A DNA stretch of 35,834 bases from positions 1 to 35,834 of the forward strand of contig JAUXFG010000023.1 in NCBI GenBank assembly GCA_030620115.1. The letters are read 5' to 3'. Both the position numbers and the translations under genes were made by a program. The stretch is from Candidatus Fermentibacterota bacterium (GTDB lineage Bacteria > JAFGKV01). The notes beneath the pieces were generated by a model. It was not told where the DNA came from. It worked only from the letters and a program-made list of their open reading frames with translations, and did not search any database. Shown here one piece after another: positions 1 to 35,834 of the stretch. Position 1 is the stretch's first letter, and each line of letters starts with the position of its first letter.

Positions 1-1176
1 CCTGATATAGCGTGTCAGCAACCGGTCGCTACGTTCGAGCATGTGATCGAAGTCCTTCTTTCCTGCGACGTGTTTCTCAAGGAACGCTATTGAGTACCGT
101 CGGATAACCTCGAACTGCTCCTCGGTACCGCTCAACAGCCTCGTCATGCGGTTGACCACGAAGCGATTGTTGAACGAAAAATGACTTGCTCCCCTGATTT
201 CCAGAAAGTACTTCGGAGGCGACAGGTTCGTGTGAATCTTGCACGCAATCTCCGACATCGTTTCGCTGCCGCGCAGTTGGTTTTTCTCCCGTTCACCCAT
301 GAACAGCATTGAGGGAATCCGCACAGCGGCAAGCTCAGCCTCCCTGAACAGATACCCCCCGGCTCCAGTCGAAAACAGCAACACGGCCTTGACGCGGGGA
401 TCATGCCGCTCCTTGATCGTCCCGCAAAGCCCAAGCGCCGTGTAGCCTCCGAAGGAATGCCCACCAACGGCAACGCGATTGCTGTCGATGACCTCTCGGA
501 AGTCTTCGGAGGCAGCCATGCGGTCTATCACGAGCCTCATCTCATCCAGACGGTAAAGGTATTCGTCGCGATCCTCGGGATCGGAAGCGGCGATCTCCTT
601 GGCGTGTCGCCAGAGGCCCCTCCGGTTGAAATCCTCCGATTGGCCGGCTCGTATGCGAACGGCGGAATGCCTGTCGTGATGATCGGGAGCGGCGACAATC
701 CAGCCGCGAGCTGCGAGCCGCTCGGTGAAGAAAACCGCGCCAAGTCCGCTGCCCCCATACCCGTGCGAGAAGACCAGCGTGGGGTAGGGTCCACTCTCAG
801 CCAAAGGGACGGCATCGATGGCGACCTGGCCGTTGGTCGGCCCCCCATAGTTGTGTGACCTCGGCTCTGCCGCTGTCGGATACCAGAGAGCCACGGTAAG
901 GGTCTCCTCCTGCTCGTCCTTTCGGTACTTAAGATCGATGACTCTGTAACCCACATTAAAGAGCGGCTGGGTCCGCCGTTCTTCTGCATCCGCGCCCATG
1001 CCATCGCAACTGAGGACCCCCAAGACGAGGAAAACGCTGAGCAATCGCCCTATCAACGGAGGAGTACGCACAAGATCCGGCGCCTCTGAACGCTCTCCTG
1101 ACGTGCCATTCTGCACCAGCAGAATGGGAAGAACTATCCAGCCTGAAACCTGCTGAATCCCCGCCTCTGCCCTCAT
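1..1176 (-). CDS. Alpha/beta hydrolase (dienelactone hydrolase / PAF-acetylhydrolase-like), C-terminus cut by window edge
   Basis: The frame is open from an ATG at 1176 to the window edge (392 residues visible). The ATG follows a GGGAGG Shine-Dalgarno by 8 bases. A serine nucleophile elbow GGHSFGG (Ser about 241) and a histidine in RGASHFSF (His about 332) fit the alpha/beta hydrolase fold; YPTLVFSHGYGGSG near residue 131 is the oxyanion-hole strand. The third triad residue is not obvious. Two hydrophobic stretches precede the enzyme: WIVLPILLV and then LLSVFLVLGVLSC, the latter shaped like a lipobox. An alternative GTG start at 1071 would give a standard lipoprotein signal, so an envelope location is likely. 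The substrate is unknown; an ester or lactone is inferred from the family. It lies just downstream of a degenerate attC-like stretch and may be the last cassette or the flanking chromosome. Confidence 0.75.
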   Translation of the reverse strand, partial: MRAEAGIQQVSGWIVLPILLVQNGTSGERSEAPDLVRTPPLIGRLLSVFLVLGVLSCDGMGADAEERRTQPLFNVGYRVIDLKYRKDEQEETLTVALWYPTAAEPRSHNYGGPTNGQVAIDAVPLAESGPYPTLVFSHGYGGSGLGAVFFTERLAARGWIVAAPDHHDRHSAVRIRAGQSEDFNRRGLWRHAKEIAASDPEDRDEYLYRLDEMRLVIDRMAASEDFREVIDSNRVAVGGHSFGGYTALGLCGTIKERHDPRVKAVLLFSTGAGGYLFREAELAAVRIPSMLFMGEREKNQLRGSETMSEIACKIHTNLSPPKYFLEIRGASHFSFNNRFVVNRMTRLLSGTEEQFEVIRRYSIAFLEKHVAGKKDFDHMLERSDRLLTRYIR

Positions 1177-1224
1177 ACATCGTCCCTCCCGAGGCCCATC
1201 GCCCCGGAACAATTCCCATTCAAT

Positions 1225-1312
1225 CCCCAAGCGCTTCAGCGGCTCAGTTCAATCCGCCAGCCGGCGGACAAGGCGCTCTCACGCCCTGCGAATCCTTACT
1301 TCGTTTTAGGCG
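1225..1312 (-). other. Degenerate attC-like site interrupted by a 16-bp palindrome
   Basis: Read on the minus strand, it begins with GCCTAAAAC, which holds the kinase stop codon, and ends with GAGCCGCTGAAGCGCTTGGG, which resembles the right arm of the attC sites further along. A dispersed palindrome TCCGCCAGCCGGCGGA (1253-1268) sits in the middle. Position and arm similarity suggest a decayed recombination site; the outer boxes are imperfect, so this is tentative. Confidence 0.35.
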
Positions 1313-1794
1313 ACTACCGCTTTGACTATCTCATCGGCAACTGCACTCGGCGTCTTCTTGCTTGTGTCGATCTTTACCGAATCGAGTGTCAGAGTTTGTC
1401 TGAGTCGCTGCAGAGCGAGCTCACTATTCGTGCTGCGTGAACCATCCAACGAGAGACGGGACAATAGAGTAGGCTCATCACAAATCAGCGTGAACATGAG
1501 GAATTGAACCAATTCATCGCAAAGGCCGCGCAGAAGTCTTTCTACGATCGACTTATCATGGAGTACCCAAGTAAAAAGGACGAACGAGAATCCAGTCTCC
1601 AGAAACGAACGTAACACACTGCGAATATTCTGTTCAACCATGTTCTTTGTCGTTTCGTTGACAAGAAATGGATGCATCCGCCAGAGATCGTCGCCATCTA
1701 ACCAGACGCATTTATCCAAACGAGCAAGAAGCTCCTTGGCAACAACCGATTTTCCGACCGCAGGTGCACCACCTATGAATACAAGCTTGGTCAT
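1306..1794 (-). CDS. P-loop kinase-like NTPase
   Basis: 162 residues opening with an N-terminal Walker A motif GGAPAVGKS (about residues 8-16) right after the first beta strand, then WLDGDDLW, a DGDD-type acceptor or magnesium site as in small-molecule and RNA-repair kinases. This indicates a cytoplasmic nucleoside-triphosphate-dependent kinase of the AAA_33/zeta-toxin-like or shikimate-kinase-like group; the phosphorylated substrate cannot be read from sequence. The ATG at 1794 directly follows a short attC-like dyad, and the stop lies in the next attC-like box, the usual layout of a gene cassette. No antitoxin partner is adjacent, so a toxin role is not supported. Confidence 0.7.
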   Translation of the reverse strand: MTKLVFIGGAPAVGKSVVAKELLARLDKCVWLDGDDLWRMHPFLVNETTKNMVEQNIRSVLRSFLETGFSFVLFTWVLHDKSIVERLLRGLCDELVQFLMFTLICDEPTLLSRLSLDGSRSTNSELALQRLRQTLTLDSVKIDTSKKTPSAVADEIVKAVVA

Positions 1795-1817
1795 ATTGTC
1801 CAGTATATCCTCACGTC

Positions 1818-1859
1818 ACCTAACATCGACCTCAGCCGCTTGAGCCAGCGCCGTTAGGC
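1818..1859 (-). other. Short attC-like recombination site
   Basis: The outer boxes ACCTAAC (1818-1824) and GTTAGGC (1853-1859) match the RYYYAAC/GTTRRRY integron consensus and are inverted to each other. The 28-base interior contains CTCA/TGAG arms around AGCGGC. At 42 bp it is shorter than typical attC sites, so it may be a deleted one. It lies between the DUF4177-like gene and the kinase gene. Confidence 0.5.
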
Positions 1860-1975
1860 GGCAGTGAAGGTCGGTTGGATGAAATGGTTACACATATATT
1901 GCTCTTTTCCACATAAAGGATGGGTTGGCGATACAAGACCTGTCAATCTTGCGACCTAAGTCTTCAATCTTGCTA

Positions 1976-2119
1976 TTATTGATTCCTTTTGGGGCGTCGA
2001 AAATACAACCACCATACCCAACAGGCACATAACTCCCATCCATCTTCACCCATCTCCTTCATGATTTCCATTTCATTCCAAACAAAAGCAACTCTGCGCC
2101 GATACTCCCATTGAGTCAT
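1976..2119 (-). CDS. Small DUF4177-like protein
   Basis: 47 residues from the ATG at 2119, chosen over the longer 70-codon frame because GAGGAGAAAGAG immediately precedes it. The sequence begins MTQWEYRRRV, has a GEDGWELC core and ends in YFRRPKR. This is the pattern of DUF4177 proteins (KWEYKVV ... L..LG.EGWEL ... YYFKR). Their function is not known; I recall such short proteins as common cassette passengers. The charged, tryptophan-rich chain has no signal peptide and should be a small cytosolic fold. About 115 bases without a gene separate it from the next attC-like box. Confidence 0.65.
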   Translation of the reverse strand: MTQWEYRRRVAFVWNEMEIMKEMGEDGWELCACWVWWLYFRRPKRNQ

Positions 2120-2157
2120 CTCTCTTTCTCCTCTCTGATTCTTGAAATTTCTCCTGC

Positions 2158-2220
2158 GTCTATCGCCCAGCTTCCGCGGCGGTCGCAAGGCGGCCGGCAG
2201 TCTGCATGCTGTAGTTAGGC
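2158..2220 (-). other. attC-like site carrying the stop codon of the HsdR remnant
   Basis: On the plus strand GTCTATC (2158-2164, one base off consensus) and GTTAGGC (2214-2220) bound a GC-rich dyad with CAGC/GCTG and CCGCGGCGG/GGCGGCCGG arms. The TAA of the HsdR remnant (2217-2215) is the TAA inside GCCTAAC as read on the minus strand. The same stop-in-box arrangement occurs at the clear attC at 11016-11083. Confidence 0.5.
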
Positions 2221-3174
2221 CTCCTGCCTTCTATACGTAAGGCCGAACACAGTATCTGTCACCCAGCGCTTGAAGCCTTCATTGTCCATGAACTGCTTGA
2301 ACAGCTCGGTATCATCCTTCATCACCGACGTCATCACGCGAACCAGCGCCTTGTCGTGCTCGATTCGGGCATTCTGCTCGTCGGAGTTCTTCTGGGCGTT
2401 CTCGATGAACCGCCGCAGGTTGCCCGCACCGTCGTTCCAGCCCAGGTTGAATGGCAGGAACCACGACGCCTTGCCCTTCAGATGCGTGCAGAATTTCACC
2501 TGATGATCGTCCACTGCGAAGTGCACCACGCAGCGGCCGAACTCGAAGAGCTTCTCCCGCGGGTTGCGGTCCTTCTTGTACTGCCAAACCGCGTCCTCCA
2601 CCGTCTGTTTGGTGAGGCTGTTCTTCAGCTCGAAGGTTGCCACTGGTAGGCCGTTGATGAAAAGGCCCATATCAAGTGCGAGCCGTGTCTCATCGCGGCT
2701 GTAGCGCAGTTGCCGGGTGACCGAGAAGCGGTTAGCCTCGTAAAGCGTCTTCGCCTTCTCGTTGCCCGGCGACGGTGTGCCGTAGAAGAAGTCGAGATCG
2801 TGCGCCCCATGCTTGAGACCGTGGCGCAGCACGTCGATGCTCCCGCGTTTGTTGATCTCGCCTTGTAAGCGCGCCAGGAACTTGCGCCGCGTCGGGCCGT
2901 CTTCACCCAGCGCCAGCGCCTCGGCCACCTCCGGCTGTGTTTCGGTCAGAAAGGCTGAGAGCTGGGCCAGGTCAACGCAGTACTCGCGATCATAGTCGTT
3001 CGGGTTGCCACCGATCCAGCCTTCGCCTCCATAAGCGACGGGTGGATCAGCCACCATGCCTGGTTTTGGTGGGTCGCCCACTTTTGCCAAGGCTTCGGTG
3101 GGCAGGCAGGGGTGGCCGGTTAGCACTGTACATATGAGCCGTTCGAGGCCGCGTTCGGAGGTGTCGCTGGTCAT
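2215..3174 (-). CDS. Truncated type I restriction subunit R: N-terminal nuclease domain joined to an HsdR-like tail, helicase missing
   Basis: 319 residues from the ATG at 3174 (MTSDTSERGLE, the usual HsdR beginning); a TTG 45 bases upstream is less convincing. Residues 1 to about 235 match the HSDR_N nuclease domain: HDLDFFYGTPSPG, TRQLRYS, LDMGLFINGLPVATFELKN (PD-(D/E)XK core with FELK) and HFAVDDHQVKFCTHLKGK. After KASWFLPFNLGWNDGAGN a full HsdR continues into about 700 residues of helicase. Here it passes directly to RRFIENAQKNSDEQNARIEHD and ends FKRWVTDTVFGLTY, which I judge to be a C-terminal HsdR tail. No Walker A or DEAD-box motif is present. The frame is intact, so a stand-alone nuclease cannot be excluded; alone it would lack DNA translocation. 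The 240-base gap upstream holds a TTTGCTAAA/TTTAGCAAA dyad. Confidence 0.75.
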   Translation of the reverse strand: MTSDTSERGLERLICTVLTGHPCLPTEALAKVGDPPKPGMVADPPVAYGGEGWIGGNPNDYDREYCVDLAQLSAFLTETQPEVAEALALGEDGPTRRKFLARLQGEINKRGSIDVLRHGLKHGAHDLDFFYGTPSPGNEKAKTLYEANRFSVTRQLRYSRDETRLALDMGLFINGLPVATFELKNSLTKQTVEDAVWQYKKDRNPREKLFEFGRCVVHFAVDDHQVKFCTHLKGKASWFLPFNLGWNDGAGNLRRFIENAQKNSDEQNARIEHDKALVRVMTSVMKDDTELFKQFMDNEGFKRWVTDTVFGLTYRRQEA

Positions 3175-3414
3175 AATATGAGTTTCTTTCGCTGGGGAAC
3201 GACCATGGCCATCAAACAACCATCAAGTAACGCTCTCATGTACGCTCCACTCAAGCCTCCGGCGCCGCTCACGATGGCATTTGTTTGCTAAATCCTTTGC
3301 TATAAGGCCGGCATCCACCACGGTTTAGCAAAGGGCTAACGCCTTCTCCAACAAGGAGTTGCGGCGACTTCTTCGCGATTCTCGTTTGTTCTCGTGACCG
3401 ATTTCTTTGCTCAA

Positions 3415-5082
3415 TCACGGCGCCTCCGACAAGAACCACTCGGGATGTGACCGTGTGCCTCGGTTGACGATGCTGCCAGAACGGCGGAGTTCCTGCAGTA
3501 GGTTATGAACCTTATGCCGCTTCTGCTCGGGGGTGAGGCGGTCGGGCAGCTTTGATATGAGCGCGTCGTCCACGTTGCTCCGGCTTACCGGCCCATGCTC
3601 CTGTACCAGCGCCAGGATTAGGTCCAAGTAGTATTGCTTGTCGAAGCCGCGCTCGCGGATGTGTCGGCCCGTCTCGCCGGTCGCCCTAGCGACCGAACCC
3701 GCCACTATCAGGTTCGGATAGCGGCCCTCGACCAGGCCGACGGTCTTGAGGCGGCGGTGCTCGTCCCGACCGATTCGCTGACTCTTCTGCACCCTGTCGA
3801 GCAGCATCACCTGCGCGAGGTCAAGATCGGTCCGCTCCATCAGAAGGCGTGTGTAACGCTCGTCGAGGATCCGTCCGCTGATGCTCACCGCGACGCGCCT
3901 CGGCTCGGTCAGGTCGTAGTCTGGAAGGGGGAACGAACGCCGACGCTGCGTTTCGAACATGCGCTTGATCCCACCGCCCTGGGTGTCGGTCAAGTTCAGT
4001 TCGACCATCGCATCGGCCAGGAACGGGTTGCGGTATATGGCCTGCGGAGCATCCTGCCGGATCACCGTCTCGACATCGCCCGGAAGAAAGTCGCCGACAT
4101 TGGTCAGGAGTACCCGGTCGGGAAACTCGACCACGACGACGCGTCCGCACAGACCATAGTCCTGGTGTGCGATGCAGTTGTGCAGCGCCTCGCGGATCAC
4201 CCAAGGGTCGTACTGCGTAATCTCCTGGGGAAACAGCGTGCCGCTCGGCAGAGCACGCACCATCAGGTTGCGGATGCGCTTCTGCAGGCGGTCGCCCGCG
4301 AGCAGGAAGGGCGGACCGAAATGCTCGTAGTCCAGCTCGCGGTTGTCCTCGTCCTTCAGCACCCACGAGATCTTGGCCACCGCAGACGAGAGCAGCGTGG
4401 CGGACTCGGCGCGGCCGAGCAGGAGGAGCGAGGTGTGCGTCACCGCTCCTTGCTTCAGAACCCTGGCCTTGTTGAGGAAGGTGACGTCGTCCCACCCGGC
4501 CACATCGTCGGCCTGGCCCGGATGTTTGACGATGAACTGCTCCCGCGCTTTCGCCACGGCTTCTGGATCGAGGTCGGCCAACGAGGCGGACTCGCACACC
4601 TCCCCAGACCAGTCTCGTCCTCGCGTCCAAAGCGCCCTCGCCTTCTCGGGGTGTTTGCTCAACTCGGTCTTGCTTGAGCCAACACGGACGAACGCCGTGC
4701 CATAGAAGCTGATCGGCTGATCCCGAGCCGGACCGACCTCGAAGAAGACGACGCGACCATCGGGATGTTCAACAATGTGAGTCTCGAAGCCCGTGTTCGG
4801 GCGCAACCCCGCCGCGAGCCAGGGCAGCAGATCCTGGTTGCCCTTGGCCTTGACGGTGTAGGGATCGAATCGCGTGCCGACGACTTCGTGCGTTGCGTTG
4901 TCGATGCCGAACACCAGATAACCACGCGGTTGACCCCGCAGACAGGCTTCATTGGCAAGCGCGGACAGGTACTCTCCGAGAAGCTGGGGCTCGTGGTGGT
5001 TACGCTTGAACTCGAACCACTCCGTCTCTGTCGGCAGAGCGCGCAGGCGATCAATAAGCGCGATGTGCCCACTCTCGGTCAT
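3415..5082 (-). CDS. AlbA_2 (Schlafen-type) domain protein with HATPase_c_4-like ATP-binding domain
   Basis: 555 residues. The N-terminus shows the AlbA_2 hallmark TETEWFEFKRN (residues 18-28) and GYLVFGIDN. The middle shows the ATP-binding signature of COG2865 proteins: EALHNCIAHQDY (298-309) and DTQGGGIKRMFE (366-377). The C-terminal 100 residues look like winged-helix segments (LILALVQEHGPVSRSNVDDAL). Such proteins are frequent but poorly characterised accessories of type I restriction loci, thought to bind nucleic acid or regulate. The ATG overlaps the hsdS stop as ATGA, so translation is coupled. All motifs are intact. It lies between hsdS and the HsdR remnant, the common order in such loci. 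Confidence 0.85.
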   Translation of the reverse strand: MTESGHIALIDRLRALPTETEWFEFKRNHHEPQLLGEYLSALANEACLRGQPRGYLVFGIDNATHEVVGTRFDPYTVKAKGNQDLLPWLAAGLRPNTGFETHIVEHPDGRVVFFEVGPARDQPISFYGTAFVRVGSSKTELSKHPEKARALWTRGRDWSGEVCESASLADLDPEAVAKAREQFIVKHPGQADDVAGWDDVTFLNKARVLKQGAVTHTSLLLLGRAESATLLSSAVAKISWVLKDEDNRELDYEHFGPPFLLAGDRLQKRIRNLMVRALPSGTLFPQEITQYDPWVIREALHNCIAHQDYGLCGRVVVVEFPDRVLLTNVGDFLPGDVETVIRQDAPQAIYRNPFLADAMVELNLTDTQGGGIKRMFETQRRRSFPLPDYDLTEPRRVAVSISGRILDERYTRLLMERTDLDLAQVMLLDRVQKSQRIGRDEHRRLKTVGLVEGRYPNLIVAGSVARATGETGRHIRERGFDKQYYLDLILALVQEHGPVSRSNVDDALISKLPDRLTPEQKRHKVHNLLQELRRSGSIVNRGTRSHPEWFLSEAP

Positions 5083-6638
5083 GCCTCCATCTCCTTGGCA
5101 ACCCTGTCGAGATTGTCCGCCATGGCGTCACCGTCGTCCATGAGGTCATCGGTTTCGTCGGGCGGTTCTGGCTCGCCTGCCTGTGCGCCCGCCTGCGCGC
5201 CGCGCGTGGGCAGGTCGCACGCAGACAGGTCGGGTTCTTCGGGCAGATTGGCTACCGCCGCGCTCACGTCGAGTTTGCCGGTGACCACATCGGCAATCAG
5301 GCGGGTGCGGTATTCATGGAGGAGTTCGATTTCTGCCTGGACCCGCTTCACCCCGTCACTGATATTCTTCACCGCATCTTGGATTGCCTCGACGATCTTG
5401 TTCTGCTCTTCCAATGGCGGCGATAAGACTCTCCATGACCGAATGTGACGCTGGGCGATTTTCGGCATTGTTGCGCTTGATCCGCGCGCGTCTCGCTCGA
5501 TTTGCCTTCGGCCCAGTGGACTAAGCAGCTGGTACATCAAGAAGCTGCTGCAAAATAGCGTTGGTTTAGGTGTCAGTCGGTAGATCAAGTCGCAAATCAC
5601 TGTCTTCGGTCTAGCCCCCTGCACAATGCAGACATCACCAACGAGCTCGCGAGTATTCGACCGAGTCAACAGAAGATCCCCGTTCTTGATGTCAATGCCA
5701 TCGGGGACCTTTGTGAAGACCGGTATGGGTTTGATTGCCGTCGAGTCGAATACCCCTCGCTTCACGGATGACAAAGTAAGCACTGACCACTGATCCTGCG
5801 AAATCTCCCCTTCAGCCGCGACAGGACTCCACCCCTGGTCGATACGCCGCAGACAACGGCCGAGGAGCAGTTCCTCCCAATGCTCCGGAACGTCGCCGAG
5901 CCACTCGACACCGGAGGGCTTCATCAAGTGTGAAGGGCGAGGTGTGAGGTGTGAATACTCCTGACCATCTTCACCCTCTTCACCCTTCACCCTTCTCACT
6001 TCAAACTTCCCGATCACCAGACCGGAAATGATGGCCTGCTTCTGCTCCTCCAGCAGTCCGATCAGCTTCTGCTTGGCGCGGATGTAACGCCGGATCCGCG
6101 AGTCGATGTGATCGAGGAAGCGGACGATGGCGGTTTGTTCGGGGAGGGGGGGGAGGGGGAACGGTGCACAAAGAAACGAATCGTCCGTCAATTGAAGTCT
6201 GGAAGTCCAAACGCCTTTTGAGCGAACGCGAAGCTCCCAGTGGAAAGGAGTTGACCTGACAAGTTCATGAATGAACCTCGCATCGACGATTTCCTTCGGC
6301 CGATACACGCCGTACGCGGTGCTAATGATGCCGTGATACCTCGAGACTCCCAGACCCCGAGCCCAAGCCCACAGGCTATTGATAACGAGATCGCCCGGCC
6401 AACATAGCTTGTGCCCAACGTACGACTCAGCTTTGAACATCGTCACATTGGCAGAACGACGAGGCACAACTCCACGTTCTGAAGAGACCGTGAGAAGTTC
6501 TTCCTCTCCAGTTTCCGATCGAACGTCGATGCAGCGAAAGAGGTTTTTTCCTCGCCGCACCTCCCAATGCTCCGGAACCTCCCCTAACCACTCGACGCCG
6601 GAGTCCTTGTAGGTAGGGTATGGTTGCAGGTCCATCAT
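5079..6638 (-). CDS. hsdS: Type I restriction-modification specificity subunit S
   Basis: About 519 residues from ATG 6638, which overlaps the stop of the DUF1016 gene as ATGA; the frame stays open further upstream but without family similarity. Two target-recognition halves each open with the typical S-subunit phrase (SGVEWLGEVPEHWE near residue 12, SGVEWLGDVPEHWE near 245). Each is followed by a conserved helix region (PLPPLPEQTAIVRFLDHID; SPPLEEQNKIVEAI). HsdS sets the bipartite DNA target of the methylase/restriction complex. The central linker (about residues 213-238) is encoded by GTGAAGGGTGAAGAG-like simple repeats, which probably lengthened the spacer in frame. No HsdM partner is present in the window, so this subunit has no local methylase. 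Confidence 0.9.
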   Translation of the reverse strand: MMDLQPYPTYKDSGVEWLGEVPEHWEVRRGKNLFRCIDVRSETGEEELLTVSSERGVVPRRSANVTMFKAESYVGHKLCWPGDLVINSLWAWARGLGVSRYHGIISTAYGVYRPKEIVDARFIHELVRSTPFHWELRVRSKGVWTSRLQLTDDSFLCAPFPLPPLPEQTAIVRFLDHIDSRIRRYIRAKQKLIGLLEEQKQAIISGLVIGKFEVRRVKGEEGEDGQEYSHLTPRPSHLMKPSGVEWLGDVPEHWEELLLGRCLRRIDQGWSPVAAEGEISQDQWSVLTLSSVKRGVFDSTAIKPIPVFTKVPDGIDIKNGDLLLTRSNTRELVGDVCIVQGARPKTVICDLIYRLTPKPTLFCSSFLMYQLLSPLGRRQIERDARGSSATMPKIAQRHIRSWRVLSPPLEEQNKIVEAIQDAVKNISDGVKRVQAEIELLHEYRTRLIADVVTGKLDVSAAVANLPEEPDLSACDLPTRGAQAGAQAGEPEPPDETDDLMDDGDAMADNLDRVAKEMEA

Positions 6639-7708
6639 TCCGGCCCTCGGTTTTCCAGTCGTTTGCGGGACAACGCGATCGCGGTGTGGAGTTTTTGCTG
6701 CAAGACTTCTTTTGGAGGCAAGGCCGTGAGGTATTCGGCCACATGGATGCCTGACTTGTCCAGTTCCAGCAACTCGATCTGTTCCTGTTTCTTGCCGGCA
6801 CAAAGGATGATACCCAACGGCGCTTCCTCCTCCGACCGGCGCTCATTCTTATCCAGCCAGCGCAGGTAGAGTTCCATCCGGCCTTTGTATTCCGCCTTGA
6901 AGTCGCCCAGTTTTAGCTCGATGACGATCAGGCGCCTGAGTGGCCGGTGAAAGAAGAGCAGATCGATATAGAAATCGTCGTTATCAATCTGGATGCGTTT
7001 CTGACGGGCAAGGAAGGCGAACCCGCTTCCCAGTTCCAACAGAAAGTTCTCCATTTCACGCAGTATGGCGTCTTCGAGGTCTTTCTCCAGGTATCGGTCA
7101 TTCAGTCCCAGGAAGTCGAGAAAATAGGGGTCTCTGAAAACCAGGTCCGGCGTCATCCGGTCGGACTCGCGCAACTGCTCCAGTTCATACCGTGCTGTCT
7201 CATCGGGTTTTCTGGACAAGGCGGTGCGCTCATAAAGCATGGAGTCGATCTTCTTACGCAAAGTCCGCACGCTCCAACGCTCGACACGGCACATTTCGGT
7301 GTAGAAGTCGCGCTGAAGAGGTTTGTCCAGCGGAAGGAGTTCCCGGAAATGGGACCAACTCAATGTTTGCGACAGCGTGGCAATAATCGGTTCTTCCGGG
7401 AAGGCTTCGGCAAAGCGGACCATGCGGGTCAATGTCGAGTAACTGAAGCCACGACCATAGTCGCGGGTCAATTCTTGCGACAGCGTGGCAAGAATCTCTT
7501 TGCCGTATTCTGCTCGATCATGTCCGAGGATTTCTTCGTTTATCCGCTTACCGATGCGCCAATAGAGTATGGTCAAACCGGCATTGACGGTGGCCGCTAC
7601 GGCCGCTCGCGTTTCCTCGATCATGCCGCGGATATCGGCGAAGAGCTCAGGAACGCCGGGCTTCCGGAGGTTGTCCCGTGTGATCGGTCTGTTATCATCC
7701 CCACTCAT
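6635..7708 (-). CDS. DUF1016 (YhcG-type) PD-(D/E)XK nuclease-domain protein
   Basis: 357 residues, matching DUF1016 proteins over their usual length. The helical N-terminal half carries ILYWRIGKRINEE, GFSYSTLTRMVRFAEAFP and SWSHFRELLPL. The C-terminal PD-(D/E)XK core has DDFYIDLLFFH followed by RLIVIELKLGDF, then YKGRMELYLRWLD. The family is common in type I restriction loci, but its function is unresolved. The ATG at 7708 overlaps the end of the GxxExxY remnant as ATGA, and its stop overlaps hsdS, so the block is one translationally coupled transcript. Catalytic residues look intact. Confidence 0.88.
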   Translation of the reverse strand: MSGDDNRPITRDNLRKPGVPELFADIRGMIEETRAAVAATVNAGLTILYWRIGKRINEEILGHDRAEYGKEILATLSQELTRDYGRGFSYSTLTRMVRFAEAFPEEPIIATLSQTLSWSHFRELLPLDKPLQRDFYTEMCRVERWSVRTLRKKIDSMLYERTALSRKPDETARYELEQLRESDRMTPDLVFRDPYFLDFLGLNDRYLEKDLEDAILREMENFLLELGSGFAFLARQKRIQIDNDDFYIDLLFFHRPLRRLIVIELKLGDFKAEYKGRMELYLRWLDKNERRSEEEAPLGIILCAGKKQEQIELLELDKSGIHVAEYLTALPPKEVLQQKLHTAIALSRKRLENRGPE

Positions 7709-7878
7709 AGTAAGCCTCTTTCTTCCTGATTCACGCGAAGGCGCGAAGACGCGAAATCCTGATGGTTATTCACTACCCGTCTGATGCCCCCCTTGAAGAT
7801 CGCCGCACCGAAGTTGATGAGCAATCCGACAGGCAGGTTCAGGAGGCGCAAGTAGGTCAGCCAACCGTTCACAACATG
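7706..7878 (-). pseudogene. C-terminal remnant of a GxxExxY (PDDEXK_3) protein
   Basis: The minus-strand frame reads LTYLRLLNLPVGLLINFG, then AAIFKGGIRRVVNN, which is the conserved C-terminal end of GxxExxY proteins (about 120-130 residues when complete). It is extended by a tail encoded by the common CGCGAAGGCGCGAAGACGCG repeat. The nuclease core is missing. It is in the same frame as the GIY-YIG gene and separated from it only by that gene's TAG (7881-7879), so a deletion or recombination joined the two. Confidence 0.75.
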
Positions 7879-8466
7879 CTACGTCAAGAGCCGATCTGGT
7901 AGACCGAGAAGCGGCACGGGAGCACTGATCACGCATCCTATGGGTTCCTCGTCATCCCTTCGCGGGTGGTAGCGAATCCCTTGCTCCTGGAAAGTGCCTA
8001 CGATGTCCGGCGCAGCATATAGGACATCCGCGATTGCGGCCTCTATGCGGCGACGAGTTCGGCGCTCGCATGAAAGAGGCGCGAGGAAGAACCGGAGCGT
8101 GAACGTGAGTTCGCCTATCTGCTCGCACAGCTGCGAGTAATTCGCGATGCACTCTCTTGCAGACTTGCGATCCGAAGCGTCGTAGCGCCCCGGCCACAAG
8201 ACGACCTTCTCTCCGCAGGCGAACTCCGCTGGCGAGTAGACGTGATACATCGCAGCGGCATGCTCCGTGTAGTGCTCAAGCAGCCTAGTGCTGAACCTGC
8301 GCCCGGTTTCGCCAACGTAGTAGATGAGGTAGCCGTCATGCTGCGACACGGTCCAGAGGTAGATGCCCGCCAATCGTCCCTCCTCAACGTCGAAGACGGA
8401 TGGCGCATCCGGTGTGCCCGGCCAAGAGAACGGACCAGTGAACGAGACGATCACTTCATCTGACAT
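7879..8466 (-). CDS. GIY-YIG nuclease-superfamily protein
   Basis: 195 residues. The motif AGIYLWTV ... YYVGETGRRFSTRLLEHY (about residues 31-68) corresponds to the GIY...YVG signature with the following arginine of GIY-YIG endonucleases. The remainder (FACGEKVVLWPGRYD, a helical middle, and a C-terminal RYHPRRDDEEP) has no domain I recognise. The catalytic glutamate normally later in the fold cannot be assigned with certainty. The ATG at 8466 has AAGAAGAGG upstream and lies 20 bases past an attC-like box, the start of a cassette. The 3' end runs directly into a GxxExxY remnant rather than an attC, so the cassette's own recombination site seems lost. Confidence 0.7.
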   Translation of the reverse strand: MSDEVIVSFTGPFSWPGTPDAPSVFDVEEGRLAGIYLWTVSQHDGYLIYYVGETGRRFSTRLLEHYTEHAAAMYHVYSPAEFACGEKVVLWPGRYDASDRKSARECIANYSQLCEQIGELTFTLRFFLAPLSCERRTRRRIEAAIADVLYAAPDIVGTFQEQGIRYHPRRDDEEPIGCVISAPVPLLGLPDRLLT

Positions 8467-8485
8467 CTACGCCTCTTCTTGGGTT

Positions 8486-8545
8486 GGCAAACGCTAGGGC
8501 TCAACGGCGCGGCTTGTCCGCGTCCGCTGGAGCGCATCGTTCGGA
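8486..8545 (-). other. attC-like recombination site after the Nudix gene
   Basis: 60 bp bounded by GGCAAAC (8486-8492) and GTTCGGA (8539-8545). Inner arms pair GGCGCGG with CCGCGTCC and include the CCGCTGGAGCGC block also seen in the sites at 9811 and 12585. The last residues of the Nudix protein (NDALQRTRTSRAVEP) are translated from this site, which I recall as a typical sign of reading into an attC. Confidence 0.65.
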
Positions 8546-8973
8546 GCTTTCAGTCTTTCATTCAGCTCCCAGAGTGCATTTCGATTGCTGTCCCACTTAA
8601 GCAAACTGCAAGCCTGTTCGTATGTTACCCATTGGAATTCGATATGCTCTTGTGACAGGGAAACATCACTGTTGCCAGCATCAACAGCGAAGCAGTACTC
8701 AGGGATGACATATACATCGTCACCCCAGGAATCGGCAGCGGCAAAACAGTCCTTTGGCACCGTCGTCAGGGAATCGAGCTGGATGAATTCACCTGCGATA
8801 CCGACTTCTTCCTGTGTTTCACGTTGGGCTGCTTGGATAGGGGTCTCGCCATCTTCTCCACCACCGGCAACAAACTGCCAGTAGCCGGCATCACCACGCT
8901 TAAGCACCGCAAACTCCAATCCTGCCGCCGTGCGACGGAAAAGTATTACCAAGATTTGGAATGGCGCCCTCAT
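8494..8973 (-). CDS. Nudix hydrolase
   Basis: 159 residues with a complete Nudix box at 37-59 (G-x5-E-x7-RETQEEVGI), the magnesium-binding helix that hydrolyses nucleoside diphosphates linked to another group. FQILVILFRR and YWQFVAGGGE resemble dATP/dihydroneopterin-triphosphate pyrophosphohydrolases (NudB-like), but the exact substrate is not determined. The ATG at 8973 is preceded by GGAGC at a suitable distance, just after a partial attC-like site. The final 15 residues derive from the downstream attC and are unlikely to be part of the fold. It is the best-preserved enzyme in the array. Confidence 0.88.
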   Translation of the reverse strand: MRAPFQILVILFRRTAAGLEFAVLKRGDAGYWQFVAGGGEDGETPIQAAQRETQEEVGIAGEFIQLDSLTTVPKDCFAAADSWGDDVYVIPEYCFAVDAGNSDVSLSQEHIEFQWVTYEQACSLLKWDSNRNALWELNERLKAPNDALQRTRTSRAVEP

Positions 8974-8983
8974 TGCATCTTGC

Positions 8984-9021
8984 TCCGAACGTAAGAGTTA
9001 ACCGGCGAGTGAACGCTTAGC
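8984..9021 (-). other. Partial attC-like site after the nuclease pseudogene
   Basis: On the minus strand GCTAAGC (9021-9015) begins shortly after the pseudogene stop, and the site ends with CGCCGGTTAACTC then GTTCGGA (8990-8984), typical of a right half-site. Only about 38 bp remain and the left inner arm is short, suggesting a deleted attC. Confidence 0.45.
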
Positions 9022-9023
9022 AT

Positions 9024-9785
9024 TTACTCGTCCGATTCAACGACTTGTTCGATGCCTCTCGATTTCTTCACCGCTTCGATAATCTCAGCCACCCGTGTAA
9101 GAGCCTCTGTTGCAACGTCTTGGTAGTCGGAAAAGGGCCTGTTCCACGGGTCATCAATCTGAGCAACCTCGACCGCGATAGCAACTGACTTACCAGCAGG
9201 CACTACTTCTGCCCCAGTATGGAGGTGGGGCGAATATGTCTCTTTGAGTTCCTCGAAATGAGGCGCATCGCCGGAAAAGAACAACTTCACAAAGCCTGCG
9301 GTAGTCTGATGTGCGATGTACGAGTTCTTCGGGAGACAGTCTGGGCGAAAGGCGACCCATGTGCTCTGGGAAGGTCTAAGCCTCGGGCAATCCATCCCGA
9401 GATCCGGAAAATGCTCAGCGCAAAACTCGTAGTAGTCCTCTGCGAACTTGGTGAGCCCTGGATCTACCTTCGGCTGATAGCCTCGGCGATTCTGCTCAAT
9501 CCCCTCCTGCACGACCAGAGCTTTGTGCGCGAAACGACTGTCGATTGTGCGTCGGGAAAGGAAGAAGGCCATGATTTCCTCGTAGGAAATCTCTGCGTCA
9601 TTCTGACTCTCCAAGATTCGGGTCACTTACGGAATGCCAAGCACCAATGCGGTCCTTGTATGTAGGTTGTCCATATACCCGGAGGCAAGCCACTCCCTGA
9701 ATTGCACGGATGCCTCAAGCTCCTCTACGAGCAACATGTCGATATCACGTTCTGTCACAGATTGCAGACACTTGAGACCAAGCAT
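9024..9785 (-). pseudogene. PD-(D/E)XK nuclease-superfamily protein with the catalytic segment deleted
   Basis: Two frames belong to one family. The upstream frame (about 9785-9627) reads SVTERDIDMLLVEELEASVQ, then FREWLAS, and, after a shift, GAWHSVSDPNLGESE. The downstream frame (9626-9024, 200 residues) begins near NDAEISYEEIMAFFLS and continues EGIEQNRRGYQPKVDPGLT, TWVAFRPDCLP and PAGKSVAIAVEV to the usual end. In intact relatives the GESD strand is followed by a valine-rich strand and the IENK catalytic motif, about 60-80 residues, before the SYEEI helix; here that block is absent at about 9605-9630. A stand-alone product from the GTG at 9626 would lack the active site. Confidence 0.7.
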
Positions 9786-9810
9786 TGGAACCCGCTTTCT
9801 ATGCATCGAA

Positions 9811-9867
9811 TGCCCTGCCGATCAGCGGCTATGCGAAGCGCTGTCCGCCTGGAGCGCCTTGCTAGCC
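9811..9867 (-). other. Degenerate attC-like site
   Basis: Minus-strand reading: GGCTAGC, AAGGCGCTCC, then AGGCGGACAGCGC, CGCTGATC and GGCAGGGCA. The interior matches the arms of the sites at 12585-12643 and 11881-11940 (AGCGG...GTCCGC). The outer boxes have drifted (GGCTAGC for GCCTAAC). The frameshifted restriction-like gene ends inside it. Confidence 0.5.
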
Positions 9868-10471
9868 AGTCCCCTCTGTATCTTGCCAGCTTCTTCAATG
9901 GCCTGTTTGAGTCCGGAGAAGTCCACCGATTCTCCGGTTAGTCTTCGCAGCGACCGCAGTGTGATCGAGTGCTGGCTTCGTTTCCGGTGTCGAGTGATAT
10001 CGTCGGTACGACAAAGAACTCCCATTGAGAGAGGTCAAGGGGATCAAGGGTTTTCTGATCGGTATGTGCGAGCAGCGCAAACACGTACACGTCCGCCTGC
10101 CGCTGTGTGTCCTCGCTCTGCCGGTTTGTGTCCTTGTCCCATGCGCGAGTCTTTGGCACGCGAAAAACGATTTGCGAGAGTCGGTCCTGATGCCAGCTCT
10201 GGATGTAGGCTGCGGACTTGATCTCAATGCGTGTGCCATCAGGTGTCTTTAGGTCGTAAGCAGCCCACTCCTCGCGGACGCTATCTTCCGCAACTCCGAG
10301 GGCTTGAGTAACAAGGTACTCCGCAAGCACCCCCCGTGTCGCATTGCTTACGAGATCCGACGAACTCCACTTCCAAAAACTCAACACATCGAAGTCCAGC
10401 ACGCGGTCCGCATTGTGGAACGACTCGTCTCCTTCGCGTCGCCTCGGCTCAATCGGTCCGAGTTCGCTCAT
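9822..10471 (-). pseudogene. Restriction-endonuclease-like protein, frameshifted near its 3' end
   Basis: From ATG 10471 (GGAG seven bases upstream) the frame encodes an uncharacterised family with a PD-(D/E)XK-like core: RGVLAEYLVTQALG, EEWAAYDLKTPDGTRIEIKS (D and E-x-K), then RQADVYVFALLAH and SQWEFFVVPTISLD. At about 9960-9975 it loses register and soon stops (9938). The expected C-terminus (SITLRSLRRL, FSGLKQAIEEAGKIQRG) continues in the next frame to 9822, inside an attC-like site. A one-base indel, genuine or a sequencing error, explains this. The core residues are intact, so the shortened protein could keep some fold. The start overlaps the upstream gene by 23 bases, so both belong to one cassette. 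Confidence 0.7.
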
Positions 10472-10997
10472 CTGGTTCTCCGGTGGCGTCCTGTGACTGG
10501 CTAACATTCAACTGGGCCCACGTGGTTTCCTGAAGCTGCGCTTTGGCGAACGTGAACAGCCTGCGTTTCGGATTGTCTATGTCGTTCACGAATCGTTCGC
10601 AGAGCGTCAGTTGCGCAGTCAGGCGGTCGCTCTCCGGCAGAAAAGTGAGATCGTAAATCGGGCGTCCTATGAACTCTGGAAGGCGGTCGCTGATGTCCTT
10701 GGCGTCGTGGAACTGGGCCACGATGGCCCTGTTGAACGGCTCCCTTGGCCAGTTGTAGTTGAAATGATGGATGACGAGTTCGACGCGATAGGAATACTCC
10801 TCCCCCCACATGAAGATCGCGTTGAGTTCCTCTTCAGGGCCGGAGAACGCTGGCCGATCTTCCCAGGAGTTGTGAGTTCGAAATGTGATGCCGCTTGTGA
10901 CTCTGGCGGTCTTGATGAATCCGTCATGGAAGGCGCCGAAGTACTCAGAAACCCTCTTGGCTTCCTGTTCTGACGTAATCACGAGGGGTCCCATAGT
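10449..10997 (-). CDS. Hypothetical cassette protein, 182 residues
   Basis: Start chosen at ATG 10997, five bases after GGAGA. A 15-codon upstream extension would begin inside the attC and is unlikely. The protein (MGPLVITSEQEAKRVSEYFG ...) is rich in aromatic and acidic residues, with beta-strand-like segments such as YSYRVELVIHHFNYNW and a terminal charged tail. It lacks signal peptide, membrane segments and any motif I recognise. Immunity-type and other small accessory proteins can look like this, but I cannot assign a function. It overlaps the restriction-endonuclease-like gene by 23 bases and is translationally coupled to it, so the two may act together; that is inference from layout only. 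Confidence 0.6.
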   Translation of the reverse strand, partial: TMGPLVITSEQEAKRVSEYFGAFHDGFIKTARVTSGITFRTHNSWEDRPAFSGPEEELNAIFMWGEEYSYRVELVIHHFNYNWPREPFNRAIVAQFHDAKDISDRLPEFIGRPIYDLTFLPESDRLTAQLTLCERFVNDIDNPKRRLFTFAKAQLQETTWAQLNVSQSQDATGEPDERTRTD

Positions 10998-11015
10998 TTC
11001 TCCAAGGCGGAAGGG

Positions 11016-11083
11016 GCCTAACCACGGATTAGAACCGAGCACTCGCTTCGCGACACTCGGGTCTAATCCTTATCTTGTTAGGC
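11016..11083 (-). other. attC recombination site, best-conserved in the window
   Basis: 68 bp with perfect outer boxes GCCTAAC (11016-11022) and GTTAGGC (11077-11083), extended by GGGG/CCCC outside. Inner arms GGATTAGA-CCGAG and CTCGGGTCTAATCC pair with one bulge around a CTCGCTTCGCGAC loop. This is the R''-L''-L'-R' architecture of integron attC sites, folding as a single-stranded hairpin. On the minus strand the first box contains the stop codon of the nucleotidyltransferase gene, and the next gene starts about 20 bases beyond the second box. Confidence 0.88.
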
Positions 11084-11533
11084 GCCCCCTGTGTCTTGTG
11101 ACAACTCTAGCAGGCGAACGTCTTCGAGGTCGACGTCAGGGCCAGCAGCCCGCTTGGATGCGATCAAGTCCTTCTTGGACAAGATGAAGAACTCCTGCTC
11201 GTGATAGATTACGGTCTTCTTGCGTGACCAAGCGTCCCGAAAGCGCAAACCGGGAGTGGCGGTTTGAACATCGATACGAACACGATCCTTGAAGATCGTA
11301 ATCTCGTTGGCGAGCAAGTCTTCAACAGTCGTCAACGTTGCTGTCCCAAGTCCGGCGTCGAGCAACCCATCGAGAAGGCGTTTCGCATTTTCTGGAGTAG
11401 CTTCAATCAGGATGTCGAGATCGAAGGTGGCGCGCGGCACACCGTGAAGGATTGCAGCAATGCCGCCGATGACGACATATTTCACGTCATGTTGCTGAAA
11501 GGACCTGAATACATCCTGCAACCGATTCAGCAT
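11078..11533 (-). CDS. Nucleotidyltransferase-fold protein (AbiEii/MNT-like)
   Basis: 151 residues. KYVVIGGIAAILHG followed by ATFDLDILI gives the GG ... D-x-D nucleotidyltransferase signature (Gly 23-24, Asp 38 and 40). It is a compact pol-beta-superfamily protein of the type found in toxin-antitoxin-like pairs (AbiEii, MNT/HEPN). The third catalytic acidic residue is probably in DRVRIDVQTA. It overlaps the upstream 68-residue ORF by 47 bases in another frame. The stop lies in the attC box, so this is the terminal gene of a three-ORF cassette. Whether it acts as toxin, antitoxin or housekeeping enzyme cannot be decided here. Confidence 0.82.
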   Translation of the reverse strand: MLNRLQDVFRSFQQHDVKYVVIGGIAAILHGVPRATFDLDILIEATPENAKRLLDGLLDAGLGTATLTTVEDLLANEITIFKDRVRIDVQTATPGLRFRDAWSRKKTVIYHEQEFFILSKKDLIASKRAAGPDVDLEDVRLLELSQDTGGA

Positions 11534-11693
11534 GCTTCTGCTCCTGTAGGCCGGGGTTTACGGTTAGCGCCAGATCGGTGAAGAAGGACAATAGATCCAT
11601 GCGTTCCGAAAGCGATAGAGAACAGAACCAGCGGGTTTTGGCCTCGATGGTCTCCTCGGCACGATCGTGTGTAATCGACCCGTGTGTTTTCAT
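11487..11693 (-). CDS. Small partner protein of the nucleotidyltransferase
   Basis: 68 residues: MKTHGSITHDRAEETIEAKTR, then WFCSLSLSERMDLLSFFTDL, helical, acidic/basic mixed, without signal. I recognise this as a short ORF often found directly upstream of, and overlapping, nucleotidyltransferase genes; the pair behaves as a conserved two-gene unit with no assigned role. The ATG shares ATGA with the stop of the 41-residue ORF upstream, and its 3' end overlaps the nucleotidyltransferase by 47 bases, so the three are translationally coupled. Confidence 0.75.
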   Translation of the reverse strand: MKTHGSITHDRAEETIEAKTRWFCSLSLSERMDLLSFFTDLALTVNPGLQEQKHAESVAGCIQVLSAT

Positions 11694-11815
11694 GTCAACA
11701 GTATATCAGACAGACACTGTTTCTTCAATGCAGAACGGTACATGTGACCATCAAACTGATAGGGCGCAAAACGCGGAATCAGTTGTACGTCTCGATTTGC
11801 TTGTTCGAAAGCCAT
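11690..11815 (-). CDS. 41-residue ORF opening the nucleotidyltransferase cassette
   Basis: Below usual ORF cut-offs as a separate gene, but the ATG at 11815 is preceded by a strong GGAGGAGAATCT. Its stop overlaps the next ATG as ATGA, and it begins 65 bases after an attC-like site. The product (MAFEQANRDVQLIPRFAPYQ ... SDILLT) has no motif I know. It could be a regulatory leader peptide that couples translation, or a genuine small protein. The evidence is positional plus the ribosome-binding site. Confidence 0.55.
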   Translation of the reverse strand: MAFEQANRDVQLIPRFAPYQFDGHMYRSALKKQCLSDILLT

Positions 11816-11880
11816 AGATTCTCCTCCAATTCTCTGACGGAATACAAAATAACCGACTGGATCCAAAATGTTGTCTGACT

Positions 11881-11940
11881 TTCGAACACCGGACATCAGC
11901 GGCGGTGCTTGGCGCCGTCCGCTGCGGTTCCTTGTTGAAC
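11881..11940 (-). other. attC-like recombination site
   Basis: 60 bp from TTCGAAC (11881-11887) to GTTGAAC (11934-11940). Interior CATCAGCGGCGGTGC and GCGCCGTCCGCTGCGG pair around TTGG. It aligns well with the site at 12585-12643 (shared AACAC, AGCGG, CGCCGTCCGCT, CCTTGTT). The left box is one base off consensus. Confidence 0.6.
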
Positions 11941-12018
11941 TGAGCCGCTGCGCGGCAGGTTTTTCATGGGCCGCATCTTCTCGCACGGTTTGGAGATTCT
12001 CCAAGCGGCTTCTCTGGT

Positions 12019-12127
12019 GCTAGCCCGAAGGACAGATGGGGCGGCAAGTGCATCGCCGACGGCCGAAAGCCGGTTATTTGCAATGCACTCGCCGCGAATT
12101 GGGATCCACTTCACCGAGTCGTTAGGC
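12019..12127 (-). other. Long attC-like dyad after the 121-residue ORF
   Basis: GTTAGGC at 12121-12127 is a perfect outer box. Facing it, 12041-12056 and 12080-12095 form a 14/16-bp inverted repeat (GCGGCAAGTGCATCGC against GCAATGCACTCGCCGC) enclosing a nested CGGCCGAAAGCCGG. The far box (GCTAGCC near 12019) is poor. Long attC sites of 100-140 bp are known (for example VCR-like), so this is plausible but not certain. The 79-codon minus-strand frame across it is judged non-coding. Confidence 0.45.
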
Positions 12128-12133
12128 CACAAC

Positions 12134-12499
12134 TCACTCTATATCAACCAAATCCAGAAGCTCTGAAAACACACGATCTTTCGACCTGTTCCCGAGAGAT
12201 CGTGTTGTATAGTCTGGCTGATCGCCACTGCGATTTGTGCGTCCATTCACCAATTCTACGAGTTCTCTCTTGTTCCATCTTGTTTTGATGCACAACGGAG
12301 TGATCACGTCACCCTCACGGTAGTAGTGGAATCCTCCCCATGTTGCGTCAATCAGATCCGACCACTTCGGTCCGCCATCAGGAGTTCGCAGACTTTTGAC
12401 TAGTCGTTCAAATGCCTCAGGATGTCGCAATCCAAACACCGTCCCATGGAATCCGAGGATCACAGGGAAGACCGGTGCTCTGATTAGGAACATAGTCAT
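12134..12499 (-). CDS. Hypothetical cassette protein, 121 residues
   Basis: ATG 12499 is chosen because AGGAG lies nine bases upstream; the GTG two codons earlier is too close to it. The sequence includes FGLRHPEAFERLVKSLRTPD, then WSDLIDATWGGFHYYREGDV and the basic stretch TRWNKRELVELVNG. It ends in a helical LLDLVDIE. I recognise no family. It looks like a single soluble domain without signal or membrane segment. It sits between the attC-like sites at 12585-12643 and 12019-12127, as a cassette gene should. Confidence 0.55.
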   Translation of the reverse strand: MTMFLIRAPVFPVILGFHGTVFGLRHPEAFERLVKSLRTPDGGPKWSDLIDATWGGFHYYREGDVITPLCIKTRWNKRELVELVNGRTNRSGDQPDYTTRSLGNRSKDRVFSELLDLVDIE

Positions 12500-12584
12500 A
12501 CGCACATACTCCTGATCCGGAAAACCGGAATAGTCATGGCCCCACTTCCAAGCGCTTCACAGACAGGTGAATCGGTCTTGGACG

Positions 12585-12643
12585 GCCCAACACTGAAGCT
12601 GAGCGGTGGCGTTTACGCCGTCCGCTCCAGCGCCTTGTTCGGC
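12585..12643 (-). other. attC recombination site, upstream-most of the array
   Basis: 59 bp with GCCCAAC (12585-12591) and GTTCGGC (12637-12643). Inner arms CTGAAGCTGAGCGGTGGCG and CGCCGTCCGCTCCAGCG pair around TTTA. Box sequence, length and stem layout match the common GCCCAAC/GTTNGGC class of attC. It marks the upstream limit of recognisable cassettes on this strand. Confidence 0.75.
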
Positions 12644-12866
12644 GTCTCTGTACCTCAGAAATCGACTCGAACACAAAAAATGGTGAACGGCACGTCTAAT
12701 CAGGTCAGAGCGCTGCGGAAAATCCGCATTACTGCACTAGGCAAGATCTGACGCTTCGGAACGAGGACCTGGAACCGATACTTGATCTTGAGACTGTACC
12801 GTTCACCAGTGATACGGTACGAGTATCTTCAGCGTTTGTCAATGATACCGATGATCGAGGAATGCA
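12644..12866. other. Gene-free stretch upstream of the array
   Basis: No convincing gene. A minus-strand frame (about 12820-12720) encodes YSLKIKYRFQVLVPKRQ ... SALT with no start codon, possibly a decayed small protein. The stretch also holds the promoter/operator-like dyad described separately. Confidence 0.4.
12796..12842 (-). promoter_or_regulatory. Promoter-like TTGACA with overlapping operator-type palindrome
   Basis: On the minus strand TTGACA (12842-12837) is followed after 17 bases by TACCGT (12819-12814, half matching the -10 consensus). A near-perfect palindrome, GTACCGT (12796-12802) and ACGGTAC (12814-12820) with inner TCAC/GTGA arms, overlaps the -10. It points into the cassette array from its upstream edge, so it could drive the array under a repressor. 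Weak -10; tentative. Confidence 0.35.
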
Positions 12867-13171
12867 TAGCCCTGCATTTCTCACCGGCTTTCGTCGTGAA
12901 TCGGTGCAGTCGGTTGTGGCTGGCCCGCACCCAACGCTTTGGGTGCGGGACGACCGAGGCTCCCGGCTCTGTCAGGGCGTAGCCTGTCTCCCGGCTTTGT
13001 ATAACAACGCCGTGGCAAGCCGCCGTCGCGACTTGTCTCGGTGAAGCTCGAAGAATTGAGACGGAGGCCCGAAGGCGTATCCTCTGTCCGCCAGCCGGCG
13101 GACAGCAGGCAGGGCCGTATCCGCGGTTGCAGTCCCGCGTCGGACGCGGGATTGGTGAGAAGCTCGGGTTA
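12867..13171. repeat. TIR element copy A (305 bp)
   Basis: Starts TAGCCCTGCATTTCTCACC and ends GGTGAGAAGCTCGGGTTA, imperfect inverted termini shared with copies B, C and D. Inside are a perfect 10-bp-stem hairpin CCCGCACCCA/TGGGTGCGGG (12924-12949), the shared AAGGCGTATCCTCTG block, and a TCCGCCAGCCGGCGGA palindrome (13087-13102) placed exactly after CTCTG, where copy D continues CGATAC. No ORF. Confidence 0.65.
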
Positions 13172-13393
13172 AATACGAATCTGAAATGGCCGAGCAGATA
13201 TGTCAGAATGCTTCAAGACTGGGGACTGAGATCCCCCGCTTCTTGCGATGGGTCCGATGGGCACGGCATGCCATGCCCCTACGATAGTCAGCCGAATCTG
13301 ATGTAGATCCGATCTCTAGAACTGCCAGCCTTCTCTTACGCAAGCTCTTGACATGTAGCGGGTGACCTCGCCATCCCATCACTATCCCACATC
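13172..13393. other. Gene-free stretch with a GGGCACGGCATGCC palindrome
   Basis: No gene seen. Contains GGGGACTGAGATCCCCC and, near 13259-13279, the dispersed palindrome GGGCACGGCATGCCATGCCC, a form common in intergenic spacers of environmental genomes. Confidence 0.5.
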
Positions 13394-13618
13394 TAGCCCG
13401 CATTTCTCACCAGCTTTCTGCTGGAGCGTTGTATTTGACCGCGCCTGCTGCGTTACGCTCCTTTGGACTCCTCGACGTATCGCAGGGGATACGCCTTCGG
13501 GCTTCGTCACGGCGGAGCCAGGCCACGCCCTGACAGAGCCGGGGTCCTCGGTCGCAAGCCTTGCAGCCACAGCCAACTACACCGCTTCGCGACGAAAGCT
13601 GATGAGAAGTGCGGGCTA
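13394..13618. repeat. TIR element copy B (225 bp)
   Basis: Bounded by TAGCCCGCATTTCTCACCAG and its near-exact inverse CTGATGAGAAGTGCGGGCTA. Carries the family core CGTATCGCAGGGGATACG (13476-13493), itself a hairpin, and GGTCCTCGGTCGCAAGCCT shared with copy C. Non-coding; the plus- and minus-strand frames across it are artefacts. Confidence 0.75.
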
Positions 13619-13647
13619 GCATCGTTGCGCCCAATCGGGCCCAATCG

Positions 13648-13683
13648 AATAGTCTAGTAAATCTATGGATTTACTAGACTATT
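13648..13683. repeat. Perfect 16-bp-stem AT-rich hairpin
   Basis: Arms 13648-13663 (AATAGTCTAGTAAATC) and 13668-13683 are exact inverse complements around the loop TATG. AT-rich against a GC-rich background. There is no T-run after it, so it is not a classical terminator. It lies 180 bases upstream of the NIF3-like gene. Confidence 0.8.
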
Positions 13684-13865
13684 GTTGCTCCCCGGCCTCC
13701 AGGCTTCGAAGAGAAGGATTGTTCTACCTTTCGCTGGTTGGCGGATGCCCCTACGGCCTTGCGTGAGCAGCTTGCGCTTCTGGAGTAATGCTTTACTTTC
13801 CTGTAACCGTTCAGGGGTTCGGAGGTTCAGAGGTTGTTTTTCTGCGGTTGTAAGGAGATACTGAA

Positions 13866-14606
13866 ATGGTGAGCTTGTCTGATGTTGTTTCATTCCTGGA
13901 TCGATTGCTCAGGGTGAAGGAACTTGGCGAAGATACCGGGCTCATAATCAGCGGGGAAGAAGACGTTGAGATAGTCTGCGGCGCCGTGAATCTATCCTTC
14001 AATTCCATCGAACAGGCAATAGACAGGGACTGCAACCTGCTCTTCACCCACCATGCCGCATGGAAAAGCACCGATGCCGACCTTGTGGAGGTGAAACATT
14101 CGCGTATTCGTGATGCAGGGATGTCGTGGTATGTTTCACACGACCCATTGGACTTGCATCCTGAAGTTGGAACGGCGATTAGTCTGGCCCGTGTCCTGAA
14201 TTGGGAAGTGAAGAAGTTCTTCTGTGATGGGTTGGGTGTTCTGGCCAAGCCAGGAGAAACCACCTCACTGGATGCGCTCAGGCTGCAAATTGCAGAGGGA
14301 ATCAATCCGAACGTCCAGATCTGGAAGCAACGTGAAACCATTGACCTCGTCGGCATTATCGCTGGTTGGGGGGCGCGTCCTGAATGGATGCAACTGGCCC
14401 GCGAAGAAGGAGCAGATACGTTTCTCTCTGGGGAAGCCATCCATTTCGGCAAACTCTACGCGCAAGAAGCCAAGATGAACTTGCTACTTGCAGGGCATTA
14501 TGCAACCGAGTTGCCTGGAGTGCAGAGCGTCCTCGACAGGGTCGATCGAGAAAATGATGTTGAGACCGTCACCTTATTCGACCAGGCATCCGCGGATCTT
14601 TTCTAG
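13866..14606 (+). CDS. NIF3-like (DUF34) metal-binding protein
   Basis: 246 residues from ATG 13866, with AAGGAG upstream. Family hallmarks: LLFTHHAAWKS (usual THHP.W metal site, about residues 58-68), SHDPLDLHPEVGTAISLAR (usual H.PLD.HP..G.N) and LLAGHYATELPGVQSVLD (usual AGH..TE..G...L). The histidines and glutamate bind a dinuclear metal centre in this fold. Cellular role is unresolved; GTP cyclohydrolase- or hydrolase-like activity has been suggested for relatives. THHA replaces the more common THHP. A 70-residue ORF follows 20 bases downstream. Only repeats lie upstream. Confidence 0.85.
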   Translation: MVSLSDVVSFLDRLLRVKELGEDTGLIISGEEDVEIVCGAVNLSFNSIEQAIDRDCNLLFTHHAAWKSTDADLVEVKHSRIRDAGMSWYVSHDPLDLHPEVGTAISLARVLNWEVKKFFCDGLGVLAKPGETTSLDALRLQIAEGINPNVQIWKQRETIDLVGIIAGWGARPEWMQLAREEGADTFLSGEAIHFGKLYAQEAKMNLLLAGHYATELPGVQSVLDRVDRENDVETVTLFDQASADLF

Positions 14607-14625
14607 CCTGTATGGATTGGACCAG

Positions 14626-14838
14626 ATGATAGAAGAACTACTGTCAGCGGTCTATGGTTCAGACGAACAAGACCCCAAGCGAGCGTTTGCGTATGGCGTA
14701 TTCATGGATCTACTGGAGCCGACAGTGGAGGACCTGACCAAGGATTTTCTTGCTGCTTCAGGGGTCAATCAAGAGTTCTCCTCTGGCCGGTTGCAGAAGG
14801 CCATAGAACAAGAAATCGGGGATGTTTCGAGTGAATGA
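14626..14838 (+). CDS. Hypothetical small protein downstream of the NIF3-like gene
   Basis: 70 residues from ATG 14626: MIEELLSAVYGSDEQDPKRA, then FAYGVFMDLLEPTVEDLTKD and a helical tail ending DVSSE. Acidic, all-helical appearance, no signal or known motif. Ribosome-binding sequence is weak (GGATTGGACC). Its position 20 bases after the NIF3-like stop suggests co-transcription. A 46-codon upstream extension overlapping the NIF3-like gene is less likely. Confidence 0.5.
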   Translation: MIEELLSAVYGSDEQDPKRAFAYGVFMDLLEPTVEDLTKDFLAASGVNQEFSSGRLQKAIEQEIGDVSSE

Positions 14839-14901
14839 AGGCTATTTCGCCGATCTTGCGCAAGTTGCGATGGTCGTCCCGCCACCTGCCAGTCGGCGGG
14901 A

Positions 14902-14985
14902 CCATTCATGGAAAAAACTTGGCTCGGGCTCGACGAGGTTCCCGATGAAGTTCGAGATGAAGTTTCAGGTCAGGATGAGAAAAGG
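14902..14985. repeat. Dispersed CATTCATGGAAAAAACTTGG / GAAGTTCGAGATGAAG repeat
   Basis: Shares CATTCATGGAA-AAACTTGGCTCG and the following GAAGTTCGAGA(T/C)GAAGTT run with 25088-25210, and the latter run with 20745-20785. Just before it lies a degenerate CCTGCCAGTCGGCGGG palindrome. No gene is seen at 14839-15049. Confidence 0.6.
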
Positions 14986-15049
14986 ATGAAGAAAGCCTCG
15001 TGTGCTCTGCCAGCACCTCATGTGAAGGACATAGAAGTGGGCAATCCAG

Positions 15050-15247
15050 ATGGCTTCTGAATCACGCGGTCCCGCATATCGCATCCTCACGAGGAGATTG
15101 GTTGTCCGATGCTGGAATCCGGAGGATGCACCGCTCCTCAAAGCTGCTATCGAAGAGAATCTTGAGCATCTTCGTCCATGGATGCCATGGGGCGGAGGAT
15201 CCTTTGATTTGTCATTTGGCAGCTCAAGGCGGGGGCAAAGGCGATGA
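15050..15247 (+). pseudogene. N-terminal fragment of a GNAT acetyltransferase (RimJ/RimL-like)
   Basis: ASESRGPAYRILTRRLVVRC, then WNPEDAPLLKAAIEENLEHLRPWMPWG, is the standard beginning of RimJ/RimL-type N-acetyltransferases (beta1-alpha1-alpha2, about 45 residues). After WMPWG the sequence becomes GGSFDLSFGSSRRGQRR and stops; the acetyl-CoA-binding motif A is absent. In intact relatives about 130 more residues follow. It looks like a deletion remnant in a repeat-rich spacer; the following 230 bases hold no gene. Confidence 0.7.
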
Positions 15248-15476
15248 GAGGAATGTGGAATCTGACAATCTATAATCTGTCAATCTGGAAGAATGATATT
15301 TAGGATGAGCTTCACGCAAAGACGCAACCACAGATTGCACAGATTGGGAAAGGAGATGCGGATGGGATTGCGGGATGATCTGAAGGTACGACCTTCGGTC
15401 GAATTGGAGGCGAATAACTGCGGCAGTCCTTGGTCGGATTATCAGGACTTAGGGTTCGCGCAAGGAGTTGTGTGAG

Positions 15477-16088
15477 GTGAAGAAACAGTTGGTCTATGCC
15501 ATTATGCTGCTGATGGCTGCGTGTATAGCCGAGGCCAAGGGCCTCTATCTAAAGGGCGGGCTCCAGATCATTACCAAACTGAATCTCCATGAGACTATCT
15601 CTGGCACGGATTTCTTCACCGATGATGACATTCGCATCTATCCCACCCCCGGGTTTCATCTGGAGCTCGAGTACACACGTCCGGTTCGAAAGAGTGTTGA
15701 ACTGGGCCTTGGAATCTGCTATGAAAGTGAACCGCGAGAACAGCATGATTGGGAGACGTTCGGTTTCAACATGACGCCAATGTACGGGATCCTCAAGTTT
15801 GATGTATTGCAGAGAGAGACATTGGATTTATTCATATCGGGAAGATTGGGATATGGAGCTGTCCATATAACGAATGAGAACATCGCTGATTCTGATGACC
15901 ACGATGGACATGTATATTATGGGATTGGTGTTACCTTAGAGGAGAAAGAGAAGTCATCAGTGATATGGGCGCTGTACTATTCCACTTCAAAGGCAGGCTT
16001 CGAAGTAACAAGTATGGGCAAATCGATCACGCATGAGTACACCTACTCCGCCCTGTCCGTCACGATCGGGAAAAGATTCGATCTGTAG
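15477..16088 (+). CDS. Probable outer-membrane beta-barrel protein
   Basis: 203 residues from GTG 15477, nine bases after AAGGAG (a TTG nine bases earlier is too close). A signal peptide KKQLVYAIMLLMAACIAEAKG is followed by alternating hydrophobic/polar strands (YLKGGLQIITKLNLH, FHLELEYTRPV, SVELGLGICYES, YGILKFDVL, LDLFISGRLGYGA, SVIWALYYSTS) ending in ALSVTIGKRFDL. This is the pattern of 8-10-stranded outer-membrane barrels (OmpA/Ail-like), though it ends in leucine rather than phenylalanine. Function unknown. It stands alone between repeats. Confidence 0.65.
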   Translation: MKKQLVYAIMLLMAACIAEAKGLYLKGGLQIITKLNLHETISGTDFFTDDDIRIYPTPGFHLELEYTRPVRKSVELGLGICYESEPREQHDWETFGFNMTPMYGILKFDVLQRETLDLFISGRLGYGAVHITNENIADSDDHDGHVYYGIGVTLEEKEKSSVIWALYYSTSKAGFEVTSMGKSITHEYTYSALSVTIGKRFDL

Positions 16089-16736
16089 AGTATAGCCCGG
16101 ACTTCTCAACCCGCCGCCGCGGGGTGACGACGACTGACCCGTTCTTTCATGGGTTCAGAGGTTCGGGGTTCCGCCATGATCTCGGAGAGATTCTTCGCTC
16201 TTCTCATTCGCTTAGAATGACAGTGGTGATATCTTGATAAGTCTGGCCCGTATCGGAAAAATCCCCTCACCGAGCCATAGGCTCTATGAGCCGGTGGCCT
16301 CAATCCCCCTTTGCAAAAGGGAAGAGGGCATACATAACACCGGGGGTAATGAGAGGGGCATGAAGAGAGAAAGGCATGTTGGCATTGAGAGAACATCCAA
16401 CATCGAACATTCAACATTCAACTTCGAACGAGGATGATGGAGGGCCATGCTCCGTCATGGCCGTTGATGCTCGATACGGTGACACAAGAGGCCTAATGTC
16501 TTTATCCTTCATCGGGATCGGTATCGCTATCGCTATCGGAATCGAATTAAGGCGTGATCACATGGCTCTTGGTCACGAGAATCCGGATGTTTCATGAAGG
16601 CGAGCGCAACGGTGTGGCTGATTTCGATTCCGATACCGATTCCGATACCGATTCCGAAGATATCATGGAGGAAAGGAAATAGCCATGGTGTTAAGTATAT
16701 CCAATAGACAGCTTCGCCAAGGGTGGAGGAGGTTGG
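16089..16736. repeat. Repeat-packed intergenic spacer
   Basis: Holds, in order: a solo TIR end TAGCCCGGACTTCTCA (16093); GGTTCAGAGGTTCGGGGTTC-like text; GATTCTTCGCTC...AGAATGAC; the CCCCCTTTGCAAAAGGG...AACACCGGGGG block (16302-16348); the CATCGAACATTCAACATTCA tract (16391-16433); and two facing GGTATCG/CGATTC hexamer arrays (described separately). No gene seen. Confidence 0.7.
16511..16660. repeat. Inverted pair of CGATAC/CGATTC hexamer arrays
   Basis: 16511-16545 is GGTATCGCTATCGCTATCGG-like. 16620-16660 is the exact hexamer series CGATTC-CGATAC repeated. They are inverse complements of each other around a 75-base non-coding spacer and could form a long imperfect stem. Confidence 0.7.
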
Positions 16737-18179
16737 ATGTCTCGGTTTGTTGAGATGTTGCTTCGGGTGGCCTATCCGATCGCATTGCTTCTTCAGCTCT
16801 GCTGTACGAACGGGGTCAGCAACCCTGAAGTGGAGGCATTGGAATTCTTGGAATTCGACGGATCCCCCTGCGCCATCGACTTCTCCTCGCATGAGATGCT
16901 CTTTCCCCTTCCTGAACAGTACGAAGAGCCACGTGAGTTCAGGCCACGCATTACCTACGGGTCCGATGACGATATGAGACTGACAATTGATGGTGTCGTT
17001 GTGGAAAGCGGCCAAATATGCTCATTTGGAGAGGTGGCCATCACGGATACAATTGCCGTCGGCCTATCGAATGGGGGAAATACGACAGACTATGTTCTGG
17101 TGTTCTCAGGATTGCCCATAATCCAGCTCTTCTCGTGTGGAGCAATGGAGGAAGTTGAGCTGCCTGCATTGTTTGTTCTTACCGCGCCACATGCGGATCA
17201 GAACATCCATACGTGCCGCGTGGGGATCGACATCAGAGGAGGGCTGTCCGCGGAATACGAGAAGAAACCATATGCCGTCGAGTTCAGGGAGAAGGGAGAC
17301 TGGTACACGAAGGTAGATGTCGCGTTGCTGGGAATGAGATCTGATGATGATTGGATCCTCGATCCTTCCTATCTCGATCCCCTGCATATGAGAAATCGGA
17401 TCTCTCATGATCTCTTCTTGGCCCTATGGGATATGCCTTTCACCCCGCAAGGCCAATCAGCAGTAAAGGGGGCATTTGTTGAGGTGTTCCTGAATGGCAG
17501 GTATCACGGCACGTACGTGCTCTCTGAAAGAGTCGATCGCAAACTCCTCGACATAGAGGAGGGGGGCCTCTTGTTCAAGGCTCGGTATACGGCGTTCAGT
17601 GACTTTCGAAACAAGTATAGACTTGTGTATCCAAAGGCCTTCTTTGCCCAAGAATGTGAATCAGCGTGGGCGGCGCTGGAAGAGCTATGGGCCTTCGTGG
17701 AATATAGTGATGACGAAAAATTCGCCGCGGGAGTGGTAGATCTGGTAGATCTCAGGAATGTGGTCAACTACCACATTCTGCTCCTGGTGACTTCAGCCAT
17801 GGACAATGATGAGCGTAACTACTTTCTCGCAAGGAATGGCTCGGGCCCCTTTTTCTTCGTTCCTTGGGATCTGGATGCGACATTTCGAACCATCCAATAT
17901 TGGCAGGACAACTTCCTGATCAGACGGCTCATGACGTTGGAGACGTACCGTGCGGCATTGAAAGAGCGGTGGGCTGAGGTCAGGCAGACGGTGCTCAGCG
18001 AAGGGGAGCTTATCCATCGTTTCGAGGACTATTATGATTCGCTGGCCAACAGCGGCGCATTCGAGCGAGACGCGCATCGATGGCCTTCATCCATGGGATA
18101 TCGCGAGGATTTCTTGTTCGTGAAATACTGGATTCACTCACGCCTCTCATGGCTTGACCAACGCATGGCGGCGCTATAG
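16737..18179 (+). CDS. CotH-kinase-like lipoprotein
   Basis: 480 residues; GGAGGAGG directly upstream of ATG 16737. A signal ending LLLQLCCTNG suggests lipid attachment at Cys 22 or 23. Residues 30-140 form a beta-rich module. The rest matches the CotH family: RVGIDIRGGLSAEYEKKPYA, FVEVFLNGRYHGTYVLSERV (247-266), SAMDNDERNYFLARN and FFFVPWDLDATF (Asp 378 and 380 in the metal-binding DxD). CotH proteins are atypical protein kinases acting on secreted or spore-coat proteins; in environmental bacteria they accompany secreted structural proteins. No obvious substrate gene is adjacent. The downstream REP hairpins may also end its transcript. Confidence 0.85.
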   Translation: MSRFVEMLLRVAYPIALLLQLCCTNGVSNPEVEALEFLEFDGSPCAIDFSSHEMLFPLPEQYEEPREFRPRITYGSDDDMRLTIDGVVVESGQICSFGEVAITDTIAVGLSNGGNTTDYVLVFSGLPIIQLFSCGAMEEVELPALFVLTAPHADQNIHTCRVGIDIRGGLSAEYEKKPYAVEFREKGDWYTKVDVALLGMRSDDDWILDPSYLDPLHMRNRISHDLFLALWDMPFTPQGQSAVKGAFVEVFLNGRYHGTYVLSERVDRKLLDIEEGGLLFKARYTAFSDFRNKYRLVYPKAFFAQECESAWAALEELWAFVEYSDDEKFAAGVVDLVDLRNVVNYHILLLVTSAMDNDERNYFLARNGSGPFFFVPWDLDATFRTIQYWQDNFLIRRLMTLETYRAALKERWAEVRQTVLSEGELIHRFEDYYDSLANSGAFERDAHRWPSSMGYREDFLFVKYWIHSRLSWLDQRMAAL

Positions 18180-18206
18180 GAACGGGGAATATCGGATTTC
18201 GGTTGA

Positions 18207-18292
18207 TTTGGAGTGCGGCGACGCGTCGCCGCTTTGTTTGCCCGCGACGTGTCGCGGGCGCTGAAAGCGGTCTCGTGCGACCGCACTCCAAA
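18207..18292. repeat. REP-type repeat, copy 1 (next to RAYT stop)
   Basis: Outer inverted ends TTTGGAGTGCGG/CCGCACTCCAAA enclose three hairpins: GCGGCGACGCGTCGCCGC, CCCGCGACGTGTCGCGGG and GCGGTC-TCGT-GCGACCGC. It ends five bases from the transposase stop codon and is in the same orientation as copy 2. Confidence 0.85.
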
Positions 18293-18296
18293 GTGT

Positions 18297-18923
18297 TCAG
18301 AAGTCATCGGGTATGCTTAATTTATCGTACTTGAAACTCTGCACCGTTTTCACAAACGCGATCGGTGCGTTGCGTTCAAACCATGCGGCGGAGCACCATC
18401 GATAGGCTGTGGCCACGGGCACGAGTCGATGGTGCATGGGATTGTTGTGGACGTAGTTCAGGCGAACGAAATAGGAGCGCTCGTATGTGATACGGCTATC
18501 CCAGTATTGATGCCACACCTTCCGACCCAGCGTACTATCCTGAGAGTTGATCTCCTTGGCCAGGACCATGTGCATCTTTCCGATGAATCGGCGCAGACTG
18601 CTGGAATCATTCGGCGAGAATGCGATGAAATGGTAGTGGTTGGATAAAATCGCCCAGGCTTGGAGCTGCCAGCCGAATTCTACAGCGCAGTCAAACAGCA
18701 TGCGCATGGCGAGGTCGAGCCGTTCAGGTGAGTTGAGGTAGGGGACTTTCCGATATGTACCAGCGGTGACCATATATGCTCCTGTTTCGGAGAGGCGGTG
18801 CACAGGCGCATGCGGCCAGTTAGGAATGCGGCGATGCGTCGTGGATTCCCGCGACGTGTCGCGGGCGCTGAAGGCGGTCTCGTGCGACCGCACTCCAAGG
18901 GGTTCATTTGTGGGGGATAGCAT
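18297..18923 (-). CDS. REP-associated tyrosine transposase (RAYT, Y1_Tnp)
   Basis: The recognisable protein begins at IPNWPHAPVHRLSETGAYMV (about base 18830) and runs through MVTAGTYRKVPYL, SNHYHFIAFSP (HUH motif H-x-H) and YFVRLNYVHNNPMHHRLV (catalytic Tyr region), about 175 residues. HUH transposases of this single-copy class recognise REP hairpins. The frame is open up to 18923, but its first 30 or so codons are read through REP copy 2, so the true start is uncertain (GTG in APVHRL or the ATG of MVTAGT are options). Copies of the same REP flank both ends within a few bases. It overlaps the end of the GT4 gene by 20 bases only if the longest start is used. Confidence 0.85.
   Translation of the reverse strand: MLSPTNEPLGVRSHETAFSARDTSRESTTHRRIPNWPHAPVHRLSETGAYMVTAGTYRKVPYLNSPERLDLAMRMLFDCAVEFGWQLQAWAILSNHYHFIAFSPNDSSSLRRFIGKMHMVLAKEINSQDSTLGRKVWHQYWDSRITYERSYFVRLNYVHNNPMHHRLVPVATAYRWCSAAWFERNAPIAFVKTVQSFKYDKLSIPDDF
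18823..18899. repeat. REP-type repeat, copy 2 (at RAYT 5' end)
   Basis: Same sequence as copy 1 apart from a degraded left end (GGAATGCGGCGATGCGTCG). It retains CCCGCGACGTGTCGCGGGCG and GCGGTCTCGTGCGACCGCAC, and lies between the transposase and the GT4 stop. Confidence 0.82.
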
Positions 18924-20031
18924 AAATCTTCTCGAACTCCTCCACTGCGCGATCCCAGGTGAATTGGGAGGCGGTTTCCCGTGCGTGTGTTCCCATCATC
19001 TCGCTCAAAGATGCATTCTCCGCCAATTCGTCGAGCTTCTCTGCCCAAAGCCGGTCATCCGGGGGGAGGATCCAACCATTCTCACCACTCTCGATGAGCT
19101 CGTCCGTACCGCTCACAGGTGAGGCGATGAGGGGAAGGCCGCTGGCGGCCGCTTCGAGGCTCACCAAGCTGAACGCTTCGTAGAGACTGGGAGAAAGCAG
19201 GACAAAGCCCGTCCTGTAGAGCGCGGCGGGATCTGTTACAGGGCCGACGAAATGGATTCTCTCCCTCACTCCCCACGTGGCTGCAAGATTGGCATAGAAC
19301 TCCACTGGGCCCCTGCCCGCGACGATGAGGTGGACATCCGAAGAGCATTTGGAGATAACTCCTATCGCCGCCGGCAGCCCCTTGCGAGCCCACTCCCCAC
19401 CCACGAACAGGGCGTACCTCCTATCCGGATCCAATTCGAGTCCGAAGAGCGTCTTCACTCTCTCTTCCGCGACACCCGGGTGGAATGCTTCCAAATCAAC
19501 GCCGTTGGGCACCACGTGAACCGCGCCCTCAGGCGGCTCATAGATCCTTAGAATCTCTTGCGCGGTTCCGCTGGACACGGGCGCCAGTATGCCCTGCGGA
19601 CTTGAGTAGAGTCGTTTCTCAATCTTGGCTGCGAGCCGGTAGTGAGCCAACCATGACATGTATTGCAAACAGGTGAGCTCGTGACGAAACTCCCGTGATG
19701 TCCGGAGCACATCCAGCTTCGCCTGTATCACGGTGTGCACGCTGGAGACATGGAAGTGAGGGCAATTCGGTCCTTGGGAATGAATGATATGGTCCGAAAG
19801 GGATCTTGCCATGGCGCCTGCCCGGACGTAGAAGCCAAGAAAAGCCAAAGGCGCAGGTCCTGGGATCTGTTTCACCTGCTTCCATTGTACCGTATGGGGA
19901 GGAAGATCGGCGAGCGAATGTGAGATAACGGTGACCTCGTGACGTTGCGCAAGTCTCCGCGCCCATTCAGCCACGCATCGCTCGTGGCCACCCCTGAGAT
20001 TACAGTGTTCAACTACAAAGGCGATACGCAT
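18904..20031 (-). CDS. GT4-family glycosyltransferase
   Basis: 375 residues with the GT-B layout. N-terminal Rossmann half: MRIAFVVEHCNLRGGHERCV (gly-rich GGHER acceptor loop), HEVTVISH. C-terminal half: VVPNGVDLEAFHPG, YALFVGGEWARKGL (GxxxRKG donor loop), HLIVAGRGP, RIHFVGPV and the E-x7-E motif SLYEAFSLVSLEAAASGLPLIAS, as in retaining GT4 enzymes. It should transfer a sugar from a nucleotide- or lipid-linked donor on the cytoplasmic face; donor and acceptor are unknown. It is the last gene of the minus-strand glycan cluster and is separated from the others by a 650-base repeat spacer. Confidence 0.88.
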   Translation of the reverse strand: MRIAFVVEHCNLRGGHERCVAEWARRLAQRHEVTVISHSLADLPPHTVQWKQVKQIPGPAPLAFLGFYVRAGAMARSLSDHIIHSQGPNCPHFHVSSVHTVIQAKLDVLRTSREFRHELTCLQYMSWLAHYRLAAKIEKRLYSSPQGILAPVSSGTAQEILRIYEPPEGAVHVVPNGVDLEAFHPGVAEERVKTLFGLELDPDRRYALFVGGEWARKGLPAAIGVISKCSSDVHLIVAGRGPVEFYANLAATWGVRERIHFVGPVTDPAALYRTGFVLLSPSLYEAFSLVSLEAAASGLPLIASPVSGTDELIESGENGWILPPDDRLWAEKLDELAENASLSEMMGTHARETASQFTWDRAVEEFEKIYAIPHK

Positions 20032-20682
20032 GGCTCACACCGCAGAGATTGTGGGGATTTCAGAGGAAGGGCTTTGAAATCCCCCTTTGTCCCCCTTTGC
20101 AAAAGGGGGATTATTGGATATGCATGACACCGGGGGTTGTTTCCTCTCCTCGATGTCTGTTACAATCGCAACATTCCGGCAGAATCTGTACAAATCAAGT
20201 CGTCTTTCTCCGCTTCTATTCGAATCAAATAGCATATGTGCCACACCGACATGAACATCGAACATCGAACATTCAACTTCGAACGAGGACTCGATCAAAA
20301 CAGTTGTCCACCGACATGATTCGCCGCTCTGGCATGGGACATCTTCTCAATTAAACGAATAGCGAAGCCGCATGCGCAAGAACTCCGTCTCCAAGATCAC
20401 ATTCCCGTTAGCCCGAACTTCTCACCAACTTTCGGCTACAGCAGCCGATATGCCACTGCTTGCTTCGTTACGCTCCGTCGGCCTCCTCGACGTATCGCAG
20501 AGGATACGCCTCCGGGGTCCTCGGTCGCAAGCCTCGCATTCAGAGGCATCTCGGTCGTTTCGCTTCGAAAGCCGGTGAGAAGTCCGGGCTAGGACATATT
20601 CTTCCCTTCGATGTTTCCGCCAGCTGGCGGATTGAATGTTGAATGTTCGATGTTCTATCAATCCCAACATATCTTCCTCTCT
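20032..20682. repeat. Repeat-packed spacer between glycan genes
   Basis: Contains the CCCCCTTTGTCCCCCTTTGC AAAAGGGGG block with distal ACACCGGGGG (20073-20140), the CATCGAACATCGAACATTCA tract (20253-20290), TIR element C (20409-20591), the palindrome TCCGCCAGCTGGCGGA (20616-20631) and an inverted CATTCAA tract (20629-20657). No gene seen. Confidence 0.7.
20409..20591. repeat. TIR element copy C (183 bp)
   Basis: TAGCCCGAACTTCTCACC at the left and GGTGAGAAGTCCGGGCTA at the right. Core hairpin CGTATCGCAGAGGATACG (20491-20508) in the same orientation as copy B. Shares TTCGTTACGCTCCGTCGGCC and GGTCCTCGGTCGCAAGCCT with relatives. Non-coding. Confidence 0.78.
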
Positions 20683-22311
20683 TTAGGTATTGGTGCAGGA
20701 GAAGGAAGTTCGGGACCCGCCTTCGTCGGATAATTTCGGCGTGGCAAGCGAAGTTCGAGACGAAGTTTTTTTGGGGGGGATATTCGGGATCGGTCGCATA
20801 CGCCACCAACAGGTGTCAGCCTCGCAGCCGGCTTCAAGCCGGATCTTGGTTTTGTCAGGAAAGAGACGAGCGGGGATGGCCGGATTGTCAGTGCGGAGGA
20901 ATACAGGCTTGTTTTTTCTCAGCCACGGATCGTTTATGGGGTAATGAAAAAGATTGCCTTTGCCACAGAGGATAACCGCGCAGTCGTCGAGATGCAAACG
21001 CTGCAAAGAGAGCCGCTCCTCCTGATGCACGCGTAGGAAATCGGAGAGGACCGCCATACGTACAGGCAGAAAGCCAAGACATGCCGCGCCAATGGCAAGT
21101 GGCACATAACGCGAGAGAAACGTGCCATTTGATGCACATCGAGCCCATCCGAGGGCCGAAATCACCAGAAGCGGAAACACTGCTTCGTAGAGACGGAGCG
21201 GACCAGTGGCCACCTGGCCGGGATGCCAGTAGAAGAAGTATCCAACCACTAAGAACAGAATAAACATGCCTGATGCCCGCGCGACCGGGCGTGGGAGCTT
21301 CTTGCCCCCCTGTTTCAGAAGGATCAGGGAAATCGGCCAACCCAAGAGCCAGAAATTGAGAAGCAGACCATTCCTGATCAGATGCGCCAGTGACTGCATG
21401 GGGCCGAAGCGCGGCCTGAAACCGATTGCGCCTGGTTCGTACAGTTGGAATGGAAAAATCCATGGCTTCCCCGTGAGGAGCTGATTGTGGAAGAGCAGGA
21501 AAAGGATGCCTGCCGTTATGCCCGGGGCCAGGCGTTTCAGGTCTCCCCGGCGGGTCAGAATCAGCGCTGCACATGCTACCCCGAATCCGGTGAGGAGTCG
21601 AATATTGAGTAGTATGCCAAGCGCAACCCCGGCGAGGATCGTGGACCGGGCTTTGCCCCGGGGATTCTCTATCAACAGCCAGAAGATCAATGAGGCAAAA
21701 AGCAGGGACGAAGTCTCCGACACGAGGGTCGAGCCGGTCAGAAGAAGCATGGGGCTTGTCATGGCGAGGAGGGACGCAAACACGCCGGCGTCGGCTCCCC
21801 CCATGTGTCTTGCCGTACGTGCAATGAGCAGAACCACAAGACCGGTGAAGAGCGCCGGGATCAAATACGGGGCGCCTAACAGCAGGCCCCACGACAAGAA
21901 AAGGCTGTGCCCGGGCTGATGATGCCCAAACCATTTGCCGTGGTGAACCAGCATGCCTGGAGCCCAGAATGGAGCGGCAGGGTCCGGCGCGGGAGCGGCA
22001 ATTTGTCCCTTGGCGAAAATCTGAGCCTGAAAAAAATACTCATCTTCATCGCCGGGCACAAAAGGCGTGTGGAGGAGAATCGTTCTGCCTATCATAAGGC
22101 AGGCAATGGTGGCCACAAGCGCCGGAAGCCAGAGGGGCACGCGTTTGAAAGTGAGTGCGGTCTTGAGTTTTGCCGCCACAAAGGCCGTGACTCCTAGAAG
22201 CAAGATCTGTCGACCCGCTTCCTCGGGCAGGGAGAGAAGCCCTTCCGCGGGGCTGAACCATGGAAAGAGGAGGAATCCGAGACCAAATCCCGCGGCTATG
22301 TAGGGCAGCAC
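20683..22311 (-). CDS. Polytopic membrane protein, GT39/ArnT-like glycosyltransferase candidate
   Basis: 542 residues from GTG 22311, 11 bases past the GT4 gene. About 11-12 hydrophobic helices. The first periplasmic loop carries FVPGDEDEYFFQAQIFAKGQ with acidic residues, then HHGKWFGHHQPGHSLFLSWG, an arrangement reminiscent of lipid-linked-sugar-using GT-C enzymes (D/E in loop 1). It would work on the outer face of the cytoplasmic membrane; the substrate is unknown. The last 30 or so residues (PPKKTSSRTSLATPKLSDEG ...) are translated from dispersed repeat DNA and are probably an acquired tail replacing the original C-terminus. Confidence 0.75.
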   Translation of the reverse strand: MLPYIAAGFGLGFLLFPWFSPAEGLLSLPEEAGRQILLLGVTAFVAAKLKTALTFKRVPLWLPALVATIACLMIGRTILLHTPFVPGDEDEYFFQAQIFAKGQIAAPAPDPAAPFWAPGMLVHHGKWFGHHQPGHSLFLSWGLLLGAPYLIPALFTGLVVLLIARTARHMGGADAGVFASLLAMTSPMLLLTGSTLVSETSSLLFASLIFWLLIENPRGKARSTILAGVALGILLNIRLLTGFGVACAALILTRRGDLKRLAPGITAGILFLLFHNQLLTGKPWIFPFQLYEPGAIGFRPRFGPMQSLAHLIRNGLLLNFWLLGWPISLILLKQGGKKLPRPVARASGMFILFLVVGYFFYWHPGQVATGPLRLYEAVFPLLVISALGWARCASNGTFLSRYVPLAIGAACLGFLPVRMAVLSDFLRVHQEERLSLQRLHLDDCAVILCGKGNLFHYPINDPWLRKNKPVFLRTDNPAIPARLFPDKTKIRLEAGCEADTCWWRMRPIPNIPPKKTSSRTSLATPKLSDEGGSRTSFSCTNT

Positions 22312-22322
22312 GCTTTCCGTCT

Positions 22323-23534
22323 TTACTCGCAGAGTTCCACGATGACCCTGGCCGTACGATGTGCGGTCTTTTCCCAGGTATATTTTGAGGCCACTGCTTG
22401 GCCCATCTCGCGCATATCCCGTCTTTTCCCTGGGTCGTTCCGTATACGGCCCACGGCATACGCCAGCTGTTCCGGCGATCGGTGATCAATGAAGATGGCC
22501 GCCTCGCCGGCGAACTCCTCCATTGGGCTCGAACGGGAAGTGATAACAGGGCAGCCACAGGCCATGGCCTCGAGAACGGGAAGCCCGAATCCCTCCACGA
22601 TGGACGGCATCAGAAGTAGCTCGGCTCCCTGGTATAATGCACGTAGCTGGCCATCATCCAGCATCGCACTACAGTGTATTGCTTCATCATCCAGGACACC
22701 CCGCGACTGGAGAAGCGAGGCCACCTCGTCCCGCCTGGCGCCGGCAAGAACCAGATGGAGCTCCTGCATGTTATCTCTTGCCAGTCGCCATCCATCCACG
22801 ACTGCTCTCAGGTTCTTGCCAGGACCGGATCCACCGATGTGGAGGACGTACGGCCATTCCGGTGAGAAGACCTCTCCCTCTTCGCGGAACAGTTCCGTCA
22901 CACCCTCGTGGATGACCACAATCTTCTGTTCTTGTATTCCAAGGAGGTCTTGAAGGGCCGCCGCGGTCTTTCTGGATACCGCCAAAATCCGCTCGCATCC
23001 CGCAAGTCGTTCATATAGACTCTCATAGGAGCCGGGGATCCGGTCTCCCCCGAAAAAGAGATCAGGATGCTGCATATAGGCCAGGTCATGGCAGGTCACC
23101 AGGCGTACTCGTGCCCAAGATTCATCCGGAACCATGAGCTGGTGCGGACTAAAAAAAATATCCAAATCCAAGTCCTTGAGGGCGTGTTGCGCCGTGGTCT
23201 GATGATACTGATGGAAAATCTTCCAGAGCGGGCCCCACGCAGCTCCCTTTGGTCGCCACCTTCCAGGGAGGGAGGACAGCGATGCCCCGGGCCAGAGGGA
23301 TGCGAGCTCTTCCGGAAGCTCCGACCCGTCCAGGAAGAAGAGGGTGGTCTTTGCCTCCTGCAGCTCACGGGCGAGTCGTGGAAGAAGCTCGCAGAGATAT
23401 CTGCCGATGCCGCCCAATCCGCCTGTTTTCCCCGGCGATGCTCCCGGGATGTCGAGCTCGGCCTGCTCTACGAGCGCGGCATGTGCATTCAGATATGCTT
23501 CATGGAGCCACCTGACATCGATTCCAAGATTCAT
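22323..23534 (-). CDS. GT4-family glycosyltransferase
   Basis: 403 residues; GT-B fold. N-terminal MNLGIDVRWL with GLGGIGRYLCELLPRLA acceptor loop and LVTCHDLAYMQHPDLF (mannosyltransferase-like). C-terminal VLHIGGSGPGKNLRAVVDGW donor loop, HLVLAGARRDE, and ELLLMPSIVEGFGLPVLEAM with ACGCPVITS, the E-x7-E signature. This is the WbaZ/MtfB-like branch often adding mannose or rhamnose during O-antigen-type assembly; the actual sugar is not determined. The ATG overlaps the stop of the upstream radical SAM gene as ATGA, indicating coupled translation. Confidence 0.88.
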   Translation of the reverse strand: MNLGIDVRWLHEAYLNAHAALVEQAELDIPGASPGKTGGLGGIGRYLCELLPRLARELQEAKTTLFFLDGSELPEELASLWPGASLSSLPGRWRPKGAAWGPLWKIFHQYHQTTAQHALKDLDLDIFFSPHQLMVPDESWARVRLVTCHDLAYMQHPDLFFGGDRIPGSYESLYERLAGCERILAVSRKTAAALQDLLGIQEQKIVVIHEGVTELFREEGEVFSPEWPYVLHIGGSGPGKNLRAVVDGWRLARDNMQELHLVLAGARRDEVASLLQSRGVLDDEAIHCSAMLDDGQLRALYQGAELLLMPSIVEGFGLPVLEAMACGCPVITSRSSPMEEFAGEAAIFIDHRSPEQLAYAVGRIRNDPGKRRDMREMGQAVASKYTWEKTAHRTARVIVELCE

Positions 23535-25048
23535 GGCCTGCCCCGCATGTGCCGCACCAATCTTCGGGCGGACGCGGCGAATCTCAGATGCCAGAATCTC
23601 CGATCAGCTCGGGAAAAGGCAACACGCGCCAAGAGCTTCCGAAGCCAAGGAATCGAGTAGCGATCCAGCTTGTCGAATTCCTCGATGTAAAACATATAGA
23701 AAAGGAGATCTTCCAGGAGAGTTGGATTCTCGATCCATGGAAGCCGCGTGGACGAAAGGAAGCCCTGGCCGCCAAGCTCACGTGCCCATTCGGCAAGCGT
23801 GGCGGGTTCTCGAAGGCCCTGTTCCAGAGAGATGGTGTAGAGCTCTCCGCCAGGATATGGCCTGAACAAACCTGGCCCGCACACCACCGCACTCCTGAAG
23901 CGGCGCTTGAGATGGCTCATGAGCTGGAGCGTGTCGAATATCTGCGCCTGTGTTTCCCCAGGGATGCCCATCATGAAGAAGCAGACCGGGGCGATACCGG
24001 CATCGTCACATGCGGCCACTGCATGCACAGTCTGCTCCACAGTAATGTCCTTCTTGAGCAAGACAAGGACATCATTGTTGCCGCTTTCGGCCCCCATGCG
24101 TAGGCTCGCACACCCGGTTTCCTTCAGATAGCTCAGGAAGGGGCCATCGACCATGCCCTCTTTGAACATATCGGGCCGCACATTGGCTTCCCACAAGACT
24201 TGGGGATATCGCTGGTGCATGTGGTCCAAGATCTCGACGACCCGCTTCTTGTCGCCGATGAACAGATCATCCATGAACCAGATGTGATTCACCCGTCCGT
24301 CAAACAACAGAAGGTCGAGTTCCGCCAGGACCTGGTCAACAGGCCGCTTCCGCCACCGTCTCCCCAAAAGAAGCTCGTTGGGGCAGAACGCACACCGATA
24401 GGGGCAGCCTCTGCTCGTCAGGACATCGAGCCCCCGCACCACTCTTCCATCGGGCAGGCGCCGTGGGTGATAGCGTTCAAGGTCCAGCAGATGGTATGCG
24501 GGAGATGGCAGCTCGGAGACGTCGGGAAGTGGGCAATCGCTTCCCGTGACATCCGTTATGTGAGGGCCATGGGCGTGGTAGAGCCCGGCGATGTTCGAAG
24601 CATCCACCACATTCTCACGGAGGGCATTGGCCAGAACGATGGCGGACTGATCAGCCTCGGCCCTGAGCACGTAGTCCGCTGCGGGGTCGGCCGCCGTGCT
24701 CTTCGGGAATAGACTGGCGTGTGCGCCCCCCCAGATCACCGGTATGTCTGGAGCCCTTTCGCGGATTGTTTCCACAAGGGCCAGGCCATGACCAAGCTGG
24801 ACCGTCATGGCGGAGATTCCTACGAAAAGGAGAGGGCCCTCCAGCATCCCCACGATTGTACGCTCCGTCTCTGCCTTGGACACTGCTCTGGCATCATGGA
24901 TCACCACTTCGAATCCCGCCTGCTCCAGTGAAGCCGCAAGGCAAAGGAGGCCCATAGGGAGACTGCGGCCAGGATCGGATGAGAGTTCCTCACCCCTGTT
25001 CCTGAGGTTGCTCCCCGGATAGATCAGGAGAATCCTATTAGCCCGCAC
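23531..25048 (-). CDS. Cobalamin-binding-domain radical SAM enzyme
   Basis: 505 residues. An N-terminal Rossmann-like domain (RILLIYPGS ... LPMGLLCLAASLEQAGFEVV, FVGISAMTVQ, VIWGGAHASL, residues 5-140) is the B12-binding type but lacks the DxHxxG ligand motif, as is usual for class B enzymes. The radical SAM cluster motif is SRGCPYRCAFC (Cys 215, 219, 222), with MGAESGNNDVL and FFMMGIPGETQAQIFDT following. Such enzymes methylate or rearrange unactivated carbons of lipids, glycans or natural products. The GTG start lies inside the end of a TAGCCCG-type TIR repeat, so the native start region may have been replaced. It heads a three-gene coupled unit with a GT4 and a membrane protein. Confidence 0.85.
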   Translation of the reverse strand: MRANRILLIYPGSNLRNRGEELSSDPGRSLPMGLLCLAASLEQAGFEVVIHDARAVSKAETERTIVGMLEGPLLFVGISAMTVQLGHGLALVETIRERAPDIPVIWGGAHASLFPKSTAADPAADYVLRAEADQSAIVLANALRENVVDASNIAGLYHAHGPHITDVTGSDCPLPDVSELPSPAYHLLDLERYHPRRLPDGRVVRGLDVLTSRGCPYRCAFCPNELLLGRRWRKRPVDQVLAELDLLLFDGRVNHIWFMDDLFIGDKKRVVEILDHMHQRYPQVLWEANVRPDMFKEGMVDGPFLSYLKETGCASLRMGAESGNNDVLVLLKKDITVEQTVHAVAACDDAGIAPVCFFMMGIPGETQAQIFDTLQLMSHLKRRFRSAVVCGPGLFRPYPGGELYTISLEQGLREPATLAEWARELGGQGFLSSTRLPWIENPTLLEDLLFYMFYIEEFDKLDRYSIPWLRKLLARVAFSRADRRFWHLRFAASARRLVRHMRGRP

Positions 25049-25299
25049 TTCTCACCAACTCTCGTGACAAGATCGCCGAGCGGGAGCATTCATGGAAGAA
25101 ACTTGGCTCGATGAGGCTCGGGAGGAGGAAAGGGAAGTTCGGGACAAAGTTCGAGACGAAGTTGGGGGAACTCGACGAGGCTCCCGACGAAGCTCCCGAC
25201 GAGGTCTTTGGGATGAGGAAGGGGAAGGATCGTGGAGGGGAAAAGGAAAACATCGAACATCCAACATCGAACATCGAAGTTTGGGGAAGATCGACCATA
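25039..25299. repeat. Repeat spacer with a solo TIR end
   Basis: TAGCCCGCACTTCTCACC (25039-25056) is one element end without a matching partner. Then comes CATTCATGGAAGAAACTTGG with tandem (G/C)TTCG(G/A)GACAAAGTTCGAGAC units (25088-25210) and the CATCGAACATCCAACATCGA tract (25249-25279). No gene seen. Confidence 0.65.
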
Positions 25300-26403
25300 T
25301 CACGGATCCTCCTGCTTTTCTGCTTCCGGATCGCGCTTGCAGGTGCATACATGCCCCAGGGCTGGATCCTCGGCGTGGTGACAACCTTCGCACACCTTGG
25401 GTATATGACCGCGCCGCAAATCGGCACGCATCTGCCGATACTCCCGGCTGTTCCACAGCTCCCGAAAAGGTGTCCTCTTCAGATCGCCGAAGGAGAAGGT
25501 TTCCGCGTACGGAAGCGCACAGCATGGCGTGAGTTTTCCATCCCAGGTTACGTAGGGATAGTCCCATAGATAAAAGCATGGAACGAAGACGCCGGGCCAG
25601 AGCACGTCGTCGAGCTTCGTGTACACGAAAGGGAGTTCCAGCTCAGCAGCCCGGGCCTCTGCTCGCGCCGTTTCCCTCCATGCAGTCTCGAGATCTTGGA
25701 CTGCCATGGGATCGTCTCCATCAGTGGGCCTCCACCGGTGGCTGAGATCACAGAGGCTCACGCTCTGTACGCCGAGATCCGCCCCCATCTCAACGAATGA
25801 GGTGAGCTCACCGACATTCGGCTGCATGACTACCATGGCGATGCCCACATCCGGGCGAGGTCCGTTCAGCGATACAATGGCGCGGATCTGTTCTTTTACC
25901 TGCTGGAAATCGTGTGGACCTCTGATCTTTCTGAACGTCTCCTCTGTTGCGGCATCCAGACTGACGCCTATCTCATGGAGGCCGGCTCGGGCCAGCGCCG
26001 CCACACGCTCCGGCTTGAGAAGCAACCCATTGGTATTGAAGCCGATCCTCACGTCACGAGATCGGCGGCTCGCGACTCTGATCATCTCCTCCAGATGCGG
26101 GTTGAGGAGTGGCTCGCCCAGACCGTGGAGGGTGAGATACTGGTAGTGCTTGAACTGACCGAGAATCTGCTCAAAAAGCGCAAGACTCATATGTCCTTGC
26201 GACGAGGGCGCGCCTAAGGTGGATCGAGAGCACTGCACGCAGGCCATGTTGCATCTGCTGGTGACCTCGATCTGGATGAAGCGCGGCCAGGAGGTGAGCC
26301 GGCTCGGCCTGAGACGGACTGCCAGTGCGGAGAGAATATGATTCGCGGTGAATCCAAGGCCGGATCGTGTGGCCATCCGAAGGAAACGAGAGACCCGAGT
26401 CAT
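25300..26403 (-). CDS. Radical SAM enzyme with SPASM-like C-terminus
   Basis: 367 residues. Cluster motif SRCNMACVQC (Cys 51, 55, 58), then LTLHGLGEPLLNPHLEEMI, IGFNTNGLLL and EIGVSLDAATEETFRKIRG, standard for the MoaA/SPASM group. The C-terminal region has PCFYLWDYPYVTWDGKLTPC CALPYAETFSFGDL and later CEGC and CTC cysteines that could hold auxiliary iron-sulfur clusters. Relatives act on peptides or on sugar and nucleotide substrates; the substrate here is unknown. The tail (CTCKRDPEAEKQEDP) borders a repeat. It is 4 bases from the upstream GT2 gene. Confidence 0.85.
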   Translation of the reverse strand: MTRVSRFLRMATRSGLGFTANHILSALAVRLRPSRLTSWPRFIQIEVTSRCNMACVQCSRSTLGAPSSQGHMSLALFEQILGQFKHYQYLTLHGLGEPLLNPHLEEMIRVASRRSRDVRIGFNTNGLLLKPERVAALARAGLHEIGVSLDAATEETFRKIRGPHDFQQVKEQIRAIVSLNGPRPDVGIAMVVMQPNVGELTSFVEMGADLGVQSVSLCDLSHRWRPTDGDDPMAVQDLETAWRETARAEARAAELELPFVYTKLDDVLWPGVFVPCFYLWDYPYVTWDGKLTPCCALPYAETFSFGDLKRTPFRELWNSREYRQMRADLRRGHIPKVCEGCHHAEDPALGHVCTCKRDPEAEKQEDP

Positions 26404-26407
26404 GGAA

Positions 26408-27355
26408 TCATATCCCGGACTTGAACTGGTTCTTGTGGACGTCTAACAGAAGTGTATTGAAATCGAGCTTCCTGCGCCACGAAGGCCCTCCCACTCGCAA
26501 CGCCAACAAAATGCGAGCGATGAGAATGTTCAGCCTGGCGCAACACACCGTGGTCCACCGGACGAGATTTCCGCCAAGGCGCCCGTGTCGTTTCTCGAAA
26601 TAGCGATACTTCCCCTCATAGGAGCGAAAAAGTTGAACACCTTCCGGCAATTCCCCCCACGTGGCGCCCATGTCGTGGATGATCCGAACGCCGGGCACAT
26701 AGTAGCGCTCCCAGCCGGCCTTAGCCATACGATATGCCCAGTCAATGTCCTCATAGTAGGTGAAGAAATCCTCATCCATGCCCCCCACGGATTCGTATGC
26801 GGCTCGCCTCACCAGAAGGCAGGAGCCCGCAGGGGCATCCACCGGGGTCGGTTGGCCGCGGCCCTGCCTCTGAGGGATGCCACTGAAGCCGATGTCCTTG
26901 AGTCTCCTGGGGAGTAGCCAGCCCAATGGGGAGAGCCCCAACAGATGTGGGACGAGGCGCGGAAAGCGTGCATAGGAGATCTGGGGATCCCCTTGTGGAG
27001 TCACAAGCATCGGGCTGGCTGCCGCAACTTCCGGCCGCGTATCGAGAAGTTCCTTTAGCTCTTCGATGGCGCCGGATGGGACAAGGCAGTCGGGGTTGAG
27101 CAGGAGGAGCATATCTCCCCGCGCTGCTTCCATACCCTGGTTCACCGCCTTGGCGAAACCAACGTTCTGCTCATTTCGGAAAAGCATCACCTCAGGAAAA
27201 GAACTTGAGATCATTTCCACGGTTCCATCATGGGAATCATTGTCGACTACAATGTGCTCATAATCCCCGTTGAGAGGAGATGCATCGCGGATAGACTGAA
27301 GGCATTGTCGGAGGTGGGCCTTTGACCGGAACGAAACAGTGATTACCGAGAGCAT
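26408..27355 (-). CDS. GT2-family glycosyltransferase, rhamnosyltransferase-like
   Basis: 315 residues. MLSVITVSFRSKAHLRQCLQ, HIVVDNDSHDGTVE, NVGFAKAVNQGM and MLLLLNPDCLVPSGA (DxD-equivalent NPD) identify the WcaE/RfbN-like GT2 branch. FTYYEDIDWAYRMAKAGW holds the catalytic ED acidic pair. Typical of rhamnosyl or related transfers in surface polysaccharide assembly; inverting, cytoplasmic face. Its start overlaps the preceding stop as TAATG, so it is translated together with the next GT2 upstream. Confidence 0.88.
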   Translation of the reverse strand: MLSVITVSFRSKAHLRQCLQSIRDASPLNGDYEHIVVDNDSHDGTVEMISSSFPEVMLFRNEQNVGFAKAVNQGMEAARGDMLLLLNPDCLVPSGAIEELKELLDTRPEVAAASPMLVTPQGDPQISYARFPRLVPHLLGLSPLGWLLPRRLKDIGFSGIPQRQGRGQPTPVDAPAGSCLLVRRAAYESVGGMDEDFFTYYEDIDWAYRMAKAGWERYYVPGVRIIHDMGATWGELPEGVQLFRSYEGKYRYFEKRHGRLGGNLVRWTTVCCARLNILIARILLALRVGGPSWRRKLDFNTLLLDVHKNQFKSGI

Positions 27356-28275
27356 TAGTTATCCAAGGCTCTGCGGAGCGCCGCACGATAGGTCATGTCG
27401 TGGGCAAATGCGAAGTAATGCTGGCGAAAGGCCGGCAGAGAAGCTGCCAGCGGATAGACGGATCGCATCAAGAACAGCATCATACGATTCAAGAGAAGCT
27501 TTCGTCGGAGACGCTTGAGAGGTGTATCCCCCTCTAAGGAAATGAGCTCCGGCATTGTCTTTCGCGCGATCAAAGCTCCCTTAGCCAGACGTTCCATCCT
27601 CGCAAGACTCGAGCGAAAACCCACCGGATGGCAGTGATGCCCCAATGCACGGGGCTCGTAGTGAAGCTCCAGACCTTTCCTGCTCAACCTTACTCCAAGC
27701 TCCACATCTTCGAATGCTGCATCCGGGAACTCTTCGGAGAAACCGCCCTCGGATCTCAGGAACTTGGTTTTTACGGATAGGTTGGCGGTCCAAAAGAATG
27801 TTGGGGGCACGTGCATCGGATCATCGATCCTATGATAGCAGAACTGGGGACCGCCATGCTCCAGCCATCGCATGAGCGGGGTCACCTTCAGTTCAGGGCT
27901 CCAGGTGACCCTGCCCAGGACGGCGATCTCCAGGCCGGGATAGGCCTCGTGGTGATCAATATGTGCCTCGAGCATTCCAGGTGCGGCAAAAAGATCGTCA
28001 CCAAGAAAGAGGGTTACTTCTCCGGTGGCGGCGGCGAGCCCTCGGTTCCTGGCTGCAGCGGGTCCCCGCGCCTGCTGCTCCAGAAGTTGGACCCGGCAGT
28101 CCGTGTTGTCAGACCACTGGGTCACCACCCGGGGAGTAGCATCAGTAGATCCGTCGTCCACCACGATGAGCTCGACTTCTCCAAGCTCGAGACACTGCGG
28201 CGCCAAGAACTCCAGCGTTCGCCGGAGAAGCACCGCCCTGTCTCTTGTAGGAATTATGACCGAGAGTCTGAGCAT
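27355..28275 (-). CDS. GT2-family glycosyltransferase
   Basis: 306 residues. LRLSVIIPTRDRAVLLRRTL, VELIVVDDGSTDATPRVV (DDGS), AARNRGLAAATGEVTLFLGD with DDLFAAPG (GDD nucleotide/metal site) and EEFPDAAFEDVELGVRLSRK (ED catalytic region) define a GT-A fold family 2 enzyme. The C-terminal 80 residues are basic and helical (LKRLRRKLLLNRMMLFLMRS), possibly associating with the membrane. Donor and acceptor unknown. It overlaps the upstream membrane protein gene by 22 bases. Confidence 0.88.
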   Translation of the reverse strand: MLRLSVIIPTRDRAVLLRRTLEFLAPQCLELGEVELIVVDDGSTDATPRVVTQWSDNTDCRVQLLEQQARGPAAARNRGLAAATGEVTLFLGDDLFAAPGMLEAHIDHHEAYPGLEIAVLGRVTWSPELKVTPLMRWLEHGGPQFCYHRIDDPMHVPPTFFWTANLSVKTKFLRSEGGFSEEFPDAAFEDVELGVRLSRKGLELHYEPRALGHHCHPVGFRSSLARMERLAKGALIARKTMPELISLEGDTPLKRLRRKLLLNRMMLFLMRSVYPLAASLPAFRQHYFAFAHDMTYRAALRRALDN

Positions 28276-30215
28276 CTATCTTCCCGTGAGTGTAGTTCCA
28301 GCAATTCCATCCGATCGGTAGAGGCCGCCTCTCGAACAGGCGCACCCATTGCTCGCCGCGTGCGCAGCCAGCTTCTTGTTCGTGTAAGTATGGCGTCGCG
28401 TTCCTCTTTGGCAAAATAAGGGAAACTCCACCGATACGGCTTGGTCTCCATAAAAAGATAGACCGGGTGATTTTCTGGCCAGCAATGGTCGGGCGGGAGC
28501 GCCAGGAGGGAGGAGAACGGGGCACCGACATGATCGGGCCATACGATGGCCTTGACAGGATCCTGCGTAGGGAATGGCGTTCCGTCAGGCAATTTGGATA
28601 TGAGGCCCAACGAGTATACGATACCCCGCGGCTGAGGCGGGAGGCTCAAGGCCCATTCCACTGCCTCGGGGTAGCCCAGCCGGGCATAGGTGACGGGCAT
28701 CGGACGCAGCGCCAGGAATGCCAGCCCCACTGCCAGTGGACCAAAGTTGCCTCTGAGGCGGGGCAGCACGAGCTCCGTTGCGGCAAAAAGACCCACTGCG
28801 GCGGCAAGCACCATGGCGGCGAGATCGAGGGCATATCCGAAGAAGATCCAGCGAGCCAAAAGCGCGAGGAAGAGCCCCAGAGGGAGTCCCCACCGTACTC
28901 GAGAGAAGGCGGGTTGTCCGAGCAGGGATCCCGTTGCCCACGCAAAGGCCATTGCATAGTATGGCGGTACGTGACCAAAATCGCCGATGTACAAGGCGTC
29001 GCGCAGGGAGGCATAGAGTATGTGCAGCAATAGAAACGAGAGCAGCAATGATACGAGATTTCTCTGTCGCCAAGCCATGATGCCCAAAAAAACGAGTATC
29101 AGGAGCGCTGCCAGATCCATAGGCTGAGCATACCATCCAGTCCCCAGAAGGAGCCGCCGCAAGTCAAGGCCGTAGCCGCCGATGTCCAGCTTCGAGGCGG
29201 GTGAGATATGGCCCATGATCGTCAGTCCGTATGCCTTGTGCATAATCCGGTAGTACACCAATCCGGAGAGCGGGACAAGGATGGCGGGGCCGAGTACCGC
29301 ACTGATAGACGACCAAGCCCTCTTGGCGCGGAGGGCGGCGGCGGCGGCCAAGACTACCCATACGAAGAGAAACTGCATTGACAATGGGTGAATGAAAAAC
29401 AGCACGAATCCTGCGACAAGGAGGAGCGCCGCACGCCAGGTGGTTTCTCGCTCCAGAATGGCGTTGACAAGAAGAAGGAGCGCAGGAAAAAGAGCGAAAG
29501 AGAATCTGTCAGGTTCCAGGGTGGTCTGGAGCGCAGGGAGCACGAGATGACGATAGGGAGGAACCGCGTACACGAACGCCGCAACGAGACCGCCGAAGTG
29601 TGACGAGGCCCGTCGGACGAGGGCATAGGTCCCCAGCAATGCGATGATTGACACGAGCGGCGCAGCCAGGCGCATGATCTCATAAGGAGAAACCCCTGAG
29701 AGCCTGCCCCATGTAAGAACGAGGAAATGGTAGCCTCGCGGGTAGTAGCTGAAGAAGTGAAACCCGGCAATCATGTCACCCTTGGCTAAGGCCTTGGTCA
29801 ACACAAGATGACCCCAGGGATCGTTCCCTCCAAGAGACGAATGGCGCAAGGAATCGGGAAGTCGGAGGAGAAGGGCACAGAGAATGGCCGCAAGAAGGAA
29901 CCAATTCCACTGGCCGGGATTCCAAGACAGGATCCTGCCCGTGGATACTCTCTGTGCAATCACCCAAACCACTGCAGCAAGGATCAGGTGCACCAACCCC
30001 GTGAAGGGAGAATAGAGGCCGGAAAGGGCCAGGAAGTAGCTGCTGAGGACGTTGACCACCACACCAAGAAGGAAGGCCACCGAGAGTCTCCCGGCTCCGG
30101 AAATCTCAGGAAATAGCCAGGCCGCCGGCCTCATCCAGGGTAACACCCAAAGCACTGAACCGGCAATGGTCAGTTTGGCAAGCGTGAGCAGGTCTCCGCC
30201 GATAAACGGTGTCAT
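28254..30215 (-). CDS. Large polytopic membrane protein, GT-C-type glycosyltransferase candidate
   Basis: 653 residues with about 13-14 transmembrane helices in the first 530 residues and a final soluble segment (PPQPRGIVYSLGLISKLPDG ... HPVYLFMETKPYRWSFPYFA). A periplasmic loop SLGGNDPWGHLVLTKALAKG, with an Asp near the second helix pair, and FFSYYPRGYHFLVLTWGRLS resemble the conserved loops of DUF6541/GT39-like polyprenyl-phosphate-sugar transferases. Role inferred: transfers a sugar from a lipid carrier on the outer face. The ATG overlaps the stop of the phosphodiesterase-like gene as ATGA. Confidence 0.72.
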   Translation of the reverse strand: MTPFIGGDLLTLAKLTIAGSVLWVLPWMRPAAWLFPEISGAGRLSVAFLLGVVVNVLSSYFLALSGLYSPFTGLVHLILAAVVWVIAQRVSTGRILSWNPGQWNWFLLAAILCALLLRLPDSLRHSSLGGNDPWGHLVLTKALAKGDMIAGFHFFSYYPRGYHFLVLTWGRLSGVSPYEIMRLAAPLVSIIALLGTYALVRRASSHFGGLVAAFVYAVPPYRHLVLPALQTTLEPDRFSFALFPALLLLVNAILERETTWRAALLLVAGFVLFFIHPLSMQFLFVWVVLAAAAALRAKRAWSSISAVLGPAILVPLSGLVYYRIMHKAYGLTIMGHISPASKLDIGGYGLDLRRLLLGTGWYAQPMDLAALLILVFLGIMAWRQRNLVSLLLSFLLLHILYASLRDALYIGDFGHVPPYYAMAFAWATGSLLGQPAFSRVRWGLPLGLFLALLARWIFFGYALDLAAMVLAAAVGLFAATELVLPRLRGNFGPLAVGLAFLALRPMPVTYARLGYPEAVEWALSLPPQPRGIVYSLGLISKLPDGTPFPTQDPVKAIVWPDHVGAPFSSLLALPPDHCWPENHPVYLFMETKPYRWSFPYFAKEERDAILTRTRSWLRTRRAMGAPVREAASTDRMELLELHSREDRCSDSRS

Positions 30216-31474
30216 GTTTTTTTCATGTCAGTAGGCGGCAAATCGTCCAAACCCAACAGATCAAGTGCAATGGAGAAGATCTCGGTGAGGGAGATAACCT
30301 GGTCTGTCCGGTGGAGATCCTCCGAAGACACCACGGCTCCCCAATTGTCTCGAACCGAAGGGTGATAGCCATGCATGCCCGCGGGCTTATGGGTTCGTTG
30401 GAAGTAGCATGGCAAAATAACCGTCCCCGGATCCACGAGCCAGAAAGCTTCCCCATTCTCTCGAAGACCGCCCGCCACATGGAGTTCTTTCATTTCCTCC
30501 ATGGAGAGCCACCGGCCGCCGGGAAGCTGCGCGAACCGGGCCAGGATCTCTTGCTCGGCATGTTGTTGATGGAACCAGAATCTGGCGACGGTGGAGTCCA
30601 GGAAAACACAGTAGTCGCTCCCCTGCTTCGCTGAAAGCCCGAGGAGGGCCGATTCCACATCCACGGATTTAGTAACTTCCACCATGCCATGGTCGCCAAA
30701 GGCCAATAGCCGTGGTTTCGCGAAGAGAGAAGAAGCCTTGTCCCAGATCAGCTCAAGATCCCCATCGATTCTCGCCAGAGCATCATACGCTTGCGGACTT
30801 GAGGGTCCGTGAGTGTGGCCCGCCCAGTCCAGCTCCGCGTAATGAAAAAACAGGAACCTGTGCGCTGGTCTCATGCGTGTGAGCACCGCCTCGGTGAGTG
30901 GTGCGGTCCGTTGATCCACTACCGGGTAGCCGAGATGGAGCCATGGGATGGACTGATGGGTGAGGATTTGAAGGAGACCCGGACGGGGAAAGCAGTTCTG
31001 CTCCCATGGAAGCGGCGTTTCAGAAAACGCAAAATACGGCAGTAGCCTTGTGGGGATTTCTGCGAGATAGCAGTATGATGCACTCCCCCTATGGCCCCGC
31101 TTGATCTCACGCTTCTTTGCGGTCTCAGCTATCCGCCGGCGTATTCGCCAGGAGAGTCTACGCGATCTTTCGAGCAAGGGCGGCACCAACTCGGCCCCTC
31201 TGAAAGGCGAATTCTCTGGATCGTAGCAGAAGAGATGCCCCACACCCGATTGGTTGGGATACAGCCCGGCGAAGAATGCCGGCCGTAGCTGACCGGCGAA
31301 AACCTCCTGGGTGGCAAGACGTGTGCCCCGCTGACTCATGTGCCAGAGGAAGGGCGTTCTCTCCGGAGTGACCTGGTCGTGACGCAACGCATCGATCAGG
31401 ACCATCAGGAGATGTCCCTCGCCACCTTCACGATTCAGTGGAATCCCTCGTCCACCGTGGTGTGGGTTAGCCAT
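30212..31474 (-). CDS. Type I phosphodiesterase / nucleotide pyrophosphatase-like protein (alkaline phosphatase superfamily)
   Basis: 420 residues from ATG 31474 (MANPHHGG), which overlaps the nucleotidyltransferase stop by 8 bases; the longer upstream start is less likely. Metal-ligand motifs of the superfamily are present: LMVLIDALRHD (first Asp), HYAELDWAGHTHGP (Asp, His), LAFGDHGM (Asp-His) and MHGYHPS (His). The segment where the Thr/Ser nucleophile usually lies reads FAGQLRPAFFAGLYPNQSGV and offers no clear nucleophile, so activity may be altered or the family divergent. No signal peptide is seen, so a cytoplasmic site is likely unless a membrane partner recruits it. Placed between a nucleotidyltransferase and a membrane glycosyltransferase, it may process a phospho-linked intermediate. 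Confidence 0.78.
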   Translation of the reverse strand: MANPHHGGRGIPLNREGGEGHLLMVLIDALRHDQVTPERTPFLWHMSQRGTRLATQEVFAGQLRPAFFAGLYPNQSGVGHLFCYDPENSPFRGAELVPPLLERSRRLSWRIRRRIAETAKKREIKRGHRGSASYCYLAEIPTRLLPYFAFSETPLPWEQNCFPRPGLLQILTHQSIPWLHLGYPVVDQRTAPLTEAVLTRMRPAHRFLFFHYAELDWAGHTHGPSSPQAYDALARIDGDLELIWDKASSLFAKPRLLAFGDHGMVEVTKSVDVESALLGLSAKQGSDYCVFLDSTVARFWFHQQHAEQEILARFAQLPGGRWLSMEEMKELHVAGGLRENGEAFWLVDPGTVILPCYFQRTHKPAGMHGYHPSVRDNWGAVVSSEDLHRTDQVISLTEIFSIALDLLGLDDLPPTDMKKT

Positions 31475-32549
31475 GGCACAGCTCAAACCACAAAGCAACC
31501 GCCTGGGCACTCATCTGGGCCCAATCTCCATCAGTCGGATCGTCTTTGACCTTTCGTAGGAATGCCCGGGCCCGGGCAAGGAGCGCGGTATCGATTCCAT
31601 TCGGTTCAGGTGACGCAGCAGCAAGGATAAGAAGTTCCGCGCATTCGACGGCACGACACGGGCTCTTGGGTCTCCGCCCTCTGATCAGCGCTTTCACCAG
31701 AGAAATGGCAGGAGGGAATCGATGCTTCCAGTGGGCGTGAGCCACGTGTGTGGCATCTCCATTGGAGGCGATTCCGAGCACCTTCGCCACATGCTGGATG
31801 AGGAAGTTACGAGCCAGGAACCATAGTCGCTCATCCCACGATTGAGGCGCGGGAGAAAGCCTGAAGGAAAGGGCCTTGGCAACGGCGGCCTTGAGCTCCT
31901 CGGAAGGACCATCTATTGATTGGAATCTGGCCGCCTTGTCTCGATAGCGGGTCACATACATCCTCTCCTGTACAAGAGTCGCATCAACAACGGCAAAAAG
32001 CGCCTTGCTCACCTGAGCTGGATGAAGCAGGAGGTCCGGTTCTTCGCCGGTCAAGGATCGTGGGGGGCTTTCGAGAAGGCATACCATCCTATTCAAAAGA
32101 AGTATGCGGATTTCTTCAAAACGAATCCTGCGGGCGGGAAGTCGAGAGAATACGCCAGTGTCACCTTTCAGGACGACGTTGCCGTGACAGGCGTCGTAGA
32201 CAAGCATGGTGTCCGCCTTGCGGACGAGATCCTCCGGCGTGAAAGGCAGGATATCAATGGCAGGCAAGGCCAGATCCTTTGCCATGCTCCGGGAGAGCTC
32301 ACCGAGCTTTTCCCAGCCTTCCCTGGTCTCGGTTACCACCAGGATATCATAGTCATTCCAGGGGCGAAAACCGTCAGGGGTTTCGACCACCGCCCCCTCG
32401 CCGCGGCCGAACGCACCGATGACGGCGACGCTCAGGAATGAAGGGAGGGCTTGCTGGATCCTCTCCGCCACTTGCTCGAGGTCATGGCTGACCTTCTCCT
32501 CCGCCAGCGGATTCCGTCGGGCGGTGAAGCAGGCATCTTCGACTCCCAT
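31467..32549 (-). CDS. Nucleotidyltransferase (pol-beta superfamily), glycan-cluster associated
   Basis: 360 residues. VAVIGAFGRGEG (45-52) and WNDYDILVV (Asp 66, Asp 68) are the G-x-GRGE and D-x-D motifs of pol-beta-type nucleotidyltransferases; LPAIDILPF probably supplies the third acidic residue. The remaining 240 residues are helical (KALFAVVDATLVQERMYV, RRPKSPCRAVECAELLILAA) and might form a substrate-binding cap. It could activate a sugar phosphate or modify an acceptor with a nucleotide; the substrate cannot be deduced. The gene starts 2 bases from the end of the first radical SAM gene. Confidence 0.78.
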   Translation of the reverse strand: MGVEDACFTARRNPLAEEKVSHDLEQVAERIQQALPSFLSVAVIGAFGRGEGAVVETPDGFRPWNDYDILVVTETREGWEKLGELSRSMAKDLALPAIDILPFTPEDLVRKADTMLVYDACHGNVVLKGDTGVFSRLPARRIRFEEIRILLLNRMVCLLESPPRSLTGEEPDLLLHPAQVSKALFAVVDATLVQERMYVTRYRDKAARFQSIDGPSEELKAAVAKALSFRLSPAPQSWDERLWFLARNFLIQHVAKVLGIASNGDATHVAHAHWKHRFPPAISLVKALIRGRRPKSPCRAVECAELLILAAASPEPNGIDTALLARARAFLRKVKDDPTDGDWAQMSAQAVALWFELCHG

Positions 32550-32550
32550 A

Positions 32551-33894
32551 TCAGCGAAGGTAATCGGCGAAGATCCTCATCTGTTGCCAGAGCATTCCCC
32601 ATCCGCCTCGCGCCAGCCTTCGAATCACATAGGTGGGGCGCAGGTAGAATTGAACCAGAGCCTTTCTCTGCATGGCCCGGAGATCGATATCTGCATGCTG
32701 GTAGTCGATAGGAAAGAAATCGCTCCCTATCGAATCCTGAACTTGCTTGGCCACAGGGGTGCCTGGATAGGGTTCCATCACATGGAAAGACGCATATGTC
32801 GGCGAAAGCCTCTTCGAAAAGCGAATCGTTTGCTTCATGTCTTCCTGCGTCTCCCCCGGAAAACCGAACATAAAGAAGCACGCGGTCTCCATGCCCGCAT
32901 CCTGGACCAGACGAACCCCTTTGAGGATCTCTGCAGTATCTTCTCCCTTCCCGATACTCCGGAGTATTCGATCGCTTCCCGATTCCACACCGAAATGGAC
33001 CAAAGTGCAGCCCGTTGCTCTCATTCGACCGACGAGCTCGTCGTCGAGGCTATCGGCTCGCGTCTGGCAGCACCACCGCAGTTCTCTGCCCAAATTCTCC
33101 ACGCAGTCACACACCGCAAGCGCCATGTGCTTGTCAATAGTGAACTCGATATCCATGAAGTATATGCTCTCCACGTTATGGGTGAGCACGGCGTCACGAA
33201 TCTCGGCACAGATCTGATCGGGGCGCTTCTTGCGGCAAGCTTTTCCTCCATACATGGCTCTCAGACAGAATGTGCAGGAATGAGGGCATCCACGGGTCGC
33301 CTCAAGAATCATGAGGCGGTTGCCGAGAATCTCGTAGCGGTATTGCGGGAGTGGCAGGAGATCCATGGCTGGTGGCGGAAGTGTCGTGAGATCAAGCAGA
33401 GGCCGCGGCGCCGTAGTGGTGAGGCCATCGTGATCGAGAAAAGCAAGGCCTGGCGTAATTTCTCGAGGCGCCCCGATCGCCAGCTCCAGCATGGTGCCCT
33501 CGGGTTCGCCAATAACTACTGCATACGCATCCGTGGCGGAGAGCATGTGACGTGGGCGGACACTGCCATGCACACCAACCACCACCACGTGATCAACCAC
33601 CTTCTTCACAGAGGAAACAGCGTCAAGAAAGGGGTCGATCTCGGTATTGGGGCAAACCCACTTATCAAGGGTTGAGCTCGTGATGAAGGCAATGTCCGCT
33701 CCCGCGGCGAGCCGCGAGAGATCGTTACCCTCAATACCTAGGGCATTGGCATCTATAATGCGTACCTCTAGACCCCGTTCCCTCATCATCGCCGCGGCCG
33801 TAGCCAACGAGAGCGGGGGCCAGATGCGGTTGTAGACCGGCCCACGCAGTTTCCGGTCTTTCGCCCAAAGCGGGTTGATCAGCACTATCTTCAA
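32551..33894 (-). CDS. Cobalamin-binding-domain radical SAM enzyme, first gene of the glycan cluster
   Basis: 447 residues from TTG 33894, chosen because AAGGA lies nine bases upstream and the protein then begins LKIVLINPLWAKDRK, the first B12-domain strand; the 39-codon extension to 34011 has no family features. The N-terminal domain reads WPPLSLATAAAMMRERGLEV, HVVVVGVHGSVRP; the cluster motif is TRGCPHSCTFC (Cys 203, 207, 210). FGVESGSDRILRSIGKGED and ACFFMFGFPGETQEDMKQTI follow, and then MEPYPGTPVAKQV. Class-B-like radical SAM chemistry (methylation or C-C bond formation) is expected; substrate unknown. Being first, it may initiate formation of the unusual lipid or sugar precursor handled by the cluster. 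Confidence 0.85.
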   Translation of the reverse strand: MKIVLINPLWAKDRKLRGPVYNRIWPPLSLATAAAMMRERGLEVRIIDANALGIEGNDLSRLAAGADIAFITSSTLDKWVCPNTEIDPFLDAVSSVKKVVDHVVVVGVHGSVRPRHMLSATDAYAVVIGEPEGTMLELAIGAPREITPGLAFLDHDGLTTTAPRPLLDLTTLPPPAMDLLPLPQYRYEILGNRLMILEATRGCPHSCTFCLRAMYGGKACRKKRPDQICAEIRDAVLTHNVESIYFMDIEFTIDKHMALAVCDCVENLGRELRWCCQTRADSLDDELVGRMRATGCTLVHFGVESGSDRILRSIGKGEDTAEILKGVRLVQDAGMETACFFMFGFPGETQEDMKQTIRFSKRLSPTYASFHVMEPYPGTPVAKQVQDSIGSDFFPIDYQHADIDLRAMQRKALVQFYLRPTYVIRRLARGGWGMLWQQMRIFADYLR

Positions 33895-34120
33895 TAGAGT
33901 AATTCCTTGATGTGTCCAGTTCCGAAATGAATGCAAACACTGAAGTAAGCCGAACGATTTTGGCCGGTCAAGCGGGCGCCTGGCGAGTTGGATGGCCACG
34001 GGATTGCCCATTGCCGACGAAAAAGCGACCCTGACAGGGCTATTCCGAACTCATGTGCGTTGACATATGGTCCCGGGGCCATACTATGGCCAAGCACGAG
34101 TATTTTGGCAGGGTTACCTT
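33895..34120. other. Divergent intergenic region
   Basis: Separates the minus-strand glycan cluster from the plus-strand TAXI gene. Contains a plus-strand promoter candidate (34060-34087) and a CCCTGACAGGGC block (34030-34040) related to text near 35561. A minus-strand promoter for the cluster was not convincing. Confidence 0.4.
34060..34087 (+). promoter_or_regulatory. Sigma70-type promoter candidate upstream of the TAXI gene
   Basis: TTGACA (34060-34065), 16-base spacer, TACTAT (34082-34087; four of six consensus bases). The spacer and -10 form an inverted ATGG...CCAT motif. The TAXI start is 230 bases downstream, with TIR element D between. Confidence 0.45.
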
Positions 34121-34305
34121 TAGCCCGGACTTCTCACCGGCCTTCGTCGTGAAATGGCTGAGATGGCATTGCCCGCAAGGCTTGTGACCGAGGTCGGTCG
34201 AAGGCGTATCCTCTGCGATACACCGAGGGCGACCGACAGAGCATAACGAAGCAGGTGATGCCATATCCGCCGTTGGAATAGAAGGCTGGTGAGAAATCCG
34301 GGATA
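34121..34305. repeat. TIR element copy D (185 bp)
   Basis: TAGCCCGGACTTCTCACCGG at the left and CTGGTGAGAAATCCGGGATA at the right. The internal core GCGTATCCTCTGCGATAC (34204-34221) is inverted relative to copies B and C. It lies between the promoter candidate and the TAXI gene; the gene's Shine-Dalgarno begins right after it. Confidence 0.78.
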
Positions 34306-34320
34306 GGGAGGGGAATTACG

Positions 34321-35307
34321 TTGAAACACATTATGATCATCCTGTCATTGGGTCTGCTCATTGGCCTGATTGCCGTAACCGGATGCCAGAAGACTGCGAC
34401 AACCCTGATTACCATCGGCACGGGGGGAGTCACAGGCATCTACTACCCGACCGGCGGAGAGATTGCAAGGCTCGTCAATGAGCAATCCGAGCAATATGGC
34501 ATAAAGTGCACCATCGAATCGACCGGGGGTTCCGTATTCAATATCAATGCACTTCTGTCGGGAGATTTGGATTTCGGCATCGCTCAATCCGATCGCCAGT
34601 ATCAAGCGTGGAAGGGATTGGCGGAGTGGCGTGAGAGCGGGCCTGCCGAGAACCTTCGCGCGGTGTTCAGCATCCACTCAGAAACAGTGGTTCTCATGGC
34701 TGCTTCAGATGCGGGCATACGGACAATAATGGACCTCAGGGGCAAACGGGTGAATATCGGCAATCCAGGCTCCGGCCAACGACAGAACGCCATTGATGCA
34801 CTTGAGGCTTCGGGCATCGAATGGCGCGCCGAACTCCATGTGGAGGGGGTCAAGGCTGATGCGGCGCCGACCCTGCTGCAGGATGGAAGGATTGATGCCT
34901 TCTTCTATACCATCGGACATCCCAGCGGGAATCTGAAAGAGGCGGTATCGGGTCGAAGAAGAGTACGCTTCATACCCATTCAAGGTGCAGGCATTGATTC
35001 ATTGCTCGAGGCGCATCCCTACTACACACGTGCGAAAGTTCCCATCAAGAATTACTCCCGAGCCGATAATGAGGAAGACATAGTCACGTTTGGCGTAAAG
35101 GCGACGCTGGTCACTTCCTCGACGACACCTGACAACGTCGTCTACGCACTCACGCGCGAAGTATTCGAAAATCTGAAGCAATTTACGAGGGTTCACCCCG
35201 CCTATGAATTCCTCACGAGGGAAGCGATGCTGGAAGGCCTCTCTGCGCCCATTCATCCCGGGGCCGTGAGATACTATGAAGAGGCGGGTCTGAGGCCTCG
35301 CAGTTAG
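34321..35307 (+). CDS. TAXI-family solute-binding lipoprotein
   Basis: 328 residues from TTG 34321, preceded by AGGGAGGGG at seven bases. A signal peptide with lipobox AVTGC (Cys 22) predicts membrane anchoring on the outer face. ITIGTGGVTGIYYPTGGEIA, STGGSVFNINALLSGDLDFG with IAQSD, and DLRGKRVNIGNPGSGQRQNA are the signatures of TAXI (TRAP-associated extracytoplasmic immunogenic) binding proteins; IDAFFYTIGHPSGNLKEAV is also typical. These capture dicarboxylates, amino acids or similar small organic acids for TRAP transporters. No TRAP membrane subunit follows within the window, so the transporter is either elsewhere or absent. Confidence 0.9.
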   Translation: MKHIMIILSLGLLIGLIAVTGCQKTATTLITIGTGGVTGIYYPTGGEIARLVNEQSEQYGIKCTIESTGGSVFNINALLSGDLDFGIAQSDRQYQAWKGLAEWRESGPAENLRAVFSIHSETVVLMAASDAGIRTIMDLRGKRVNIGNPGSGQRQNAIDALEASGIEWRAELHVEGVKADAAPTLLQDGRIDAFFYTIGHPSGNLKEAVSGRRRVRFIPIQGAGIDSLLEAHPYYTRAKVPIKNYSRADNEEDIVTFGVKATLVTSSTTPDNVVYALTREVFENLKQFTRVHPAYEFLTREAMLEGLSAPIHPGAVRYYEEAGLRPRS

Positions 35308-35834
35308 AACATAGATCGATTCGTGAAATATGTGGGTTGAGAGGATCCGTAGCTTCTCAATAGATCCCGGGGATGTCGGAAGAATCCCCCTTGCAAAAGC
35401 TGACACTCGGACACACTTAACACCGGGGGAAATTCGAGGCGAAACCCAACGCTTTGATGTTCTGGAAATGTCCTGCCAGTGTGCCCCGAAGGGGCTTGAC
35501 ATACCAGCCCAGGGCAAGCCCGATAGGGCGTAACCCTGGGACACGGAAACAAAATACCCTCAGCCCTGACAGGGCGAGACATGAAGGAGAAAATCGGATT
35601 CGCATTGTCCAAACGTCCAATCCGCCGACTGGCGGAAACATTCAATCCGCCAGCTGGCGGACGTCCCTCCAGAGATGGAATGGGGGAATGGGGAATTGCG
35701 GGAATGAGGGGATGGGGAGAAGAGAGCGTGCAGCGTTGAGATGATGAAGCAAGGAAGGAGACAGCGTTCAGCGTGCAGCGTGCAGATGACGGAACGAGAA
35801 GAAAGGAAAGATTCTTCGCTCCTTGCAGTCGCTC
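35308..35834. repeat. Repeat-packed terminal spacer
   Basis: No gene seen. Contains the CCCCCTTGCAAAAGC ... AACACCGGGGG block (35384-35428), GTGCCCCGAAGGGGCTTGAC with CAGCCCTGACAGGGCG (35479-35576), two palindromes TCCGCCGACTGGCGGA and TCCGCCAGCTGGCGGA 25 bases apart (35621-35636, 35646-35661), GCGTGCAGCGT runs and GATTCTTCGCTCCTTGCAGT at the end. Confidence 0.65.

Follow-up and report, generated by a model that had tools for sequence, protein, structure and literature searches.

Are the short minus-strand genes and intervening dyads of this Candidatus Fermentibacterota contig an integron cassette array that has no integrase? The term CALIN denotes clustered attC sites that lack an integron integrase, and the preliminary description had proposed a CALIN-like array. 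Our analyses of the window, i.e., the whole contig of 35,834 nucleotides, uphold this proposal: an attC covariance search recovered more sites than 11016-11083 alone, the sites lie on the same strand as the genes, and the contig encodes no integron integrase. These are genuine integron cassettes, chromosomal and without a mobilizing integrase on their contig. In the strict sense, the CALIN covers 8486-12643 and has six attC sites (Table 1). We hold with high confidence that this segment is a CALIN, with the attC at 1818-1859 as an outlier.

Table 1. Features of the cassette array and its borders, from the attI side leftward (R1 and R2, attC models; z, bottom-strand fold against shuffles).
Feature	Position	Strand	Evidence and remarks
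Array boundary, attI side: inverted-repeat element, not part of the integron	12862..13690	.	Family scattered over genome
attC; R'' GCCGAAC, R' GTTGGGC	12585..12643	-	R1 38.3 bits, E 1e-8; R2 53.3 bits; z -2.55
Cassette ORF, 123 aa	12134..12505	-	No Pfam/NCBIfam match
attC, divergent boxes (R'' GTTCAAC, R' GTTCGAA), strong core stem	11881..11940	-	R2 17.7 bits (core 11897-11925); z -2.66
Cassette ORF, DUF6036 nucleotidyltransferase-like	11078..11533	-	PF19502, 1.3e-8
attC, perfect R''/R' boxes (GCCTAAC/GTTAGGC), unusual stem	11016..11083	-	z -6.97, 0/200 shuffles as good
Cassette ORF A, about 181 aa from ATG 10994	10449..10994	-	No family
Cassette ORF B, 189 aa	9938..10507	-	Overlaps ORF A; two-gene cassette
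Degenerate attC, boxes eroded, core kept	9805..9867	-	R2 17.0 bits
Cassette ORF, PD-(D/E)XK nuclease-like	9024..9626	-	Stop inside own attC
attC, new relative to earlier list	8984..9053	-	R1 33.3 bits, E 2.6e-7; R2 38.5 bits; z -2.07
Cassette ORF, Nudix hydrolase	8494..8973	-	PF00293, 1.4e-15; start 11 nt after previous attC, stop inside own attC
attC	8486..8545 (R1 match 8490-8541)	-	R1 29.3 bits, E 3.3e-6; R2 39.1 bits
ORF, 195 aa	7879..8466	-	Start 20 nt after 8486 attC
Type I restriction-modification remnant	2215..7878	-	Pfam/PADLOC
attC-like dyad directly after hsdR, unproven	2158..2220	-	R2 8.6 bits, E 5; z +0.2
Short attC, perfect boxes GCCTAAC/GTTAGGT	1818..1859	-	R2 16.7 bits; sequence
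ORF, small P-loop kinase	1306..1794	-	PF13238, 1.3e-11; start 24 nt after 1818 attC

Two covariance models were used: R1, whose training sites adjoin intact intI genes in other genomes, mostly Proteobacteria, and R2, which is lineage-aware and was built without the window sequence. On the minus strand, R1 found three strong sites (12585-12643, 8984-9053, and 8490-8541; E values of 1e-8 to 3e-6), aligned at full length in two cases and nearly so in the third. R2 gave these three 53, 38, and 39 bits and added 11881-11940, 9805-9867, and 1818-1859 at 17 to 18 bits; the highest background score, on contigs of this genome outside arrays, was 14.5 bits. Every supported site scores highest on the minus strand, the gene strand, in agreement with the earlier claim. 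Bottom-strand DNA folds better than its shuffles at 11016 (z of -6.97), 11881, 12585, and 8984. By model alone, 11016-11083 (14.9 bits with R1 and 14.8 with R2) is no better than background. Four of the attC sites are divergent, and a strict cutoff would exclude them. Rfam scans returned nothing useful, whether over the window at the gathering threshold or over 1-14000 at E ≤ 1. A homemade score combining boxes, arms, and fold energy ranked 11016-11083 first, and no shuffle reached a score of 32; it failed to tell long chance hairpins apart from attC sites (3.6 in shuffles versus 7 real at the threshold) and was dropped as the main test.

All six dyads listed in the preliminary description are present where it placed them, and five of them are above chance; the sixth, 2158-2220, is at chance level by both R2 and folding, and two sites, 8984-9053 and 1818-1859, had been overlooked. 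The left border placed at 1225 has no model match at all, and 1225-1290 was discarded as an attC. A candidate at 12062-12127, by eye a long attC, was rejected at 9.6 bits with R2 and a fold z of +0.46. To judge from its bases, the site at 1818-1859 apparently lacks the central stem.

The sites of 8486-12643 have the attC structure, namely, R''/R' boxes, an L''/L' stem, and a bottom-strand hairpin, and their spacing of 0.4 to 1.2 kb places each <4 kb from the next, where a CALIN takes at least two such sites; it also falls inside the 4-kb rule for attC grouping (PMC9668308). Each cassette unit consists of one gene, or two, with an attC at its end. The genes fit the sites as had been described: stop codons lie within attC for the DUF6036 (11078, TAA in R'' GCCTAAC), Nudix (8494), and PD-(D/E)XK (9024) genes, and starts follow 11 to 24 nt past the attC end (8984 to 8973, 8486 to 8466, 11016 to 10994, and 1818 to 1794). 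For the ORF at 7879-8466, its own attC was not found, with no above-noise model match from 2220 to 8488. Several cassette genes belong to no known family, and the product of 9024-9626 shares 37% identity over 74% with a Vibrio protein annotated as a PD-(D/E)XK nuclease. Plasmid searches with the cassette proteins gave only distant homologues, none in integron context, and no homologue of ORF A. The array genes (nucleotidyltransferase, nucleases, Nudix, and small kinase) probably serve in defence or other accessory roles usual for cassettes.

Do the same attC sites carry other genes elsewhere? The 11016-11083 DNA has a single other match in the genome, at 35984-36047 of contig C187, within an attC array. 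This copy is 92% identical and follows an unrelated gene, for a ParE toxin instead of DUF6036, so that different genes sit on interchangeable attC sites; the similarity starts at the R'' box and stops at the G|TT crossover point in R'. Together with the fold, the copy confirms the site that the preliminary description had ranked best, and it is the strongest addition to the evidence for a cassette array. Two further sites have relatives on C187: 8486-8545 shares a 32-nt core (97% identity) with the attC at 35016, and 11881-11940 has a 25-nt hairpin just before R'' in common with the attC at 35760. C187 carries another array, whose ParE and RHH/PIN toxin-antitoxin genes are typical cargo of integron cassettes (PMC8618304); lone attC sites occur on contigs C241 and C17. 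The genome is also rich in palindromic repeats, one of them abutting the array, and the contig has an IS200-like (RAYT-type) transposase at 18297-18923, features that would suit an ordinary operon or gene island with terminators or REP/MITE-type palindromes as its intergenic dyads. That explanation is extremely improbable and already contradicted, since the dyads fit an attC model derived from real integrons, stop codons lie inside the sites, and the only other genome match of 11016-11083 is bounded by attC boxes in another attC array. Operon-like gene order was not seen in two related genomes (G001 and G002), a weak comparison because the flanking genes are also absent there; the only array DNA that they match is a 245-base piece (67%) of the hsdS/yhcG block. 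In the sister genus, attC sites score up to 52 bits. The C187 array and the sister genus show a property of the lineage, not of a stray contig.

Where, then, is the integrase? A TIGR02249 profile search found no integron integrase on the 35.8-kb contig, which confirms the earlier statement for the window, and intI and attI do not adjoin the array there. In the whole genome, IntI sequence is limited to a C-terminal piece with which contig C125 ends (117.7 bits; 73% identity with class 1 IntI1 along this piece). In the sister genus, IntI remnants lie ≤1.4 kb from attC sites; an IntI-like piece in G002 was rejected as IntI and reads as XerC-like instead. Unassembled gaps among the 296 contigs may hide an integrase, and the left contig end is open; integrase absence is therefore proven for this contig only. 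Could the integron be complete and its integrase missing merely through broken metagenome assembly? C125 does end inside the IntI gene, split contigs yield spurious CALINs, as IntegronFinder 2.0 warns (PMC9024848), and the sister-genome remnants adjoin attC sites. We nevertheless consider this improbable: C125 has zero attC matches, both sister-genome IntI pieces are deleted, and the array's attI side, the right, continues for 23 kb with the repeat and unrelated genes but no IntI. The outermost attC on that side, 12585-12643, is followed by no gene of ≥60 aa before the repeat. Matching pieces of the inverted-repeat family number 136 in the genome, with roughly one cluster every 8 kb of the sampled contigs; members lie at the attI-side edge of each of the two arrays and directly behind the IntI piece.

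For the CALIN, a working model would be as follows. The plus strand, the attC bottom strand, would fold into an imperfect hairpin, an IntI tyrosine recombinase would cut beside G|TT in R', and cassettes would be exchanged as single-stranded hairpins, a putative route for these sites. The genome's own IntI, now truncated by the contig end or decayed, may have built the array, which would now be static or moved only in trans. Off-target cassette insertion by a distant IntI, one of three origins given for CALINs (PMC8618304), could instead have produced it without local integrase loss. An IntI piece elsewhere in the genome and the presence of two arrays (C184, the window contig, and C187) plus lone sites speak for such insertion; arrays of six and four sites seem long for it, and the attI-side ends bear repeats rather than a simple secondary site. 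We regard this origin as possible but unlikely.

How far does the array extend leftward from the CALIN? Short unrelated ORFs had been described between all sites, which does not hold for 2215-7878, a multigene restriction-modification remnant. Model search found no internal attC there, and 1225-12643 is therefore not one uniform array; the block interrupts or enlarges it. It contains a GxxExxY C-terminal piece, YhcG/DUF1016, HsdS, an SLFN/AlbA-like protein, and an HsdR whose helicase is deleted (residues match Meiothermus HsdR 4-246, then 918-999), with the native C terminus kept at the block end. The hsdR stop codon lies within the R'' GCCTAAC of the 2158-2220 dyad. It is doubtful that the block is one very large multigene cassette (8485 down to 2158) and that genome-wide inverted repeats cut the arrays from the integrase. 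If the large-cassette reading were true, the native C terminus and the stop in R'' would mean that an attC was gained exactly at the operon end.

Overall, the locus is an ordinary CALIN-type array, a kind of object already well known. It resembles other CALIN elements (Cury 2016/IntegronFinder; PMC9024848) in that two or more attC sites lie <4 kb apart, the genes share one strand, and the contig has no integrase, but here the host phylum is sparsely sampled and a 5.7-kb attC-free restriction-modification remnant separates the main cluster from the outlying attC. As in sedentary chromosomal integrons with taxon-typical attC sites and toxin-antitoxin cassettes (PMC8352920, PMC8618304), attC sites are shared between arrays of one genome and toxin-antitoxin cassettes occur (C187), whereas these arrays are small and dispersed over contigs, and intact IntI was not found. 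Archaeal CALINs (PMC9668308) likewise come from metagenome-assembled genomes, mostly without IntI and with few attC sites per contig; here, in contrast, IntI remnants exist in the genome and the sister genus. Xanthomonas integrons with inactivated integrases (PMC8618304) also have arrays that outlast integrase loss, but here the integrase consists of tails or a contig-edge piece.

The novelty lies mainly in the very sparsely sampled host phylum: integron cassettes and IntI remnants are extended to one family in a phylum that has only 3 genomes among 97,973 species. The repeats at the array edges make the question of how arrays lose their integrase approachable, and the restriction block, with an attC-like box at its end, does the same for the question of how genes gain an attC.

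The array recognized in the preliminary description is real and of a known kind, a cluster of attC sites without an integron integrase (CALIN). For a non-circular test of the dyads, the plasmid R388 IntI1 and the IntI piece of the source genome served as queries to retrieve 80 integron loci, mostly proteobacterial, from public genomes. An alignment of the attC sites located upstream of their intI genes gave covariance model R1, which was run on the window with filters off; the training set of a second model, R2, also has attC sites from other contigs of the source genome and from a sister genus, and none from the window. R1 returned three strong minus-strand sites (E 1e-8 to 3.3e-6), at 12585, 8984, and 8490, more than the 11016 site alone, and these are its top three matches across the whole genome. 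The R2 background maximum is 14.5 bits in contigs of the source genome outside arrays, and R2 matches in the window below 14.8 bits are noise. Folding of bottom-strand DNA agrees with the models for five sites, from z -6.97 (11016) through -1.91 (8486), and z is not significant beyond these.

Features of the array and its flanks
Feature	Position	Strand	Evidence or content
attC	12585-12643	-	R1 38.3 bits, E 1e-8; R2 53.3 bits; fold z -2.55
attC	11881-11940	-	R1 weak (core); R2 17.7 bits (11897-11925); fold z -2.66
attC	11016-11083	-	R1 weak; R2 14.8 bits; fold z -6.97
attC	9805-9867	-	R2 17.0 bits
attC	8984-9053	-	R1 33.3 bits, E 2.6e-7; R2 38.5 bits; fold z -2.07
attC	8486-8545	-	R1 29.3 bits, E 3.3e-6 (8490-8541); R2 39.1 bits; fold z -1.91
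attC	1818-1859	-	R1 weak; R2 16.7 bits (1818-1893)
Restriction block	2215-7878	-	GxxExxY C-terminal piece first, then YhcG, HsdS, SLFN/AlbA-like protein, HsdR
Inverted-repeat element	12862-13690		Full copy; at least 136 matching pieces in genome (40 of 488 candidates scored)

With attC spacing limited to 4 kb (PMC9668308), 8486-12643 is the CALIN proper, and 1818-1859 is a separate single site. The left border first proposed, 1225, is without a model match (1225-1290), and the dyad proposed at 2158-2220 is unsupported (R2 8.6 bits); a candidate at 12062-12127 reached only 9.6 bits with R2 and was rejected. Gene starts just after an attC, as described earlier, hold in four cases (11 to 24 nt), and stops within an attC in three.

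Read leftwards from the attI side, the order is attC 12585, orfC, attC 11881, DUF6036, attC 11016, the overlapping orfA and orfB, attC 9805, a PD-(D/E)XK-like nuclease, attC 8984, Nudix, attC 8486, a 195 aa ORF, the restriction block, attC 1818, and a small P-loop kinase. Domain searches of the window ORFs assigned no family to orfA, orfB, or orfC. The gene order of the restriction block resembles that of a Sphaerotilus plasmid, yhcG-hsdS-hsdR. Its HsdR (2215-3219) joins, in frame, two segments that correspond to residues 4-246 and 918-999 of Meiothermus HsdR: the deletion of ~670 residues removes the entire helicase and leaves the N terminus and the native C terminus. The hsdR stop codon sits within GCCTAAC of the unproven 2158-2220 dyad, and the block as a cassette is likewise an unproven reading.

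When the array DNA was searched against the genome, a second, 92% identical copy of the 11016 attC came up on another contig (C187:35984-36047). In cassette orientation, the identity runs from the R'' box to GG|TT of R', the IntI cleavage point. The genes preceding the two copies are dissimilar, DUF6036 in the window and a ParE toxin on C187, the trace expected if integron recombination joins attC sites to different genes. The core of 8486-8545 also matches C187, sharing 97% identity across 32 nt with the attC at 35016. The C187 array (15016-16641 of slice L103) has four attC sites, at 35016, 35760, 35984, and 36547, and its cassettes carry the ParE gene and an RHH/PIN toxin-antitoxin pair. 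Chromosomal integrons typically have attC sites that resemble one another within a taxon (PMC8352920), and among cassette contents toxin-antitoxin systems are some of the commonest (PMC8618304).

The source genome is a draft (4.1 Mb, 296 contigs, 98% complete), and the window is all of contig C184, which is likely the organism's own, since it shares repeat family copies with many contigs and attC sequences with C187. Order and phylum searches returned three genomes each, all from one family; the genes flanking the array have no counterpart in the two related genomes. The attI-side end lies 218 nt from an 829-nt inverted-repeat element of a genome-wide family, other copies of which lie 485 nt past the attI-side attC on C187 and, on contig C125, 103 nt after the IntI stop. 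Repeats beside both arrays and the IntI piece are suggestive, set against a cluster every ~8 kb in sampled contigs; the pattern was spotted post hoc, and the repeats do not share one orientation. A 37-nt palindrome at 13647-13683, around CTAGTAAATC-TATG-GATTTACTAG, has an exact second copy next to the C187 array and a similar one 0.4 kb past the IntI piece of C125. An IS200-like Y1 transposase of RAYT type (18297-18923; by a Pfam match of 21.5 bits, weak and below cut-off) is possibly the mover of the genome's palindromic repeats. Simple repeats of GATTCCGATACCGAT type occur at 16500-16660 and on C125, and a long gene cluster on the minus strand (18904-34011), encoding glycosyltransferases and radical SAM/B12-binding proteins, is probably for surface polysaccharide or lipid synthesis.

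No integron integrase was matched anywhere on C184, as the preliminary description had it for the window. The sole true IntI sequence of the source genome is a 63-residue C terminus at the extreme end of C125 (117.7 bits), 73% identical to IntI1 across the piece, with integron integrase 2A3V as top PDB match. In the sister genus (genome G001), an IntI tail on contig C130 is cut at RHSFATHLL, and an attC scoring 50.8 bits with R2 follows ~1.3 kb later; on contig C22, the first part of IntI (RHYSPRTERSYGK, a by-eye reading in another frame) is fused directly to the tail, an internal deletion, ~0.5 kb before a weak attC. These deleted remnants (L118, C22:1-163; L111, C130:106-261) each lie on the strand of the nearby attC, and for this reason intI in G001 would face its array, an inverted-integrase layout. 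Given the contig-end piece on C125 and the deleted remnants, intI in this family has repeatedly decayed or been broken by assembly, and either may apply to the source genome. Elsewhere in the source genome, three successive tyrosine recombinase frames on one strand (415, 320, and 429 aa; contig C196, slice L011 6923-9641) resemble a recombinase-in-trio element.

IntI is established to recombine integron cassettes via folded bottom strands, and the best-supported reading is that the cassettes of this array were put together in that way; now lacking a local integrase, the array would be static or movable in trans. CALINs are attributed to intI loss, off-target insertion, or rearrangement (PMC8618304); any of these may have produced the array, none being favored by the data. 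Of interest are its host lineage, the attC common to two arrays, the uncharacterized cassette genes, and the putative restriction-block cassette.
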